Source of the DNA: Alphaproteobacteria bacterium
GTDB lineage: Bacteria > Pseudomonadota > Alphaproteobacteria > UBA9219
NCBI GenBank assembly: GCA_026225415.1
Contig: JAMFSS010000003.1
Location: forward strand, 1 to 64,000
DNA: 64,000 bases
Direction: 5' to 3'
Shown: positions 1 to 64,000 of the stretch, in pieces
How the letters are laid out: every line of letters starts with the position of its first letter
How positions within the stretch are numbered: the first letter of the stretch is position 1
Position numbers and translations under genes: made by a program
The notes under the pieces: generated by a model
Databases searched by the model: none
What the model was told of the DNA's origin: nothing
What the model saw: only the letters and a program-made list of their open reading frames with translations

Positions 1-57
1 AAAAACTTAGGCTTACGCTCTTGGGGCGTAAGTCTTAGTTTTTGCAGGTGGGGGTGT
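1..57. repeat. 57-bp palindrome-containing repeat, copy 1
   Basis: An imperfect 18-bp inverted repeat (arms aaaaacttaggcttacgc and gcgtaagtcttagttttt, two mismatches, 7-nt loop) followed by gcaggtgggggtgt. The same 57 bp recurs at 5978-6034 with two substitutions. Read on the minus strand it follows the yggS stop and has an A-tract before and a T-tract after the stem, so this copy could terminate the mltG-yggS operon. The window edge cuts off whatever lies to the left. Confidence 0.75.
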
Positions 58-79
58 TCTGTTTGTGTACAGAAAGGTT

Positions 80-709
80 TTAACCCCGTTCCCCAAAAAC
101 CCCCGTACCCACCCGTACCTCCGTCGCACCACATTCAATCGCCACCAAATAATCCGCGCTCATCCCCATGCTTAAATGCGGCATACCCAACCTGTCGGCC
201 AACCCGCGTATCGCCCCAAAAAACGTCCGCGCATCGCGCCCCTGCGGCGGAATGCACATCAAGCCGGTAATCTCCAACCCGATATCCCGGCAATGCGCCA
301 AAAAATCCTCAACCTCGCTCACGGCAATGCCCGCCTTCTGCGGTTCATCCCCCATATTCACCTGAAGTAATAAACGCGGTTTCCGCCCTGTCTTTGCAAT
401 GGCCTTGGCCAAAGCCTCCGCCACCGAAACCCTGTCCACCGTCTGAATAACATCGAACAATGCAACCGCGTCCGCCGCTTTGTTGCTCTGTAACGCGCCA
501 ATCAAATGCAACACAATATGGGGATACTGCGCGCGCAGGGCGGGGAATTTCTGCGCCGCCTCCTGCACATAATTTTCGCCAAACACATGCTGTCCGGCGG
601 CTATTGCCTGTCCAATCTCATCCACACCTTGCGTTTTGCTGACCGCAATCAAAGTCGCATCGCCTATCTGCGCTTTGATGCGCGCCAGATTATCGGCGAT
701 GAGACTCAT
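80..709 (-). CDS. yggS: YggS/PROSC-family PLP-binding protein
   Basis: A 209-residue single-domain protein of the YggS/PLPBP family. The family binds pyridoxal phosphate in a TIM-barrel fold and buffers PLP and amino-acid homeostasis without a known catalytic reaction. The PLP lysine lies in AVSKTQG near residue 25. FGENYVQEA, the LIGALQSNK stretch and the C-terminal VRVGTGVFGER phosphate-binding end are all present. The ATG overlaps the mltG stop by 4 bp, so the two genes are translationally coupled. In many bacteria yggS sits with cell-wall genes, as here. Length is slightly under the usual 220-230 residues. Confidence 0.93.
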   Translation of the reverse strand: MSLIADNLARIKAQIGDATLIAVSKTQGVDEIGQAIAAGQHVFGENYVQEAAQKFPALRAQYPHIVLHLIGALQSNKAADAVALFDVIQTVDRVSVAEALAKAIAKTGRKPRLLLQVNMGDEPQKAGIAVSEVEDFLAHCRDIGLEITGLMCIPPQGRDARTFFGAIRGLADRLGMPHLSMGMSADYLVAIECGATEVRVGTGVFGERG

Positions 710-1695
710 GGATGTTTCGTCATCTGGTGCCAGCGATTAATATTGGCATCCTGCGTCGCCAGATCGGCGGCAAAGGCGTGGCCTCCTGTGCCATCGGCCA
801 CGAAATACAGAAAATCATTATGTTCCGGATGCGCTGCCGCCTGCAAAGCCTTCACACCGGGGCTGCAAATCGGCTGCGGCGGCAACCCGTCGCTGGTGTA
901 TGTGTTCAACGGCGACGCGAACGCCAAATCCTCATGCGTCAAGGGCCGCCCCAAATCATTGCGCCCGTCGGTCATCGCATAAATAACCGTGGGGTCGGAT
1001 TGCAGGCGCATATTCTGCTGCAACCGATTATAAAAAACACCGGCAATGCGCGGCCGTTCATCCGGCTTCGCGGTTTCTTTTTCAACAATCGACGCCATCA
1101 CCACCAATTGATGCGGCGCCTGCAACCCAATGCCCATATCGCGGTTCTCCCAAATTTCGCCGAGCCTGTCCTGCATCGCTTTTTGCATGCGGCCAATAAT
1201 CGCATCACGGCTATCGCCAAAATCATACCGATAGGTTTCGGGCAACAAAGACCCTTCCGGCGGCGTGACCGTCACCGCACCGCTCAAGGCAGGGTCGGCA
1301 TCCAATAAACGCACAACATCAAAACTGGTCAAACCTTCGGCGACGGTAAACATCCGCACGACCGATTTGCCATCGCGCATCATGCGGGCAATCGCCAACG
1401 CGCTTGCATGCGGCGCAATCTCATACTCGCCTGCCTTTAACGCGCCGCCCACCAAAAACTTCGCGGCGATATGAAACAAAGGCGCCGCATAAACGGCCTT
1501 TTGCCCGGCCAATTGCGCCGCAATCTCGCCGGTATGCATGCCGTGGGCCACGATAATCGTCTGTTTATCACTGGCAGGCCCTGGCGCGATTATCCCCACC
1601 ACGGCCACGCCACCAAGAACAACCCCAGCCACAAAAGCGCGTTTCATAAAACGCCCTATCAAAGATCCACGGTGCGCCGGCTGATTCTGTAACAT
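706..1695 (-). CDS. mltG: Endolytic murein transglycosylase MltG
   Basis: A 329-residue MltG (YceG-like) protein. Members cleave nascent glycan strands in the periplasm and set strand length. A short cytoplasmic lead is followed by one membrane helix (about residues 18-40), a LysM-like segment, and the catalytic part with ASIVEKETAKPDERPRIA, where the family glutamate lies, then FYNRL, QSDPTVIY and SPLNTY. The last residues of the family (HNDFLYFVADG, GHAFAA) are intact. A second start (MKRAFVAG, at 1647) has a better-placed purine-rich site and would give a shorter cytoplasmic tail. Forms an operon with yggS. Confidence 0.94.
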   Translation of the reverse strand: MLQNQPAHRGSLIGRFMKRAFVAGVVLGGVAVVGIIAPGPASDKQTIIVAHGMHTGEIAAQLAGQKAVYAAPLFHIAAKFLVGGALKAGEYEIAPHASALAIARMMRDGKSVVRMFTVAEGLTSFDVVRLLDADPALSGAVTVTPPEGSLLPETYRYDFGDSRDAIIGRMQKAMQDRLGEIWENRDMGIGLQAPHQLVVMASIVEKETAKPDERPRIAGVFYNRLQQNMRLQSDPTVIYAMTDGRNDLGRPLTHEDLAFASPLNTYTSDGLPPQPICSPGVKALQAAAHPEHNDFLYFVADGTGGHAFAADLATQDANINRWHQMTKHP

Positions 1696-1767
1696 GTGTT
1701 TTTAGGGTTTTGTTTACCAGGAGAGCAGAGGATATACTGAATTTATTCCAAAAGCCAAGAGCCACCA

Positions 1768-2358
1768 ATGCCTAAAAGAGCCGCCATTTTCGATTACGAC
1801 CACACGCTGATCACGGGCGACAGCTTCATGCCCTTTCTGGCGGCGGTGGGTGGCCGCGTCAAACTCTATGCAACGCTGGGAACGGGTCTTGTGCTGTTGG
1901 GTTTCCACCGCCTGCGCGGCGATGTTACGGACCCGCGCCATTTCATCAAAGACTATCTGCTGAAAAAAATTCTGGCGGGCAGGGCGCGGGACAGCGTGCA
2001 ACAGGCGGCCATCAAAACCCGTCATTGGCAAAAAGAAAACCCCGAAGTCATGTTGTCGCTGCGCGAACATGCCGACCGCGGCGATATCATCGTCATCGCC
2101 TCTGGCGGGCTTAATCTGTATCTGCCCGAATTGCTGCGCAACACGCCCTACCACGCGCTTATCTGCACCGATATCGGCATGGACAAAGATGTCCTGACAG
2201 GCGACATGATCAACGGCAATTGCGTGCGCCTGCGCAAGGCCGAACGCGTGGCCGAATGGCTGGCTGCCAACGGGCCATTTGATGAAATCCACGGCTATGG
2301 CAACGCGCCGCATGATCTGCCGATGCTGGAACATGCCACCCACAAAAATATTATCTGA
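1768..2358 (+). CDS. HAD-superfamily subfamily IB phosphatase
   Basis: A 196-residue HAD hydrolase of the SerB-like IB group. Motif I is FDYDHTL with the nucleophile and acid/base aspartates, motif II is the serine of IASGG, and motif III/IV is GYGNAPHDLPML, where N-A-P-H-D replaces the usual GDSxxD. Family members remove phosphate from small molecules such as phosphoserine or lipid head groups; the substrate cannot be named here. Stop and the cca start are 3 bp apart, so both genes are likely one transcript. Divergent from mltG. Confidence 0.82.
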   Translation: MPKRAAIFDYDHTLITGDSFMPFLAAVGGRVKLYATLGTGLVLLGFHRLRGDVTDPRHFIKDYLLKKILAGRARDSVQQAAIKTRHWQKENPEVMLSLREHADRGDIIVIASGGLNLYLPELLRNTPYHALICTDIGMDKDVLTGDMINGNCVRLRKAERVAEWLAANGPFDEIHGYGNAPHDLPMLEHATHKNII

Positions 2359-2361
2359 CGC

Positions 2362-3525
2362 ATGAAACAAATCCTCACCCCCGCCGTTCTCAAAATCATC
2401 CATTCGCTAAGGGAAAAGGGCGAAACACGCATAGTAGGCGGCGCGGTGCGCGACGCGGCGATGCAACGCGACATCGGCGACATCGATATGGCAACCACGG
2501 TTCTGCCGCAACAAATGATGGAAATTCTGCCGCAGCGTGGCATTAAATGCGTTCCCACAGGTTTGGCGCATGGCACCATAACGGCGGTTGTCGATCATGT
2601 GGGGTATGAAATCACCACGCTGCGCCGCGACATCGCAACCGATGGCCGCCACGCCACGGTGGCTTTCACGGATGATTGGCAGGCCGACGCCGCGCGGCGC
2701 GATTTCACCTTTAACGCGCTGTCGATGGATGACACCGGCAAAATTTACGACTATTTCAATGGCACCGCAGATGCGCAGGCGGGGCGCGTGCGTTTTATCG
2801 GCGACGCCAATGCGCGTATCACCGAAGACGTCTTGCGCATCTTGCGCTTTTTTCGTTTCAACGCGTGGTTTGGAAAGGATGTCGATGTTGATGGCCTCGT
2901 CGCCTGCCGCACCAATGCCAACCTTATCCCCACTTTGTCGGCAGAACGCGTCGCCAAAGAAACACTTAAACTACTGGCCGCACCAACCAACCCCGCGCCG
3001 GTGTGGGAAACCATGCTGCAAAATAATATCGCGCAATATATCTCGCCTCATGCCACCAACATTCAACGCCTCGCCGCGCTTGCGCAAACCGGTGATGGCC
3101 TGTTATCACTCGCCGCCTTGCTGCCTGAAGACGAAACCATCGCGGCATCAACCGCATCGCGCCTCAAACTGTCGAACAAAGATACCGAAGCGCTGACCTC
3201 ACTCGCCAAACTTCCCGCCTTGCTGCGCGGCAATCTCGCACCCATCAAACTGCGCCCGCTACTTTATCGCTTTGGTGCAGACATCTGCCGTCGCGCGCTC
3301 CCCCTCACGGGCGAAAATACTGGCTCGGCAATCCAAACAATCACCGCATGGGAAAATCCCACACTTCCCCTCCGTGGCGAAGACATCATCCGTCTCGGCA
3401 CCCCCGCCGGCAAACAGGTTGGGGACACGCTAAAAGCAATCGAAAACTGGTGGATTGCCAATGATTTCCGCCCCACCCGTGCCGACTGTCTGGCACAAAT
3501 CCCTGATACTGGGAAAAATCATTGA
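2362..3525 (+). CDS. cca: CCA tRNA nucleotidyltransferase / poly(A) polymerase family
   Basis: A 387-residue class II nucleotidyltransferase. The N-terminal head has RIVGGAVRDA and the metal-binding GDIDMAT, followed by the RRDFTFNAL motif and the VLRILRFFRF neck typical of CCA-adding enzymes. These add or repair the 3' CCA end of tRNAs in the cytoplasm. The C-terminal helical domain is alphaproteobacterial in length and has no HD domain. The start follows the HAD phosphatase stop directly. Confidence 0.92.
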   Translation: MKQILTPAVLKIIHSLREKGETRIVGGAVRDAAMQRDIGDIDMATTVLPQQMMEILPQRGIKCVPTGLAHGTITAVVDHVGYEITTLRRDIATDGRHATVAFTDDWQADAARRDFTFNALSMDDTGKIYDYFNGTADAQAGRVRFIGDANARITEDVLRILRFFRFNAWFGKDVDVDGLVACRTNANLIPTLSAERVAKETLKLLAAPTNPAPVWETMLQNNIAQYISPHATNIQRLAALAQTGDGLLSLAALLPEDETIAASTASRLKLSNKDTEALTSLAKLPALLRGNLAPIKLRPLLYRFGADICRRALPLTGENTGSAIQTITAWENPTLPLRGEDIIRLGTPAGKQVGDTLKAIENWWIANDFRPTRADCLAQIPDTGKNH

Positions 3526-3579
3526 CAGCGAATCGCTGATGGGATAAATCATATACCTCTCATTTTACAGGAGGTATCA

Positions 3580-4116
3580 ATGCCCACACGCCCCACCAAA
3601 AAACCAAAACGCGCACCCGTCTCCGCCGATAAACGCTTCCGTAAAATCTCCATCGGTGGCGACCACGGCACGCCCGAACGCTGGCAACATTCCGGCCGCA
3701 CATTGGAATTTACCGACAATGCGGGCATCCTCGCCTGCCGCGCGACCGAAGAACATATCCTCGACGTCCTCGCGCTACGCCGCCTCATCGACTCGATGCA
3801 AGTTCAGGCCGCGCTACGTTTCAAGGCCGACTACCACGCGGCCTCCTTGTCCGCCCATGTCACCGGCAGCTATTCCGGCGCATCGAACGCGCGCGACTTT
3901 TTCCACGGCGAATATGAACGCAGCGATGCGCAGGAAGCCGCCTATAAACGCTGGCGCAAAGCGGTGCACGAACTCGGCATGAACCAAAACGCGGTGATAG
4001 CAACCGTCTGCCACGATGCGCCGCCCGCGCCGCGCGATCTGCCCGCCCTGCAAAACGGGCTGCACAAGCTGGCTTTTGTCTATCGGCTAACCGGCCGACA
4101 CCATAAAAACGCCTGA
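3580..4116 (+). CDS. Hypothetical alphaproteobacterial protein, DUF6456-like
   Basis: A 178-residue protein with a Lys/Arg-rich N-terminus (to about residue 35) and an alpha-helical rest. The end resembles the alphaproteobacterial DUF6456 helical domain (a helix-rich part with YKRWRKAV, AVIATVCHD and LQNGLHKLAFVYRL), but I cannot confirm this without a profile search. The start is well supported by an upstream ggaggt site 5-6 nt from the ATG. Nothing in its context shows a function. Confidence 0.6.
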   Translation: MPTRPTKKPKRAPVSADKRFRKISIGGDHGTPERWQHSGRTLEFTDNAGILACRATEEHILDVLALRRLIDSMQVQAALRFKADYHAASLSAHVTGSYSGASNARDFFHGEYERSDAQEAAYKRWRKAVHELGMNQNAVIATVCHDAPPAPRDLPALQNGLHKLAFVYRLTGRHHKNA

Positions 4117-4221
4117 CATTTATGGTTAATACGCTCATTCCCGTCGAAACTAATTACCCCATAGAACGGCAACCCATTTTCCTGTAAATTGCACCTGTCA
4201 TTACTTTATGGGGATTTTGAA

Positions 4222-4869
4222 ATGAAAAATATCGGAACCAATCTCGCGCTTGCCTTGGCCGCCACATCTTTAACTGCGCCCGCAGTTGCGCAATCAACAA
4301 ATGATGTTTGCCGCACGCGCACCGCCATCGTCGAAAACACATCTCCCGTATCCTACGACTTTGCACCTTATGCCGCTTGGTATACGGGCACCGAACGCGA
4401 TCAAACGGGCGACTTTGCGCTCTTCGCATGGAAACCGGGCGCCAATGGAAAACCGGTTATCGATAACACTTACAGCGAAATTGCACGCCGTAATGACAGC
4501 CAGAATATGGCAAACCGGATACAGGATTTTAATGGAACCTATGTCGCAACCAAGGCGATTGATCTGCATAATGGTTCAACAACTATTACCGCCAAAATCG
4601 AATCTTTCACTGCGGCTGGCGCCATTGCCACGCAACAATGCGATATTGATACCAACACCGATACCAAAGTACCGGGCACATGCAAACCTGCGCAGCCATT
4701 TATAACTATCCCTGTGGCAATCGGTTACATGAACCATATCAATGAAGGCGGCGCGGCCTATATCAAACTTCTGGGTATGTGCGGAAAAATCGCCAACGGC
4801 GATTATGATGCGACCAAAGCACGCGCATTTTTTGCGAAAAAAGCGGCGAATACACCCCAACCGCAATAA
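4222..4869 (+). CDS. Secreted protein of unknown function
   Basis: A 215-residue protein with a clear Sec signal peptide (MKNIGTNLALALAATSLTAPAVAQ, cut after AVAQ or AVA). The mature part has several cysteines that could pair in the periplasm (Cys in DVCRTRT, TQQCDID, GTCKPA, GMCGK). I do not recognise the family. The ORF track starts 33 nt upstream, but the ATG at 4222 follows a gggg purine site and gives the proper signal peptide. Monocistronic, with a convergent neighbour 3 bp downstream. Confidence 0.7.
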   Translation: MKNIGTNLALALAATSLTAPAVAQSTNDVCRTRTAIVENTSPVSYDFAPYAAWYTGTERDQTGDFALFAWKPGANGKPVIDNTYSEIARRNDSQNMANRIQDFNGTYVATKAIDLHNGSTTITAKIESFTAAGAIATQQCDIDTNTDTKVPGTCKPAQPFITIPVAIGYMNHINEGGAAYIKLLGMCGKIANGDYDATKARAFFAKKAANTPQPQ

Positions 4870-4872
4870 CCC

Positions 4873-5115
4873 TTAAACCAGCTCATCCACCAGGCTGCCG
4901 CGCGGCACCTGGTTGCTGGTGGGGGCATTGCTTGCGGTCTGGTTTATCGAAAAAACTTTGACCGCAGGGCTGGAAGAACCACCACCCGAAGCGCGGGAAG
5001 ATTTCTGTGCAACAGCATTCAACGTGGAAATGGTGCGCAAAGCGTTCGCCGCCGCCGATGTTTGCGGGCGGGGCGTTGAAATCACAGACGGGTTGTTGCC
5101 AATTTTATCGATCAT
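4873..5115 (-). CDS. Small Ala/Ser-rich hypothetical protein
   Basis: An 80-residue low-complexity protein, rich in Ala, Ser, Asn and Thr, without a signal peptide or membrane helix. A strong ribosome site (agaggaaa, 5 nt before ATG) supports translation. Function unknown. It looks partly disordered and ends in an acidic VDELV. Convergent with the secreted protein at 4222. Confidence 0.55.
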   Translation of the reverse strand: MIDKIGNNPSVISTPRPQTSAAANALRTISTLNAVAQKSSRASGGGSSSPAVKVFSINQTASNAPTSNQVPRGSLVDELV

Positions 5116-5266
5116 GGGTTTCCTCTATGCTCGTTTTACCGAGTCTCGTTGCCGAGAGGTATAACCCTATCCTAGGTTTTTGTAAAAGCGCGATCATCCT
5201 AATCACGCGAATCAATAATATATGGCACAGAATACCTTAACAAGAGGTTATTTATCTCTTTTTCAC

Positions 5267-5647
5267 TCAATCTTGTGCCAATTTACTGCTATTTTGTTGA
5301 AAATTTGCAATCCTTGCGCGCGCTTCCGCAGCTTGATTCGCTGTCAGCAGGCCAAATTTTTCTTCAAGCCTTTGGATGACAGGTTCTGCGGCGCTACGAA
5401 AAAAATAGGTCACAGAATTCGATAATACAGTCGGTGGAACGATCTCAGGCATATCCTTTAAAGACGTGCCCACAAGCGCGGCATTAACGCATAGATCATC
5501 CTGTTGCGACAAACCTTCCGACAATCCCTCGTCAGGAGAGTTTCCAACACATACGACAGTGATATCATGTTTACTGTTATACGTTATTTGGGTTATGCCT
5601 TTTTGGGCGTCGGCAAACCGAACAACCACAGCTTGGTCTTCGTTCAT
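5267..5647 (-). CDS. Hypothetical protein
   Basis: A 126-residue soluble protein of unknown family. The start at 5647 has an agaggaa site 7 nt upstream; the longer ORF start at 5677 does not. The C-terminal third is helical (LEEKFGLLTANQAAEARAR). It is transcribed away from the phage-like cluster that begins 500 bp to its right. It resembles the other lone minus-strand small genes inside that cluster in being unclassified and isolated, but shares no sequence with them. Confidence 0.55.
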   Translation of the reverse strand: MNEDQAVVVRFADAQKGITQITYNSKHDITVVCVGNSPDEGLSEGLSQQDDLCVNAALVGTSLKDMPEIVPPTVLSNSVTYFFRSAAEPVIQRLEEKFGLLTANQAAEARARIANFQQNSSKLAQD

Positions 5648-6152
5648 AAAAAATTCCTCTGTAAATGATGAAGCCATTTTAGCACATCACGCCTCACGCC
5701 CTTAAAACTTTCCTATTAATCTATATATAACAAACAGTTATAAGGTTCCCATCTCTTTTACCAGTTGCCGGCATTTCCTTGTAACTGATAAATCCAACTT
5801 ATTTATAAAATAATGTGAAATATCCCTTGACACGCCCCCTGCATGGGCGTATTGACAGTCCTACGGACAGCTGCATCCGAAACCACCCCCACCGCCGTTT
5901 CGTCATCCCAAAAATTTTTCTCTTTTAACGACGAAACGAACAAACGGGAGTTCCGCCCCCTTTATGGGGGAGGAAGCAAAAACTTAGGCTTATGCTCTTG
6001 AGGCGTAAGTCTTAGTTTTTGCAGGTGGGGGTGTAATTTTTCACATCACCGTAAAATACTCCAATTCCCCTTCAGAATTTCTTCAGGCTGCGCCGAGAAG
6101 CGATATCTTGCCGCAACCTGAAAAAATCCTGACAAAAAACGCGTGGCGCAAA
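5648..6152. other. Intergenic region left of the phage-like cluster
   Basis: About 500 bp without a convincing gene. It holds an AT-rich stretch (5715-5820), a GC-rich imperfect palindrome around 5833-5850 flanked by two TTGACA words (5827 and 5852), a short hairpin ccgccccctttatgggggagg near 5954-5974, and copy 2 of the 57-bp repeat. One TTGACA could be a -35 element for the terminase operon, but I do not see a matching -10 box. Confidence 0.4.
5978..6034. repeat. 57-bp palindrome-containing repeat, copy 2
   Basis: Matches positions 1-57 at 55 of 57 positions (c to t and g to a changes in the stem region), including the non-palindromic tail gcaggtgggggtgt. It lies about 120 bp upstream of the small-terminase-like gene. 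Confidence 0.75.
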
Positions 6153-6467
6153 ATGACCGAAACCACACCCACAGAAACCGCACAAACCGAACTTAACCCC
6201 AACGAAATGCTGTCCACGTTAAAAGACGTGATGACGTCCAGCGAAAGCGACACCTCGCGCATAGCGGCCGCCAAAATCCTGCTCGAACGCTTCGCGCCAA
6301 AGAAATCCGATGAAGAACAAAAGCAACAAGCTATCGAACGTAACCACGCTCTTACAGAGGCGCGCGGACTTCTTGCCGAATTTGCCGCTTTCAAACTTGC
6401 AAGCTTTCGTGCAACGCGCGCGCTGGGTGATGCAGGCGCGACCGCAACAGATAACCCCAACGGGTGA
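6153..6467 (+). CDS. Putative small terminase subunit (GTA g1-like)
   Basis: A 104-residue acidic protein directly before the large terminase, with a helical segment (SRIAAAKILLERFAPKK) like the repeat found in small terminase or DNA-packaging proteins of GTA clusters. The ORF track begins at a TTG (6108); the ATG at 6153 is a better start. Its 3' part overlaps the terminase ORF by about 150 bp in another frame, unusually long, so either this gene or the exact terminase start may need adjusting. The role is inferred from position. Confidence 0.5.
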   Translation: MTETTPTETAQTELNPNEMLSTLKDVMTSSESDTSRIAAAKILLERFAPKKSDEEQKQQAIERNHALTEARGLLAEFAAFKLASFRATRALGDAGATATDNPNG

Positions 6468-7632
6468 TTGGCGCGTCTGGTTGATCATGGCGGGCAGGGG
6501 CTGGGGAAAAACTTTAAGTGGTGCGCAAGACATCGCGAACTTCGCGCTGTGGAACGACAATGTACGCATCGGGGTGATAGCACCCACCTATGCCGACGCG
6601 CGCGATACTTGTGTGGAGGGCGAAAGTGGCCTGCTCAGAATTATCCCGCCCAGCTGTGTGGAAAAATGGAACCGCTCGCTTGGCGAAATCTGGCTGACGA
6701 ATGGCAGCCGCATCAAACTCTTCTCTGCCGATCAACCCGAACGGTTGCGCGGTCCGCAACATCACCGCGTCTGGTGCGACGAACTGGGCGCGTGGCCAGG
6801 AACTAAAGGAGGCCGCGAAGCCTTCGACCAACTCTGGTTCGGCCTGCGTCTGGGCAACGACCCGCGCGTGATTATCACAACAACGCCAAGGAATAATGAA
6901 ATGCTCCGCGACCTTTTCAAACGCCAAAATGACGATGTGCATCTTACCCACGGACGCACGTCGGATAACGCCGATAACCTCTCGCCCCATGTCATGCAAC
7001 AATTGCAAAACCGTTATGCGGGCACGCGGTTGGGCAGGCAGGAACTGGACGCCGAATTGCTCACCGACACCGAAGGCGCCCTGTGGAACCGCGCGCAAAT
7101 CGACAAATGCCGCGTCGATACCGTGCCAGAACTTCGCCGCGTTATCGTGGCGATAGACCCGGCCATGTCACACCGCGCAACATCCGACGAAACCGGAATC
7201 ATCGCCGCCGCGCGAGGGGCCGATGGATTATTGTATGTGCTGTCAGACTGGTCGGGTCGCTTCGCGCCCGATGGCTGGGCCGAACGCGCCATCATGTTGT
7301 ATAACGATATGCGCGCGCAAATGATCGTGGCAGAAGTCAATGCCGGCGGCGAATTGGTGGAAAAAATCCTGCGCCAGAAGGCACCACAAATTTTGTTCAA
7401 ACCCGTCCGCGCTTTGCGCAACAAAGTCGAACGCGCTCTGCCGGTGGCCGCACTGTACGAACAAGGCCGCGTCCGTCATGTCGGTGCGCTATCGTTATTG
7501 GAAGACCAGATGTGCCGTTTTACATCGGATGGCAGCATGGAAAAATCCCCCGACCGCGTCGATGCCCTGGTCTGGGCACTCACCGAACTCTCCGAAACCA
7601 ATCGCGGCGAACCCAAAATCCGGTTTTTATAG
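6310..7632 (+). CDS. Phage/GTA large terminase subunit
   Basis: A 440-residue packaging motor. The ATPase domain has GDWRVWLIMAGRGWGKT (Walker A) and VWCDELGAW (Walker B). The RNase H-like nuclease domain has VAIDPAMS, VAEVNAGGE and SPDRVDALVWAL with its acidic residues. The N-terminal ARPQQITPTGDW is typical of GTA-type terminases. It loads DNA into preformed heads through the portal. All key residues appear intact, so packaging could be functional. First large gene of the phage-like cluster. Confidence 0.93.
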   Translation: MKNKSNKLSNVTTLLQRRADFLPNLPLSNLQAFVQRARWVMQARPQQITPTGDWRVWLIMAGRGWGKTLSGAQDIANFALWNDNVRIGVIAPTYADARDTCVEGESGLLRIIPPSCVEKWNRSLGEIWLTNGSRIKLFSADQPERLRGPQHHRVWCDELGAWPGTKGGREAFDQLWFGLRLGNDPRVIITTTPRNNEMLRDLFKRQNDDVHLTHGRTSDNADNLSPHVMQQLQNRYAGTRLGRQELDAELLTDTEGALWNRAQIDKCRVDTVPELRRVIVAIDPAMSHRATSDETGIIAAARGADGLLYVLSDWSGRFAPDGWAERAIMLYNDMRAQMIVAEVNAGGELVEKILRQKAPQILFKPVRALRNKVERALPVAALYEQGRVRHVGALSLLEDQMCRFTSDGSMEKSPDRVDALVWALTELSETNRGEPKIRFL

Positions 7633-7641
7633 GCCGCCAAA

Positions 7642-8310
7642 ATGTTCGAAAAAGAAAGAAAAGAATTGCATGAAAAGGCCGTCAACTTGGCTTTTGCCTT
7701 CTATCTTCGCAAAGGTCGTATTCTACCGATCATCAACGAAGTCGCAGCGCTAACGGCATCGCCGGACATTTTTGCCAAGGCTTTGCACAAATTTAACCAA
7801 AATCATGATCCGGTTAATGGACAATTTACCTCTGGGGCAAGTGGCAGCGCAGCAGACAGCAATACCTCTTCAAGAAAAAAAGATCCAGGCGCAATTCCGG
7901 TTAAGCTAAGTGATGATTCAACTGTTATAAACCCGAAAACAAACCAGCCCTTATTAATGCCTGCTGATGTATCTTTATCGAATAATGCAAAAACAGGCGA
8001 AAATATGCGTTTTCTACCTTCTGTGTTGACTGGGGATATTATGTCGCCGGATAAAGAGCGAGCGATGATCGATCAATTAGATACAAACCGCCCCATGGAC
8101 TATCAACGTCTTTACGACGATGGAAAAATAAACAAAACTTACATCGATTTTGGCAATTATAATTATGGCGTTGTGGCCGCTGCTGCTGGATATACCCTAC
8201 CGCAGGCAATGCTGGCCGCTGCATTTCACAATCGTTCGGTGGGTAACCCCGATACTTCAGGCACATGGGGAACAGATTCCAGCGAATCCACCTTTATCCC
8301 GATGGGTTAA
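7642..8310 (+). CDS. Cargo toxin A: shared N-terminal domain plus type-44-like toxin
   Basis: A 222-residue protein with three parts. Residues 1-45 form the helical domain shared with the ORFs at 16059 and 18367 (LHEKAVNLAFAFYLRKGRIL). Residues 50-65 are the linker KFNQNHDPVNGQFTSG. The C-terminus has IDFGNYNYGVVAAAAGY, which resembles the NFNYGATG core of polymorphic toxin type 44; that match is from memory. Type 44 domains are tips of Rhs/T6SS/T7SS polymorphic toxins. The frame stays open for 12 codons after the TAA, so the toxin may be truncated. The putative membrane immunity gene follows 44 bp later. AT-richer than the terminase. Confidence 0.68.
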   Translation: MFEKERKELHEKAVNLAFAFYLRKGRILPIINEVAALTASPDIFAKALHKFNQNHDPVNGQFTSGASGSAADSNTSSRKKDPGAIPVKLSDDSTVINPKTNQPLLMPADVSLSNNAKTGENMRFLPSVLTGDIMSPDKERAMIDQLDTNRPMDYQRLYDDGKINKTYIDFGNYNYGVVAAAAGYTLPQAMLAAAFHNRSVGNPDTSGTWGTDSSESTFIPMG

Positions 8311-8354
8311 CAGGATTATACTTCAGGTCTCATTGCGAAACATAACTAAGCCTT

Positions 8355-8840
8355 ATGAAAAAATTCAAACTTCCTCTTCTGCTGACAACCCTCTGGTTGC
8401 TTCTTGGCCAGTCCCTAGTTTGCATCTTTGGGGGCGCTTTTTATGAACTTGGCTGTTTGATTTATTGGTACGGCATTAAAGGATTCGAAGGGCATCCAGC
8501 TATTGAAACAATAGAAATGATCGTTGCGTTGATAATCTTTCAGGTCGTGGTCGTTCATATTGCTCGCGCTGTTTCTATAATCTTCACTATAACCGCTGCA
8601 ATTGCTTCACTCGCAATCTGGAAAAAAGTCAAATTAGATTTTTTCCTTCTATTCACGCCAATCTCCGCCTTACTTCTTTGGTATGGCTACGACCATTTCG
8701 TGCCCAGTTACAGACTTATGAATGATGCGAGGCCTCCCTACCAACACGGCCTGACATGGGCGCGTTTCGGCATCGCATGGCTGGTCGAAACTATCATCGC
8801 GATTGGCTACTGGCTACCGCTACGAAAAACGAAAATATAG
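8355..8840 (+). CDS. Four-helix membrane protein, putative immunity to toxin A
   Basis: A 161-residue integral membrane protein with about four hydrophobic helices (near residues 7-30, 52-75, 78-97, 100-115, and one more close to 138-154). It has no phage structural resemblance. Its place directly after a toxin-like ORF, its small size and its AT-rich composition suggest an immunity protein, which in membrane form would fit a toxin acting on the envelope. An unknown holin-like role cannot be excluded. No ribosome site is strong; the ATG follows taagcctt. Confidence 0.5.
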   Translation: MKKFKLPLLLTTLWLLLGQSLVCIFGGAFYELGCLIYWYGIKGFEGHPAIETIEMIVALIIFQVVVVHIARAVSIIFTITAAIASLAIWKKVKLDFFLLFTPISALLLWYGYDHFVPSYRLMNDARPPYQHGLTWARFGIAWLVETIIAIGYWLPLRKTKI

Positions 8841-8853
8841 AACTGCCGGTGCC

Positions 8854-8909
8854 GTCATCCCCGCGACGCGTCCGCCAAAGCCTTGGCGTAGGCGGAAGGC
8901 GGGGATCCA
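8854..8909. repeat. Composite GGATC palindrome with inserted RLRQGFGG-type core
   Basis: The ends, gtcatccccgcga and ggcggggatcca, match the simple palindrome at 43886-43911. Between them lies a second palindromic core (cgtccgccaaagccttggcgtaggcgg). Read on the minus strand, this core encodes RLRQGFGG, a peptide typical of dispersed palindromic repeats. A related core in inverted orientation lies in the portal gene 100 bp on. Confidence 0.7.
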
Positions 8910-8956
8910 TCTTTCTTCATTAACAACATTTCCTCGTCCAACACAGGTGACCCCAC

Positions 8957-10696
8957 ATGAGATTCCCCAATCTCCTGAACGCATTCGCACGCCCCGCCTT
9001 CGCCAAGGCTTCGGGGGGCAAGGCATCACATAAGCCGCCGGAAACTAAAACCTCCCGCGCCGGCCCGATGATAGCCTGGTCGAATGTCGGCCAACCGCAA
9101 TGGACACCACGGCGTTTAACGAACTTGGCCGAAGAAGGCTTCCGCAAAAACACCATCGCCTATCGTTGCGTCATGCAAATCGCCACAGCCGCCGCCGCCA
9201 TTCCGTGGGTGCTGTATGATGATCAAGGCAACGAACTCACCACCCACCCAATGCTTGACATCCTCGCGCATCCCAATCCGTTGCAGGACGGCGTCAGTTT
9301 TATGGAATCCGTCTATGCCAATTTGCAAATTTTCGGCAACGCCTATGTGGAGGCGATCCGCCCGCATGATGATGCCGCGCCGGTCGAACTTTACGCGCTC
9401 CGCCCCGACCGCATGAAAATCGTGCCGGGGCCCGCCGGCCTGCCGCAAGCCTACCAATACAGCGTCAACGGCCAAACCACCACATGGCCGTCCGACCCGC
9501 TCACGGGCGAAAGCAACATCCTGCACCTCAAACAATTCCACCCGCTCGATGATTGGTACGGCCTTGCGCCAATGGAAGCGGCACTGCAAAGCATCGATCA
9601 ACATAACGCGTCGGGCGCATGGAATCAGGCCTTGCTCAATCAGGGCGCGCGCCCGTCCGGCGCCTTGGTCTACTCACCCAAAGACGGCGGCCCCGCGACA
9701 TTGACCGATGACCAAATCCAACGCCTGCGCGAAGAAATGGGGCAATTGTACCAAGGCGACCGCAACGCAGGCAGGCCCTTGATATTGGAAGGCGGGCTCG
9801 ACTGGCGCGAAATGTCGCTGTCCCCCAAAGATATGGATTGGCTGTCGGGCCGCAACAACGCCGCGCGCGATATCGCGCTGGCCTTCGGCGTGCCCGCGCA
9901 ACTTATCGGCCTGCCCGACTCGCAAACCTATGCCAATTTTGAACAAGCCCGACTTGCGTTCTACGAAGAAACCATCCTGCCGCAAATCACCCGCGTCATC
10001 GCGGGCGTCGATCATTGGCTCTGCCCGATGTATCGCGCCCGGCCAGAACTGGATTTCGACCCCGACAGCATCAGCGCGCTAACAGAAAAACGCCAGGCGC
10101 AATGGCAAAAAATTACCGAAGCCAGTTTTTTAACCTTGAACGAAAAACGCCAAGCCGCAGGCTATGCGGAAATCGAAGGCGGCGACACAATTCAAACCAA
10201 CACCAAGGAGGCTGGACATCCCGCGCCTTTTTTTAACCCCAAATTCAACCCCAACCACGACCCCGAAAACGGCCAATTCACTTCGGGCCCGGGTGGCGAT
10301 GCCGATAACGATGATGATACAGATAACACCGATACCGCTGACTCAGATGATGATGACCAACCGCAACAGCCTGCTTCACAGCCTATACAAATGGTGCAAG
10401 AAGTTCCGCCTATCTTTGAAAATTTGCCAGCGGAATTAGAAAGCCCTTCTTCTGGGACACCTGTGCCAGCACCCAATTTTGAGACACCCACGAATCCACC
10501 TCAAATGCCCCCTGAAAATATTCCAGATGGTTGGCGTGTTAGAGAAATGCCGCCGACTGAACAATATCCAAATGGCTATTGGAAATTAGAGAAACCTATG
10601 GATAATGGTGGTTGGCAACCTATGAATCCTTCTACTATGCGGCCAGGAACAAGACCCGAAACACATGTGCCATTTCCTGCAGATATGACAGCTTAA
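8957..10696 (+). CDS. HK97-family portal protein with C-terminal toxin-like extension
   Basis: A 579-residue fusion. Residues about 35-420 are an HK97-type phage portal (PMLDILAHPNP, GLAPMEAALQSI, FGVPAQLIGLPDSQTYANFEQA), the dodecameric DNA gate at the head vertex. The usual end is followed by the linker KFNPNHDPENGQFTSG (residues 429-444), an Asp/Pro-rich disordered stretch, then a roughly 60-residue tip (NGYWKLEKP, then PGTRPETHVPFP). The tip resembles short polymorphic-toxin ends with G-Y-W and H-x-P-x-P. Residues 10-22 derive from an in-frame palindromic repeat. A DUF6188-like immunity gene follows within 20 bp. The portal call is firm; the toxin call is inference. Confidence 0.85.
   Translation: MRFPNLLNAFARPAFAKASGGKASHKPPETKTSRAGPMIAWSNVGQPQWTPRRLTNLAEEGFRKNTIAYRCVMQIATAAAAIPWVLYDDQGNELTTHPMLDILAHPNPLQDGVSFMESVYANLQIFGNAYVEAIRPHDDAAPVELYALRPDRMKIVPGPAGLPQAYQYSVNGQTTTWPSDPLTGESNILHLKQFHPLDDWYGLAPMEAALQSIDQHNASGAWNQALLNQGARPSGALVYSPKDGGPATLTDDQIQRLREEMGQLYQGDRNAGRPLILEGGLDWREMSLSPKDMDWLSGRNNAARDIALAFGVPAQLIGLPDSQTYANFEQARLAFYEETILPQITRVIAGVDHWLCPMYRARPELDFDPDSISALTEKRQAQWQKITEASFLTLNEKRQAAGYAEIEGGDTIQTNTKEAGHPAPFFNPKFNPNHDPENGQFTSGPGGDADNDDDTDNTDTADSDDDDQPQQPASQPIQMVQEVPPIFENLPAELESPSSGTPVPAPNFETPTNPPQMPPENIPDGWRVREMPPTEQYPNGYWKLEKPMDNGGWQPMNPSTMRPGTRPETHVPFPADMTA
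8991..9019. repeat. Palindromic repeat core inside the portal N-terminus
   Basis: The 25-bp core cccgccttcgccaaggcttcggggg matches the reverse complement of the core at 8868-8893 at about 20 of 25 positions. In the portal frame it reads PAFAKASGGKAS; in another frame it gives RLRQGFGGQ. It extends the coding sequence without breaking the frame. Confidence 0.65.
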
Positions 10697-10713
10697 GAAA
10701 CAAAGGTGAAAAA

Positions 10714-11067
10714 ATGTACGGGTTACCAGAAAACTTTGATGCTTCCGTTTTGGTTGGATTGACTGTTGAAATGGTCTGTTTTACGGGCAACCAAATATCA
10801 CTGCATTTTGATGTTCAAACCAAAATCGTGGTCGAAGCGATGCTGGAATATCAATCTGCCAGTGGACAAGTGCAAAAATTAGTACCCCCAGTTTCTTCTA
10901 CCAATCTCATGCAACTTATTGGTCACAAAATAACACAGGCTTTGGGCCAAGCTGATGGAACATTATTTTTATTGTTTGATAATGATGACAGTGTGAGATG
11001 TTGTGATGTATCATCCAATTACGAGTCTTATCAGATTGTTCGGAGCGATAAGACCATTATAATCTAA
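10714..11067 (+). CDS. DUF6188-like protein, putative immunity to the portal toxin tip
   Basis: A 117-residue protein starting 17 bp after the portal stop, with a ggtgaaa site. Its pattern (GLTVEMVCFTGNQISLHF, LMQLIGHKITQALGQADGTL, SNYESYQIV) matches what I remember of DUF6188, a small beta-rich family found next to polymorphic toxins. The ORF track starts in the portal gene, but the ATG at 10714 is the likely start. First gene of a five-gene array of small AT-rich genes. Confidence 0.68.
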   Translation: MYGLPENFDASVLVGLTVEMVCFTGNQISLHFDVQTKIVVEAMLEYQSASGQVQKLVPPVSSTNLMQLIGHKITQALGQADGTLFLLFDNDDSVRCCDVSSNYESYQIVRSDKTIII

Positions 11068-11114
11068 CGGAAATATGCGGTTTTGATACATTTGTTTCCA
11101 ACGGAGACAGCATA

Positions 11115-11456
11115 ATGGCTAAAATCAGAAAAGCAGAATTTGAAGACCAAACTCTTATTGAATTTTCTCTAGCAAAGGGAAATATTCATTTAGCCATTTC
11201 CTGTTGGAACGAAGACGCAAACACATCAAAAATTGTGTCGGTTGATTTTGTTGATTGCAAAAAAATTAAAATCAATAATAAAGATAACGACGCAATAGTA
11301 ATGCTTTCGGATGATGGAGAGATTATCCATTTTGAAATAGAAAATAACAAAATGCTTTTAATAGTTATTTGGCATAGCTTGCAGAACAAGGGTAACGATA
11401 CTACAATTTACAAGTTTGATTTTCGGGATATAGTAACCATCAAAAGTGGTGCATGA
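11115..11456 (+). CDS. Small protein of an immunity-like array
   Basis: A 113-residue, beta-strand-rich cytosolic protein with high Asn/Lys/Ile content. I do not recognise the family. The ATG has an acggagacag site. It overlaps the next gene by 4 bp (ATGA), so they are coupled. Strongly AT-rich codon use compared with the capsid and portal genes points to separate acquisition. Immunity function is inferred only from position in the array. Confidence 0.5.
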   Translation: MAKIRKAEFEDQTLIEFSLAKGNIHLAISCWNEDANTSKIVSVDFVDCKKIKINNKDNDAIVMLSDDGEIIHFEIENNKMLLIVIWHSLQNKGNDTTIYKFDFRDIVTIKSGA

Positions 11457-11803
11457 ACGATCTTTATCAAAAAGCGCTTCAACGACTTCTGCAACACAGC
11501 AATGGTGATGATGTTGGGCTATGGCAAGTCATAAATAGAATTAACGATGTTCTGGGCATTAAAAATTACAAAATACCTTCCGCCAAAATGGAAGAATTTT
11601 GGCAAGCCATGTCATATCTTGTCACGGGCATGTTGCAGGGCGGGCTTTTAGCGACCAATCCCTTAAAAGATGGAAGCTATATAGTCTGGCCTCAACAGGA
11701 TCCCGAACAGGTTCTTGCGCATATCAAAGAAAAATGGGCTAGTCTGAATGGCGCATTTCCCGATGTCGGTTTTATCGTTTGGTTCCATAAAGTCAAAAAC
11801 TGA
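11453..11803 (+). CDS. Small protein of an immunity-like array
   Basis: A 116-residue mostly helical protein, translationally coupled to its upstream neighbour by a 4-bp overlap. It ends in FPDVGFIVWFHKVKN. No signal peptide or membrane helix. No family recognised. Size, composition and tandem placement fit an immunity gene. It may protect against a toxin variant not present in this window. Confidence 0.5.
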   Translation: MNDLYQKALQRLLQHSNGDDVGLWQVINRINDVLGIKNYKIPSAKMEEFWQAMSYLVTGMLQGGLLATNPLKDGSYIVWPQQDPEQVLAHIKEKWASLNGAFPDVGFIVWFHKVKN

Positions 11804-11815
11804 TCGGTCTGTGTG

Positions 11816-12166
11816 ATGAGTAAAATTATACATCGAGAAGAATGGTACACGTTTTTGCCGCCCGATCTTTTGCAAGGCGTACATAAATATGACAACGAAT
11901 GGGTCTGGTGCCGAGAACAAGCATTACCTATTATGGATTGGTTAAATGCAAATGGTCATGTCGTCACCGATATTGAGACTTGGATGCCAACATTGCCGGG
12001 GCCAACGCCTTTAATCAATAATTGGAACCAAAATCGCGCTTATCCTTCACCACCCTTTCCGATGTTAGCAAGAAATTTTATTGCAACATTCACCCCAGAT
12101 TCTTCGGAGCAAATAACGGGTTTTGCAGTTGCTTTCAATATCTCAGCAATGAAATCCAAGCCATAG
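11816..12166 (+). CDS. Small protein of an immunity-like array
   Basis: A 116-residue soluble protein, Trp-rich in its first half (EEWYTFLPPD, NEWVWCRE, WLNANGH). A GTG codon directly before the ATG could also start it. Family not recognised. It lies 12 bp after the previous array gene. Immunity role is inferred from position, size and AT-rich composition only. Confidence 0.48.
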   Translation: MSKIIHREEWYTFLPPDLLQGVHKYDNEWVWCREQALPIMDWLNANGHVVTDIETWMPTLPGPTPLINNWNQNRAYPSPPFPMLARNFIATFTPDSSEQITGFAVAFNISAMKSKP

Positions 12167-12173
12167 GCGAAAG

Positions 12174-12449
12174 ATGAAACATGTCTGTCCTGTTTGCGGA
12201 TATTCAGATCTGACCGAACCGCCTTGCTATAATAATGATCCCTTAAATAGTCCTTCGCACGAAATATGTCCTTCTTGTGGATTTCAATTTGGTTATAGTG
12301 ATTTGAACTCCGGATTTACTTTTAGTGAATGGCGCCAGAAATGGATAACCGAAGGTGCGCCGTGGTGCGGAAAAGGCACTAAAACACCAAAAGATTGGAA
12401 CCCTGTTCAACAGCTGGAAAATATCGGCGTAAAACTTAGCCAATCATAA
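12174..12449 (+). CDS. Zinc-ribbon CPxCG protein of the immunity-like array
   Basis: A 91-residue protein with two zinc-binding CxxC pairs (CPVCGYSDL and CPSCGFQFGYSD), then WRQKWITEGAPWC and PKDWNPVQQLENI. This combination recurs in a small family that, as I recall, often sits in toxin-immunity arrays of many phyla. Last of the five array genes and followed by an intrinsic terminator. Its target is unknown. Confidence 0.6.
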   Translation: MKHVCPVCGYSDLTEPPCYNNDPLNSPSHEICPSCGFQFGYSDLNSGFTFSEWRQKWITEGAPWCGKGTKTPKDWNPVQQLENIGVKLSQS

Positions 12450-12525
12450 CCAAAAAATAGAGAGAAAATTCTTTGGCATCTGCCTCGTAAACAAAGAAAT
12501 AATTTTCGCACAAACGAAAACCCCC

Positions 12526-12553
12526 AAAGGCCGGAAACCCCGGCCTTTTTTTA
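12526..12553 (+). terminator. Intrinsic terminator after the immunity-like array
   Basis: Nine-bp perfect stem aaaggccgg/ccggccttt with a 5-nt loop, followed by a run of T. It separates the AT-rich array from the prohead protease gene, so the array may form its own unit and the downstream head genes need readthrough or their own promoter. Confidence 0.8.
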
Positions 12554-12583
12554 TACCCAAAACCTAAAACCAAAAAGGCCAAC

Positions 12584-13156
12584 ATGGATGTAAAACACAT
12601 GTCCTGCGCGCTGCGTGTCAAAACACTCGGCGGCGACGGGATCTTCACGGGTTATGCCAGCGTGTTTGGCGAACTCGACCAACAAAACGAAATCGTCGCG
12701 GCGGGCGCCTTTGCCCGCACTTTGTCCAAATGGCGGCGGCAAAACCGCACGCCCGCGCTGCTGTGGATGCATGACCCCACGCAACCGATCGGCATCTGGC
12801 AGAGCCTGCGCGAAGATTCCTCCGGCCTTATGGTCGAAGGACGCTTGGCGCTCCGCACGCAAAAAGGCGCGGAAGCGTACGAGCTTCTGAAGCTCGGCGC
12901 GCTCACCGGCCTGTCGATTGGCTACCGCGTCGTGTCCAGCCGCATCGACGCCAAACAAAAAGCCCGCATCCTGACGGATGTGGATTTGTTTGAAATATCG
13001 CTGGTCACTTTTCCCGCCAACGAAGCGGCGCGGGTCAGTGAAGTAAAGAAGAGAGAAGGGGAGAAAGTGGGGGTTAGAGAAAGACTCGATGCATCCGCGC
13101 TTTCCCAAGCTGCCAATCGTTTGCGTCAGGCCGCAAGAATCCTGACAGAAAAATGA
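12584..13156 (+). CDS. HK97-family prohead protease
   Basis: A 190-residue serine protease of peptidase family S78/U35 that trims the capsid N-terminus during head maturation. GYASVFGELDQQNEIV marks the N-terminus. The catalytic His lies in LLWMHDPTQPIG and the Ser in TGLSIGY; DLFEISLVTFPANEAA is the family end. The last 40 residues are charged and are partly encoded by one arm of a purine-rich inverted repeat. Its position between portal and capsid is standard. Confidence 0.92.
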   Translation: MDVKHMSCALRVKTLGGDGIFTGYASVFGELDQQNEIVAAGAFARTLSKWRRQNRTPALLWMHDPTQPIGIWQSLREDSSGLMVEGRLALRTQKGAEAYELLKLGALTGLSIGYRVVSSRIDAKQKARILTDVDLFEISLVTFPANEAARVSEVKKREGEKVGVRERLDASALSQAANRLRQAARILTEK

Positions 13157-13193
13157 CCCTCTAATCCCCTTCTATCTCTAACCCCTAACTTTC
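13061..13193. repeat. Purine/pyrimidine inverted repeat P1
   Basis: The arm gagaaagtgggggttagaga (13061-13080) pairs imperfectly with tctctaacccctaactttc (13175-13193), about 95 bp apart. The left arm is inside the protease gene and the right arm lies just before the capsid ribosome site. It is one of four such junction repeats in the window. Confidence 0.55.
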
Positions 13194-13209
13194 AACAACG
13201 GAGAACATA

Positions 13210-14433
13210 ATGATCGAACCCAACGAACTCCGCTCCGCCACCGATACGCTGGCGCGGGCCTTCGAAGAATATAAAAGCGTCAATGACCGGCGTTTAAACG
13301 ATATCGAACATCGCGGAACGTCAGACGTGCTGGATAACGACCAGCTGTCGCGCATGGATAAATCCATCAACCGTCTGCAAGACGATATCACCCATCTGAA
13401 AACATCGCTGCGCCGCCCGTCCAAAACCGGAACCGGCATGGTGGACACGGACAGCACCCATAAAAAAGCGTTCCTGAAATATATCGCCAAAGGTTTTGAT
13501 AACGACCTGGCCGCGATGGACACGAAAGCGCTCGAAGTCATCAACAATGCCGAAGGCGGTTATATGGTGCCGCCGGAACTGTCCGACCGCATCGTGACGC
13601 GCCAATTCGACACCACGCCCATGCGCCAGATCGCGACCGTGATGACAATCTCATCCGAAGCAGTCGAAATGCTGCGCGACACCAACGACCCCGTCGCGCA
13701 ATGGATATCCGAACTGGGCGTACCAACCGACACAGCTGATAACGGCATTGGCCGCATCCGCATCCCTGTGCATGAACTCTATGCGCAACCCAAGGCGACG
13801 CAAAAATTGCTGGATGATGCCTTTATTAATGTCGAAGAATGGTTGATCAATAAAATCTCGGCCAAATTCTCGCGCGCCGAAAACAACGCGTTTGTGGTCG
13901 GCGACGGCATCGGCATGCCGCGCGGCTTCACCAGCTATACGGCGCAAGCCGTATCGGACGCGACCCGTTCATGGGGCGTGCTGCAATATGTGCCAACCGG
14001 TGCCACGGGTGCCTTCGCATCCACCAACCCTGCCGATTGCTTGTTCGATCTGATGCACCAATTACGCGTCGGTTATCACCCCGATGCCACATGGGTTATG
14101 CCGCGTGCCGTCGCCGATATGATCCGCAAGTTCAAGGAAAATACGACACAGGCTTACATCTGGCAACCGGGTCTGCAACAAGGTCAACCGGCAACCTTGT
14201 TGGGCTTCCCCGTCACGCTTGGCGAAGATATGCCAACGGTGGCATCGGGCAGCTACTCGCTGGCGTTCGGCAGCTTCAAAGAAGGCTACACAATTGTCGA
14301 CCGTATAGGGATGCGTATTTTGCGTGACCCTTACACCGGCGCGCCCTTCATCAAATTCCGTTGCACCAAACGCACCGGCGGCGATGTCGTGAATTTCGAA
14401 GCGATCAAATTGCTGAGCTTCTCGGCAAGCTAA
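13210..14433 (+). CDS. HK97-type major capsid protein
   Basis: A 407-residue phage capsid protein. Residues 1-75 are a charged coiled-coil delta (scaffold) region that the prohead protease would remove. The mature part has NNAEGGYMVPPELSDRI, RGFTSY, the WVMPRAVADMIRK helix and TLLGFPVT, as in the HK97 fold. A cggagaac site lies before the ATG. All blocks are present, so a head shell can probably form. Confidence 0.93.
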   Translation: MIEPNELRSATDTLARAFEEYKSVNDRRLNDIEHRGTSDVLDNDQLSRMDKSINRLQDDITHLKTSLRRPSKTGTGMVDTDSTHKKAFLKYIAKGFDNDLAAMDTKALEVINNAEGGYMVPPELSDRIVTRQFDTTPMRQIATVMTISSEAVEMLRDTNDPVAQWISELGVPTDTADNGIGRIRIPVHELYAQPKATQKLLDDAFINVEEWLINKISAKFSRAENNAFVVGDGIGMPRGFTSYTAQAVSDATRSWGVLQYVPTGATGAFASTNPADCLFDLMHQLRVGYHPDATWVMPRAVADMIRKFKENTTQAYIWQPGLQQGQPATLLGFPVTLGEDMPTVASGSYSLAFGSFKEGYTIVDRIGMRILRDPYTGAPFIKFRCTKRTGGDVVNFEAIKLLSFSAS

Positions 14434-14435
14434 GC

Positions 14436-14526
14436 GCGAGCGAAGGAGAGAAAGAACGGGATCAGAGACAAAAACCAAGAACGGTTTTTGCTCCCCTTTG
14501 CTCTTCTTCCCTCTTTCTCTGCTCGC
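14436..14526. repeat. Purine/pyrimidine inverted repeat P2
   Basis: A purine-rich arm starting gcgagcgaaggagagaaag and a pyrimidine-rich arm ending ccctctttctctgctcgc form a long imperfect hairpin with about 40-nt arms. It fills the space between the capsid gene and the next ribosome site. There is no T-run directly after it, so it is not a standard terminator. Confidence 0.6.
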
Positions 14527-14562
14527 CTTTTTTCCCTCATTCTTTTTCCAGGAGACATCCCC

Positions 14563-14970
14563 ATGGCTATCCGCGATCTTTTGCGTTCTCAATTCGTCAC
14601 CCAATCCCTTGCGCCCGCCGCGCGTGTCAACGGCACCGCGACCGGCTCCACCGTCGATCTGCGCGGTTATGACGGCGCCGCCATCATCGTCACTTTCGGC
14701 GCTTACACCGACGGCACACACACGCCTTCGGTCAACCAATCTTCCGATGGCGTTACATGGGTACCTTGCGTCTATGGCACCGATCTCGACGCCACCACCA
14801 ATCTGGCAGCGGTCAGCAGCAGCGCGGGCGCGAACACCACCCAGCAAATCGGCTATATCGGCAGCCTGCGTTATTTACAGGTGGTTATAACGACGACCGG
14901 CGCAACCACAGGCGCGCTTTCCACCGCATCGGTTATCGCGGGCTACCCACGCAATGCGCCAACGCAGTAA
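14563..14970 (+). CDS. Putative head decoration or minor structural protein
   Basis: A 135-residue Thr/Ala/Gly-rich beta protein (RGYDGAAIIVTFGAYTDG, SLRYLQVVITT) placed directly after the capsid gene. In HK97-type phages this position often holds a capsid decoration protein. The ATG at 14563 has an aggag site; the ORF track start lies within the pyrimidine-rich repeat and is rejected. The family is not certain, and it could also be a tail-surface protein. Confidence 0.6.
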   Translation: MAIRDLLRSQFVTQSLAPAARVNGTATGSTVDLRGYDGAAIIVTFGAYTDGTHTPSVNQSSDGVTWVPCVYGTDLDATTNLAAVSSSAGANTTQQIGYIGSLRYLQVVITTTGATTGALSTASVIAGYPRNAPTQ

Positions 14971-14980
14971 GTAAGAAAAA

Positions 14981-15015
14981 CTTAGGGGGCTTACTCGAAA
15001 GAGCAGCCCCCTAAG
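14981..15015. terminator. Hairpin between opposing genes
   Basis: Perfect 11-bp arms cttagggggct/agccccctaag with a 13-nt loop, lying between the end of the 14563 gene and the end of the minus-strand gene at 15038. The flanks are aaaaa on the left and a weak T-rich stretch on the right, so it may end transcription from both sides. Confidence 0.6.
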
Positions 15016-15037
15016 ATTTGGTATTTTTATAAGAAAA

Positions 15038-15310
15038 TTAAAGTGACAGAACTTTGAGCGTTCCGACCGGTGTATAGGCATAATTTCGATGATCGGTTTC
15101 ATCTGGATTAACGATAGCTTTAACAATTCCCTCTTTTCCCACCTGCAAAGAGCCGCGTATGGGATCTTGCGCGATGATATGTTTGCTTAGAATTTCTTGG
15201 CCAAAAACTTTAGCCATCAAATTCATGAGATGTTCGCCCGTAACCGCGCCTGCCTGAGCCTTAAAAAGGATAACAGCGGCAGAGTTGGGCGTAAATTCAA
15301 ATAAAGCCAT
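15038..15310 (-). CDS. Small hypothetical protein, antisense to the structural genes
   Basis: A 90-residue soluble protein with an agagg site 5 nt before its ATG. No family recognised. It reads against the head-tail genes on both sides. It is one of two lone minus-strand genes of unknown role set inside the structural cluster, with no signal peptide and AT-rich composition. Confidence 0.55.
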   Translation of the reverse strand: MALFEFTPNSAAVILFKAQAGAVTGEHLMNLMAKVFGQEILSKHIIAQDPIRGSLQVGKEGIVKAIVNPDETDHRNYAYTPVGTLKVLSL

Positions 15311-15388
15311 AAAAACCTCTGTTTTTTAAATTATTAATAGGGATTTTTACCATATGCGCTCTTTGCACACAATAAAGGATTTACTTTC

Positions 15389-16057
15389 ATGACATCCTTC
15401 TCATTAACCATGCCGCCATCCGTCGAACCTGTTTTGCTGGCTGATGCCAAACAACAGGCACGCATCGACACAACCGCCGATGATGCTTTGGTAACCGCGC
15501 TCATCACCGGCGCGCGGCAATGGGCGGAACAATATACGGGCCGCGCTTTCGTGACCCAGACATGGCAGATGGTCGTGGATTTATGGCCGGGCGCTGTTGG
15601 CAAATGGTGGGACGGCGAACGCCAAGGCCCTGTCACGGGTCTTGATGATGTGAATTACATAAGCCTGCCCCGCGCGCCATTGCAAAGCGTAACGTCAGTG
15701 AATTATTACGACAACAGCGACAACGCGACCCTGTGGTCGGCCTGTAATTATTTTGTCGATACCGTCCGTGCGCCCGGGCGCATCGCGCTTCGTTCGGGTT
15801 CTGTGTGGCCAATTCCATCGCGCCTGACCAACGGCATCGTCATCACCTATGTCTGCGGTTACGGCGATGACGGCACATCGGTGCCGGAGCCGATTAAAAC
15901 CGCCATCCGCCAACTGGTCGCGCATTGGTACGAACATCGCGGCGATGCCGCGGCGGCGGCCAGCTCGCGCGGTACAATGATTACATCAGCTATTCCTGTG
16001 CCGTTAGTGATCGAAGCTTTGTTAACGCCTTATAGAATTCGCTATTCTGGAGTTTGA
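15389..16057 (+). CDS. Head-tail connector protein (gp6/phiE125 gp8-like)
   Basis: A 222-residue adaptor of the phage gp6-like group. The N-terminus has VLLADAKQQARID and the helical DDALVTALITGARQWAEQYTGR typical of that family, then a beta-rich middle and a C-terminal helix (PIKTAIRQLVAHWYEHR). In GTA clusters this is gene 6, the ring below the portal. The order capsid to connector is kept although two extra genes lie between. Confidence 0.87.
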   Translation: MTSFSLTMPPSVEPVLLADAKQQARIDTTADDALVTALITGARQWAEQYTGRAFVTQTWQMVVDLWPGAVGKWWDGERQGPVTGLDDVNYISLPRAPLQSVTSVNYYDNSDNATLWSACNYFVDTVRAPGRIALRSGSVWPIPSRLTNGIVITYVCGYGDDGTSVPEPIKTAIRQLVAHWYEHRGDAAAAASSRGTMITSAIPVPLVIEALLTPYRIRYSGV

Positions 16058-16058
16058 A

Positions 16059-16652
16059 ATGAGTGGAGTAAGCAGACAAACACTCAACAATAAAGCAAGA
16101 GTTCTTGTTCGTTGTTACTATAAATACAAAGGATTTGTTCCTCGGCTTATTACTGAAATTATTGAAGCCACAAAATATAGTCCTGACCAACCGCGCGTTC
16201 CAGGAGGCAATGGAGTTTACAGTGGCAGATGGACAAGCGGAGATTTTAACGTTGATGGGGCTGTTAATCGGTTAAATCAAAGAACCGCTGGCCGGCAATC
16301 TGGTGGGCGATGCGCACAATACGTTAGAGATGCGCTTGATCAGGGCGGCGGCCTTAATGTAAAGCCACCTGCGAATTCTATTTCAGCCAAGGATTACGGC
16401 TCGTCTCTTGAGAATGCAGGGTTTAGTCCGGTTGTTAGCCAAACAAATAGTCCAGCCCCGTATCCTGCGCCAGAATATCAACCCCAGAAAGGTGATGTGG
16501 CGGTCATTCAGCCTGTTACTGGTCACCCGGATGGGCATATGGAAATGTATAATGGGCAAAATTGGGTCTCTGATTTTCAGCAAAGGGATTTTTGGCCGGG
16601 GAATGCCTATCGCAGCAAACAGCCAAGTTATACTATTTACCGACATTCTTAA
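16059..16652 (+). CDS. Cargo toxin B: shared N-terminal domain plus peptidoglycan amidase
   Basis: A 197-residue protein starting 1 bp after the connector stop with a ctggagt site. Residues 1-45 are the shared helical domain (LNNKARVLVRCYYKYKGFVP). The linker variant is YSPDQPRVPGGNG, then GRWTSG. The rest is a CHAP/NlpC-P60-like amidase domain: a catalytic Cys in GRCAQYVRDAL, His residues in GHPDGHMEMYNG, then WVSDF and a PSYTIYR end. Similar domains are T6SS amidase effectors that cut cell-wall peptides. The stop overlaps that of the convergent exported immunity candidate. Confidence 0.78.
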   Translation: MSGVSRQTLNNKARVLVRCYYKYKGFVPRLITEIIEATKYSPDQPRVPGGNGVYSGRWTSGDFNVDGAVNRLNQRTAGRQSGGRCAQYVRDALDQGGGLNVKPPANSISAKDYGSSLENAGFSPVVSQTNSPAPYPAPEYQPQKGDVAVIQPVTGHPDGHMEMYNGQNWVSDFQQRDFWPGNAYRSKQPSYTIYRHS

Positions 16653-17155
16653 GGAAAAGCACATTCAACATTATTAAGTTTCCAGCCCGTATGTGTTTTG
16701 ACTAACGTATAAACGGCGAAATTTCTTTCTCGATCGTATGAGAAAGAGATCGTGGCATTATAGGGATTTTCTTTTTCTGTGTGATAAAAATAGGTGCCCA
16801 AATTATCCTGCGCACAAGTAATAGGGTTGTAATCAATACCACATAATTCACCCTCTATATAATGGCCGCCGCAATCACGTTGTACCAGCTGCCTTTCTTT
16901 ATAAGACATGCGAGCCAAGAATGAAGATGTGAAATAGGAAGCAAATTGTTGATCTTTTGTTGATTGGCGTTTTGGAATATTCAAAACAAAATCGGACATG
17001 TCCGTATCAGCATCCGCGAACTTCAAAAGGGCATCCAGCTGGGATTCAGCGGCTGTAGAAGCTGCATTATAAGTTTCTTGCGCCTCTGCATTCTGTACAC
17101 AGATGCTCAGGAAGAACACCAAAACGATAATATTTAAACAGTCGCGCAAAAACAT
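16649..17155 (-). CDS. Exported protein, putative periplasmic immunity to amidase toxin B
   Basis: A 168-residue protein with a Sec signal peptide (MFLRDCLNIIVLVFFLSICV, cut near NAEA). The mature part has four Cys that could form disulfides (RDCGG, ELCGID, ITCAQD, VECAF). I do not recognise the family. Amidase effectors are neutralised in the periplasm, so an exported partner next to toxin B fits. The two genes are convergent and share 4 bp at their stops. The ORF track extends far upstream; the ATG at 17155 is chosen for the signal peptide and the preceding ggaaatggg. Confidence 0.65.
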   Translation of the reverse strand: MFLRDCLNIIVLVFFLSICVQNAEAQETYNAASTAAESQLDALLKFADADTDMSDFVLNIPKRQSTKDQQFASYFTSSFLARMSYKERQLVQRDCGGHYIEGELCGIDYNPITCAQDNLGTYFYHTEKENPYNATISFSYDRERNFAVYTLVKTHTGWKLNNVECAFP

Positions 17156-17209
17156 AGGCCCATTTCCACATGCAGACAATTTCCTATAATTTAGCATATC
17201 AGGTAGATA

Positions 17210-17539
17210 ATGAAAACCGGTGATCTTCGCAAACAACTCGCGCTGCAATCCGAACAATCCACGCCCGATGGCGCGGGCGGATATGCGCTGGCATGGGTCA
17301 CGCTCGCCACATTCTGGGGCGATATCACGCCTTTGTCGGGCAATGAAATTTATACCTCCGGTCATCTGGAAGGGCATGTGACGCATAAAATAACCACGCG
17401 CTGGCGCACCGATCCGGCAATCACAACCGATATGCGTCTTGTCTATACCAACCGCGCCTTCAATATCCGCGCCGTTCTTAATGACGGCGAAAATAACCAA
17501 TGGGCGCACATTCTGGTGGAAGAAGGGGTGACGCAATGA
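17210..17539 (+). CDS. Head closure / head-tail joining protein (GTA g7-like)
   Basis: A 109-residue protein of the phage_H_T_join (head-tail adaptor) type: MKTGDLRKQLALQSEQSTPDGAGGYALAWVT is the usual start (L-R-x-x-ltlq...D-GG-W), followed by a compact beta barrel. It plugs the head after packaging. The ATG has an aggtag site. It overlaps the next gene by 4 bp. Confidence 0.87.
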   Translation: MKTGDLRKQLALQSEQSTPDGAGGYALAWVTLATFWGDITPLSGNEIYTSGHLEGHVTHKITTRWRTDPAITTDMRLVYTNRAFNIRAVLNDGENNQWAHILVEEGVTQ

Positions 17540-17946
17540 CCGACACCCTCTTCGCCACGCAACAATCCATTGCGGCAGTGCTGGCCGCCAGCGCGGAAAT
17601 GCAATCCATCATGGGCGCAACACCGCCTGTGTATGATCATGTGCCGCCGGGTGCCGTCTTTCCCTACATCGTTTTCGGCCCTACAAACCTTGCGCCCTAT
17701 GACACCAAAACCGAAATCGGTTTTGAACAAATCATCACGATTAATATCTGGTCGCGCTATCGCGGCGGCAAGGAAACCCGCGATATTTTTCAGGCGGTCT
17801 ATGACACGCTGCACCGCGCCACCTTCACAATAACCGGCCAAGTATTTTTATCGTGCGAGTTCCACAGTGCCGATTTTGGCCTGGATTCCGACGGCCTCAC
17901 CTATCACGCCGCCGTGCGTTTCAGCATCCTCACGCAAAGTACATGA
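17536..17946 (+). CDS. DUF3168 tail completion protein (GTA g8-like)
   Basis: A 136-residue DUF3168 protein, the tail terminator/completion ring of HK97-type phages and GTAs. Helical start (LFATQQSIAAVLAASAEM), YDHVPPGAVFPYIVFG, then IWSRYRGGKETRDIFQAVYDTLH. Coupled to the joining protein. In a standard GTA cluster the next gene would be the major tail protein, which is absent here. Confidence 0.87.
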   Translation: MTDTLFATQQSIAAVLAASAEMQSIMGATPPVYDHVPPGAVFPYIVFGPTNLAPYDTKTEIGFEQIITINIWSRYRGGKETRDIFQAVYDTLHRATFTITGQVFLSCEFHSADFGLDSDGLTYHAAVRFSILTQST

Positions 17947-17947
17947 C

Positions 17948-18355
17948 ATGAAAAAACATTTTTCTATCGACCAACTTTCAACCGCAACCCTGCGGCAAAC
18001 GCAAAGCCAGTCTGCCATGACGCGCCGCGACATCAATAAATTGCGCGACAGCATTTCCGGCCTGTCGCGCTCCATCCACGCGCCGGTTATCCGGCCTCTG
18101 CGCGGCGTTATCAAAGGCTCACGCACAAACCACAGCCCCTTGCTGTTCGCCGAAGCCGCCATCCTGACGCGCTATGCGATCAACAGCTATAACCAGAGTG
18201 GCAGTAGCAGTGGCGACGATGACGATGATGATGACTACTATTCGGATAATTCCACAAATAAAACAAGTAGCGCCGATTATCGTTTTTATAAAAGCGAAGG
18301 ACAGCTGGCCGGTAACACGCTCGGCAGATTGATACTGGGGCAACGTATCCGTTAA
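17948..18355 (+). CDS. Hypothetical phage protein, possible tape-measure remnant
   Basis: A 135-residue protein with a helical N-terminus (RDINKLRDSISGLSRSIH), an Ala-rich hydrophobic segment (SPLLFAEAAILTRYAINSY), then a Ser/Asp run of low complexity (seven Asp in a row) and a basic end. It is in the slot where a GTA would carry g9 to g11 (tail tube, chaperone, tape measure) but is much too short for a tape measure and does not look like a tail tube. Starts 1 bp after the DUF3168 stop. Confidence 0.5.
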   Translation: MKKHFSIDQLSTATLRQTQSQSAMTRRDINKLRDSISGLSRSIHAPVIRPLRGVIKGSRTNHSPLLFAEAAILTRYAINSYNQSGSSSGDDDDDDDYYSDNSTNKTSSADYRFYKSEGQLAGNTLGRLILGQRIR

Positions 18356-18366
18356 GTGAGGGATAT

Positions 18367-18933
18367 ATGACTTTGCAGACAAAGAGACAACAAATTCATA
18401 ACCGCGCTCGTGAATTGGCGACGCTATATTACAACAGCCGCGGCTATGTGCCTTTGCAGTTGAAACAAATCATAGAAGAGACCTCTTATGGTAAGGCAAG
18501 CTATAAATTTAACCCTAATCATGATCCAAGTAATGGCCAATTTACCTCTGGCTCTTCTACAGGAGTTATTGATGATCCACCGATACAACCGGTTTACCCA
18601 ATAGAAACAATTTTTGCTGGCTTAGCAGCTGGGCGTGTCTTTTCAATCATTAGAGCCATGGGTGGGGTGGACGAGGAGGCTTTGGCTGCTTCCGGCAGCA
18701 CTTATAATAGTGTTGCTAAATCCATCGAAGATTATCTTGGTGGAATACCAGACCGCGTCTTTCCTAATGAGGCGGGAGATACGATTATGATGAAAGATAA
18801 CAAGAAAATACGTTTCGATATTAATAATCCTGGAAACGATGATCCCCATTTTCATATCCAAGAACAAAATGAAAGTGGTAATTGGGTGGACGCAGGCGAC
18901 CAACATAGATATTATTTTCGAGATCAGGAATAA
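18367..18933 (+). CDS. Cargo toxin C: shared N-terminal domain plus H-rich toxin-like domain
   Basis: A 188-residue protein. The shared helical domain (IHNRARELATLYYNSRGYVP) is followed by linker KFNPNHDPSNGQFTSG at about residues 47-62. The linker DNA matches that of toxin A at 41 of 48 positions. The C-terminal domain ends KIRFDINNPGNDDPHFHIQE and HRYYFRDQE, with an HxH pair and a late His-Arg-Tyr like nuclease-type polymorphic toxin tips. I cannot name the toxin type. A small gene follows 4 bp after its stop. AT-rich. Confidence 0.68.
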   Translation: MTLQTKRQQIHNRARELATLYYNSRGYVPLQLKQIIEETSYGKASYKFNPNHDPSNGQFTSGSSTGVIDDPPIQPVYPIETIFAGLAAGRVFSIIRAMGGVDEEALAASGSTYNSVAKSIEDYLGGIPDRVFPNEAGDTIMMKDNKKIRFDINNPGNDDPHFHIQEQNESGNWVDAGDQHRYYFRDQE

Positions 18934-18937
18934 ATAA

Positions 18938-19333
18938 ATGAAACAACTCGTTCAAATCAAAAAAATGACCTCTTTGCGTTTCGTTATCCAATATGACGAG
19001 AAAGCCGGATATTATCTATACGCTTATTTGGGCGACTTTAATCTCACAGATGATTTGCAGGATAATTTCACTCAAATTGCAAATCAGGCGTTTCAAGAAT
19101 ATGACATCCCTATTCAGTCTTGGGTTCAAACACCAGCAGACCCGACAAAGTGGACTACATCTTATATGCCAATCCAGCCTCTTTCTTTTGTAATTGAACA
19201 GGAAGCAGAGCAAATAAATTTAGTTATTTATCGAGGCCAGAATCCAATATATCAGCGAAGCAAGAAAACAATTGAGGATGTAAAAAAATTTGCTTCTGAA
19301 AAATTTGATATACAATCAGAAGCTTGGGGTTAG
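18938..19333 (+). CDS. Small cytosolic protein, putative immunity to toxin C
   Basis: A 131-residue soluble protein, rich in Gln and aromatic residues, starting 4 bp after the toxin C stop. No signal peptide or membrane helix, so it would act in the cytosol, which would fit a nuclease toxin. No family recognised. The immunity role comes from position and the AT-rich composition shared with the toxin gene. Confidence 0.55.
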   Translation: MKQLVQIKKMTSLRFVIQYDEKAGYYLYAYLGDFNLTDDLQDNFTQIANQAFQEYDIPIQSWVQTPADPTKWTTSYMPIQPLSFVIEQEAEQINLVIYRGQNPIYQRSKKTIEDVKKFASEKFDIQSEAWG

Positions 19334-19367
19334 TTATTATCTCACCAGTAGTGGGGGGTGTGTTTTT

Positions 19368-19916
19368 GTGTTTCGCCTATTTTTGCTTTTAGCTTTCACA
19401 ATTATCTTATCGGCCTGTGCATCAACACCCGAACGGGTCGTGATGCAACGCGAACCGCTTCCTCTATCTCAACCGGAAAGCATAGATAAAAAAGATTATA
19501 ATTCTTTTCTTTTGGCCTATCATCAAAGCGTGTTTGATCTTCTGGAATTCGTCAAAACACAACCCCAGAAGCAGGGTAAAGAAATACATTTTTTGATATT
19601 AGAAAATCCACATGAACGATATGTGCAATGCTTCTTGGATGAAAATGATGCCCAAGCCGATTGCGAAGTGGATTCCGGCCTTTGGCGCAAAAAACATGCA
19701 GGCTTGTCACGTAAAGCGCGACATTTTCTGGCGCGACAGGATTTTACGATTAAAGAACATCCCGGAAATTATCAACGTGATATTGATAACGCTGACAGCC
19801 CACAAGGGCTGTGGAATATTTCTGATTTAATGCTCGAACTACTCTATCGCACTTATGGTGCGCATATCGGTGATGTTAAAGCCGTTTATCCTGTGTGGGC
19901 ATCGACCCAAGAGTAA
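19368..19916 (+). CDS. Lipoprotein of unknown function in the toxin C cassette
   Basis: A 182-residue lipoprotein from a GTG start behind a gtgggggg site: a short signal peptide ends in the lipobox LSAC. The ORF track start (19290) would overlap the previous gene and put 26 residues before the signal peptide. The mature part is charged and helical, with Cys in CFLDENDAQADC. Family not recognised. It could be a second immunity protein for an envelope-targeting toxin, or a particle-associated protein. Confidence 0.55.
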   Translation: MFRLFLLLAFTIILSACASTPERVVMQREPLPLSQPESIDKKDYNSFLLAYHQSVFDLLEFVKTQPQKQGKEIHFLILENPHERYVQCFLDENDAQADCEVDSGLWRKKHAGLSRKARHFLARQDFTIKEHPGNYQRDIDNADSPQGLWNISDLMLELLYRTYGAHIGDVKAVYPVWASTQE

Positions 19917-19946
19917 CAGGCTAACTATACCCTTTAAAGGTTCCCC

Positions 19947-20573
19947 ATGTCCTTCGATGAAATCGAAATTCCTTTGCGCGTCGGTTTCGGCTCCAAAGGC
20001 GGGCCGAATTTTTCGACCGAAATAATCGTGATCGACAGCGGTTACGAACGCCGCAACCAGAACTGGGCACAGGCGCGGCGCGTTTACGATGCGCGTTCGG
20101 GCGTGCGCTCCGCCACCGATGCTGCCGGTTTGCTCAATTTCTTTCATGCCCGCGCCGGCCGCGCGCGCGGGTTCCGGTTAAAGGATTGGAGCGATTATTC
20201 AAGCGCCGCAGATAATATCTCAACACCCGCATTCGCCGACCAGACAATCGCCACAGGCGACGGCGCAACGGTAACGTTTCAACTGGTAAAAAATTACAGC
20301 AGCGGCGGCATAACCCACACGCGCGCCATCAACAAACCCGTGGCGGGCAGCCTCGTTATCGGCGTGAATGGAACGCCGCTTTCAAGCGGGTGGAGCATAG
20401 ACATAACAACAGGTTTGATGACATTCGCAACCGCGCCCGCATCGGGGCAAAATATCACGGCGGGATTTTTGTTTGATGTGCCGGTGCGCTTCGATACCGA
20501 CTATCTGTCGCTGTCGGCGGAAAATTACGCGGCCTATCAAACCGATATCCCGATTGTCGAATTGCGGGTTTAA
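19947..20573 (+). CDS. DUF2460 distal tail protein (GTA g12-like)
   Basis: A 208-residue DUF2460/TIGR02217 protein, the distal tail ring below the tail tube in GTAs. FDEIEIPLRVGFGSKGGP, the YERRNQNWAQARRVYDA block and FHARAGRARGFRLKDWSDY are diagnostic. Its usual upstream partners (tail tube and tape measure) are missing, and the toxin C cassette lies there instead. Confidence 0.92.
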   Translation: MSFDEIEIPLRVGFGSKGGPNFSTEIIVIDSGYERRNQNWAQARRVYDARSGVRSATDAAGLLNFFHARAGRARGFRLKDWSDYSSAADNISTPAFADQTIATGDGATVTFQLVKNYSSGGITHTRAINKPVAGSLVIGVNGTPLSSGWSIDITTGLMTFATAPASGQNITAGFLFDVPVRFDTDYLSLSAENYAAYQTDIPIVELRV

Positions 20574-20887
20574 TTGTGGAAGTACTCCCGGAGGAATACT
20601 GGATAATGTCTCGTGCTGCGGGAAGGGAGAGCCTCGCTTTGTGTGGCGTTTGCGGCGGCTTTTAAACATTCAATGGCTGCATTCACGCTGTTTAAGGCCA
20701 GATCATAACCAGCAGGGCTTCCAAACATTTCAATATCAACGGCGGCGCGGTTCAAAGTATCCAAATCATATCCGCCTTCTTGATATCCCTTTTCATTTTC
20801 TGCCGGAAGAACGCCAACAACGGTATCGACGACAAAACCATCATTCTGTTTATTAGCAATGATTTTAAATGAACCTTTTTCTCTCAT
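20570..20887 (-). CDS. Small hypothetical protein, antisense to the structural genes
   Basis: A 105-residue soluble protein with an aaggacagg site before its ATG. The middle part (DLALNSVNAAIECLKAAAN) is helical. It overlaps the stop of the DUF2460 gene by 4 bp on the opposite strand. No family recognised. With 15038 it is one of two unexplained minus-strand insertions between tail or head genes. Confidence 0.5.
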   Translation of the reverse strand: MREKGSFKIIANKQNDGFVVDTVVGVLPAENEKGYQEGGYDLDTLNRAAVDIEMFGSPAGYDLALNSVNAAIECLKAAANATQSEALPSRSTRHYPVFLREYFHN

Positions 20888-20987
20888 AACCTGTCCTTAT
20901 ATTTCGCGCTTTGTGACGTTTGTTATCACGAAATTTCCTGCCGCCAAAGCCGAACAATAGTTTCATCGGTAAAATAGGTTAATTTGC

Positions 20988-21830
20988 ATGAAAACCCTTT
21001 CAACCGCCTTGCAATCGCATTTATCGGGCGAGCTGACAACGCTTGCCTATCTGGTCAAACTCACACGCGCCGATGGCATTATTAAGGCGTTCACGACGCA
21101 TGATCAGAACATCACCATCGCGGGCGCAACCTATCTGGCCGACGGCGCCTTGACGCCCAGCGCGATTGAAACCCGCGCCGGATTGGCGGTCGATAATCTG
21201 GAAATCACCGGCATGTTGGACAGCGCGGATATCACAGACGCCGATATCGCCAACGGTTTGTATGATGATGCGCGCGTCGATGTCTATGCCTGCAACTGGG
21301 CCGATATCACGCAAGGCGTGATGCAATTGCGGCGCGGCTGGTTGGGGCAGGTGACGCGCGCCACTACCTCTTATGTCGCCGAACTGCGCGGGCTGCATGA
21401 TCTGCTACAACGGCCTGTCGGCGATTATTACACGCCCGAATGCCGGTTCGATCTGGGCGATACCAATTGTGGCATCAATATCGCCGCGCAAACGGTAACC
21501 GGAAGCGTAACGGCGATAATCGACAATGCCAATTTCACCGACAATGCGCAAAGCGCCGCAACGGGTGTTTATAATTATGGCAAATTAACATGGCAAACCG
21601 GATTGAACGCAGGCCAAAGCATGGAAGTCAAAACATGGGATGGTGCCCTGCAGAATTTTACTTTGTGGCTGCCAATGCCGAGCGCGATTCAGGTCGGCGA
21701 TACCTACATGGTCTATCCCGGTTGCGATAAAAGATTCACCACCTGCCAAAGCACATTTAGCAACGCCCCGAATTTTGGCGGATTCCCCTATATCCCCGGC
21801 GTCGGCAACATCCTTCAATATCCAACATAA
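20988..21830 (+). CDS. DUF2163 tail hub protein (GTA g13-like)
   Basis: A 280-residue protein of the DUF2163 / phage_BR0599 group, the baseplate hub in GTAs. The blocks LAYLVKLTRADG, FTTHDQNITIAGATYL, WLGQVTRATTSYVAELRGL and the Cys-containing ends (YTPECRFDLGDTNCGI, YPGCDKRFTTCQSTFSNAPNFGGFPYIPG) are all present. Such Cys-rich ends bind an iron-sulfur cluster in related hubs. Order g12-g13-g14-g15 is conserved here. Confidence 0.92.
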   Translation: MKTLSTALQSHLSGELTTLAYLVKLTRADGIIKAFTTHDQNITIAGATYLADGALTPSAIETRAGLAVDNLEITGMLDSADITDADIANGLYDDARVDVYACNWADITQGVMQLRRGWLGQVTRATTSYVAELRGLHDLLQRPVGDYYTPECRFDLGDTNCGINIAAQTVTGSVTAIIDNANFTDNAQSAATGVYNYGKLTWQTGLNAGQSMEVKTWDGALQNFTLWLPMPSAIQVGDTYMVYPGCDKRFTTCQSTFSNAPNFGGFPYIPGVGNILQYPT

Positions 21831-21893
21831 AAAAGCGCGATGTTCGACTCAACATCCGGATTTTTCGCGTCTTAAACGGCAAATGATTTTCTT

Positions 21894-22295
21894 ATGAAGA
21901 ATAATCCTGAAATCATGATTGCCGTAGCCCGCGATTGCATTGGCACACCCTTTCATCATCAAGGGCGCTTGCCGCATGTCGGGTTGGATTGCATCGGGTT
22001 GGCCATCATCGCGTTACGTGCCACGGGCATGAAAATAACCGACCGCACCGATTATGGCCGCCGCCCCGATGGCACAAGTTTGGTGCAGGCGTTGCTCGCG
22101 CATGGCGCGGAACAAACCGACACGATCAAGGCCGGTGATATTCTGTTGTTCCGTTATGACGGGCATCCGCAACATGTCGCGCTGGCGACTTCGCCTGCCA
22201 CGCTCATCCACGCCTTTGCCCCCGCGGGCAAAGTGGTGGAAACGAGTATGGGTGATTATTGGCGCCGCCGTTTAACCGGCATTTATCGTTTTTAA
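21894..22295 (+). CDS. NlpC/P60 family tail-associated peptidase (GTA g14-like)
   Basis: A 133-residue NlpC/P60 cysteine peptidase that helps tail tips cross the cell wall. The catalytic Cys is in GLDCIGLAI, the His in HPQHVALAT, with a further His in LIHAF. Short and signal-free, as in GTA clusters. It differs in sequence and context from the amidase at 16059. Confidence 0.9.
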   Translation: MKNNPEIMIAVARDCIGTPFHHQGRLPHVGLDCIGLAIIALRATGMKITDRTDYGRRPDGTSLVQALLAHGAEQTDTIKAGDILLFRYDGHPQHVALATSPATLIHAFAPAGKVVETSMGDYWRRRLTGIYRF

Positions 22296-22300
22296 TAGAA

Positions 22301-22394
22301 GAACGGGGAAGACGACGAGAAAAAAGGGGAGAGAAGAGGAGAGAACAAATTTCTCGCCTTTCTCTCTGTCTTCCCTTGTCTTCTTTCCCCATTC
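22301..22394. repeat. Purine/pyrimidine inverted repeat P3
   Basis: An imperfect hairpin with arms of about 45 nt: purine-rich gaacggggaagacgacgaga onward, and a pyrimidine-rich mirror ending ttgtcttctttccccattc. It fills most of the gap between the peptidase and tail-tip genes. The ORF track reads through it, but the long tail gene most likely starts after it. Confidence 0.65.
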
Positions 22395-22420
22395 TTCCTT
22401 TCTCTTGCCCCCTCCTTCAC

Positions 22421-25400
22421 ATGGCTTCTGTTGTTCTCCGTTCCGCTGGCGCTGCCGTCGGCAATGCCTTCATGCCCGGCATTGGCGGCGCTTTGTTCGG
22501 CACGCTGGCCGGCAGTCTTGGTGGCATGATCGACAGCAAGCTGGGGCTCGGCACAACAGTCACCGGCCCACGGTTGGAGAATCTGTCGGTTCAGGATTCA
22601 CGTTACGGCGCGGGCATCCCGATTATTTACGGCAATGCGCGGGTGGCGGGCAATGTTATCTGGTCGACCGACCTGATCGAAACACAGCATAACACATCCG
22701 TCGGCGGCAAAGGCGGCGGCAGTTCCGGCGTCAGCGAAACAACCTATACCTACAGCACGCATTGCGCGGTCGGCATTTGCGCGGGCCCCATCGCCGCTAT
22801 CAACACCATCTGGGCCGACAGCACCATCATATATCAAAGCGGTATCTGGTCATCTGGCATTTTCGATAATGTCACAATCTATACCGGTAACGCGGGACAA
22901 ATGCCCGATGCGTTTATGCAATCCATCCTTGGCGCGGGCAATGTGCCCGGCTATCAAAATCTGGCCTATATCGTTTTCGATAATCTGCAATTATCCAATT
23001 TCGGCAATCGTCTGCCTAACCTGACATTTGAAATCGGCGCGGCGTCTGTCACCACCAACCCCGTCATGCTGGGCAGCGTCGATGCGGGCATATCGCAACG
23101 CGCCGCAACTATCCAAAGCGGCACCATGATGCCACTTGTGTTGCAGGCCAGCGGTGCAGACACGAAAACTATTCTGGTTGGCGGCTATGTGACCACAGGC
23201 AGCACCAGTGTTTTTAAAGCCGAAATTTATGACGTCACCGAAAACACGCCGGTACAGATTAATAGTATCAGCAGCGCATCCTTCGCCGCATCATCCATTG
23301 CGGATACATCATGGGCGCTGTCACCCGATGGGCGCTTTGTCGCGCTGTATGCGCTTACTTCCACCAATCCTTCGCATTTCTTTGTTTTGTACGACACGCA
23401 AACGTCAAGTTTTGGCGCGATATACAGCGTTAATCTGACAATCCCCGCGACCATCAAGCAAATCGCCTGGGTCGATGCCCAGCATTTTGTGGTGGATGAT
23501 GTTGTCGGCGGCATCCGCGGGTTGCACAGTTTCGCCCGCGCCGGTTCCGGTATTATCGATCTGGGTTTCACCGCGGTATGGGGTAATTCGACCACCATCA
23601 AACCCTTTTATGGCGCGCAATTTACGCCTTATGCCGGCGGGCTTCTGGCCTATGGCTGGGTCACGACTTCGCCCAACATTCTCACGTTACAGGCGCGAAG
23701 TGTAATATGGCGAAACAATGCGCTTTCGCTCGGCGCGGCCTATACGGTTTTGGCAAGTCTGGCGTTGGGAACGGGCAGCAGCCCGCATGCGCATTTCGTG
23801 CAAACCGCCAGCGCCGAATACACGCTTGTGTACGGCGACGCCGAAGATTACCGCATGGTATCGTTCGAACCCACAGCGTCATCGGCCAGCATCACGCGCC
23901 CGTGGCAGATTTTTACGATCAGTTTTATCACAGGCACCACACAATTTCCGGTTTTTTATGGTGACCGGTTGTTGATGGCGCAACGCCCCGCATTCGGAAA
24001 TAATTATTTAATATCCGAAGTCACGCTGGGCAGCGGCAGTTTTACGCTCAGTGTTGATTCAGCCGTGGTAACAGGTGTGGCGAGTGAAATTGATTTCTGT
24101 GCGGCACGGTTGGACGATGCGCGGTTGCTCCTTATGGGGTCGGGCGGCATCGGTTACGATATTGGCCAGCTTTGTATTATTGAACGTAATGCCAATGGCA
24201 GTATTGCCGCGATACTGGCCGATATTCTCAACCGCGCCGGTTATGCGGCGGGTGATTATGATGTGTCGGCGCTATCGACCTGTTTGATTCAGGGTTACGT
24301 GTTGCAAGACCCGATGAGCGCGCGTGGCGCGATCGAACCGTTGCAGGCCTTCACTCCGTTCGATCTGGTGGAAACAAACGCGCAATTATTGGCGGTGTTG
24401 CGCGGTGGAAATGCCATTGCCACGGTGCCATCCACCGAATGGCGGGCCGCGACTGACAGCCAGACGCCGCCGCCCGCCTTGGAAATTACGCGGGCACAGG
24501 AAATGGATTTACCGCGCGAAGTGGATGTTGATGTTATCGACCCATCGCGCAATTTCGAAGTCAACACCCAACGCGCGCGGCGCATCGCGACTTCGGCGCG
24601 GTCGGTACAGAAATTCGCGTTGCCCGTTGTGTGCGACGCCGACACCGCCAAACAAATAGCCGAAGCGCGGCTCTATACCGCATGGGCGGAACGTGATCTG
24701 GTGAAGCTCAGCCTGTCGCGGGCATGGCTCGCGCTCGATCCATCCGATGTGATTGATTTATCCAACGGCAATTTACTGCGCATCGCTTCTGTCACCCAAT
24801 CGGGCGGGTTGTTGCAACTGGAAGGTTTTTACAGCTATGGCGTAAGTTTAAACAGCGCGGCATCCGCCGATGGCGGGCAGGCAGTTATTGTTACGACCAA
24901 TCTGCCGGTGCCGTCCATTTTATACATGTTGGATGTTCCATTGCTGCAAAACAGCGATGACCAGCCGGGCGTTTACGTCGCGGTCACAGGCATGTCGGGG
25001 TGGAAAGGCGCGTCAGTTATGCGTTCCAGCGATGGCGTAACTTATAATACGATAACGTCTTTGTCGGTAGCCGCGACTTCCGGCATTGCCGCGAGCGTTT
25101 TGGCCAACGGTTCCGCGCTTTATCCCGACAATGCCAACACGGTCAATGTGCAAGTGGCGCAAGGCACACTGTTCAGTTGCAGCTGGATAGATTTAACCAA
25201 CGGCGCCAATGCGGCTTTGCTGGGCACCGAAATTATCCAGTTCCAAACGGCGACAGTGATCGGCCCCGGCCTTTACACGCTGGGCAATTTGCTGCGCGGG
25301 CGGCGCGGCACCGAAGCCGCGACCGGCACGCATGTTTTGGGTGAAAATTTTGTGTTGTTGCAATCGGGCGCGGTCGATTTTGTGCCCGATATTCTTTCCG

Positions 25401-25831
25401 ACCGGAACAAAACTTATGATTTCCGCGCTTTGACCGGCGGGCAAAATCTGGGCGACACGCAAGATGTTGTTTTCACCTATGGCATGAAAACAATTTGTCC
25501 TTTTTCGCCGGTGAATATCAAGGGCATGCGCAGTCTGGGCATCACGGGTGATCTAACCCTGACATGGAACCGGCGCGCGCGGCTTAATGCCGAATGGGTC
25601 GATTATATCGATGTGCCGTTGGATGAACCGCAGGAATTATACGAAGTGGATATCATGAATGGCGCCGCCATTATACGCGCCTTCACCGGCCTGACAGCGC
25701 CCACGGTTATTTATACCGCCGCAGAGCAGACAACGGATTGGGGCGGCGCCATCCCCACGACATTCACCGTGAATATCTATCAAACCAGTTCGCGTTACGG
25801 CAACGGCAATGCCGGAACGGCGATAATTTAA
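22421..25831 (+). CDS. GTA g15-like tail-tip/host-specificity protein
   Basis: A 1136-residue tail-tip protein, the largest of the cluster. The N-terminus (GNAFMPGIGGALFGTLAGSL, RYGAGIPIIYGNARVAGNVIW) and the tail_3-type part (ILNRAGYAAGDYDVSAL, QGYVLQDPMSARGAIEPLQA, EVDVDVIDPSRNFEVNTQ) match GTA gp15. Residues about 245-580 differ: they are beta-rich with propeller-like spacing (SPDGRFVALYAL, IAWVDAQHFVVDD, YTLVYGDAEDY) in the place where gp15 has a TIM-barrel glycosidase-like domain. The C-terminus has LLRGRRGTEAATGTHVLGE. Start taken at 22421, after the repeat, not at the TTG at 22259. Confidence 0.9.
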   Translation: MASVVLRSAGAAVGNAFMPGIGGALFGTLAGSLGGMIDSKLGLGTTVTGPRLENLSVQDSRYGAGIPIIYGNARVAGNVIWSTDLIETQHNTSVGGKGGGSSGVSETTYTYSTHCAVGICAGPIAAINTIWADSTIIYQSGIWSSGIFDNVTIYTGNAGQMPDAFMQSILGAGNVPGYQNLAYIVFDNLQLSNFGNRLPNLTFEIGAASVTTNPVMLGSVDAGISQRAATIQSGTMMPLVLQASGADTKTILVGGYVTTGSTSVFKAEIYDVTENTPVQINSISSASFAASSIADTSWALSPDGRFVALYALTSTNPSHFFVLYDTQTSSFGAIYSVNLTIPATIKQIAWVDAQHFVVDDVVGGIRGLHSFARAGSGIIDLGFTAVWGNSTTIKPFYGAQFTPYAGGLLAYGWVTTSPNILTLQARSVIWRNNALSLGAAYTVLASLALGTGSSPHAHFVQTASAEYTLVYGDAEDYRMVSFEPTASSASITRPWQIFTISFITGTTQFPVFYGDRLLMAQRPAFGNNYLISEVTLGSGSFTLSVDSAVVTGVASEIDFCAARLDDARLLLMGSGGIGYDIGQLCIIERNANGSIAAILADILNRAGYAAGDYDVSALSTCLIQGYVLQDPMSARGAIEPLQAFTPFDLVETNAQLLAVLRGGNAIATVPSTEWRAATDSQTPPPALEITRAQEMDLPREVDVDVIDPSRNFEVNTQRARRIATSARSVQKFALPVVCDADTAKQIAEARLYTAWAERDLVKLSLSRAWLALDPSDVIDLSNGNLLRIASVTQSGGLLQLEGFYSYGVSLNSAASADGGQAVIVTTNLPVPSILYMLDVPLLQNSDDQPGVYVAVTGMSGWKGASVMRSSDGVTYNTITSLSVAATSGIAASVLANGSALYPDNANTVNVQVAQGTLFSCSWIDLTNGANAALLGTEIIQFQTATVIGPGLYTLGNLLRGRRGTEAATGTHVLGENFVLLQSGAVDFVPDILSDRNKTYDFRALTGGQNLGDTQDVVFTYGMKTICPFSPVNIKGMRSLGITGDLTLTWNRRARLNAEWVDYIDVPLDEPQELYEVDIMNGAAIIRAFTGLTAPTVIYTAAEQTTDWGGAIPTTFTVNIYQTSSRYGNGNAGTAII

Positions 25832-25842
25832 TTGGAGATAAA

Positions 25843-26436
25843 ATGACCACAACACCCAACCTCACTCTCTCCTATATCGCATCATCACAGGCGCAAAAAG
25901 AAGTCACGCATAATGCCGCGCTGAACGATCTGGATTTTTTGGTGAAATCCTCCGTTATCGATTACACGCTGGCGACGCCGCCCGCATCACCCAACACGGG
26001 TGATGCCTATATCATCGCGGCCTCGCCCACGGGCGCGTGGGCGGGGTTCGCCAATTGCGTTGCGGGTTATTATGGCGGCTGGTCGATTAAAACGCCTGTT
26101 GCCGGTTGGGCGGTGTGGTCGCGCAACGGCAACCACCTTTTGTATTACACAGGTTCGGCCTGGGCGTTGCTCGACACGCCAAAGATCGATGCGACCACAA
26201 CATGGAATCCGGGCGCCATCACCAATGGCGCGGGCGTCACATCATCGGCAATCACGGTCACGGGTGCCGCATGGGGCGATATGGTTGTGGTGGCGGCACC
26301 CTATGATTTGCAGGGCGTAATGGCCACCGCCTATGTCAACGCCACCAACAGCGCGGTGATACGCGCCAATAATGCAACGGGCGCCACGGTGACTTTGGCA
26401 TCGGGCGTTTGGCGCGTGCGAATTATCAAGGTTTAA
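25843..26436 (+). CDS. DUF2793 phage protein
   Basis: A 197-residue DUF2793 protein (TPNLTLSYIASSQAQKEVTHNAALNDLD and GDAYIIAASPTGAWAGFANCVA are signatures). The family is found after tail-tip genes in alphaproteobacterial phages and GTA-like clusters and may be part of a tail fibre. ATG with an attggaga site 7 nt upstream. The C-terminal half may trimerise. Function unproven. Confidence 0.87.
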   Translation: MTTTPNLTLSYIASSQAQKEVTHNAALNDLDFLVKSSVIDYTLATPPASPNTGDAYIIAASPTGAWAGFANCVAGYYGGWSIKTPVAGWAVWSRNGNHLLYYTGSAWALLDTPKIDATTTWNPGAITNGAGVTSSAITVTGAAWGDMVVVAAPYDLQGVMATAYVNATNSAVIRANNATGATVTLASGVWRVRIIKV

Positions 26437-26483
26437 AAATGTTTGCGCCAAACAAAAACGATTTTACGTCAGGAAATTATAAA

Positions 26484-26948
26484 ATGATTATGCCGCCCGA
26501 TGCCCCTTTGATGCCGCGCCGCATCAACCAGAATGGCATTGATCTGATCAAACAATTCGAAGGGTTGCATCTGTCGCCCTATCTGTGCCCGTCGCGCATC
26601 TGGACGATTGGTTATGGCCATACCCGTACAGTGCGGGCAGGGATGCAGATAACGGAAGCGCAGGCCGACCAATTGCTGGATGAAGATTTACGGTTGTTTG
26701 AACGTAGCGTGTCGCGTTTGGTGACCGTTCCCTTGTCCGATAACCAGTTTGCCGCGCTTGTGTGCTTTTGCTTCAATATCGGCACTGGCAATTTTGAATC
26801 CTCCACGCTTTTGCGGTTGTTGAACAGGGGATGGTATGAACAAGTCCCCGCGCAACTGATGCGATGGAACCGCGCCAATGGCGAAATTTTTGGTGGGCTG
26901 GCGCGACGCCGCGCGGCCGAAGCGCGGTTGTGGAACAAAACCTTATGA
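26484..26948 (+). CDS. GH24 phage endolysin (lysozyme)
   Basis: A 154-residue T4-type lysozyme. The catalytic pattern E-8aa-C-5aa-T is seen in FEGLHLSPYLCPSRIWT, with Cys where T4 lysozyme has Asp, as in some endolysins. LSDNQFAALVCFCFNIGTG and the end FGGLARRRAAEARLW are family blocks. There is no SAR or signal sequence, so release needs a holin. ATG at 26484 has an aggaaa site; 26439 is an alternative. Overlaps the next gene by 4 bp. Confidence 0.9.
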   Translation: MIMPPDAPLMPRRINQNGIDLIKQFEGLHLSPYLCPSRIWTIGYGHTRTVRAGMQITEAQADQLLDEDLRLFERSVSRLVTVPLSDNQFAALVCFCFNIGTGNFESSTLLRLLNRGWYEQVPAQLMRWNRANGEIFGGLARRRAAEARLWNKTL

Positions 26949-27280
26949 AAGACGAACTGGATAACGTCATCGCCCGATATGCGGGCACGAATTTTTGCCA
27001 ATTGGCCGCGCATAAACAGGCGGAATATCTGGGTGCGCTCGCGCAACGCGGTGCATCGGATGCGCTCAAGGCGATTGGGTTGAATGATGCCGGTGCCGCG
27101 TCCGACATTCGCGATATCCGTGATTTGTTACGCGGCTTGCGTGTTTTGAAACATGCGGCATGGACCACTACGTTCCATGCGATTGGCCGCATGCTGGGTT
27201 GGGCGTTTCTGGTGGCAGTCGCGGCGCTCTTTATGAAGGACAAAAGCATTAAGGAAATTGTCGGGGTATTGAACCAATGA
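26945..27280 (+). CDS. Small membrane protein of the lysis cassette
   Basis: A 111-residue protein with a charged helical front and one clear membrane helix near residues 78-97 (TTFHAIGRMLGWAFLVAVAALF). Coupled by 4-bp overlaps to the endolysin before it and the next gene. A holin or holin-associated role is likely from position; the sequence alone does not prove it. Confidence 0.6.
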   Translation: MKDELDNVIARYAGTNFCQLAAHKQAEYLGALAQRGASDALKAIGLNDAGAASDIRDIRDLLRGLRVLKHAAWTTTFHAIGRMLGWAFLVAVAALFMKDKSIKEIVGVLNQ

Positions 27281-27531
27281 AAAAATTTCTGTCCAAACTT
27301 TTTAATTCCCGCAACAGCGAAGTCGAAGCGCATCTGGTGTTGGTGACCGCGGGTGCCTGTGTCTTTATCGGGCTTGCGATCTATCACACGATTATTTTGC
27401 ACAGCAATTTTGACCCCGAAAATTATGGCAGCGGTTTTGGTTATCTGATGGCCGGTGGGGGCGCGGCTTCGTGGGGGCAGGGCATGCAACGAAAAGCACA
27501 GGAAGGAACAGGCAATGAATCCGCTCAATAA
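27277..27531 (+). CDS. Holin-like small membrane protein
   Basis: An 84-residue protein with a first helix near residues 18-40 (EAHLVLVTAGACVFIGLAIYH) and a weaker second hydrophobic stretch (GFGYLMAGGGAA). Small size, two possible helices and a polar C-terminus fit a holin. It overlaps the next gene by 17 bp in another frame. Confidence 0.58.
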   Translation: MKKFLSKLFNSRNSEVEAHLVLVTAGACVFIGLAIYHTIILHSNFDPENYGSGFGYLMAGGGAASWGQGMQRKAQEGTGNESAQ

Positions 27532-27892
27532 AATTTTGCTGGGCATCGGCGCGTTTGTCGCGCTGGTGATTATCGTTGCGTTTGTCTGGTTGTCTTTGGC
27601 CAATGCGCATTTAAAAACGCAACTGGCACAAAGCCAATCGCTGGGCACCGCCTGTATTATTGCCAATCGCGATTTTGCCAGTAAAACCACGCAACAGAAT
27701 AAAGCCGTGGTGGCGTTGCAAAAGGCGGGGCTGGCACGCGAGAAAAAGGCGCAACGGGCAGCCTTCGAAGCGCAAAGAACAGTACGCGCCTATACGCTGG
27801 CCGCCGATAAATTGCGTAAATTAAAAATTACCGGCGATCAATGCGTGGCGGCACAAAATTTGTTTCAGGATTATTTGGGTGCGCGGCCATGA
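27515..27892 (+). CDS. Rz-like inner-membrane spanin
   Basis: A 125-residue protein with one N-terminal membrane helix (LNKILLGIGAFVALVIIVAFVW) and a long charged coiled-coil periplasmic part, the layout of an i-spanin. It would act with the next, overlapping lipoprotein gene to fuse inner and outer membranes at lysis. The start is set at the ATG after acaggca. Confidence 0.75.
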   Translation: MNPLNKILLGIGAFVALVIIVAFVWLSLANAHLKTQLAQSQSLGTACIIANRDFASKTTQQNKAVVALQKAGLAREKKAQRAAFEAQRTVRAYTLAADKLRKLKITGDQCVAAQNLFQDYLGARP

Positions 27893-28140
27893 AAAGAATG
27901 ATGTTGTGCTTTATGCTGTCCGCATGTGCTGCGCCGCCGCCGGTGTTGGAGCCGGTAGATGTTGACATGCCTGTCGTGGTGGCGTGCAGAACTGCGCCGG
28001 TAGAGAAACCGGATTTTGCGTTGCTGCATATAACCGGTGATCAGAATTTGGCGGAGAAGACCAAAGCCGCTTTGATCGAATTAGACCAAAGAAAATCTTA
28101 TGAGGCAGCGCTTCAATCGCAAATCGCGCTGTGCCAATAG
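27889..28140 (+). CDS. Rz1-like outer-membrane spanin lipoprotein
   Basis: An 83-residue lipoprotein: MKRMMLCFMLSACAAPPPV has a lipobox (LSAC) followed by a Pro-rich stretch, the form of an o-spanin. It overlaps the i-spanin gene by 4 bp. Last gene of the phage-like cluster; its stop is 1 bp from the end of the convergent pheA. Confidence 0.78.
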   Translation: MKRMMLCFMLSACAAPPPVLEPVDVDMPVVVACRTAPVEKPDFALLHITGDQNLAEKTKAALIELDQRKSYEAALQSQIALCQ

Positions 28141-28141
28141 G

Positions 28142-28972
28142 CTATTTCTTTCGGAACGGATGGGCCGGATAGATGCCCAGAATTTTGACCTCATGCGCGA
28201 AGAAACCCAGCTCTTCCAACGCCAGGCGCAAACCCGTTTGTTCGGGATGCCCTTCGACATCCACGTAAAATTGCGCCGCCGTGAAGGAACCATCGACCAG
28301 ATATGACTCCAGCTTGGTAATGTTGACGCCATTGGTGGCGAAACCGCCCAACGCCTTATATAACGCCGCCGGAACGCTGCGCACACGAAACACCAGACTC
28401 GTGATGCAAGCGGTATCCGGCGGCGTTTCTTTTGCGTTTGGCGACAAAATCAAAAAACGCGTGGTGTTTGTGGCGCCGTCGGCGATATCGGTTGCCAGGC
28501 TTTCCAACCCATACATTTTGCCGGCCAGATATGACGCTATTGCCGCCACCGATTTATCGCCGCGCCGGGCGATATCTTGCGCCGCGCCCGCCGTGTCGGC
28601 ATGGATGACCGGTTGGATGTCATGCGCGCGCAACCAGCTGCGGCATTGCGCCAAAGCCTGCACATGGCTTTCGACGCGTTTGATGTCTTGCAGTTTCGCG
28701 CCTTTGACGGCCAGCAGATGATGTTGGATGGGTTGATAATGTTCGCCGACGATATGCAGCCCGCCTTGCGGCAACAAATGATGCACATCGGCCACGCGTC
28801 CCGCCACCGAATTTTCGACCGCGATCATCGCCAGATCGGCTTTGCCTTCGCGCACCGCCGCGAACGCGTCTTCGAAACCGAAACAGGGGATTGTTTCGCA
28901 ATTGTCAAAGACGGCGCGGCAGGCCATATCGGAATTGGCGCCATGCGCGCCCTGAAAAGAAATTTTGAGCAT
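28142..28972 (-). CDS. pheA: Prephenate dehydratase
   Basis: A 276-residue monofunctional prephenate dehydratase (prephenate to phenylpyruvate, phenylalanine biosynthesis, cytosol). The PDT domain has SFQGAHGANSDMA, IAVENSVAGRV and the catalytic TTRFLIL. The ACT domain has VPAALYKALGGFATNGVNITKLES, with ESYLV in place of the usual ESRP phenylalanine-binding motif, which could alter feedback inhibition. No chorismate mutase domain. Right next to the phage-like cluster. Confidence 0.92.
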   Translation of the reverse strand: MLKISFQGAHGANSDMACRAVFDNCETIPCFGFEDAFAAVREGKADLAMIAVENSVAGRVADVHHLLPQGGLHIVGEHYQPIQHHLLAVKGAKLQDIKRVESHVQALAQCRSWLRAHDIQPVIHADTAGAAQDIARRGDKSVAAIASYLAGKMYGLESLATDIADGATNTTRFLILSPNAKETPPDTACITSLVFRVRSVPAALYKALGGFATNGVNITKLESYLVDGSFTAAQFYVDVEGHPEQTGLRLALEELGFFAHEVKILGIYPAHPFRKK

Positions 28973-29035
28973 TTAAAAAACGGGTCCAGAGGGTGAAGGT
29001 CAGGGAATACCATAGTGGTTCTTGAATCTCTAGCC

Positions 29036-30130
29036 TTACAATCCTGTACCAATTTTGTGCCGCCACCGGCGAATTTTGCGGATGGCGGTGGGCGAGGGGG
29101 CTTGCAGATGTTTGTAAAACTGGGCGGTGCAGGCTTCCCACGAAAAATGTGCGGCAAAGGCGCAAGGTGCCGAACGCGTGTCGGGCAACGCCAGCGCATC
29201 AGCAACCGCCTGTTGCAGATCGGTATTCAGCCGCGCGAACATTTCGGTGTCGGGAGTGGCGAAAAGATCGGACGGCCCCGGTGCCGGACAGGCGGCGATG
29301 CGCAAACCGCTGGCGCAGGCTTCCAGCAGCACAAGCCCGAACGTATCGGTAAGCGAGGGAAAAACAAACAGATCGGCCGAGGCGTATGATGCCGCCAGTT
29401 CCGCGCCCTGTCTCGTGCCCAAAAAATGCGCGGCGGGATATTTTTGTTGAAGGCTGTGAAGATCGGGGCCGTCGCCAATCACAACCAGACTGCCGGTGGT
29501 TTTTAAATTCAGAAAAGCAGGCAGGTTTTTTTCAATCGCGACGCGCCCGACATAAAGCAAAACAGGGTGCGGCAGAGCGCCGTAAATATCGTTGCGGGCT
29601 GTGGGCGTATAAACTTCCCTATCCACGCCGCGTGACCAACGCATGATGTTATAAAATTTATGCGCGCGCAATTCCTGTTCCATCGATGCTGTGGCGACCA
29701 TCACGCTGGCCGACGGTGCATGAAAACGCCGCAATAGGGCATAGGCGATTTTTTCGACAGCTTGTGCCAGAAAACGCAGCGAACGTGCCGCCAGATATTC
29801 GGGAAAGCGCGTATGATACGATGTGGTGAAAGGCAGCCCCTGCTTTAAACACAGATTGCGTGCCGCCCAACCCAATGGCCCTTCGGTTGCGATATGGATA
29901 AAATCGGGCACGAATTCATGCAGTATTTTACCAAGGCGGGCGCGCGCAAAAAATTCCAAGCGGATTTCGGTATAAGAAGGGACGGCAAAACTGGTGAGGC
30001 GGGTGGTGTCGGGACCTGTTATGCGAACCTCATGCCCCATGCGGGTCAATTCCTGGCTGGTGCGTTCCAGCGTGCGCACGACACCGTTCAGCTGGGGCTT
30101 CCACGCATCGGAAATAATCAGGATTTTCAA
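29036..30130 (-). CDS. GT4 family glycosyltransferase
   Basis: A 364-residue GT-B fold transferase. The N-terminal Rossmann half has ISDAWKPQLNGVVRTLERT, the other LLYVGRVAIEKNLPAFL, GDGPDLHSLQQKY and the ExE-type SLTDTFGLVLLEACASG. Sequence blocks are those of the MgtA/SqdX-like group that glycosylates lipids. A TTG start at 30130 is chosen because the protein then begins LKILIISDAW as the family does; the ORF track extends further with no domain. Divergent from the pilin-like genes. Confidence 0.85.
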   Translation of the reverse strand: MKILIISDAWKPQLNGVVRTLERTSQELTRMGHEVRITGPDTTRLTSFAVPSYTEIRLEFFARARLGKILHEFVPDFIHIATEGPLGWAARNLCLKQGLPFTTSYHTRFPEYLAARSLRFLAQAVEKIAYALLRRFHAPSASVMVATASMEQELRAHKFYNIMRWSRGVDREVYTPTARNDIYGALPHPVLLYVGRVAIEKNLPAFLNLKTTGSLVVIGDGPDLHSLQQKYPAAHFLGTRQGAELAASYASADLFVFPSLTDTFGLVLLEACASGLRIAACPAPGPSDLFATPDTEMFARLNTDLQQAVADALALPDTRSAPCAFAAHFSWEACTAQFYKHLQAPSPTAIRKIRRWRHKIGTGL

Positions 30131-30223
30131 GCAGCTAACCTTTGGTAACGAATGGGTTAAACCCTTCTTAAGGCTTTGATGATAGCCTTGCCGCTGTTTC
30201 CCTGTAAATGTTTGAGTGCAAAG

Positions 30224-30808
30224 ATGTTTCTGCGACAGCCTGTAAAACAGACAAAACGCGGGTTTACCCTGACCGAACTGGCCATCGTTCTGGCCGTGAT
30301 GGGTACGATTTTGGGCGCGATCTGGAGCGCTGCCGCGCATGTGCATGATGCGCAAAAAGGGGAAAGGGCGGAAGCGCAGGTTATCCAGATTCTGAATAAT
30401 TACCGTTCCCTCTATGCCCAGCATGGGGTGGATGTCGCTGACTGGACGGATGTGACCTGCACAGGCGTGAATGCCAATTATTTTCCCGCCGATATGGCGA
30501 ACAGCGCGGCATGCGTTACAAACACGGCGTCAACCTATCCTGTAACGCCATGGACAGCAGCCTATGCGCAGGTGTGGGGTTATCAATCTGCGCAAGGTAT
30601 TATCATTGGATATATAGGGCTTAGCCAAAGCCAATGCATTAATTTTGCGAACAATATTTCAACTTCGCCTGATATTATATGGGAAAATATCAATGGTACC
30701 TCGCAATGGTTGTCGGTGAATGCAACCAATCCTGCTTATACGGCCACACAAATTAGTGCTGATTGTGGCGCCAGTAATACTGTGCAGTTTATGTTCAAGG
30801 CGCGATAA
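30224..30808 (+). CDS. Type IV pilin-like protein 1
   Basis: A 194-residue protein with a type III signal: KQTKRGFTLTELAIVLAVMG has the prepilin peptidase site G|F, the Glu at +5 and the hydrophobic helix. The rest is a beta-rich globular domain with Cys residues (DVTCTGVN, SQCINF, ADCGAS). Such minor pilin-like proteins assemble in type IV pili or related secretion pseudopili. No assembly ATPase or prepilin peptidase lies nearby. The next gene's ATG overlaps its TAA by 1 bp. Confidence 0.8.
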   Translation: MFLRQPVKQTKRGFTLTELAIVLAVMGTILGAIWSAAAHVHDAQKGERAEAQVIQILNNYRSLYAQHGVDVADWTDVTCTGVNANYFPADMANSAACVTNTASTYPVTPWTAAYAQVWGYQSAQGIIIGYIGLSQSQCINFANNISTSPDIIWENINGTSQWLSVNATNPAYTATQISADCGASNTVQFMFKAR

Positions 30809-31419
30809 TGCAAAGGCAGCATAAAAAGAACCGCGCTTTCACTTTAACCGAACTGGCGATTGTGCTTGGTGTTATCGGCGCGGTTATCGGCGCGATTTGG
30901 TATGCGTCCGGCAATGTAAGCGAAGCGCGTAAAGAAAATGATGCGGTTCTTGAAGTGCAGACCGTGGCGCAGAATATTGCCACTTTGATGGTGGGCAGAA
31001 CTTTTCCGGGCGGCGAACTGACATCGAGTATGATCACGGCGCAGACTATTCCGCCCTCTTATGTTGATAGTGCGGCTCCGGCGACTGCCGATAATCCGTG
31101 GAGCGCAAGCAATTTCAAGGTCTTCAATGTCACCAATAATAAGACATTTCGCCTTTCCCTTTACAATGTCCCGCGCAAAGCCTGTCTGGCTTTGCTGACG
31201 CAAATGACGAATTGCCAGACGGGGCAATCGACCTGTCCGACCGTTGTTTGGACCAATGGTGCGGCCACAACCTGTGCGGCATCGCAAAATGGTTGTACGG
31301 GTGCGGTTTTCACCAGCCCGGGCTGGACGAATTTGACAACGACTTTGGCGAACACTTTGTGTAATGCCAACAGCTATACGGGCGGGACGAATTCCGTTGA
31401 ATTCGATTTCACGCCCTAA
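30808..31419 (+). CDS. Type IV pilin-like protein 2
   Basis: A 203-residue paralogue of the previous protein: KKNRAFTLTELAIVLGVIGA has A in place of G at the cleavage site and the same hydrophobic helix. The C-terminal part is rich in Thr/Asn and has six Cys. The two genes are coupled and probably encode partners of the same pilus. They stand alone among lipopolysaccharide-type genes. Confidence 0.8.
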   Translation: MQRQHKKNRAFTLTELAIVLGVIGAVIGAIWYASGNVSEARKENDAVLEVQTVAQNIATLMVGRTFPGGELTSSMITAQTIPPSYVDSAAPATADNPWSASNFKVFNVTNNKTFRLSLYNVPRKACLALLTQMTNCQTGQSTCPTVVWTNGAATTCAASQNGCTGAVFTSPGWTNLTTTLANTLCNANSYTGGTNSVEFDFTP

Positions 31420-32475
31420 CTACCCCATCAGCGATTTATAAAACTGTATCCATTGCCGCGTGACGGATTCGCGCGTGTAATCTTTGATATAGGCGGCGTA
31501 ACCTTGGGCGACTATGGCGCGGCGCAATGTTTCATCATCCAAAACGCGGCGCAAGGCGGTGGTCAGCGCTTTCACATCATCAATCGGTGTTAAAAGGCCG
31601 GTGACATTGTGCGTGACATGCGCGGCGGGCCCCGCGCTGGCGCAGGCGACAAGCGGTGTTCCCGCCGCCCAGGCTTCAAGGATAACGGTGCCGAACGGCT
31701 CATACCGTGACGGCAACACACAGATATCGGCGCTGCGTAACAAAGCGGCGCGGTCGGTGCGCCAGCCAAGGAAACGCACGCGGTCGATAACGCCCAGATT
31801 TTTGGCAAGCGTTTCCAGTTCGCGCCGCAACGGGCCTTCGCCCGCCAGCCACAAAATGCAATCGGGCAGTTGTTGCAGGCTTTGCAGCAAAATATCGAGG
31901 CCTTTTTTGGGGTGCAGCCGCGACAGCGCGAGCAGAACTTTGGCTTCGCGTGGCGTCGCCAATGTTGAACGGTCGATGGGCGGCAGGGCTGCGATATCGG
32001 GGAAGGTCGGGATAAAATGCGCATGGCTTTGCGGCACGCCGCATTTGACCATATGCGCGGTGATATCGCGGGTGACGCCGACCAGATGGTGGCAGGCGCC
32101 GAATTTTTCCACATCATAATAACCGCCGAACCAGCCGACGATGTGCGGCGCGCCTTTTTTAGGCGCTTGCGAAATCGTTTCGCACCGCGCCGGGATAAAA
32201 CTGGCGGCGCGGCGCATCCATGTTTGCACGATATCAGGTTTTTCGCGGGCGATCAGGCGGGCGATGCGGAATTTTTGCAGCGGCAGGAACGCGGGTGACA
32301 GGACTTGTGGTTTAAGCCGGATGCGGGCTTGTTCCAATTCGCGGAAACGCGGCGCGTCTTCATGCATCACCACGCATTGTTCGATGCCTTCGCGTTGCAA
32401 GCTCAGCATCACATCGGTGGCATAGGTTTCCGCGCCGCCCAGGGCTTTGCTGGCCATGATGTGAAGGATTTTCAT
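31420..32475 (-). CDS. GT4 family glycosyltransferase
   Basis: A 351-residue GT-B glycosyltransferase, likely for lipopolysaccharide or another envelope glycan. The N-terminus MKILHIMASKALGGAETYA, the middle LLALSRLHPKKGLDILL, LWLAGEGPLRRELETLA and the catalytic SRYEPFGTVILEAWAAG are typical. It ends 5 bp from lpxA (upstream on the same strand), so both could be in one transcript with fabZ. Substrate unknown. Confidence 0.87.
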   Translation of the reverse strand: MKILHIMASKALGGAETYATDVMLSLQREGIEQCVVMHEDAPRFRELEQARIRLKPQVLSPAFLPLQKFRIARLIAREKPDIVQTWMRRAASFIPARCETISQAPKKGAPHIVGWFGGYYDVEKFGACHHLVGVTRDITAHMVKCGVPQSHAHFIPTFPDIAALPPIDRSTLATPREAKVLLALSRLHPKKGLDILLQSLQQLPDCILWLAGEGPLRRELETLAKNLGVIDRVRFLGWRTDRAALLRSADICVLPSRYEPFGTVILEAWAAGTPLVACASAGPAAHVTHNVTGLLTPIDDVKALTTALRRVLDDETLRRAIVAQGYAAYIKDYTRESVTRQWIQFYKSLMG

Positions 32476-32480
32476 GGGCG

Positions 32481-33278
32481 TCAGTCGTCGTGTTTGGGCT
32501 GACAGATCGGGCGGTCATTCGCGCCGCGGATAAAATCGACGATCTGTGCGACCTGGGCGTGGTCTTTGTAATGCGTCGCGGTTTCTTCCAGCCGTTCGCT
32601 CAGATTGCCTTCATGCGCGAACAACATGCGGTACGCGCTGCGCAACGCGCGGATATCGTCGCGGCCAAAACCGCGGCGCTCCAACCCGACCATATTTAAT
32701 CCCGCCAAATGGGCGCGTTCGCCTTTCACAAGGCCGAACGGTATCACATCTTTTTCCACACCCGACATACCGCCGATAATGGCGAATGATCCGATACGCA
32801 CGAATTGATGAACTGCCGACAACCCGCCAATGATGACATAATCGCCAATCGTCACATGCCCCGCCAGCGTGGCGTTGTTGGCCAGCACGACATTATCGCC
32901 GATCTTGCAATCATGCGCGACATGCGCGCCCACCATGTATAAACCGTTGGCGCCGATTTTGGTCAACCCGCCGCCGCCTTCGGTGCCGGGATGCATGGTG
33001 ACATATTCGCGGATCTGGTTTTTCGCGCCGATTTCCAATACGGTTTCTTCGCCGTTGAATTTTAAATCCTGCGGGCGCAGGCCGATGGCCGCAAAAGGAT
33101 AGATGGTTGTGTCGGCGCCGATATTTGTGATGCCATCGACCACCACATGCGAAACCAGTTTGACGCGGTCGCCCACGGTGACTTTGGCGCCCACGGTGCA
33201 GAAAGGCCCGATGGAAACATCGGCGCCCAGTTTGGCGCTGGGGTCGATCAGGGCGGTGGGGTGGATGGATGAGGGCAT
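32481..33278 (-). CDS. lpxA: UDP-N-acetylglucosamine acyltransferase
   Basis: A 265-residue LpxA, first step of lipid A synthesis (acylates UDP-GlcNAc with hydroxyacyl-ACP, cytosol). The left-handed beta helix starts MPSSIHPTALIDPSAKLG; GAHVAHDCKIGDNV contains the catalytic His, IGGLSAVHQFVRIG and the helical C-terminal domain follow. The ORF track start lies upstream in a GC repeat; the ATG at 33278 is right for the family. Follows fabZ as in many Gram-negatives, though lpxD is not present. Confidence 0.94.
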   Translation of the reverse strand: MPSSIHPTALIDPSAKLGADVSIGPFCTVGAKVTVGDRVKLVSHVVVDGITNIGADTTIYPFAAIGLRPQDLKFNGEETVLEIGAKNQIREYVTMHPGTEGGGGLTKIGANGLYMVGAHVAHDCKIGDNVVLANNATLAGHVTIGDYVIIGGLSAVHQFVRIGSFAIIGGMSGVEKDVIPFGLVKGERAHLAGLNMVGLERRGFGRDDIRALRSAYRMLFAHEGNLSERLEETATHYKDHAQVAQIVDFIRGANDRPICQPKHDD

Positions 33279-33432
33279 GAATGATTTTTGTTTCTTGGCT
33301 GTTTCGCCTTCGGCGAACCCCGCCCCTAGCCCCGCCCGCAAGGGGCGGGGAACTAGTGCAGGATTTTGGCGAAGTTGTTACTTACTTTCCATCGGGGGTG
33401 TAGTTTAGCAAATCAAGCTTGGTGACTTAATG

Positions 33433-33915
33433 TTACGCGGGTTTTTTGGCTTCCTCGCGCGGCACCAGCATGGCGGTATAGGTCGCTTCGGCGCAGAGTC
33501 TATCGCCGACAAAGGCTTCGCCGATAAATTTCCAAACCTGTCCGCGCGAACGGTCTTTGCGCACTTTGATATGCAGCGTGTCGCCCGGCACAACCGGGTG
33601 ACGGAAACGCGCATTTTCAATGGTCATGAAATAGACGATATGCGTGTCGCAACTGACGCCTTCCATCGACGCGACGACGAGCGTGGCGGAAGTTTGCGCC
33701 ATTGCTTCGACGATCAAAACGCCGGGCATGATCGGGTGGCCGGGGAAATGGCCTTGAAAGGTGGGTTCGTTGGCCGTGACATTTTTGATGCCGGTGCAGC
33801 TTTCGCCCGCGATGATGTCGATCACGCGGTCGATCAGCAAGATGGGATAACGGTGCGGGATCAACGCCATGATGCCGATGGTGTCGAGCGAGGTGGGGAC
33901 TTTATGTGTGGTCAT
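33433..33915 (-). CDS. fabZ: 3-hydroxyacyl-ACP dehydratase
   Basis: A 160-residue hot-dog fold dehydratase (fatty-acid elongation, cytosol). The PHRYPILLIDRV and GHFPGHPIMPGVLIVEAMAQ motifs contain the active His and Glu. Family-length. The gap to lpxA (155 bp) holds an imperfect GC hairpin and aaggggcgggg repeat. Shares hydroxyacyl-ACP pools with LpxA. Confidence 0.94.
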   Translation of the reverse strand: MTTHKVPTSLDTIGIMALIPHRYPILLIDRVIDIIAGESCTGIKNVTANEPTFQGHFPGHPIMPGVLIVEAMAQTSATLVVASMEGVSCDTHIVYFMTIENARFRHPVVPGDTLHIKVRKDRSRGQVWKFIGEAFVGDRLCAEATYTAMLVPREEAKKPA

Positions 33916-34006
33916 GTCGAAGGCTCCGTTGCAGGCAGCCTTTATAGCGGGGTTTTTTTGGTGATGCTAGGGGGTGGCGGGCTGTGGGATGGCGTGGGGG
34001 CAAAGA

Positions 34007-34036
34007 AAAACCCCGCAGTTTGGGCTGCGGGGTTTT
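34007..34036. terminator. Bidirectional intrinsic terminator
   Basis: Perfect 12-bp stem aaaaccccgcag/ctgcggggtttt with a 6-nt loop, A-run before and T-run after. It lies just downstream of the minus-strand lipoprotein gene at 34054 and so ends that transcript; fabZ starts 90 bp further left. Confidence 0.85.
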
Positions 34037-34053
34037 GGGTAAGCGTATAAGGC

Positions 34054-34455
34054 TTAGTTGTAGGTAAAAGCTGCTGTCTGACGGGTGCTGTTGATATCCG
34101 TATAAAAAGCTTTGTTGCTTCTGACACAGCTTGTGGCGTCTGCCGTTTTTTTGTCCACGAGCTGCTTGTCCGCGACGGCGTCATAAGGAGGCGCGCCATT
34201 AATCTTGGGCAAATTTGCTGCGAGGCCTGCGATCAAATCCGATGGGCCATAATTCGTTGTATCGCTGCCATTGGCTTTGGGGCACTCAATCTGGCGCAAA
34301 GCGGCGGTGTTGTTGCTTGCAATGACGGCCGAGATAGCCGCCGCTGCCTGGTCGGGTTTGATATCGCCGGATTGGTGGTTGGATGTGTCGATCTTACATC
34401 CGCCAAGCGCCAAAACGGCGGCGGCTGTGAATGAAACGGAAATAACTTTACGCAT
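34054..34455 (-). CDS. Putative lipoprotein
   Basis: A 133-residue protein with signal peptide and lipobox (VLALGGC). The mature part is hydrophilic with two more Cys (IECPKA, TSCVRSN). Family not recognised. It is flanked by terminators on both sides, so it is transcribed alone. The TAAC at the end of the coding region is the stop. Confidence 0.68.
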   Translation of the reverse strand: MRKVISVSFTAAAVLALGGCKIDTSNHQSGDIKPDQAAAAISAVIASNNTAALRQIECPKANGSDTTNYGPSDLIAGLAANLPKINGAPPYDAVADKQLVDKKTADATSCVRSNKAFYTDINSTRQTAAFTYN

Positions 34456-34598
34456 GATAATCCCCTAAGAATGTGAAAAACGGATGCAGAGGCTACGACT
34501 GGGGCGTGTTTTGGCGCAAGGGAAAGTTATGGTTAATGGGAGATTTTTTTGGGGTGGGGGGAGAACAGAGTCATATCCCGCGCAGACGCGCGGCGATA

Positions 34599-34623
34599 GA
34601 TGCCGGATCAAGTCCGGCATGAC
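34599..34623. repeat. GGATC-type palindrome, variant
   Basis: gatgccggatcaagtccggcatgac, a palindrome of the dispersed class that also appears at 43886 and 47881 with other stems. Intergenic, between the 34054 lipoprotein gene and pal. Confidence 0.6.
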
Positions 34624-34648
34624 GGTGTCCTTGATACTAGATAACAAA

Positions 34649-34676
34649 AAAGCCTGCAACTTGCGTTGCAGGCTTT
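34649..34676. terminator. Intrinsic terminator after pal
   Basis: Perfect 12-bp stem aaagcctgcaac/gttgcaggcttt with a 4-nt loop, preceded by an A-run on the plus strand (a T-run for the minus-strand pal transcript). Confidence 0.85.
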
Positions 34677-34701
34677 GATGTTTTAGCGGTGGTCGTAAGG
34701 C

Positions 34702-35193
34702 TTATTGAGCCGTTACGGTCACAGCGCGGCGGTTTTGCGCCCATGCGGCTTCGTTGCTGCCAACGACTGCGGGACGTTCCTTGCCATAGCTAATGGTTTC
34801 AACGCGCGAAGCGGAGATACCAGCGGCGACGAGGTAGTTCTTGGCAGCTGTTGCGCGGCGTTCGCCGAGCGCGATGTTATATTCGCGCGTGCCACGTTCG
34901 TCGGCATGGCCTTCGAGCGTAACTTTCGAGCTGCTGTACTTCTTGAGCCAAGCGGCCTGACGGTCGAGCGTTGCTTGCGCTTCGCTGCTCAGGTCGGACT
35001 TGTCATAACCAAAGAAAACGCGGTCGCCAACATTGACGACCAGATCTTCTTGCGTGCCGGGACGCGCTGCGCCCTTGCCCAGACCGTTGCCGGCGCCGCC
35101 ATTGGCGCTGCCGTCGCCATTGTTATCGCCCGTCGTGTCGCAAGCCGAGACCATAGCCAGGACTGCCATAAGGCACATAAATTTTTTCAACAT
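34702..35193 (-). CDS. pal: Peptidoglycan-associated lipoprotein Pal
   Basis: A 163-residue Pal: lipobox VSAC after a short signal peptide, a Gly/Asn-rich linker, then the OmpA-type domain with VFFGYDKSDLSSEAQATLDRQAAWL and LEGHADERGTREYNIALGERRA, which binds meso-diaminopimelate. It tethers the outer membrane to the wall and works with TolB. The ATG at 35193 has a gaagggggaaa site. The usual tolQRAB neighbours are not beside it, so the Tol-Pal genes are split in this genome. Confidence 0.93.
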   Translation of the reverse strand: MLKKFMCLMAVLAMVSACDTTGDNNGDGSANGGAGNGLGKGAARPGTQEDLVVNVGDRVFFGYDKSDLSSEAQATLDRQAAWLKKYSSSKVTLEGHADERGTREYNIALGERRATAAKNYLVAAGISASRVETISYGKERPAVVGSNEAAWAQNRRAVTVTAQ

Positions 35194-35427
35194 CGTTTCC
35201 CCCTTCAGGAATTTGGCGCTATGCCGAGATAGATTGACATTGCGTTTTTCATCGGGGGAACCCCTTTGGAAACACGCAACAAGATATTCTCTCCGTAGCC
35301 AAGACCAGTTTTGTGGAAAAAACGCGGGAGGGAATTGAATTAAGGCAAAGTAATCGTTTGATGTGGCTAAATCAAGGCACATTCTAGTCTTGGTCGTAAT
35401 TAAACGATGCGCATCCGCGGAATCGCT

Positions 35428-35844
35428 TTAGAAGCGAACCTGGCTTGGCATCATCATGGTTTTGGCGGGAAAGCTGTGGGTTGCGCGGTTGGCGCCCAGC
35501 CCAAGGGTAAGCCCATAGCCGTGACCCGCTTTGTTATGGCCGTCTTCGGTGGCGGCCTGACGGTAATAACGCATGACATAGACCCGAATCGCGGCGGTCA
35601 GCGAGCTGTCATCCTTTTTTTGCAGCGAGATGCTGGTACAAATCTGGTGGATGGTGGCGCGTTCGCGGCGGCAGAGTTCGCGCAAACCGTCCCACATTTC
35701 GGGTTCCAGACGCACGCTGGTGCGGTGGCGCGATACGATGATATTCTGGCTGATCAGGCTGCTGCGCGACACTTTGGGTGCCGCGTCTGTTGGGGTGGCT
35801 GGGGCATTAACGGCTGTGGGGGAGAGGCTGTTTGGCGCGTTCAT
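35428..35844 (-). CDS. Ribbon-helix-helix domain protein
   Basis: A 138-residue protein with a disordered front and a RHH_4-type domain: RHRTSVRLEPEMWDGLRELCRRERATIHQICTSI is the strand-helix-helix. Such alphaproteobacterial proteins are DNA-binding and some regulate envelope genes, but no target is visible. The ATG at 35844 starts the conserved part; upstream codons in the ORF track are not needed. Confidence 0.78.
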   Translation of the reverse strand: MNAPNSLSPTAVNAPATPTDAAPKVSRSSLISQNIIVSRHRTSVRLEPEMWDGLRELCRRERATIHQICTSISLQKKDDSSLTAAIRVYVMRYYRQAATEDGHNKAGHGYGLTLGLGANRATHSFPAKTMMMPSQVRF

Positions 35845-35997
35845 GGTACATCCCTTTGGTTGAGGAGAGGGGGGAAGGAAAGGTAGTAAAGTAAAGAAAC
35901 AATACATCCATAGGTTGTATATGAACATGACAATACAACTATGACAATAGGTTTTATGGTTAATTTTTTATGATTATTCGTTACCAAACCGTAATGA

Positions 35998-36492
35998 TTA
36001 CGGATTGCGGTGTTGGATGGCGTCCAAAGCGCCTTGCAAGATATAGGCGGCAGCCATTTTGTCGATGACCTCCTCGCGGCGCTTGCGGGTCATGTCGCCT
36101 TCGATAAGCATGCGCTGCACGGCGGCGGTGGAGAATCTTTCATCCCAGAACAGAACCGGAAAATCGGGCGGCAGGATTTTTTCGGCTGTCAGATTGCGCA
36201 TAAAGGCGCGCGCCGCCTGCGCCATGGCGCCAGATCTTCCTTGTGACCCGCCTTCCAGATTTTTGGGCAACCCCATGACGATGCCGCCAATCGTGCGGTC
36301 GCGCATCAATGCTTGCAGGGCTGCGGCATCGGCGGGAAATTTGCTGCGGTTAATGGTGCCGATCGGCGATGCGATTTTCAGGTTGGGATCGGATACCGCA
36401 ACGCCTATCGCTTTGGTGCCGTAATCCAGCCCCAACAGACAATGGTTGGCGGGCAGAAGCGGGATAAATTCGGACGGGTTGCGAAGAAGCAT
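35998..36492 (-). CDS. ruvX: Holliday junction resolvase-like RuvX/YqgF
   Basis: A 164-residue YqgF with an RNase H-like fold. LLGLDYGTKAIGVAVSD carries the first Asp, GGIVMGLPKNLEGG and FWDERFSTAAVQ the next acidic residues. The family processes the 16S rRNA 5' end and is proposed to resolve junctions. Divergent from gatC, an arrangement often seen in alphaproteobacteria. Confidence 0.92.
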   Translation of the reverse strand: MLLRNPSEFIPLLPANHCLLGLDYGTKAIGVAVSDPNLKIASPIGTINRSKFPADAAALQALMRDRTIGGIVMGLPKNLEGGSQGRSGAMAQAARAFMRNLTAEKILPPDFPVLFWDERFSTAAVQRMLIEGDMTRKRREEVIDKMAAAYILQGALDAIQHRNP

Positions 36493-36563
36493 TGTATCCT
36501 TTATGAACAGAAGGTCACTGATACTAATGAAATCGCGCCCCTTCAGCAAAGCAAAGTTATCGC

Positions 36564-36851
36564 ATGAGCATTGATCAAAAGACCGTCGCCAAAATCGCCC
36601 ATCTGTCGCGGTTGAAGATTCCCGCCGATGAGCAAATCGGTGTGGCGGGCGAATTGAATAACATTCTGGGCTGGGTTGCGCAGCTGGACGAGGTGAATGT
36701 GGACGGGGTTGAACCCTTGGCCAGCGTTAATGACGCGGCGTTGCGCGCGCGGCCGGATATTGTGAATGATGGCGGGCGGCCGGAGGATATTCTTGCCAAT
36801 GCTCCTGCAAAGACAGCAGATTTTTTTACGGTGCCGAAGGTGGTTGAATAA
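36564..36851 (+). CDS. gatC: Asp/Glu-tRNA amidotransferase subunit C
   Basis: A 95-residue GatC, which wraps around GatA and stabilises the GatCAB complex that converts Glu-tRNA(Gln) and Asp-tRNA(Asn) to the amide forms. VAKIAHLSRLKIPADE, NILGWVAQLDEVNVDGVEPLASV and the C-terminal FFTVPKVVE are typical. 87 bp before gatA, the gap holding a ccctcgcccgcaagggtcgggg hairpin. Confidence 0.93.
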   Translation: MSIDQKTVAKIAHLSRLKIPADEQIGVAGELNNILGWVAQLDEVNVDGVEPLASVNDAALRARPDIVNDGGRPEDILANAPAKTADFFTVPKVVE

Positions 36852-36938
36852 GACCCCCACCCCCTTACCCTCGCCCGCAAGGGTCGGGGGAGTCCGCAAC
36901 AGACAATGAAATGCTTAATTGCAAGGAACAAAAGTAAG

Positions 36939-38420
36939 ATGACAAAGCTTACCGATTTGACGATTAGCGACGCGCTTGATGGATTGGCGGCGAAGAAGTT
37001 TAGTGCGTTGGAGCTGACGGATGCGCATATCGCCGGTATGGAGAGCGCGCGCGGGTTGAACGCCTATATCACCGAAACGCCGGAGCTGGCGCGCAAGCAG
37101 GCGCAAGAATCCGATGCGCGGCGTGCGGCGGGAAATGCCGGCGCGTTGGATGGTATTCCGCTGGCGATAAAAGATTTGTATTGCACCAAAGGCGTGCGCA
37201 CCACGGCGGCCAGCAAAATTCTGGAAAATTTTGTGCCGACTTATGAATCGACCGTGTCGCAGAAATTGCTGGATGCCGGTTCGATAACTTTGGGTAAAAC
37301 GAACCTCGATGAATTCGCGATGGGTTCGGGCGGCGTGACATCGGCCTTTGGCCCCGCGATAAGCCCTTGGTCGGGCGCGGATCCTGTGAACGCCGTTCGC
37401 AAATTGGTTCCGGGTGGATCGTCTTCGGGTTCTTCCACAGCTGTTGCGGCGCGTATTGCGATGGGCGCGACCGGCACCGATACCGGCGGTTCTATTCGTC
37501 AACCCGCCAGTGTTACTGGAACGGTGGGCATTAAACCAACCTATGGCCGTTGTTCGCGTTGGGGCATTATTGCTTTTGCATCGTCGCTGGATCAGGCGGG
37601 GCCGATGACGCGCAGCGTGGAAGATTCCGCGCGTATGTTGCAGGTGATGGCCGGATATGATGTGAAAGATTCAACATCTGTGGATGTCGACGTGCCGGAT
37701 TATGTCGCGGCGCTGGGTGGTTCGGTCAAGGGCATGAAGATTGGTTTGCCGCGCGAATATCGCATTGATGGCATCAATCCCGAAACTGATGCGCTGTGGC
37801 AAAAGGGCGCACAGATGTTGCGCGATGCGGGCGCAGAGGTGATAGAGATTTCGTTGCCGCACACCAAATATGCCTTGCCGGTTTATTATATTATCGCGCC
37901 CGCCGAAGCTTCATCGAATCTGGCGCGTTATGACGGGGTGCGTTTCGGTTTGCGCGTGCCGGGTGAAAATCTGAACGATATGTATGCCTCCACCCGCTTT
38001 GCCGGATTTGGCAAGGAAGTGCGGCGGCGGATTATGATCGGGACTTATGTTTTGTCTTCCGGTTATTACGATGCGTTTTACCGCAAGGCGCAACGCGTGC
38101 GCCGTTTGATCCGTAATGATTTCGATGAAGCGTTTAAAAATTGCGATGCTATTTTGACGCCCGCCGCGCCCGGAACGGCGTTTGCGATTGGCGAGAAGCA
38201 AGATGATCCTTTGCAGATGTATCTGGAAGATGTGTTTACGGTCACATTGAATCTGGCGGGGTTGCCCGGCATTTGCGTGCCGGTTGGGTTGGCCAAAAAC
38301 GGCCTGCCGATGGGTTTGCAATTGATTGGCCGCGCTTTTGACGAGGCGGGTTTGTTCACCGTTGCTTCGGTCTTGGAAAAGGCGGCGGGGTTTGAGGGTC
38401 GGCCTGCTTTTACGGCGTGA
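36939..38420 (+). CDS. gatA: Asp/Glu-tRNA amidotransferase subunit A
   Basis: A 493-residue amidase-signature enzyme that releases ammonia from glutamine. Catalytic Lys in [10 protein letters not shown], Ser residues in [14 protein letters not shown] and [12 protein letters not shown]. The ATG at 36939 after caaaagtaag starts the family sequence MTKLTDLTI; the ORF track start is 33 nt upstream. gatB does not follow; it must lie outside the window. Confidence 0.94.
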
Positions 38421-38427
38421 GTAAAGA

Positions 38428-38940
38428 TTAGAAGCCGGGGCGCGGTATGTGCGGGCCTTTGTTTGCCGGCGCATCGTCACGTTTGGGTGAAGGTGTCCAT
38501 GCCTGCTCGGTTTTTGTCAGCAAGTCCGTATTGCCCGTTTCGCGCGCTTTTTTCGCGATAAAATTCAGATAATCCAGTGCGCCGATATCGCCGCCGTCCA
38601 TCGCTGCGCCCAAATGCGGAAGCGCTTTTTCGTAATTCTGTTCAAAGCGCGCGGTGGCGGGGTAAAGTTCCGGGCTATAGATAATGCCGTCGGTATAGGC
38701 TCTGCCCAGATAATAGGATGCTTCCGAACTGCCGCGGGTTTCGGCGTCTTGCCACAGGGCCATGGCCTTGGCGGGATCGGCTTCAAGGCCTCTGCCTTCT
38801 GCATCCAGACCGCGCGCATAGCGCAAACCCAGATGGCAGAGAGCCTTGGTGTCGCCATTTCGAGCCAGCACATTCAACAATACCGATGGCAATAACGTGC
38901 GATATTCCAAACGGCCTGCTTCATTATCCTGGGTTGGCAT
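38428..38940 (-). CDS. Sel1-repeat-like protein
   Basis: A 170-residue protein with helical pairs of Sel1/TPR type: LCHLGLRYARGLDAEGRGLEADPAKAMALW and SSEASYYLGRAYTDGII are clear units. These solenoids bind other proteins. No signal peptide. ATG at 38940 with a ggaga site; a GTG precedes it. Convergent with gatA, 7 bp apart. Confidence 0.72.
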   Translation of the reverse strand: MPTQDNEAGRLEYRTLLPSVLLNVLARNGDTKALCHLGLRYARGLDAEGRGLEADPAKAMALWQDAETRGSSEASYYLGRAYTDGIIYSPELYPATARFEQNYEKALPHLGAAMDGGDIGALDYLNFIAKKARETGNTDLLTKTEQAWTPSPKRDDAPANKGPHIPRPGF

Positions 38941-39162
38941 CACTATGTCTCCGCATAAAGGTAATTTGTTATGGGGCGACTATAACATGAAATAATTTCA
39001 AGAAATAGTTTCACGACATTTCTATTGTTATCTTATTGATCTTTATTGATTATTTATTCTTGAGAGGGGGATTATTGGGCAGCGCAGCATTTCATCGGCT
39101 GAATTTACAAAAAATATGTGTTGGCGCTTGTTTGACATCTTTAAGGGGCATAGCGTTTGTTT

Positions 39163-39636
39163 ATGTATTTAGAAGATCCTTTTTTACGACCCTGCATGAC
39201 CCTATCGCCTGAACAGGTGGCGGCAGAACTGTTTGAGAAAAAAAAGAAATTGCCCGCAGAAACCGTACAAGATTTTCTGGATGGGCTGGAATCGGAATTT
39301 GAGGCCCATCCTGTGGAAACTTGCAAAATATGGTGCGCGCTTGTGGAAGAAAACGCCGATTCCCCAAAACTGACAAAAGCTCTGGCTGAAAAGCAAATCA
39401 TGTATGGACAGAAATTGATGAAAATGGCCGGTTATCAGGGCCGTATGTTATTGATGGATACGGCCGATTTCTGTGTGGGGCATGGCCAGAAAAATCTGGG
39501 GCTTCAATTGAGGGCGAATTATATAATATTGCGGGGTGCTTCACAGGAAGCGGCATGGTCCAAGGCTGCCGCGCCGGAACAAACCCCATGCAGGCCGTGG
39601 CAGAAAATACGCAATGTTTTAGGGCTTAAACCGTAA
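39163..39636 (+). CDS. Hypothetical protein
   Basis: A 157-residue mostly helical soluble protein (SPEQVAAELFEKKKKLP, LTKALAEKQIMYGQKLMKMAG). No family recognised. The ORF track start is a TTG; an ATG two codons later is chosen. An aagggg word 15 nt upstream is a weak ribosome site. Preceded by a 220-bp AT-rich gap in which I see no other gene. Confidence 0.5.
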   Translation: MYLEDPFLRPCMTLSPEQVAAELFEKKKKLPAETVQDFLDGLESEFEAHPVETCKIWCALVEENADSPKLTKALAEKQIMYGQKLMKMAGYQGRMLLMDTADFCVGHGQKNLGLQLRANYIILRGASQEAAWSKAAAPEQTPCRPWQKIRNVLGLKP

Positions 39637-39639
39637 AGC

Positions 39640-40101
39640 CTATTTCGTCGTGGTGTCTTTGAAATCCAGCGTGTAATCGCGGGTATTGGCGCCGAGGTCG
39701 AGTTCCTGAAATCCGGTCGATTGGTAATTGCGCGACGCGCAATCATTATCGCCTTCGACGCGGAACGCTTTGTCATCGGTGCAGAAAATATATTTGCCCG
39801 ACCAGATGGTGGGCGGCGCGTCTTTGGTCGTTTGGGTCAAGGCATGCGCATAGTAAAAATAGAAACGTTGCGACAGGGATTCATTGAACACCCGCGAACA
39901 TTGGCCCGATTCGATGCGCCACCAGCCTTCGGAGATCCAGTCGTCGGATGTCGTATCCGCCGTATCGCGGTAACCCAATGCGGCTTCGATAGGCCCCGTG
40001 GTGCGGTTACAGAAGGACATGGCGGCTGACGCCTTATGCGGCGCGATCAAAAGCGCGGACAGGAGTATGAGGGGGAGAAGGCGGGCGGTAAAATTCTTCA
40101 T
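39640..40101 (-). CDS. DUF1036 exported protein
   Basis: A 153-residue DUF1036 protein with a signal peptide (LLPLILLSALLIAPHKASAA). The mature part begins with MSFCNRTTGPIEAALGYRD and has SEGWWRIESGQCSRV and YYAHAL, the hallmarks of the family. Known from alphaproteobacteria and other groups, function unknown, probably periplasmic. Convergent with the preceding gene, 3 bp apart. Confidence 0.85.
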   Translation of the reverse strand: MKNFTARLLPLILLSALLIAPHKASAAMSFCNRTTGPIEAALGYRDTADTTSDDWISEGWWRIESGQCSRVFNESLSQRFYFYYAHALTQTTKDAPPTIWSGKYIFCTDDKAFRVEGDNDCASRNYQSTGFQELDLGANTRDYTLDFKDTTTK

Positions 40102-40253
40102 AACTCGTCAATAGATGATGTTTATACCTGTCGGTGCCTCTTTGGCGGCTCTTGAGTTCAGGCCGATAATAAGGTTAACTTCCTCTATCACAGTTTGGCG
40201 GCCTACGCCAAGCCCTGCCTTAAGATTTTTTTCCTTTTGCCCCCAGGATCGCC

Positions 40254-42947
40254 ATGCCCATTACCGCCGGACAGGATACGCTGAAAACCCGCAAAAGCTT
40301 GCAAGTGGGGGACAAATCCTATGATTATTTCAGCCTGATCGAAGCGGAAAAGACATTGGGCAGTCTGGCGCGGTTACCGTTCAGTTTGAAAGTCCTGCTT
40401 GAAAATTTATTGCGCTATGAAGATGGCCGTTCGGTCACCGTCAATGATGTGAAGGCGATTGGCGAATGGTTGAAAACCTTCAAAAGCGATACCGAAGTGG
40501 CGTATCGCCCGACCCGCGTTTTGATGCAGGATTTTACCGGTGTTCCCGCCGTTGCCGATCTGGCCGCGATGCGCGATGCGACAATCGCCGCCGGTGGCGA
40601 TGCGCGCAGCATTAATCCGCTTTGTCCCGTTGATCTGGTCATCGACCATTCGGTGATGATCGATTATTTCGGCGCACCCGACGCGTTGGAAAAAAACGTG
40701 GCGCGCGAGTTTGAACGCAACGGCGAACGCTATGAATTTTTAAAATGGGCGCAAAAGTCGTTTAATAATTTCCGCGTCGTGCCGCCGGGCATGGGTATTT
40801 GCCATCAGATTAATCTGGAATATCTGGCGCAAACCGTATGGACGGATGTAGACCAAAGTGGCAAAGCCGTTGCGTATCCCGACACCTGCGTGGGTACCGA
40901 CAGCCACACGACGATGATCAATGGGTTGGCCGTGTTGGGTTGGGGCGTTGGCGGTATCGAAGCCGAAGCCGCGATGTTGGGGCAACCCGTGTCGATGCTG
41001 ATTCCCGAAGTGGTCGGTTTTAAATTGACCGGCAAATTGCGCGAAGGCATGACCGCGACCGATCTGGTTCTGACCGTCACGCAGATGCTGCGCAAAAAAG
41101 GCGTGGTCAATAAATTCGTCGAATTTTATGGCCCTGGCTTGGATGATATGTCGCTGGCCGATCGCGCGACGATTGCCAATATGGCGCCGGAATATGGCGC
41201 GACATGCGGGTTGTTCCCGATTGACAAGGAAACGATTAATTATCTGCAATTCACGGGCCGCGATCCCGAACGGATTGCGTTGGTTGAAGCGTATGCCAAG
41301 GCGCAAGGCATGTGGCGCGATTCCACGACGCCTGATCCCGTCTTCACCGATGTGTTATCGTTGGATTTGGCGACGGTCGAAGCCTGCGTTGCCGGACCGA
41401 AATTGCCGCAAGGCCGCGTGCCGTTGGGTAATGTGCCGGCCGAATTTGAAAAAGAATTGGCGGGTGGGTTTAAGGTCACGGCGGAAACGCGCGGCAAGGC
41501 TGTGCCCATCACCGGTATGGATGCGTCATTGAAACATGGCGATGTGGTGATTGCGGCGATTACGTCATGCACCAACACATCGAACCCCAGCGTGTTGATC
41601 GCTGCCGGTCTGGTCGCGAAAAAAGCGCATGAACGCGGGTTGAAGGTTAAGCCGTGGGTGAAGACATCGCTGGCGCCGGGGTCGCAAGTTGTGACCGATT
41701 ATCTGGCCAAGGCCGGATTGCAGACACATTTGAACGCGCTTGGTTTCAATATTGTCGGTTATGGCTGCACGACCTGTATCGGTAATTCGGGCCCCTTGCC
41801 CGAAGCGGTTTCGACGGCGGTGGTGGCGGGTGATTTGGTGGCAGCTGCTGTGCTTTCGGGCAACCGTAATTTTGAAGGGCGCGTGAACCCGCATTGCAAG
41901 GCAAATTATCTGGCGTCGCCGCCTTTGGTGGTGGCTTATGCGTTGGCCGGTAGCATCACGATTGATTTGCAAACGCAACCGATCGGCGTGGATGCGAACG
42001 GTGCGTCGGTGTTCCTGCGCGATATCTGGCCGAAGACCGCCGAAATTCAGGAAACGATGCGTGCCGCGCTTACGCCCGCGATGTTCCGCGAACGTTATGC
42101 GCATGTGTTTTCGGGCGATACCGCGTGGCAGGATATCAAGGTTGAAGAAAGCCTGACCTATAAATGGCAGGAAAAATCGACCTATGTGAAATTGCCGCCG
42201 ATCTTCCATAATATGCAGGCTGTTGGCGATGTGCGCGATGTGCATGGCGCAAGATTGCTGGCGTTGCTGGGCGACAGCATCACGACCGATCATATTTCAC
42301 CCGCCGGTGATATTAAGAAGAGCAGCCCGGCCGGAAAATATCTGGTGGAGCATGGTGTGCCGGTTGAAGAATTTAATTCTTATGGCGCGCGGCGCGGTAA
42401 TCACGAAGTGATGATGCGCGGCACCTTCGCCAATATCCGTATCAAGAACGAGCTTATGGGCGGTGCCGAAGGCGGCAACACCAAGCATTTCCCCGAAGGC
42501 GTCGATATGGCGATTTACGACGCCGCCATGCAATATCAGGCTGACGGCGTGCCGTTGGTGGTTGTGGCGGGCAAGGAATATGGCACCGGTTCTTCACGCG
42601 ATTGGGCAGCCAAGGGCACCAAATTGCTGGGCGTCAAGGCAGTGATTGCGGAATCTTTTGAACGTATTCATCGGTCGAATCTGGTCGGTATGGGCGTGTT
42701 GCCGCTGGAATTTAAAAATGGCATGACGCGTAAAGATTTAAACCTGACCGGTTTGGAAAAATTTGATGTGATCGGTGTCGAAGCCGGGTTGAAACCACGC
42801 ATGGAATTGATTGTGACCGTTACCTATGCCGATGGCGCGGTGAAACAGGTTCCGACTTTGTGCCGTATCGATACGCTGGATGAAATTGATTATTTCAAGA
42901 ATGGCGGGATTTTGCCTTATGTTCTGCGGAGTTTGGCGGGGAAGTAA
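40254..42947 (+). CDS. acnA: Aconitate hydratase A
   Basis: An 897-residue AcnA/IRP-type aconitase (citrate to isocitrate, TCA cycle). Iron-sulfur cysteines are in [17 protein letters not shown] and [27 protein letters not shown], the [14 protein letters not shown] linker and [15 protein letters not shown] of the swivel domain are complete. Family-typical length. Monocistronic, with a GC hairpin right after the stop. Confidence 0.96.
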
Positions 42948-42976
42948 TTTCTTGCCGTAAGTGACGGTGGTTATTC

Positions 42977-43010
42977 TCCTCTCCCTCCATAAAAATGGGT
43001 GGAGAGGGAT
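42977..43010 (+). terminator. Probable terminator after acnA
   Basis: Imperfect stem cctctccctccat/atgggtggagagg with a short AT loop, followed by gatttt. It lies 30 bp after the aconitase stop. Two mismatches in the stem make it weaker than the other terminators listed. Confidence 0.55.
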
Positions 43011-43037
43011 TTTGACATTCGTGCTTGCGGCAGAAGA

Positions 43038-43292
43038 TTAACCGCCAACGCCGGGTTTGTTTTCTGCGGCGGCAGATGGTTGTGTGTCAGGGCGGTTGGC
43101 TGCACTGCGGTCGGCGGCTTCAAGAGCGGCGGCGCGGAAGGCATGCAATGTAGAAAATACGCCCAGGGCTCCTATCATTCCAACAGCCAATGGGTTTACG
43201 GGATTTGGGGGAGGGCTTATAACAACAGCTGTCAACAGACCTGCTTGTATAGAAGCTAGAGTTGTAAGAATACCAAAATGGCTTGCCATCAT
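43038..43292 (-). CDS. Small membrane protein
   Basis: An 84-residue protein with two hydrophobic helices (ILTTLASIQAGLLTAVVIS and VGMIGALGVFSTLHAFRAAAL) and a polar, Pro/Asn-rich end. A ggagaatt site lies before a double ATG. Family not recognised. It sits between the aconitase and TlpA-like genes, with AT-rich flanks. Confidence 0.6.
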   Translation of the reverse strand: MMASHFGILTTLASIQAGLLTAVVISPPPNPVNPLAVGMIGALGVFSTLHAFRAAALEAADRSAANRPDTQPSAAAENKPGVGG

Positions 43293-43389
43293 AATTCTCC
43301 AAATAAGTTTAAAAGTATTAGCGCATTATACAAGGCATCAAATAGCCCCACAATGATTAAAATAGTTTCGTTGCAGAGTTCATTGATTT

Positions 43390-43890
43390 TCAAGGGATTT
43401 TGGAGTGAAGAAAATCCACGGCTTCGGGCGATGACCAATCCGCTTCGCCTTCAAGGCGGGCGATCTCGTTGCCTTGCGGGTCGATCAGGAGCGTGGTGGG
43501 CAGGCCGTTCAGATGGAAGGCTGACGGAGCCGTTCCTGCGGTGTCGATAGCGACAGGCAAATTGGCGATGTTGTGGGTTTTATAGAAACCGGTCACGATG
43601 GCATCGCCGCGATCTTCGGACAATGTGACGATATGCAGCTTTTTATCGCCGAATTGTTTTTGTAACGCATCAAGCGACGGCATTTCATGTGTGCAGGGCG
43701 CGCACCATGTTGCCCAGATATTCAACAAGATGTAGGAACCGCGAAAATCCGATAGCGCATGCTGTGCGTTATTGGCGTCGGTATAGACAAAGGGCGGAAT
43801 TTTTTGCGGTGGGGTTGTTGTGTGAATGCGGTCGGTGAGGGTTGTGGCGTGGGCGGCTGAGGAAAGCACAAGAATAAAAACTGCTGTCAT
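43390..43890 (-). CDS. TlpA-like thiol-disulfide protein
   Basis: A 166-residue exported thioredoxin-fold protein. The signal peptide is short (MTAVFILVLSSAAHA). The active site is ATWCAPCTHEMPSL; LPTTLLIDPQGNEIARLEG holds the cis-Pro. Such TlpA/ResA-type proteins reduce cysteines in the periplasm, for example in cytochrome c maturation. The ATG and its purine-rich site lie inside a GGATC palindrome, so a repeat insertion shaped this gene's start. The track ORF begins far upstream inside era. Confidence 0.85.
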   Translation of the reverse strand: MTAVFILVLSSAAHATTLTDRIHTTTPPQKIPPFVYTDANNAQHALSDFRGSYILLNIWATWCAPCTHEMPSLDALQKQFGDKKLHIVTLSEDRGDAIVTGFYKTHNIANLPVAIDTAGTAPSAFHLNGLPTTLLIDPQGNEIARLEGEADWSSPEAVDFLHSKIP

Positions 43891-43911
43891 CCCCGCGAAG
43901 GCGGGGATCCA
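43886..43911. repeat. GGATC palindrome supplying a start codon
   Basis: gtcatccccgcgaaggcggggatcca, the common alphaproteobacterial palindrome. On the minus strand its atgac end supplies the start codon of the TlpA-like gene and the ggcgggg upstream of it serves as ribosome site. Confidence 0.8.
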
Positions 43912-44035
43912 TTTTCTCTTGGTGGTGGCTTGGCTGTGAGCCTTGCGGCTCACCCCCCTCCCTAACCCTCCCCACGAGGGGGAGGGAACACCAGCAGGAT
44001 TGCGGCTGGGTAGGTTCTTTTGTTGCAAGGGGTAG

Positions 44036-45049
44036 TTACTTCTTTCCATAGTCGAGGCCGAAGGTGCGGTAGAAGTCGGGGCGGTCTTGCCATTTTTCGT
44101 CCAGTTTGACTTCAAGGAACAAATGCACCTTGCGGTCGAACAGGCGCGATATATCCGCGCGGGCTTTTTCGCCAATGCTCTTGATGCGCGAACCACCCTT
44201 GCCAAGGAAGATGGAACGATGATTTTCGCGCGACACCACGATGGTTTGACGTATCACAACCGAACCGTCGCGTTTTTCTTCCAGACTTGCGGGCAACACG
44301 GCGGCCGCATAAGGCAGCTCTTGTTGTAACTGCATATAGATTTGTTCGCGGGTCAATTCGGCGGCAAGGATTTGCGAAGGCAGATCGCTGATCTGGTCTT
44401 CGGTATAAAACCACGGGCTTTCCGGCATTTTATTGACAAGGAATTTTTTCAGATCGTCGGTGCCGTCGCCGGTCAGGGCGGATATCATGAAGACATCAGA
44501 GAACAGGCCGGTTTCGTGTAATTTGGCGACCATCGGCAACAAATAATCACGGTGGATATCATCGGTTTTGTTCATGACCAAAATAACCGATTGTTCGCGG
44601 CGTTTCAGCTCATCGATAATGACGGTAATTCTTTCGTTTTCTTTGCGGTTTGACGCATCGATCATCAACATCAGAACATCGGCATCGGCCAAGCTGCTCC
44701 ATGCTGCCTGTACCATCGCTTTATCAAGGCGCGATGTGGCGGCGAAAATGCCCGGCGTGTCGATAAAGCTGATCTGCGTATCGCCTTCCGACATGATGCC
44801 GAGCGTGCGGATGCGCGTGGTTTGCGCCTTGGGGCTGACGATGGAAACTTTTTGCCCGATATAGCGGTTAAGCAGGGTTGATTTACCGGCATTCGGTGCG
44901 CCCAGAATGGCGACGAATCCAGCATGTGTTGAAGAAGAGCGAGCAGAGGACGAGGAGGTCTTGCTCATTTTTTTCTCACTCTTCTTTGCTCTGTTCGGGC
45001 TCTTCTGCTCATTCTTGCTCGGGCTTTTCTCGCTCTTCTTCTCTCTCAT
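44036..45049 (-). CDS. era: GTPase Era with extended N-terminus
   Basis: A 337-residue Era, a GTPase that helps assemble the 30S subunit. GAPNAGKSTLLN (G1), DTPGIF (G3) and MNKTDD (G4) are followed by the KH domain (IFLGKGGSRIKSIGEKARAD). The first 40 residues are a Lys/Ser/Glu-rich extension (MREKKSEKSPSKNEQ onward) not usual for Era, encoded by inverted repeat P4. Start at 45049 overlaps the rnc stop by 4 bp; an internal Met (MSKTSSSS) would give a nearly normal length. Confidence 0.93.
   Translation of the reverse strand: MREKKSEKSPSKNEQKSPNRAKKSEKKMSKTSSSSARSSSTHAGFVAILGAPNAGKSTLLNRYIGQKVSIVSPKAQTTRIRTLGIMSEGDTQISFIDTPGIFAATSRLDKAMVQAAWSSLADADVLMLMIDASNRKENERITVIIDELKRREQSVILVMNKTDDIHRDYLLPMVAKLHETGLFSDVFMISALTGDGTDDLKKFLVNKMPESPWFYTEDQISDLPSQILAAELTREQIYMQLQQELPYAAAVLPASLEEKRDGSVVIRQTIVVSRENHRSIFLGKGGSRIKSIGEKARADISRLFDRKVHLFLEVKLDEKWQDRPDFYRTFGLDYGKK
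44931..45041. repeat. Purine/pyrimidine inverted repeat P4 in era
   Basis: Perfect 13-bp arms gaagaagagcgag (44931) and ctcgctcttcttc (45029) with an internal imperfect repeat of the words gctcttct and ttgctc. It lies inside the era coding sequence just after the rnc stop. Same composition as P1-P3 in the phage-like cluster, but here in a housekeeping operon. Confidence 0.65.
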
Positions 45050-45783
45050 TTTTTCTTCACCAGTTCCACTAATTTGGCCGCCGCTTCTTTTTGGGCGGCG
45101 CGTTTGGAATCGCCTTCGGCTTGCACCGGCGCGAAACCTTTGACCGAGGCTTCGATCATGAATTTGGGCGCATGCGCGGGGCCCGAATGGGTGACGGTGC
45201 GATAGGCGGGTAGGGGCAAACCGTGACCCTGCGCCCATTCTTGCAACGCCGTTTTGGGGTCGGCGGGCGCTTCGGAAACAGCAATATCGCGTTGCCAGTA
45301 TTTATGGATGAATTGATGCGCGGCGGCGAGGCCACCATCGAGATAGAGCGCGCCAATCACCGCTTCCATCGCATCGGGCAAAGTTGCCAGATTTTTGCGC
45401 GAGTCCGGTTGTTTGGATGCGCCCAAGGCGGTAATGACCGATGCATCCTTGCCGCGCGCCAGACGCACATATTTGCCCAAGCCGATTTCGGACGCAATCA
45501 CGCGGAGCGCCTCGCGGTTGACCAGGGCCGCATGGCGTTTGGCCATTTCGCCTTCATTGGCGTTGGGATAGGCTTCAAACAACCATTCGGCGATGATAAG
45601 CCCCAACACGCGGTCACCAAGAAATTCCAGCCGTTCGTAAGGCGCGCCTTTTTTCTTGGATTGCGAATTGCCCGACAGCGAAGGATGCGTCAACGCGTCT
45701 TCCAGCAATTGCGGATTGGCGAATTTATGCCCGAGTTTTTCGGCCAGCTTGGCGGGGTCGAGTGTGATGGGGGGAGAAATCAT
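45046..45783 (-). CDS. rnc: Ribonuclease III
   Basis: A 245-residue RNase III, which cuts double-stranded RNA (rRNA precursors). The catalytic block YERLEFLGDRVLGLIIAEWL holds the acidic residues; the second acidic patch is MEAVIGALYLDGG. The C-terminal dsRBD ends ...EGDSKRAAQKEAAAKLVELV. Standard lepB-rnc-era order. Confidence 0.95.
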   Translation of the reverse strand: MISPPITLDPAKLAEKLGHKFANPQLLEDALTHPSLSGNSQSKKKGAPYERLEFLGDRVLGLIIAEWLFEAYPNANEGEMAKRHAALVNREALRVIASEIGLGKYVRLARGKDASVITALGASKQPDSRKNLATLPDAMEAVIGALYLDGGLAAAHQFIHKYWQRDIAVSEAPADPKTALQEWAQGHGLPLPAYRTVTHSGPAHAPKFMIEASVKGFAPVQAEGDSKRAAQKEAAAKLVELVKKK

Positions 45784-45786
45784 TTA

Positions 45787-46560
45787 TCAGGTAATTCCCG
45801 TAAATAACCGGCTCCACCGCACTGTCCATGGCCATGACCAGATATGCCAGAAAGGCGTATCGGCATTGATGGAAAAGAACAGGAAGTCGGCGCGGCCGAC
45901 CAGATTTTCTTCGGGCACGAAACCGACCCCGCCTTGCGGGTCGCGGCTGTCGCGTGAATTATCGCGGTTGTCGCCCATAAAGAAATAATGGTGCGGCGGC
46001 ACGGTGAAAGTTTCCGTGTTGTCCAACGGATTTTCGTCGCCCAGTTTGCGGATCACATGATCGGGGTCTTGCGGCAGATGTTCGATGTAATCAACCGCGT
46101 TATCGGGGGCGCGGGCTTCGGCAGTCGGGGTAAGATGGTCCAGACGGTCGCGTTCGACCGGCGTGCCGTTCAGGTACAAAATGCCTTGGCGCATCTGGAT
46201 TTTATCGCCGGGCAGGCCGATCAGGCGTTTGATGTAATCAATCGACGGGTCTTGCGGCCATTTGAACACGACGACATCGCCGCGATGCGGTTCTTCGTCT
46301 GTCAGATGGATGCGGCCGGAAAAAGGCAACAGGCCGAGGAAGGTGCCTTGCGAGCCATAGCCATAGGAGAATTTCGACACGAACAGGAAATCGCCGACCA
46401 GAAGCGTGGGCACCATCGAGCTGGACGGGATATTAAACGGCTCGAACGCAAAAGTGCGGATGATAAGGGCGATCAGCAGGGCCGAGGCGATGGTGCGCAC
46501 TGTTTCCTTGCCGCTTTCGACGACTGTGGGCTCTTTATCGGTGTTTTTGGGGTCGGCCAT
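45787..46560 (-). CDS. lepB: Signal peptidase I
   Basis: A 257-residue LepB: one N-terminal membrane helix (TIASALLIALIIRTF), catalytic Ser in IPSSSMVPTLLVGD, Lys in DYIKRLIGLPGDKI, and GDNRDNSRDSR. It removes signal peptides of exported proteins such as those listed here. Gap to rnc is 3 bp. Confidence 0.95.
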   Translation of the reverse strand: MADPKNTDKEPTVVESGKETVRTIASALLIALIIRTFAFEPFNIPSSSMVPTLLVGDFLFVSKFSYGYGSQGTFLGLLPFSGRIHLTDEEPHRGDVVVFKWPQDPSIDYIKRLIGLPGDKIQMRQGILYLNGTPVERDRLDHLTPTAEARAPDNAVDYIEHLPQDPDHVIRKLGDENPLDNTETFTVPPHHYFFMGDNRDNSRDSRDPQGGVGFVPEENLVGRADFLFFSINADTPFWHIWSWPWTVRWSRLFTGIT

Positions 46561-46692
46561 GTTCGCTCTTATATAATGTGTGTGGGGAAAAGGGCAGTAA
46601 AGGGGGCGGGGCGAGGGAAGTCAAGGATAGGGTGATTTTCAGCAAATATTCATACAAAACCTGTCCATTAGAGGGGAAAGGGAGAGGCGCGG

Positions 46693-47904
46693 ATGCGTGA
46701 GGGTATAAAAAAATGGTTTCAAAAAGCCTCGCCTGACTTGTGGGGATCTTTGGTTGTTACGATCGGGCGGTTACTGGTCGCCGAATATATCGTCGGGATC
46801 CTGGTTTGGTATTTCACTGCCCATGGTTTGGCCGATGCTTCGGGCACGCCGTTGGGTGCCGATTTTATCAATGTCTATGCCGCCGGTATTATGGCGCGGG
46901 GCGGCGGCGCGGCACAGGTTTATGATTGGGACGCGCATCATGCGGTCGAACAGGCGGTGGCGCATTATGATGTGCCTTATTTCGGTTGGCATTATCCGCC
47001 GTTCTTTTTAATTGTCGCTTCGACCATCGCGGTGTTGCCGTATCTGTGGGCGTTTGCGGTTTATATGGCCGTCAGTTTTGCGGGTTATTGGACGGCGATG
47101 CGGCGCGTGATGCCGCGCACACGGGAAAGCTTTTGGTTCTTTGCCGTCTTCCCCGGTATTTTTGACAATGTCATTAACGGACAAAATGGTTTTATCACCG
47201 CCGGTTTGTTGGGTGCTGGTTTATCGATGCTGGAAACCAGCCCGCAACTGGCCGGATTTTTATTGGGGTTGTTGGCGTATAAACCGCAATTTTTTGTGGT
47301 GATACCCGTGATGTTGGCGGTGGGCGGATATGGACGGGTTGCGGCCAAGGTTTTGGTGACGGCGTGCGGTGCGATGATTTTGTCGTGGGGTATTTTCGGC
47401 AGTGATGTATGGCGGGCGTTTTTCGATGCGTCGCAACTGACCCAGCATGTGATTTTGGAACAGGGCGTAACCGGTTGGCAGAAAATACAAAGCGTTTTTT
47501 CCTGGGCGCGGATGTGGGGTGCCGATGTGACGTTAGCCTATGTGGCACAGGGGTTTGTTGCGATTGGTGCCGTGGCAGTGGCGGCGTGGATATGGTTGCG
47601 GCGGGCGGATTTTTCTTTGCGCGTGACGGCGTTGTGTGCCGCGATGATTTTGGCGACGCCTTATGTTTTGGATTATGATTTGATTATTTTGTCGGTGGCT
47701 TTGGCGTTTCTTATGCGTCGCGGAATGGAACACGGATTTTTATCGGGGCAAAAGATTGTGATGGGATTGATGTGGATTTTGCCGATGCTGGCGCGGCATT
47801 GGGGCGGGTATTTGGTGCCTTTGACGCCGCCGGTGATGATGGGTGTTTTGGGGTGGTGTGTTGTGCGGATGAAGGAAGATGGATCCCGGCTTGCGCCGGG
47901 ATGA
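46693..47904 (+). CDS. GT87-family integral membrane glycosyltransferase
   Basis: A 403-residue protein with about ten membrane helices, DUF2029/GT87 type. GADFINVYAAG near residue 57 is the catalytic Asp motif of lipid-linked mannosyltransferases, and FGWHYPPFFLIVA and YKPQFFVVIPVML are family blocks. Substrate unknown. The last residues (DGSRLAPG) and the TGA stop come from a GGATC palindrome, so the original end may have been different. Divergent from lepB. Confidence 0.82.
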   Translation: MREGIKKWFQKASPDLWGSLVVTIGRLLVAEYIVGILVWYFTAHGLADASGTPLGADFINVYAAGIMARGGGAAQVYDWDAHHAVEQAVAHYDVPYFGWHYPPFFLIVASTIAVLPYLWAFAVYMAVSFAGYWTAMRRVMPRTRESFWFFAVFPGIFDNVINGQNGFITAGLLGAGLSMLETSPQLAGFLLGLLAYKPQFFVVIPVMLAVGGYGRVAAKVLVTACGAMILSWGIFGSDVWRAFFDASQLTQHVILEQGVTGWQKIQSVFSWARMWGADVTLAYVAQGFVAIGAVAVAAWIWLRRADFSLRVTALCAAMILATPYVLDYDLIILSVALAFLMRRGMEHGFLSGQKIVMGLMWILPMLARHWGGYLVPLTPPVMMGVLGWCVVRMKEDGSRLAPG

Positions 47905-47905
47905 C
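47881..47905. repeat. GGATC palindrome supplying a stop codon
   Basis: ggatcccggcttgcgccgggatgac. In the GT87 frame it encodes the last six residues and the TGA stop. Twelve bp lie between the stop and the convergent rpoN end. Confidence 0.75.
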
Positions 47906-47915
47906 GAAAGTTTTT

Positions 47916-49400
47916 CTAGGTTCTTTTTTCGCGGCGACGCAGGGCGCTAGTGGGGATATTCATCGCTTCGCGGTATTTGGCGACGGTGCGGCGGGCGATA
48001 TCGATGCCTTCGCCGCGCAACATCATCGATAAATGATCGTCCGAGAGAATCGCGGTGGGTTTTTCATTTTCAATCATCGCGCGGATGCGGGCGCGGACGG
48101 ATTCCGATGACATATCGGCGCCGCCATCGCTGCGTGCCAAGGCGGTTGTGAAAAAATATTTCAGTTCGAACAAACCGCGCGGCGTCGCGATATATTTATT
48201 TTGCGTGACGCGGCTGACAGTCGATTCATGCATTTCGACCAGTAACGCGATATCTTTCAGGATCAAGGGTTTCAGATGATGCACGCCATGGACAAAAAAC
48301 GCGTCTTGCTGTTTCACGATTTCGGTGGCGACTTTTAAAATGGTGGTGGCGCGTTGGTGCAAGGCTTTGACCAACCAGTTCGCTTGTTGCCAATGATCGG
48401 CTATGTAATCCTTGTCGGCCTTTTTCGACAGATTGCCCTGAATTTGCGTGTAATAACGCTCATTCGCCAAAACGCGCGGCAAGGTTTCGGTGTTGAGTTC
48501 AACATGCCAACCGTCGCCTTCTTTATTATGTGTCGGGCGCAACATCACATCCGGCACGATGGGTACCGAAACATCGGACGCAAAAGCCAACGCCGGTTTG
48601 GGATTAAGGGCGCGGATTTCGGCGATCATGTCGGCCAGATCTTCGGCGTCCACATTACACGCGCGCATCAGGGCGTTGTTTTCGCGGCGCGCCAGCAGAT
48701 CGAGATTTTGCAGCAGTAATCCCATCGCGGGATCAAGCCGGTCTTTTTCATGCAGTTGCAGCGCGAGACATTCATGCAAAGACCGCGCGAAAATACCGCA
48801 AGGGTCGAAACGTTGCAGGCGGGCGATAATCGCTTCGAAATGTTCTGCTGTTGCGCCCAATTGCGTGCGCATTAATTCCAGATCGGCGGGAAGATATCCG
48901 GCTTCGTCCAGCATTTCGACCAGGGTCGCCGCGATGATGCGGTCTGTGGCATCCGTAAAATCGACATTGATTTGCGCCAGAAGATGGTCGCGCAGGCTGG
49001 GTTTTTCCGCCACCTGCTGCGCTTCGGAAAATTCATCGTCGTCGAAATTACCGCCGCTGCCTGTGGATGCGAAACGGTCTTCGGCGCCATAACCATCGGC
49101 GGCCCAGACTTCTTCGTTGGCGTTTTCGGCAGGCGTTTCGGTGATATTTCCATCAAGGGGGGCGGCATCGGCGCCAAGGGGGACAGAATGTTCCGTTTGG
49201 CCGGCCACAATATCACTGATCGGGGCTTCGGCGGGCGCGGAATCGCCCCGTTCGAGAAGGGGATTCTTCTCTATCTCCTGTTCGACAAAATCGCCCAATT
49301 CCATGTTCGACATCTGCAACAGCTTGATCGCTTGCTGCAATTGCGGTGTCATTACAAGGGTTTGGCTTTGTCTTTGGTCTAGGCGCTGGCTGAGGCTCAT
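47916..49400 (-). CDS. rpoN: RNA polymerase sigma-54 factor
   Basis: A 494-residue sigma-54. Region I is Gln/Leu-rich (QSQTLVMTPQLQQAIKLLQMSN), then an acidic region II, a core-binding region and the helix-turn-helix. The RpoN box ARRTVAKYREAMNIP is complete. It directs transcription from GG-N10-GC promoters with AAA+ activators. In many alphaproteobacteria rpoN neighbours PTS-Ntr genes; here those are 12 kb away. Confidence 0.95.
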   Translation of the reverse strand: MSLSQRLDQRQSQTLVMTPQLQQAIKLLQMSNMELGDFVEQEIEKNPLLERGDSAPAEAPISDIVAGQTEHSVPLGADAAPLDGNITETPAENANEEVWAADGYGAEDRFASTGSGGNFDDDEFSEAQQVAEKPSLRDHLLAQINVDFTDATDRIIAATLVEMLDEAGYLPADLELMRTQLGATAEHFEAIIARLQRFDPCGIFARSLHECLALQLHEKDRLDPAMGLLLQNLDLLARRENNALMRACNVDAEDLADMIAEIRALNPKPALAFASDVSVPIVPDVMLRPTHNKEGDGWHVELNTETLPRVLANERYYTQIQGNLSKKADKDYIADHWQQANWLVKALHQRATTILKVATEIVKQQDAFFVHGVHHLKPLILKDIALLVEMHESTVSRVTQNKYIATPRGLFELKYFFTTALARSDGGADMSSESVRARIRAMIENEKPTAILSDDHLSMMLRGEGIDIARRTVAKYREAMNIPTSALRRREKRT

Positions 49401-49584
49401 GAACAGAGATTAGCCCCAGAATCTTAAAAAAACATTGATAATTTTGGATTTGGCACTTTTTTTGCATCAAAACTTAAAACAATGGGATAAAATATCTGAC
49501 GAAAGTAAATCGCTGCATGGGTTAGGGCAGCCCAAATGATATAGTTCAATGAATAAAATCTAATAATTTTAAGGAAAAATTACT

Positions 49585-49938
49585 ATGCCAAGACAAACTA
49601 TCAATGAATTTGTTGACGAAAATGCTATTGGCGGCAACGATTCCAAGTCTGGTATTTATAAAGCCTATAATGCTGCTGGCTTTGAAGTTTTTGTAAACCG
49701 TCTGGTCATGGGGCTGGCAGTTTTGGAGCCAGTTGCTACAATTCTTGAGCATACATCTATCCCCATAATTTCCAATGTATTGCCCGATATATTTCGGGTG
49801 GGTGCTATAGTTCTCGCTTTTGGGCGTGTTGGTGCATCCTGTTGGCTTGCAGAAAAAGGGCTTACGGATGCTGTCGTTGTTCAGCAATATAGGGCTTATC
49901 AAGAAGGTAAAAGTCGCTGGTTGAATTTACATTTATAA
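49585..49938 (+). CDS. Small membrane-associated protein, paralogue 1
   Basis: A 117-residue protein beginning MPRQTINEFVDENA with an aaggaaaa site. Weakly hydrophobic helices near residues 35-55 and 62-85. It shares the start pattern QTI(N/S)EFV and general layout with the next gene. Family not recognised. AT-rich. Confidence 0.55.
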   Translation: MPRQTINEFVDENAIGGNDSKSGIYKAYNAAGFEVFVNRLVMGLAVLEPVATILEHTSIPIISNVLPDIFRVGAIVLAFGRVGASCWLAEKGLTDAVVVQQYRAYQEGKSRWLNLHL

Positions 49939-50011
49939 GATAATTGCCACAAATTTTTTGGCGCAAGTATTCGCGTTGTGATAAAGCATCGCCTCTGATT
50001 ATGGAAGATTT

Positions 50012-50386
50012 ATGGCTCAACAAACAATTTCCGAATTTGTGAAAATTGAAGAAAACACCCGCGGTTCCCAAAGCATCTGGCACCGAAAAGAAGATTTTTC
50101 GCAGAATTATGAGCGCGCCAGCAAACAAGTGACCAGAGGGCTTGTGGGGGCCGCTTTTGCAGGAGCCATATCTGTTCATGCCGATAATCCGAAGGTGGAA
50201 ATCGCCGCTGCCGCTGTTGTGCTTGCTGCCCTATGGCGGCTTGCTTGTGCGGCTGCGAATGATGCGACAGGCGTGGTTGACCCGCTTGTCATAGCGCATT
50301 ATCGGCTCACCGAGGGTGAGGGGGCGACAAATTCAATAGTAAGGCGTTGTTATAAAAAGATAAGTTATATTTTAGGGGGCGGGTAG
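50012..50386 (+). CDS. Small membrane-associated protein, paralogue 2
   Basis: A 124-residue protein beginning MAQQTISEFVKIEEN with a ggaaga site. Ala/Val-rich helices (GLVGAAFAGAISV, VEIAAAAVVLAALWRLACAAA). Tandem with its relative above; likely one operon of two divergent copies. No known domain. Lies upstream of rimP but is separated from it by a terminator-like hairpin. Confidence 0.55.
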   Translation: MAQQTISEFVKIEENTRGSQSIWHRKEDFSQNYERASKQVTRGLVGAAFAGAISVHADNPKVEIAAAAVVLAALWRLACAAANDATGVVDPLVIAHYRLTEGEGATNSIVRRCYKKISYILGGG

Positions 50387-50470
50387 GGCAGGGATGCGGT
50401 AAAATACAGGTTTCCCTTGCATTTTTGGGCTGAACGGCTATTGTCGGCTCATCGAACTGGTTAATTTTTG

Positions 50471-50495
50471 AGGTGGGCGAGAGCCCGCCTTTTTT
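50471..50495 (+). terminator. Intrinsic terminator or attenuator before rimP
   Basis: Stem aggtgggc/gcccgcct (one G-U pair) with a gaga loop and a T-run. It lies 38 bp before the rimP ATG, so it either ends the upstream transcript or works as a leader attenuator of the rimP-nusA-infB operon. Confidence 0.75.
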
Positions 50496-50532
50496 ATTGC
50501 CAATTCCAAAAATTAGTTGCTGATACGGAACG

Positions 50533-51036
50533 ATGTCGAAGGTTATTGAGCAAAAGATTGGCGATTTGATCGCGGGCGATGTGGATGCGGCGGGTTATGA
50601 GCTTGTGCGCGTTTATATTTCTGGCGCGGGCAAATACTCGGCTTTGCAGATAATGGCCGAGCGCAAGGATGGCGCGGGCATGAATGTCGATGATTGCGCC
50701 GTGATCAGCAAGCTGGTTTCGGTGATGTTGGAGGCCGATAAGGATTTGGCTGACAAGTATGATTTGGAAGTCAGTTCGCCGGGGATTGATAGGCCGTTGG
50801 TGCGTTTGGCGGATTACGCGCGTTATGCGGGGCATGTCGCCAAGGTGGAATTGAGCGCGGCAAAAGAAGGCCAGAAAAGATTTCAGGGCAAGATTGCGGG
50901 CGTGGCCGGTGATGTTGTTGGATTTGATACCGATAAGGGCAAATTGGCGGTGGCGTTTGGCGAGATTGAGAAGGCCAAGCTGGTGCTGACGGATGAATTG
51001 TTGAAGGCCGCGAAAAGCGGAAAAGTAAGCCACTAA
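50533..51036 (+). CDS. rimP: Ribosome maturation factor RimP
   Basis: A 167-residue RimP that helps 30S assembly. VDAAGYELVRVYI, DDCAVISKLVSVMLEADK and YDLEVSSPGIDRPL are the family blocks. First gene of the rimP-nusA-ylxR-infB operon, 26 bp before nusA. Confidence 0.94.
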   Translation: MSKVIEQKIGDLIAGDVDAAGYELVRVYISGAGKYSALQIMAERKDGAGMNVDDCAVISKLVSVMLEADKDLADKYDLEVSSPGIDRPLVRLADYARYAGHVAKVELSAAKEGQKRFQGKIAGVAGDVVGFDTDKGKLAVAFGEIEKAKLVLTDELLKAAKSGKVSH

Positions 51037-51062
51037 GCAAGTTACTATGGGAGAAGAAACAA

Positions 51063-52553
51063 ATGGAATTGTTGCAAGTTGCTGATGTTGTTTCCCGCGA
51101 AAAAGGGATTGAGCGCGACGAAGTTCTGGCCGCGATGGAGCAGGCTATTCAAAAAGCCGGACGCGCCAAATATGGCCATGAACATGATATCCGCGCCGAA
51201 ATCGACCGCAAAAATGGCGAAGTCCGTTTGCAGCGTTGGTTGGAAGTTGCAGACCCCATCGAAAATGAATTTACGCAAATTTCGGTGAAGGCCGCCAAGA
51301 AAACCAAAGCCGATGCCATTATTGGCGATTTTATTGTCGATGATTTGCCGCCGATCGAAATGGGCCGCATTGCCGCGCAGACTGCCAAGCAAGTGATTGT
51401 GCAGAAGGTGCGCGAGGCCGAACGTCATCGTCAATTCGAAGAATATAAAGACCGCACCGGTGAAGTTATCAGCGGCACCGTCAAGCGTGTCGAGTATGGC
51501 AATATCACGATTGATCTGGGCCGTACCGAAGCGATGTTGCGCCGTGACGAAAGCCTGCCGCGCGAACATTTCAAAAATGGCGACCGCGTCCGCGCCTATA
51601 TTTACGATGTGCGCGAAGAACAACGCGGGCCGCAGATTTTCCTGTCGCGCACCCATCCGTTATTTATGGCCAAACTGTTCACACAGGAAGTGCCGGAAAT
51701 TTATGACGGCGTTATCGAAATCAAATCGGTCGCCCGCGATCCGGGCAGCCGCGCGAAAATCGCGGTGATTTCGAATGACAGCAGTATTGATCCCGTGGGC
51801 GCGTGCGTCGGTATGCGCGGCAGCCGCGTGCAAGCGGTTGTGGGCGAATTGCAGGGCGAAAAAATCGACATCATCCCCTGGTCGCAAGATCCCGCGACAT
51901 TCGTTGTTAACGCGTTGGCGCCTGCCGAAGTTGCCAAGGTCGTGTTGGATGAAGACAACAACCGTATGGATGTTGTCGTGCCTGACGATCAATTGTCGCT
52001 CGCCATCGGCCGCCGCGGACAAAATGTGCGTCTGGCGTCGATGCTGACCGGTTGGGATATCGATATTTTGACCGAGAAGGAAGAATCCGAACGCCGTCAA
52101 ACCGAACTCGCGACACGTACCGCTCTGTTCACCGAAGCATTGGCTGTCGATGATGTCATTGCGCATTTGCTGGTGACCGAGGGCTTTACCCGCGTCGAAC
52201 AAATTGCGGATACGCCCGTGGATGAATTGGCCGAAATCGAAGGTTTCGATGTCGAAGTTGCCGGCGAGTTGCAAGACCGCGCGCGTAACTGGTTGTCGGA
52301 ACTGGCTGCGAAACTGGAAGCGCAACGCAAAGAATTTGGCGTTGTCGATGAAGTCGTCGCTTTGCCGGGATTGAGCATCGAAATGGTGGTCAAGCTGGGC
52401 GAAAAAGGCATCAAGACTTTGGATGATGTTGCGGATTTGGCCAGCGACGAGCTGCGCGAAATCGTGGGCAATGATGAACTGACGGAAGCGAAGGCCAATG
52501 AAATTATCATGGCTGCCCGCGCCCATTGGTTCACTGATACGCCTTCAGCGTGA
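51063..52553 (+). CDS. nusA: Transcription factor NusA
   Basis: A 496-residue NusA (pausing, antitermination). N-terminal domain, S1 domain (GEVISGTVKRVEYGNITIDLG), KH1 (DPVGACVGMRGSRVQAVVGEL), KH2 (SLAIGRRGQNVRLASMLTGW), and two C-terminal acidic helix-hairpin-helix repeats. ATG with ggagaagaaac. Full length for the alphaproteobacterial type. Confidence 0.95.
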   Translation: MELLQVADVVSREKGIERDEVLAAMEQAIQKAGRAKYGHEHDIRAEIDRKNGEVRLQRWLEVADPIENEFTQISVKAAKKTKADAIIGDFIVDDLPPIEMGRIAAQTAKQVIVQKVREAERHRQFEEYKDRTGEVISGTVKRVEYGNITIDLGRTEAMLRRDESLPREHFKNGDRVRAYIYDVREEQRGPQIFLSRTHPLFMAKLFTQEVPEIYDGVIEIKSVARDPGSRAKIAVISNDSSIDPVGACVGMRGSRVQAVVGELQGEKIDIIPWSQDPATFVVNALAPAEVAKVVLDEDNNRMDVVVPDDQLSLAIGRRGQNVRLASMLTGWDIDILTEKEESERRQTELATRTALFTEALAVDDVIAHLLVTEGFTRVEQIADTPVDELAEIEGFDVEVAGELQDRARNWLSELAAKLEAQRKEFGVVDEVVALPGLSIEMVVKLGEKGIKTLDDVADLASDELREIVGNDELTEAKANEIIMAARAHWFTDTPSA

Positions 52554-52571
52554 TGTGGTACGAAAGGGAAA

Positions 52572-53210
52572 ATGACAGCGGTCTTAGAACACGCCACACA
52601 AGAAACGCCTCGCTCCGCCGGTAAAAAAGCGGATAGCGAACGACGTTGCCTTGTGGCTGGCGAATTGAAACCGCGTGCGGAGATGATCCGTTTTGTCATT
52701 GCGCCCGATCAATCCGTTGTTCCCGATCTTTCCGAAAATCTGCCCGGCCACGGGATGTGGGTGACCGCGTCGCGTGATGCCATTCAAACCGCGGCCAAGA
52801 ACAACCTGTTTGCCAAAGCGGCCAAAGAACCCGCCAAACCTGATGCCGATTTGCCGGATTTGGTCGCGCGGTTATTACGCAAACGCTGTGCCGATTTTCT
52901 GGGGCTGGCGAAAAGCGCGGGGATTGCCGTGTTGGGCGAAGGCCAAACCGAAACGGCTATGCGGGCGAATAAACTGTCACTGCATCTGCATGCGCCGGAT
53001 GCCACGCGCAAACTGGATAATCGTTATAATGTGAGCGAATGCGATCTGTTCTCGCGCGACGAGATGGGTGCCGTGTTCGGCTATGACCAAATCGTCTATG
53101 TGGGCATTCTGCCGCACAAACTGACCGATAAGTTAAAGCTGGAAATAAACCGGCTTCGCCCTCTCTTGATATCCCCTCTTTTGACTGATGGAAACGAAGG
53201 ACTAGAATGA
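52572..53210 (+). CDS. YlxR/DUF448 RNA-binding protein with L7Ae-like domain
   Basis: A 212-residue protein: residues 20-85 are a YlxR (DUF448) domain ([31 protein letters not shown]). Residues about 95-145 resemble the L7Ae-type domain ([22 protein letters not shown]). The last part ([13 protein letters not shown]-type end) is common in this alphaproteobacterial version. RNA-binding role in the nusA-infB operon. It overlaps infB by 4 bp. Confidence 0.88.
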
Positions 53211-55843
53211 CCGACGATAAGAAAAAAGTATTGAGCCTTGGCGCTGCCCGTCCGAAGCTGGAATTGAAAAAGCCTGTGGCTGCTGCCGGTGGCGCGACCG
53301 AAGTTGTGCGCCAAAGCTTTTCGCATGGCCGTTCCAAACAGGTTGTAGTCGAAGCAAAGAAACCCGTGAAACGTGGCGAGGTAGCGGAAACCAAGCAACC
53401 CGCAGCGCGTCCGACCGAAACAAGCGTCAGCAAGAGCGGCCGTTCGACCAGCGCCGTTTTGCATAATCTGACGGCAGGCGAACGCGAAGCCCGCGCCCGT
53501 GCCTTGCGTGGTTCTGTCGATAATGAACGCGCGGAACCGGAATATTTTCAGGCGGAGATGGTGCGCCCTCCCGTTGAAGAAGCGACGGCTGTGGCCGGCC
53601 CTGTGACGCGCGACACGTTGCGCCAGCGCGAAATGGAAGAAATGCGCCAGATTCAGGCGCATGAAAAAACCGAAGGCGCGCGCAAGAAACAAGAAGATGA
53701 AGTGCGTCACCGCGATTTGCAGGCCTCGCGCCGCGGCCCGGGTGGGACGACAAGTGCAAGCACCGATGACAGGGGGCGCAGCATGTTGGCGCGTCCGGGC
53801 GAAAGCCTGTCGGGTCGTCCCGTTGTGGGACGCGCGCCGACGGTGCGTGATGATGAAGATGACCGTTCGCGTAAACCCGGCCGCGCCGTTTTGGCGCCGC
53901 GCCGTGGCGCGACCGATGACCGCCGCACAGGGCACAAGGTCGATGTGACCCGCGCTTTGTCCGACGAAGAAAGCGGCGGCCGTCGTCGTTCGGTCGCATC
54001 CATTCGTCGCCGCGCCGAACGCCATCGCCGCGAAATGATGGAGCAGGGCAAGGAACAGGTCAAAGTTACGCGCGATGTGGTTATTCCCGAAGCGATCACG
54101 GTGCAGGAATTGGCCAACCGTATGGCCGAACGTGGCGCGGATGTTATCAAATCTTTGATGAAAATGGGCGTTATGGCGACCATTACGCAAACCATTGATG
54201 CCGATACGGCTGAATTGGTTGTGTCGGAATTCGGCCACCGCATCAAACGCGTGACCGAAGCGGATATCGAATCCGATATCGGCGGCGTTGATGATTCAAC
54301 CGAAAATCTGCGCGCGCGTCCGCCGATTGTCACCGTGATGGGTCATGTCGATCATGGTAAAACTTCGTTGCTGGATGCTTTGCGCAAGGCCAATGTGGTG
54401 TCGGGCGAAGCGGGTGGTATTACCCAACATATCGGCGCGTATCAGGTTGTGTTGCCCGAAGCGGTGCATGGTTTTGACCGCGTGACCTTTATCGATACGC
54501 CCGGCCATGCCGCCTTTACCGAAATGCGTTCGCGCGGCGCGCAAATTACCGACATTGTTATTCTGGTGGTTGCCGCCGATGACGGCATTATGCCGCAAAC
54601 ATTGGAAGCCATTCGCCATGCCAAGGCCGCGAATGTGCCAATGATTATCGCCATCAACAAAATGGATTTGCCGGCGGCGAAACCCGACCGCGTGCGCCAG
54701 GAATTGTTGCAACACGATATCCAGGTCGAAGAAATGGGCGGCGATGTGCTGTCGGTTGAAATTTCGGCCAAGACGAAAATGGGCTTGGATAAATTGTTGG
54801 AAGCGGTTTTGCTGCAGGCGGAAATTTTGGATTTGAAGGCCAATCCCGACCGTTCGGCCGAAGGCGCCGTTGTCGAAGCCAAGATGGAAAAAGGCCGCGG
54901 GTCGGTCGCAACCGTTTTGGTGCGTCGCGGCACGCTGCGCGTCGGCGATATTTTCGTGGCCGGTTCCGAATGGGGCAAGGTGCGCGCGCTTATCGATGAT
55001 CATGGCAAAAATATTACCGAAGCAACGCCCGCCATGCCGGTCGAAGTGTTGGGTTTAAGTAGCACGCCTATGGCAGGGGACGAATTGTTGGTGGTGGCCG
55101 ATGAAGCCAAGGCGCGTGAAATTGCCGAATTCCGTTTGCGCCGTAAACGCGCGATTGCGGCGGCTGCAAGCACGCCTCGCGGTAATTTCGAACAGATGAT
55201 GCAGAATATCAAGACCGGCACCGCCAAGGAATTGGCCGTGTTGATCAAGGGCGATGTGCATGGTTCGGTCGAAGCGATTAAGAGTTCTTTGGTCAAACTG
55301 ACCGACGAAAACACCGAAGTGAAGGTGCGCGTGTTGGATGCCGCCGTTGGCCCTGTGACAGAGTCCGATGTGACTTTGGCCAAGGCTTCGGGCGCGATGA
55401 TCATCGGTTTCAATGTCCGCGCCAATACCCAGGCGCGTGAAATGGCGAAACGCGATGCCGTCGAACTGCGTTACTATTCCATCATCTATAACGTGATTGA
55501 TGATGTGAAGGCGGCTTTGTCGGGCATGTTGGCGCCGACTTTGCGCGAAAAATTCCTTGGCAATGCGCAGATTTTGCAAGTGTTCAATATCACCAAGGTT
55601 GGCAAGATTGCCGGTTGTAAAATTGTTGAAGGCACCGTTAAGCGCGGCGGCAAGGTACGTTTGTTGCGTGACAATGTGGTGATCCATGAAGGCACGTTGA
55701 AGACCCTGAAGCGCATGAAGGATGAAGTGAAGGAAGTGCGCGAAGGGTTTGAATGCGGTATGGCGTTCGAAAATTACGACAATATCGCAGCCGGCGATTT
55801 GATCGAATGTTTCGAAATGGAAGAAATTGCGCGTAGCCTGTGA
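53207..55843 (+). CDS. infB: Translation initiation factor IF-2
   Basis: An 878-residue IF-2. The N-terminal third is a disordered Arg/Glu-rich region. IF2_N ([27 protein letters not shown]), then the GTPase G1 ([12 protein letters not shown]), G3 (DTPGHAAF) and G4 (NKMDLP). Domain II and the fMet-tRNA-binding C2 domain ([25 protein letters not shown]) follow. Coupled to ylxR. Confidence 0.96.
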
Positions 55844-55855
55844 GCATAAACTTGC

Positions 55856-57067
55856 ATGACCAAGCCTAATTCTTTCACCACGCAACCTGATAAAGACGGG
55901 CATTTCGGTGCCTATGGCGGTCGGTTTGTGCCGGAAACGCTGATGCCTTTGGTATTGGCGGTCGAAGCTGCGTATGAACAGGCCAAGGCCGATCCCGCGT
56001 TTCAGGTCGAACTTGATTATTATCTGAAACATTATGTGGGGCGGCCATCGCCTTTGTTTTATGCCCAGCGTTTGACCGAACATTTGGGCGGCGCGAAGAT
56101 CTATCTGAAACGCGAAGAGCTGAATCACACCGGCGCGCATAAAATCAACCATTGCATGGGGCAGATTTTGTTGGCCAAACGCATGGGCAAAACGCGCATC
56201 ATCGCGGAAACCGGCGCGGGGCAACATGGGGTGGCGACTGCCACCGTTGCAGCGTTGTTTAATCTGCCTTGCACCATTTATATGGGCGAATTGGACATAG
56301 AACGCCAGAAACCGAATGTGTTTCGCATGCGTTTGCTGGGTGCGGAGGTGAAGGCCGTGACTTCGGGTTCGCGTTCGTTAAAAGACGCGATGAATGGCGC
56401 GTTGCGCGATTGGGTCGCCAATGTCGAAGATACTTTTTATATTATCGGCACTGTGGGCGGGCCGCATCCTTATCCGATGATGGTGCGTGATTTTCAATCG
56501 GTGATTGGCCGCGAAACCCGCGCCCAGATGATGGAAGCCGAAGGCCGTTTACCGGATTCCCTGGTGGCATGCGTTGGCGGCGGGTCGAACGCGATTGGTT
56601 TGTTTTATGATTTTCTGAATGACCCCGAAGTCGCCATGTATGCGGTCGAAGCCGCCGGGTTGGGTTTGGACAGCGGCAAGCATGCCGCGACCCTGACAGG
56701 CGGGCACATGGGCATTCTGCATGGCATGCGTACCTATTTCCTGCAAAATGAAGATGGCCAGATTGAAGAAGCCCATTCGATTTCCGCCGGGTTGGATTAT
56801 CCCGGCATCGGCCCCGAACATGCGTGGTTGTTCGATCAGAAACGCGTGACTTATGTTTCGGCGACCGATGATGAATCGGTGGAAGCGTTTCAGCTTTGTG
56901 CGAAAATGGAAGGCACATTGCCCGCGTTGGAATCCGCGCATGCTTTGGCTTTTGTGACTCGCTTTGCGCCCACTTTGCCGCGCGATCATTTGATGGTGGT
57001 TAATCTGAGCGGGCGCGGCGACAAGGATATTTTCACGATCGCCGACCGGTTGGGGGTGGTGTTGTGA
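55856..57067 (+). CDS. trpB: Tryptophan synthase beta subunit
   Basis: A 403-residue TrpB (indole plus serine to tryptophan). The PLP lysine is in [11 protein letters not shown], the phosphate loop in [11 protein letters not shown], and [14 protein letters not shown] is the family start. Starts 13 bp after infB, an unusual linkage, since trpB and trpA more often follow trpF in alphaproteobacteria. Coupled to trpA. Confidence 0.95.
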
Positions 57068-57882
57068 GCCGCATTGCCACCAGATTTGCCGCGTTAAAAG
57101 CCGCCAACCGCAAGGCGTTTATCACATTCACCTCGGCGGGTGATCCCGATTTGGAAACATTCTCCGCGATTTTGGCCGCGCAACCTGCGGCAGGCGTTGA
57201 TCTGATTGAAATTGGTATGCCGTTCAGCGATCCCGTCGCTGATGGCCCCGCGATTGAAAAAGCGAATTTACGCGCCTTTGCCGCCGGCATTAACATGAAG
57301 AAAATTCTGGGCATCGTCGCGGATTTTCGTAAAACGAATAAAGACACGCCGATTATTTTGATGGGCTATGCCAATCCGGTTTACGCTTATGGGTTGGAAA
57401 AATTTGTGGGCGATGCGCACGCGTCCGGTGTCGACGGGTTGATTATCGCCGATTTACCGCCGGAAGAAGATACGGAATTGCGCAGTTTTGCGGTGAAGAA
57501 AAATATCGATGTTATTCGTTTGCTGACGCCGACCACGGATGAAAAAAGATTGCCGGTGGTTTTAAACGGCGCGAGCGGGTTTTTGTATTATGTGTCTGTT
57601 GCCGGTATCACCGGCACTAAACAGGCAGGGGTTGAATCGGTACGCCGCGCGGTGGATGCCATTCGACCGCACACAAACTTGCCGATTGGCGTCGGTTTTG
57701 GCATTGCAACCCCCGAACAGGCGCAAGAGATTGCCAAGCATGCCGATGCTGTTATTGTAGGTAGCGCGATTGTTAACCGCATTGCCGCGAATCTGGACGA
57801 TGCTGGCAAAGCCAAACCGGGTTTGGTGGGAGATGTTTTGGGCTTTATTCAGGCCCTGGCAGACGCAACGCATAGGAACTAA
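57064..57882 (+). CDS. trpA: Tryptophan synthase alpha subunit
   Basis: A 272-residue TIM barrel (indole-glycerol phosphate to indole). [16 protein letters not shown] holds the catalytic Glu and [14 protein letters not shown] the Asp-region loop (Tyr-Ala-Asn here). GTG start overlapping the trpB TGA. AccD follows, as in many Gram-negatives. Confidence 0.95.
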
Positions 57883-57895
57883 CGAAGGTGTTTTC

Positions 57896-58813
57896 ATGAG
57901 CTGGCTTACCAATTTTGTCCGTCCGAAAATTCGCGCCCTGGTCGGCGAGAAAAAAGACGTGCCCGATAATTTGTGGGAAAAATGTCCCGGATGCAGCGCG
58001 ATGCTGTTCAAGCGCGAGCTGGAAGAAAATTTGAACGTGTGCCGCCATTGTGGGCATCATTTGAAGCTTGCGCCCATCGCGCGGTTGGAAAGCCTGTTTG
58101 ACGAAGGCCATTACAAGAATGTCGATGTGCCAAAAGTATTGGTCGATCCGTTGAAATTCCGCGACCAGAAAAAATATGCCGACCGGTTGAAGGACGCGCA
58201 GAATAAAAGCAAACGTCAGGACGCAATTATTGTCGGCGAAGGCACCGTTGGCGGTGTGAAGACGATTATCACTGTGTTCGATTTCGGTTTCATGGGCGGG
58301 TCGATGGGCATGGGCGTGGGCGAGGCGATTGTGACCGCCGCCAAACGCGCTGTGGCCACCAAATCGGCCTTGGTTATTTTGCCCGCATCGGGCGGCGCAC
58401 GCATGCAGGAAGGCGCGTTGTCGTTGATGCAGATGCCGCGCACGATTATTGCCGCCAATCAGGTGAAGGATGCCGGTTTGCCTTTTATCGTCGTGTTGAC
58501 CGACCCGACCACGGGTGGCGTTACCGCCAGCTTTGCGATGGTCGGCGACATCCATATCGCGGAAAAAGGCGCACAGATCGGCTTTGCCGGCGCCCGCGTG
58601 ATTGAAAGCACGATCCGCGAAACCTTGCCGCCCGGTTTCCAACGCGCCGAATATCTGATGGATCACGGTATGGTGGATATTGTGGTCGAACGCAAAGATT
58701 TGCGCGAAACCTTGGGCCGCGTATTGCGTTTGTTACGCAAGGAAAAACCGGTGAAGGGCACGTTGTTGACCGGGCCAGTGCCGCATGGCGCGCGCGGGAT
58801 GAAGCGGGTCTGA
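57896..58813 (+). CDS. accD: Acetyl-CoA carboxylase carboxyltransferase beta subunit
   Basis: A 305-residue AccD (malonyl-CoA synthesis). The zinc ribbon is CPGC with CRHCG; the crotonase core has SGGARMQEGALSLMQM and DPTTGGVTASFAMVGDI. ATG at 57896. folC, the usual next gene, does not follow; a palindrome-rich gap does. Confidence 0.95.
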   Translation: MSWLTNFVRPKIRALVGEKKDVPDNLWEKCPGCSAMLFKRELEENLNVCRHCGHHLKLAPIARLESLFDEGHYKNVDVPKVLVDPLKFRDQKKYADRLKDAQNKSKRQDAIIVGEGTVGGVKTIITVFDFGFMGGSMGMGVGEAIVTAAKRAVATKSALVILPASGGARMQEGALSLMQMPRTIIAANQVKDAGLPFIVVLTDPTTGGVTASFAMVGDIHIAEKGAQIGFAGARVIESTIRETLPPGFQRAEYLMDHGMVDIVVERKDLRETLGRVLRLLRKEKPVKGTLLTGPVPHGARGMKRV

Positions 58814-58887
58814 TTTTGGGATCGCGTCTGTTTGTCGGGCGAAACCACAACTGCCTGTATCACAATAGATGTCGGATCGCCTGAGCT

Positions 58888-58948
58888 TTTTTTGAAGAAA
58901 TGAAACGCGCGTATGTTAAATACGCTTGTCTTTCATTTCTTCAAAAAA
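58888..58948. repeat. Nested palindrome after accD
   Basis: Perfect 18-bp arms ttttttgaagaaatgaaa/tttcatttcttcaaaaaa enclosing a second stem gcgtat/atacgc with a 5-nt loop. The T and A tracts are on the wrong sides for a terminator on the plus strand. The surrounding gap (58814-59098) shows no other gene. Confidence 0.7.
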
Positions 58949-59098
58949 TCACAATTTTCGACTCAATATCCTCAATCCTTTAACGGCAGCGCTTCGATAA
59001 GAAAAAATCTTGGATTTTAGTATTAACCATACATTATAGTTGAAACGGGTTTTTCTTCTTCTTATCCTCAATCATTGTGAAAAATGAGGGAGTGTGAA

Positions 59099-59248
59099 AT
59101 GGAAGATAACGAAAAGCCTGAAGGAAATGAAGCACAGGAGCAAAAGCCTGAACCCGGTAATGCCGAAATTAAACCCGGCGCATTGACCAATCCTTGGCGT
59201 GATCGTCGTGGCCGCCATTTTGGTCGTGGACATAACCGTTTAGGATAA
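59099..59248 (+). CDS. Possible 49-residue protein, too short for the ORF track
   Basis: ATG with gagggagtg 4 nt upstream. The first half is Glu/Pro/Lys/Gln-rich, the last part Arg/His/Gly-rich (NPWRDRRGRHFGRGHN), so the ends are oppositely charged. No membrane helix. It may be a real small protein, or a chance ORF; no homologue is recognised. Confidence 0.42.
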   Translation: MEDNEKPEGNEAQEQKPEPGNAEIKPGALTNPWRDRRGRHFGRGHNRLG

Positions 59249-59326
59249 TTTGTAGCCCGTTGATTATTATATTTTCTCGGCTGCTGCGCCGACTGTTTTT
59301 CTGTAAGAAAAAAGAGGTATATTTTT

Positions 59327-59836
59327 ATGGGGAAACCTAAAATTACATTTTTGATGTGCGATGATGAGGCCGAATATCTGGATGATCATCAAATCATCAT
59401 CGCATCCGTTATGGAAATGGATATGAATATTGATGACCCGTCTTTGTATGAATTTGTGACCTTCCCTGACGGGATTGATGCTTACCGTTGGGTAACGGAC
59501 AGGGAAAATGCGCGTGGCGTCATATTGATTACCGATGGCAATATGAGGCACATGGAAGGCTTCGATTTGATCCAGGCTTTACATTTGATTTCGTTCGATC
59601 ATTTGCCATCGGCAATCGCTATGTGCACGAGTTATGATCAAGCGGAATTTGATGAAAAGATGAAGAAGAAAAAAATAGATGAGTTGGCTGTAACTCTGAT
59701 TTCAAAAAGGCACGTGTCGAAGGGATTGGTTGAGTTTATTCCCCATGCCGTAACCACTGTAGCGCGGGAAATTGGTTTATGTTTGCCGCCATTAGAATTT
59801 TTCCGGCATAAGGAAGACAAAAAATCTCAACCTTGA
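59327..59836 (+). CDS. Stand-alone response-regulator receiver-like protein
   Basis: A 169-residue protein with the receiver layout: acidic pair in FLMCDDEAEYL, phospho-acceptor Asp in ILITDGNMRHMEGFDLIQAL, Thr in AMCTSYDQ and Lys in LISKRHVSKG. No output domain. The last 25 residues are basic. No histidine kinase lies nearby. It could act through protein contacts, or compete for phosphate. aagaggt site before the ATG. Confidence 0.75.
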   Translation: MGKPKITFLMCDDEAEYLDDHQIIIASVMEMDMNIDDPSLYEFVTFPDGIDAYRWVTDRENARGVILITDGNMRHMEGFDLIQALHLISFDHLPSAIAMCTSYDQAEFDEKMKKKKIDELAVTLISKRHVSKGLVEFIPHAVTTVAREIGLCLPPLEFFRHKEDKKSQP

Positions 59837-59852
59837 TGAGAGGGTCGGAAAA

Positions 59853-61625
59853 TTATTTCGTACGGTCTTTATTCAGGCCGTTTGTAAGCAGCGCATGGAT
59901 TTCCGCTTCGTCGGTTTTGCCCATAACTTTTTCCGCAAAATCGACCGATTGCGGCAAGGTGGCCTGGGTGATTTCATGTTTGACGCCAGGCAAACGTGGC
60001 GGCGACATGGAAAATTCGCGCAAGCCCAACCCCATGAGCAACAATGTCGCGCGGCGGTCGCCCGCCATTTCGCCGCACAGCGATACGGGGATATTGGCGC
60101 GCCAACCCGCCGCCGCCGTGAATTGAATCAAGCGTAATACCGCCGGATGAAACGGGTCGTATAAATCGGCCACCCGTTCATCGCCTCGGTCAATGGCCAG
60201 CGTATATTGGGTTAGATCGTTGCTACCGATTGAGAAGAAATCACAAACTTTGGACAAAGCGTCGGCGATCAGCGCGGCCGACGGAATTTCGATCATTGCG
60301 CCGACGGGTGGCAATCCTTTGACCTTGATGCCGCGCCGGTGCAAACGTCGTTCGACATTCAGTAAATGCGAACGCACCTGTTTCATCTGCGCGACGCTGG
60401 ATATCATCGGCACCAGAATACGCACAGGGCCATGCATGCTGGCGCGCAAAATGGCGGCCAATTGCGTATCGAGCAGTTTGGGGTTTTTCAAACCCAGACG
60501 AATGGCGCGAAGGCCGAGCGCGGGGTTGGCGCTTTCGCCCACGGCCTCACCTAACGCAGACGCGATTTTTTCGCCGCCAATATCCAATGTGCGGATGGTA
60601 AGCGGCAGACCGTCGAGTTTGGTGATGAGCTTGCGCAGCACATCATATTGTTCGTCTTCATCCGGTAAATCGGGCCGGTTCATGAACATAAATTCTGTCC
60701 GCAACAAACCAATACCGCGCGCGCCGGATTCCAATGCGGCATCGATATCGCGCGGCAATTCCATATTGGCTTGCAGCATGATCGGCGTGCCGTCCGCCGT
60801 GATGGCGGCAACATCGCGCAGGGTTTTCAGGCGTTTGTCTTCTTGCTTCTTGCGCGCGACTTCCTGGCGGTAATGTTGCAAGGTTGTGGCATCGGGGCGG
60901 GCAATAATTTCGCCCTTGCGCCCGTCGATGATGACCAGATCGCCGGTGCTGATGCCGTGTGTCAGCGTTCCCACGCCGGAAATGGCCGGCACGCCCAGTG
61001 CCCGCGCCATAATCGCTGCATGGCCTTCCGCCCCGCCCAGCACTGTGGCAAAACCCGCCACGCGGCCCGGTGTCATCAGCGCGGCGTCTGCCGGTGTGAT
61101 TTCTTCGGCAAGGATGATGCAGCCTTCGGGCGCATCGGCAAACGGGTTATAATTTTGTTGCAGCAGGCTGCGGATCAAACGCGTGCCGACTTCGCCGACA
61201 TCTTCCGCGCGTGCCGCCAGATAAGGGTCGTTCATCGCCGCAAAGCTGGCCTTGAGCGCGGCGATTTGCTTTTGGATCGCCGCTTCGGCATTGATACGTT
61301 GCTTGGTGATAATGTCTTCGACGCCGCGTACCAGACGCGAACCCGTCAGCATACCTTTATAGGCGTCGAGCAGAAGGGTCATATCTTCCGCGCCCGCGGG
61401 CAGGGTTTCGGCTTTTTGCCGAAGCTGGCTCAGATGTTTTTGCACCTTGGTAATCGCGCCATGCAGGCGTTTCAGTTCTTTTTCGATGCCAACCGAAGGG
61501 ATGTCATATTCGGGAACCGGCAAGCCGCTTTGTTCGATGATGAAGGCGGGGCCAATCGCGACGCCGGGCGATATGCCGATGCCGAAGGCATGATGTTCGC
61601 CGTTTTTTTGTTCGTCATTCTTCAT
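59853..61625 (-). CDS. ptsI: PTS enzyme I
   Basis: A 590-residue EI that passes phosphate from PEP to HPr. The active His is in GGAEGHAAIMARALGVPAI; the PEP site has RGIGLLRTEFMF and the C-terminal VSLCGEMAGD. No GAF domain, so it is of PtsI and not PtsP length. It overlaps the HPr gene by 11 bp. No permease is present; the system must be regulatory. Confidence 0.93.
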   Translation of the reverse strand: MKNDEQKNGEHHAFGIGISPGVAIGPAFIIEQSGLPVPEYDIPSVGIEKELKRLHGAITKVQKHLSQLRQKAETLPAGAEDMTLLLDAYKGMLTGSRLVRGVEDIITKQRINAEAAIQKQIAALKASFAAMNDPYLAARAEDVGEVGTRLIRSLLQQNYNPFADAPEGCIILAEEITPADAALMTPGRVAGFATVLGGAEGHAAIMARALGVPAISGVGTLTHGISTGDLVIIDGRKGEIIARPDATTLQHYRQEVARKKQEDKRLKTLRDVAAITADGTPIMLQANMELPRDIDAALESGARGIGLLRTEFMFMNRPDLPDEDEQYDVLRKLITKLDGLPLTIRTLDIGGEKIASALGEAVGESANPALGLRAIRLGLKNPKLLDTQLAAILRASMHGPVRILVPMISSVAQMKQVRSHLLNVERRLHRRGIKVKGLPPVGAMIEIPSAALIADALSKVCDFFSIGSNDLTQYTLAIDRGDERVADLYDPFHPAVLRLIQFTAAAGWRANIPVSLCGEMAGDRRATLLLMGLGLREFSMSPPRLPGVKHEITQATLPQSVDFAEKVMGKTDEAEIHALLTNGLNKDRTK

Positions 61626-61899
61626 CGAATTTCCGTTTGATAAGATCGCTGATGGCTTCCAATGCGGTTATCGCATCGACGCCAGTGCCGCAAATGCGGA
61701 TGGTTGTGCCTTTGGTCGCCGCCAGCATCATCAACCCCATGATGGATTTGCCGGAAACATCCATATCGTCTTTATGGACGGTGATATCGGCGTCGAAACT
61801 GTCGGCGAGTTTGACGAATTTGGCGGCGGCGCGCGCGTGTAGGCCCCGTAGATTGGCAATTGTGGCCATCAAACAAAGTTTTTCGGTTTCTGTGTTCAT
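61615..61899 (-). CDS. ptsH: HPr phosphocarrier protein
   Basis: A 94-residue HPr with the EI-dependent His in RGLHARAA and the regulatory Ser in SGKSIMGLMML, the target of HPr kinase. Both sites are present, which matches the nearby hprK. Overlaps EIIA by 4 bp. Confidence 0.94.
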   Translation of the reverse strand: MNTETEKLCLMATIANLRGLHARAAAKFVKLADSFDADITVHKDDMDVSGKSIMGLMMLAATKGTTIRICGTGVDAITALEAISDLIKRKFDEE

Positions 61900-62306
61900 G
61901 CAACCTGATGGGGGGCGATATTTTCGGAAACCAGCTGGATATATTTACGCGCTGCCGCTTCGGCTTCGTGTGCCGCATCGCGTAACGACATCGTGCCACG
62001 CACAGAGGCAAGTTTGACCAGCATAGGCAGATTAACGCCCGCCAAAACCACCGCGTTGCCGGACGGCATCGAGGCGATCGCCAGATTGCTGGGGGTGCCG
62101 CCGAACATATCAACCAGCAAAATAACGCCTTTGCCGGTGTTAGTCTGGCGTATGGCCGCCAGGATTTGGTCGCGGCATGCGCCCATATCATCATGCGGGT
62201 GGATGCTGATGGCTGTCGCCTGTTGTTGCGGGCCGACAATGCCGTTTAATGCCGTAAGCAATTCGGCGCCGATATTTTCGTGGGTAACAAGAACCATTCC
62301 GATCAT
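61896..62306 (-). CDS. EIIA-Man type PTS protein
   Basis: A 136-residue EIIA of the mannose class. The phospho-His is in VTHENIGAELL; ILLVDMFGGTPSNLAI is a signature. Without EIIB/IIC it probably acts as a regulator, as described for alphaproteobacterial hprK-linked clusters. 11 bp after rapZ. Confidence 0.9.
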   Translation of the reverse strand: MIGMVLVTHENIGAELLTALNGIVGPQQQATAISIHPHDDMGACRDQILAAIRQTNTGKGVILLVDMFGGTPSNLAIASMPSGNAVVLAGVNLPMLVKLASVRGTMSLRDAAHEAEAAARKYIQLVSENIAPHQVA

Positions 62307-62317
62307 ATTTTTTCTTT

Positions 62318-63205
62318 CTATATTTTGGTGGCGCGATCAACGTCGCGGTGGCCGACGCCAACCACATAATCGCCCGCTGCCAGCAATGTTGTCAGCTCTT
62401 CCGCCACCATAACCGACCGGTGGCGTCCGCCGGTGCAACCGATGGCAATTGTCAGATAGCTTTTGCCTTCTTGCTGATAGCGCGGCAACAAAGGTAGCAG
62501 AAATTGGGAAAGGTTATGCATAAAGCTGCTGTAATCGGGGTCTTTGCGGATGTAATCCACCACGGCTGCGTCGCGGCCTGTCAGCGGGCGCAGCGCTGCA
62601 TCCCAATGGGGGTTGTTCAGGAAACGCGCATCGAAAATGAGATCGGCTTCGCGCGGCACGCCATGACGATAGGAAAATGATGTGATAAAGATTGTTAGTC
62701 CCAGCGTGTGGTCGAAACGATAATAGCCCGCGATAAGGCGGCGCAGATCATGGATGGAGATAGAAGACGTGTCGATGACCTGATCGGCTTCGTTTTTCAG
62801 ACCCCATAGCATTTCGCGTTCGTGTTTGATGCCGTCGGTCACGGGGCGGTCTATGGCAAGGGGATGGCGGCGGCGCGTTTCGGTAAAACGTTGTTGCAGG
62901 GCATCGTCGGAGCAATCGAGGAACAGCAGGCTGACCTGTAAATCGGGTTTTTCCATCAGTAAATGATCGACGCGCAGAAGCTCATCGACCGAGAAATTGG
63001 CATTGCGCGTGTCGATGGCCACGGCCAGATGGCGGCCTGACAGAGCGGAATCTTCGACCAAGGCGGGTATCAGGCTGAGGCGCAGATTATCGACCGCTTC
63101 GTAGCCCAAATCTTCAAACACTTTCAACGCGGTTGACAGGCCCGCGCCCGACATGCCGGACAGGATGACAACGCGGCGTTTGGCGGGTGAAGTGGGGTCA
63201 GTCAT
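62318..63205 (-). CDS. rapZ: RNase adapter protein RapZ
   Basis: A 295-residue RapZ (YvcJ family). Walker A is LSGMSGAGLSTAL; the C-terminal domain ends IAIGCTGGRHRSVMVAEEL. In enteric bacteria it controls glucosamine-6-phosphate synthase mRNA decay; the alphaproteobacterial role is less known. It overlaps hprK by 8 bp. Confidence 0.93.
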   Translation of the reverse strand: MTDPTSPAKRRVVILSGMSGAGLSTALKVFEDLGYEAVDNLRLSLIPALVEDSALSGRHLAVAIDTRNANFSVDELLRVDHLLMEKPDLQVSLLFLDCSDDALQQRFTETRRRHPLAIDRPVTDGIKHEREMLWGLKNEADQVIDTSSISIHDLRRLIAGYYRFDHTLGLTIFITSFSYRHGVPREADLIFDARFLNNPHWDAALRPLTGRDAAVVDYIRKDPDYSSFMHNLSQFLLPLLPRYQQEGKSYLTIAIGCTGGRHRSVMVAEELTTLLAAGDYVVGVGHRDVDRATKI

Positions 63206-63620
63206 CCATTCTCTTATGTTTTAAGAAAGCGCGAATTTTGGCTGGTGTCGATGCCGCGAATGAGGGCAGCCTAAGCTGTGGCACAGGATGGTCAAGCAGT
63301 AAAATACTGGATTTTTCCGGCAGGCGTTCCAGCTTTTCATCCAAAACCGCCAGATCGACGCATAGCGCGACGGCAACGGGCGCGATAAAGGGCAGGTACA
63401 TCAAGCCGATATGGCGCATTTCCATTAAACCTGCCAGGCTTGTCGCCGGTGCGGCCATCAGATGATTGCCTGTGCAATGCAGCAAAACCTGGTCATCGGC
63501 CACCAAAATCGCGCCTTCGTCGATCAGGCGTAGCGCAAGGTCGGATTTGCCCGTTCCAGCCGCCCCCATCAGCACAACGGCCTGTTGATCGATTGCGATG
63601 CAGGTGGCGTGCAGGAGCAT
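63198..63620 (-). CDS. hprK: HPr kinase, short alphaproteobacterial form
   Basis: A 140-residue protein with the P-loop GAAGTGKSDLALRLID and the acidic LVADDQV. The N-terminal domain of Firmicute HPrK is missing, which is normal for the alphaproteobacterial kind. Phosphorylates HPr on Ser. First gene of the minus-strand operon; no response-regulator pair (chvI/chvG) is visible upstream inside the window. Confidence 0.9.
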   Translation of the reverse strand: MLLHATCIAIDQQAVVLMGAAGTGKSDLALRLIDEGAILVADDQVLLHCTGNHLMAAPATSLAGLMEMRHIGLMYLPFIAPVAVALCVDLAVLDEKLERLPEKSSILLLDHPVPQLRLPSFAASTPAKIRAFLKHKRMDD

Positions 63621-63715
63621 GGTTCGGGGTTCCGCAGAATTATGCTATGGAATAAGAATCAGTTGAATTATAAGCTGTTCTTCCCCACGCCTCAAACCCC
63701 CAACCAAGCGCATCC

Positions 63716-64000
63716 ATGAAACGTCTTTTCGCATCGCTTTTTGTTTTGAGTTTGGCAACGCAGCCGGTTCTGGCAGGGAATGTCCCGCGCAGCGCACCCG
63801 CCCCCGCGCATGAATTCGGGCAGACACAGATTGTGGCCGTGGTGAATGACAGCGTTATCACCACAACCGATCTGGCACAGCGTATCCGGTTGACGATTTT
63901 GTCTTCGGGCATGCCGGACAGCGCCGACGTGCGCGTTCATCTGGTGCCGCAGATTTTGCGCGGGTTGATTGACGAACAATTACAGATGCAGGAAGCCAAG
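63716..64000 (+). CDS. SurA-like periplasmic chaperone, 5' part only
   Basis: The first 95 codons of a gene cut by the window end; not in the ORF track. A signal peptide (MKRLFASLFVLSLATQPVLA) is followed by QIVAVVNDSVITTTDLAQRI, the standard SurA/PpiC N-terminal start, then LRGLIDEQLQMQEAK. SurA escorts outer-membrane proteins. Divergent from hprK with a 95-bp gap. Confidence 0.8.
   Translation, partial: MKRLFASLFVLSLATQPVLAGNVPRSAPAPAHEFGQTQIVAVVNDSVITTTDLAQRIRLTILSSGMPDSADVRVHLVPQILRGLIDEQLQMQEAK

What the first reader, a model, noticed from the sequence alone, without database searches (positions are those of the whole stretch)
7642..18933. Three unrelated toxin-like tips share one N-terminal domain and linker inside a phage-like cluster
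ORFs at 7642, 16059 and 18367 start with the same short helical pattern (L/I-H/N-x-K/R-A-x-x-L, then Y-Y or F-Y, then a G and a hydrophobic turn) and then a linker: KFNQNHDPVNGQFTSG, a YSPDQPRVP...GRWTSG variant, and KFNPNHDPSNGQFTSG. The C-terminal parts do not resemble each other. This is the layout of polymorphic toxins, but set between head and tail genes and not behind Rhs, CdiA or VgrG. The shared front could load the proteins into, or onto, the particle. The alignment is seen directly; the loading role is inference.
Basis: partly seen in the sequence, partly recalled or inferred. Interest (0 to 1): 0.93.

Follow-up and report, generated by a model that had tools for sequence, protein, structure and literature searches.

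The report
Toxin-immunity cassettes inside a GTA cluster
In a Micavibrio-related bacterium, a domesticated virus-like particle (a gene transfer agent) encodes several swappable antibacterial toxins and matching immunity genes, one toxin-like tail being fused to the particle's own DNA portal, which suggests these particles may kill non-kin as well as carry DNA.

Summary
ORFs A (7642), B (16059) and C (18367) share a short two-helix N-domain (helix-only shuffle z 6.5 to 14.9) and a linker; their C-termini are unrelated (z<1). The portal protein (8957) carries the same linker plus a toxin-like tail. The locus is an RcGTA-like head-tail cluster: vertically placed, under purifying selection, without integrase, and lacking tail tube and tape measure in this family. 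B's C-terminus is a T6SS-type peptidoglycan amidase (PDB 4HZ9, E 5e-25) with an exported immunity-like partner. A is weakly Ntox44. C is unassigned but recurs with the same partner gene. Toxin/immunity modules are AT-rich islands (41% vs 56% GC). In Micavibrionales, 12 of 15 N-domain genes lie in GTA loci, at different insertion points. Elsewhere portals carry colicin E5 or HNH-like tails, and Hyphomicrobiales GTAs (Afipia, Rhodopseudomonas) use another N-domain with the same linker and RNase A toxins. One locus shows a 302-bp N-module (98% DNA identity) joined to two different toxins. Best reading: particle-borne polymorphic toxins of GTAs; loading and delivery are inferred. Phage-head effectors (MuF, portal, protease fusions) are known; I found no report for GTAs in the open literature searched.

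The parts
6310..7632 (+). terminase large subunit (GTA g2-like)
   Evidence: PHROG terL matches to 2e-44; dN/dS 0.10-0.15 against congeners
7642..7788 (+). toxin A: N-domain (two predicted helices)
   Evidence: profile A1 match E 1.7e-25; shuffle test
7789..7836 (+). toxin A: linker KFNQNHDPVNGQFTSG
7837..8310 (+). toxin A: C-terminal toxin domain, Ntox44-like
   Evidence: Pfam PF15607 E 7.5e-4, 20.3 bits, below the curated cut-off of 24
8355..8840 (+). candidate immunity A: membrane protein, at least two strongly hydrophobic segments
   Evidence: position and GC 44.7%
8957..10240 (+). portal protein core
   Evidence: Pfam Phage_portal 1.1e-85, TIGR01537 2e-64
10241..10288 (+). portal linker KFNPNHDPENGQFTSG
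10289..10696 (+). portal C-terminal toxin-like tail
   Evidence: GC falls from 58.8% to 47.8% at the linker; same tail in a congener's portal, L056; no family match
10714..11067 (+). candidate immunity for the portal tail (pImm1)
   Evidence: homologue (40%, 4e-31) directly behind the portal with the same tail in L056
11115..12449 (+). array of four small cytosolic immunity-like ORFs (pImm2-5), GC 32-42%
   Evidence: homologues of pImm2, pImm3 and pImm5 behind other toxin-tailed portals or N-domain toxins in L046 and L066
12584..13156 (+). head maturation protease
   Evidence: PHROG 80, 1e-52
13210..14433 (+). HK97-type major capsid protein
   Evidence: PHROG 10, 2e-69
15389..16057 (+). head-tail adaptor (g6-like)
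   Evidence: PHROG 442, 2.5e-31
16059..16172 (+). toxin B: N-domain
   Evidence: profile A1 match E 3.9e-19
16173..16241 (+). toxin B: linker KYSPDQPRVPGGNGVYSGRWTSG
16242..16652 (+). toxin B: peptidoglycan-amidase domain (T6SS Tae type)
   Evidence: PDB 4hz9_A E 4.7e-25 over residues 80-196 with GRCAxYVR and GHMxxYxG conserved; homologous domain next to vgrG in Rahnella
16649..17155 (-). candidate immunity B: signal-peptide-like N-terminus, opposite strand, convergent with toxin B
   Evidence: homologue (30% id, 4e-13) next to the same toxin in Micavibrio L048/L077, there lipoprotein-like
17210..17946 (+). head closure (g7-like) and tail terminator (g8-like)
   Evidence: Pfam Phage_HCP 4.5e-24; Tail_completion_gp17 3.5e-24
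18367..18504 (+). toxin C: N-domain
   Evidence: profile A1 match E 4.6e-28
18505..18552 (+). toxin C: linker KFNPNHDPSNGQFTSG
18553..18933 (+). toxin C: IDDPPIxPVYPIE plus hydrophobic segment, then unassigned beta-rich toxin domain
   Evidence: conserved with L050 and L055; hydrophobic segment; no structure or family match
18938..19333 (+). candidate immunity C (cytosolic)
   Evidence: homologues directly behind the same toxin in L050 and L055
19947..25831 (+). GTA g12-g15 homologues: DUF2460, DUF2163 hub, NlpC/P60, megatron-like Rcc01698
   Evidence: Pfam
26409..28140 (+). lysis cassette: lysozyme, holin-like, Rz/Rz1-like
   Evidence: ORFs, conserved order in relatives; the roles are my reading of the sequences

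Best explanation
The locus is an RcGTA-like gene transfer agent cluster of a Micavibrionales bacterium that has acquired antibacterial polymorphic-toxin cassettes. Each toxin has three exchangeable parts: (1) a particle-side part (here a ~45-residue two-helix N-domain, or the portal itself; in other lineages other N-domains); (2) a conserved Gly/Pro-rich linker that is the recombination joint; (3) a variable toxin, sometimes preceded by a PVYP-plus-hydrophobic segment. A partner gene next to it protects the producer. Most likely mechanism: the N-domain (or portal fusion) puts toxins into the GTA head during assembly; the producer lyses through the cluster's holin/lysozyme/spanin genes; the particle binds a neighbour and empties into the periplasm; amidase-type toxins act there, while nuclease-type toxins use the hydrophobic segment to cross the inner membrane. 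Cells with the matching immunity survive and can keep the DNA; others die. Shown: modular architecture, partner pairing by gene order, C-terminal swapping, recurrent placement in GTA loci, portal-toxin fusions. Inferred: loading, position in the head, delivery, killing, protection, kin discrimination.
For: N-domain homology with unrelated C-termini. In the order, 12 of 15 N-domain genes sit in GTA loci, at differing points: before terL, terL|portal, portal|protease, g6|g7, g8|g12, g12|g13, g13|g14. A 302-bp block, 98% identical DNA, covers exactly N-domain plus linker of two neighbouring toxins with different C-termini and different partners in a Micavibrio MAG. Toxin/immunity genes are AT-rich (mean 41.1%) against core GTA genes (56.5%), p 1.4e-5, and GC drops inside the portal gene at the linker. 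Portal cores followed by toxins in one polypeptide: colicin E5 (Pfam 5.8e-9, above cut-off) in L063; the same colicin E5 family sits behind the free N-domain in L049 and L051. Portal with HNH-like tail in L153. CdiA-CT RNase A toxins (2e-14, 3e-14) with linker in GTA loci of Afipia massiliensis and others. Partner genes match compartments: membrane or exported partners for A, B, L077-CHAP and L047, whose toxins lack the PVYP segment; cytosolic-looking partners for toxins with a hydrophobic segment (small set chosen after inspection). Cluster domesticated: same chromosomal neighbourhood in relatives, dN/dS 0.10-0.19. The need for recipient ComEC/ComF in RcGTA uptake (PMC10883770) is compatible with periplasmic emptying. 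Effector fusions to MuF, portal and head protease in phages have been read as packaged and injected.
Against: No particle, proteomic or toxicity data. The linker alone also occurs in toxin-like proteins far from GTA genes (L059, L061, L064, L065) and a few N-domain genes lie outside clusters (L052, L054). The window's family lacks the major tail protein and tape measure, so a normal tail cannot be assumed. Toxins A and C and the portal tail have no above-threshold toxin family match. Many GTA clusters, including several in the same order, have no toxin. The periplasm rule rests on about ten pairs and was noticed after the fact. The predicted structures are low confidence (mean pLDDT 51 and 56).
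Confidence: 0.66

Rival explanations
1. Intracellular addiction or abortive modules: the toxin/immunity pairs act inside the producer as toxin-antitoxin modules that stabilise the GTA cluster or limit phage; the N-domain has nothing to do with the particle.
For: Pairs are accessory, AT-rich and inserted between core genes; orphan immunity genes are common.
Against: Toxin B is an amidase without a signal peptide whose partner has one: a cytosolic toxin-antitoxin pair would not need exported immunity. Portal-toxin fusions tie the toxins to the particle. The N-domain is mostly confined to GTA loci.
Confidence: 0.12
2. Surface or tail-borne toxins: the N-domain docks the toxins outside the head (tail tip, hub or fibres), so the particle works like a tailocin or T6SS spike rather than a loaded capsid.
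For: Several insertions lie among g12-g15; amidase-type effectors resemble T6SS cargo.
Against: Portal and head protease carry the same linker, and portal C-termini of this family face the head interior (general knowledge); insertions in head genes are at least as frequent.
Confidence: 0.12
3. Entry or release enzymes: the amidase and muramidase-like proteins are ordinary particle lysins used to cross peptidoglycan, and the others are decaying morons.
For: Phages carry virion-associated lysins; some copies are broken (portal tail of L046 appears frameshifted, L054 has an internal stop).
Against: Cluster already has NlpC/P60 g14, lysozyme, holin and spanins; partner genes and RNase/colicin E5 domains do not fit a lysin role.
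Confidence: 0.07

Closest known systems
MuF polymorphic toxins of temperate phages (PMC5576092; PMC3482391)
   Same: Constant N-terminal part linked to the phage head, variable C-terminal toxin, gene beside portal/terminase, proposed loading into the head.
   Different: No MuF domain; the N-domain is a ~45-residue two-helix module; several toxins per cluster scattered across head and tail genes; host cluster is a domesticated GTA; portal and protease also carry the linker.
Phage polyvalent proteins and portal/MuF/head-protease effector fusions (PMC5512222, PMC9503650)
   Same: Effector domains (PBECR, 2H, Nudix, ART) fused to portal, MuF or head protease and thought to be packaged and injected.
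   Different: Those are read as phage-against-host tools; here the fused domains include bacteriocin/CDI-type toxins (colicin E5) with neighbouring immunity-like genes, in GTA clusters.
RcGTA-type gene transfer agents of Alphaproteobacteria
   Same: terL, portal, protease, capsid, g6, g7, g8, g12-g15 and DUF2793-like homologues in order; conserved chromosomal site; purifying selection.
   Different: Contains toxin/immunity cassettes; in the window's family lacks the major tail protein and tape measure.
T6SS amidase effectors (Tae type; PDB 4HZ9)
   Same: Toxin B catalytic domain and an exported partner protein.
   Different: Carried behind a GTA N-domain and linker, no T6SS gene seen nearby; partner B has no detectable sequence similarity to a solved immunity protein.
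CdiA-CT / Rhs polymorphic toxins
   Same: Cassette architecture, immunity downstream, orphan immunity arrays, shared toxin families (RNase A, colicin E5).
   Different: No CdiA, Rhs or VgrG; particle-protein carriers instead.

Membership tests
Polymorphic toxin system | constant N-terminal trafficking part with unrelated C-terminal toxins | tested here: met
Polymorphic toxin system | C-terminal swapping by recombination | tested here: met
   302-bp 98% identical N-module with two different toxins, L077; same colicin E5 toxin on N-domain and on portal
Polymorphic toxin system | adjacent immunity gene that travels with the toxin | tested here: met
   by gene order and homology only: B and C partners recur with the same toxins; protection not tested
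Polymorphic toxin system | C-terminal domain belongs to a toxin family | tested here: inconclusive
   window: B strong, A weak, C and portal tail none; relatives: colicin E5 and RNase A above cut-off
Polymorphic toxin system | toxicity and immunity shown | not testable with these tools
   needs expression assays
MuF toxins | MuF domain | tested here: not met
   no MuF-type Pfam match in A, B, C or portal at E up to 1
RcGTA-like GTA | homologous head-tail cluster in conserved order | tested here: met
RcGTA-like GTA | major tail protein (g9) and tape measure | tested here: not met
   PF06199 absent above cut-off from all genomes searched of the window's family, present in the five f2 genomes and in G029; no room between g8 and g12 in relatives
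RcGTA-like GTA | vertical inheritance and purifying selection, no integrase or replication genes | tested here: met
   same flanks in relatives, dN/dS 0.10-0.19, ORF reading
RcGTA-like GTA | particles that transfer random host DNA | not testable with these tools
   needs cultures
T6SS Tae amidase (toxin B only) | amidase fold with catalytic Cys and His | tested here: met
   by sequence: alignment to 4hz9_A keeps GRCAxYVR and GHMxxYxG; activity not tested
T6SS Tae amidase (toxin B only) | encoded with or delivered by a T6SS | tested here: not met
   no T6SS gene seen in the cluster ORFs or their family scans; the rest of the genome was not searched

The most novel reading that the evidence does not exclude
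Alphaproteobacterial gene transfer agents are widely armed: a common linker joins swappable antibacterial toxins to particle proteins (portal, head protease, several small loading domains), so that a GTA burst delivers DNA to kin that hold the immunity genes and kills non-kin. In the Micavibrio family the particle may have lost its tail tube and become mainly a toxin carrier.
Probability: 0.45. Interest if true: 0.95.

Novelty: new variant of a known kind. Interest (0 to 1): 0.86.

Why it matters
What selection keeps GTAs for hundreds of millions of years is an open question; the papers read here say so (PMC10883770, PMC11841831). Toxin and immunity cassettes inside GTA clusters would give a direct benefit (killing competitors, directing DNA to kin) and make it testable in cultured strains that carry such loci (Afipia massiliensis DSM 17498, Rhodopseudomonas). 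The N-domain and linker would also be a compact tag for loading proteins into virus-like particles.

Tried and rejected
Phage origin of the N-domain: tblastn against 50,697 phage records gave no match or only four weak ones at E 1. Toxin C fold: three-sequence AlphaFold model (pLDDT 51) and Foldseek gave nothing. Portal model (pLDDT 56) shows the core folding and the linker region disordered, nothing more. Toxin C, A and portal tail against plasmids: no match. I considered the linker as a GTA-specific marker and rejected that: it also occurs far from GTA genes. I considered an ordinary prophage and rejected it on the conserved site, selection and absence of integrase.
Full report
1. Observation. 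The three ORFs are present as stated. Their first ~45 residues are homologous beyond chance without the linker (z 6.5, 6.5, 14.9 against 5000 shuffles), and their C-termini are not (z 0.1-0.7). With C as query, A and B are recovered genome-wide at 7.7e-10 and 1.4e-6. The linker DNA pattern occurs three times in the genome: A, C and the portal gene. So a fourth protein belongs to the set: the portal (8957-10696), whose Pfam domain ends at residue 400 and which then carries KFNPNHDPENGQFTSG and a further ~135 residues.

2. What the cluster is. terL, portal, protease, HK97 capsid, adaptor, closure, terminator, DUF2460, DUF2163, NlpC/P60 and a megatron-like protein with the Rcc01698 C-terminal family are in the order of the Rhodobacter capsulatus GTA (the RcGTA order is from general knowledge). 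A portal scan of named genomes returns Micavibrio and other alphaproteobacterial MAGs first, then Rhodopseudomonas, Afipia, Odyssella and Asticcacaulis at about 50% identity. The flanks yggS-mltG-HAD-cca-ORF3580 or pheA are shared by relatives from different families, core genes evolve under purifying selection (dN/dS 0.10-0.19), and no integrase or replication module is visible. I therefore call it GTA-like rather than prophage; DNA transfer is not shown.

3. The toxins. B's C-terminus matches PDB 4hz9_A at 4.7e-25. I recall 4HZ9 as the type VI amidase Tae3 with its immunity protein; the file names it only 'putative cytoplasmic protein'. A homologous domain lies beside vgrG in Rahnella. A matches Ntox44 below its cut-off. 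C has no family, but the same C-terminus recurs behind the N-domain in L050 and L055 with the same partner gene. The portal tail recurs in a congener with the same downstream gene.

4. Partners. The candidate immunity protein of B has a signal-peptide-like start and sits on the opposite strand; its relative in L077 looks like a lipoprotein and sits beside the same toxin. The partner of A is a membrane protein. Partners of C and of the nuclease-like toxins look cytosolic. Toxins with membrane or exported partners (A, B, L077-CHAP, L047) lack the PVYPxE-plus-hydrophobic segment; toxin C, the DUF4258-like toxins, the colicin E5 toxin of L049 and the colicin E5 portal have it, while L050 and L051 keep only the hydrophobic stretch. 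The set is about ten pairs and was chosen after looking, so this is a pattern to test. It fits delivery to the periplasm followed by self-translocation, and RcGTA DNA itself needs recipient ComEC and ComF (PMC10883770); the window genome has a ComEC-family protein.

5. Mobility. Toxin/immunity genes average 41.1% GC against 56.5% for core genes (p 1.4e-5), with the break at the linker inside the portal gene. In L077 a 302-bp block, 98% identical, covers N-domain and linker of two genes whose C-termini, partners and upstream DNA differ. The linker end is thus the joint. The same colicin E5 family is found on free N-domains (L049, L051) and on a portal (L063; nearly identical L062).

6. Distribution. 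In 33 genomes of the order 15 genes have the N-domain; 12 lie in GTA loci, at different insertion points, 2 outside, 1 at a contig end. A cluster is about 1% of such a genome. Of 80 portal loci in named genomes, 22 hold at least one linker or profile match among the GTA genes (some loci are cut short, and a few of the weak matches may be spurious). In Hyphomicrobiales the linker follows a different N-domain (HQRxRWMRPDAxRWxRPDA...), with CdiA-CT RNase A toxins in Afipia massiliensis and others. Portals with other tails: L066, L152, L153, viral contigs L195 and L197. Head proteases of L087 and L105 end in the linker. Viral contigs show further N-domains before the same linker, often near terminase or head genes; whether those are GTAs or prophages was not resolved. 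Several loci are the same contig fetched twice (L046=L069, L048=L077, L049=L072, L062=L078, L063=L079, L066=L163) and are counted once.

7. Mechanism and novelty. Phage-head effectors fused to MuF, portal or head protease are described and read as packaged and injected (PMC5512222, PMC9503650), and MuF toxins are a known polymorphic class (PMC5576092, PMC3482391). Searches of the open library for GTAs with toxins found no such report; subscription papers and preprints are not covered. New here are the GTA setting, the small candidate loading domain, the shared linker across carriers, and portal fusions with colicin/CDI-type toxins and immunity genes. I rate it a new variant of phage-particle polymorphic toxins. 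Loading, delivery and killing are untested.

8. Caveats. The named relatives of the window's order are MAGs; the linker is not GTA-specific; some toxins are broken (L046 portal tail reads out of frame after the hydrophobic segment, L054 has an internal stop); the window's family lacks tail tube and tape measure, so how its particle would deliver anything is open.

Noticed in passing
window 17946-19947; L056, L066, L069, L071: The window's family has no major tail protein (PF06199) and no tape measure between g8 and g12, though head, connector, hub, megatron and lysis genes are kept; sister families keep PF06199. The particle may be tailless or stubby.
   Followed up: partly
L063 2759-4582 (and L062): One 607-aa protein with a phage portal domain (66-399) and a colicin E5 ribonuclease domain (531-602).
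   Followed up: yes
L145, L121, L112, L128, L130, L119, L120, L110: Hyphomicrobiales GTA clusters carry one to several linker proteins with a second kind of N-domain (RWMRPDA repeats) and RNase A, deaminase-like or HNH-like C-termini.
   Followed up: partly
L153 8126-9994 and L152 6878-8977: One genome (G304) has two GTA-like portal genes with different tails, one HNH-like, one ending in tetratricopeptide repeats.
   Followed up: partly
L087 8058-8960; L105 11700-12461: Head maturation proteases whose C-terminus ends in the same linker, as if a toxin had been attached and lost.
   Followed up: partly
L053 and L055 (G029): GTA cluster split: terL lies about 0.83 Mb from the portal cluster, and each part has an N-domain toxin beside it.
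   Followed up: no
window 20570-20987: AT-rich gap (44% GC) between g12 and g13 with a minus-strand ORF (20570-20887); possibly an orphan immunity gene.
   Followed up: no
window 19290-19916: AT-rich putative lipoprotein between immunity C and g12, with no family match above cut-off.
   Followed up: no
window 30176-31419: Two adjacent ORFs with type IV prepilin-like N-termini (FTLTELAIVL) beyond pheA.
   Followed up: no
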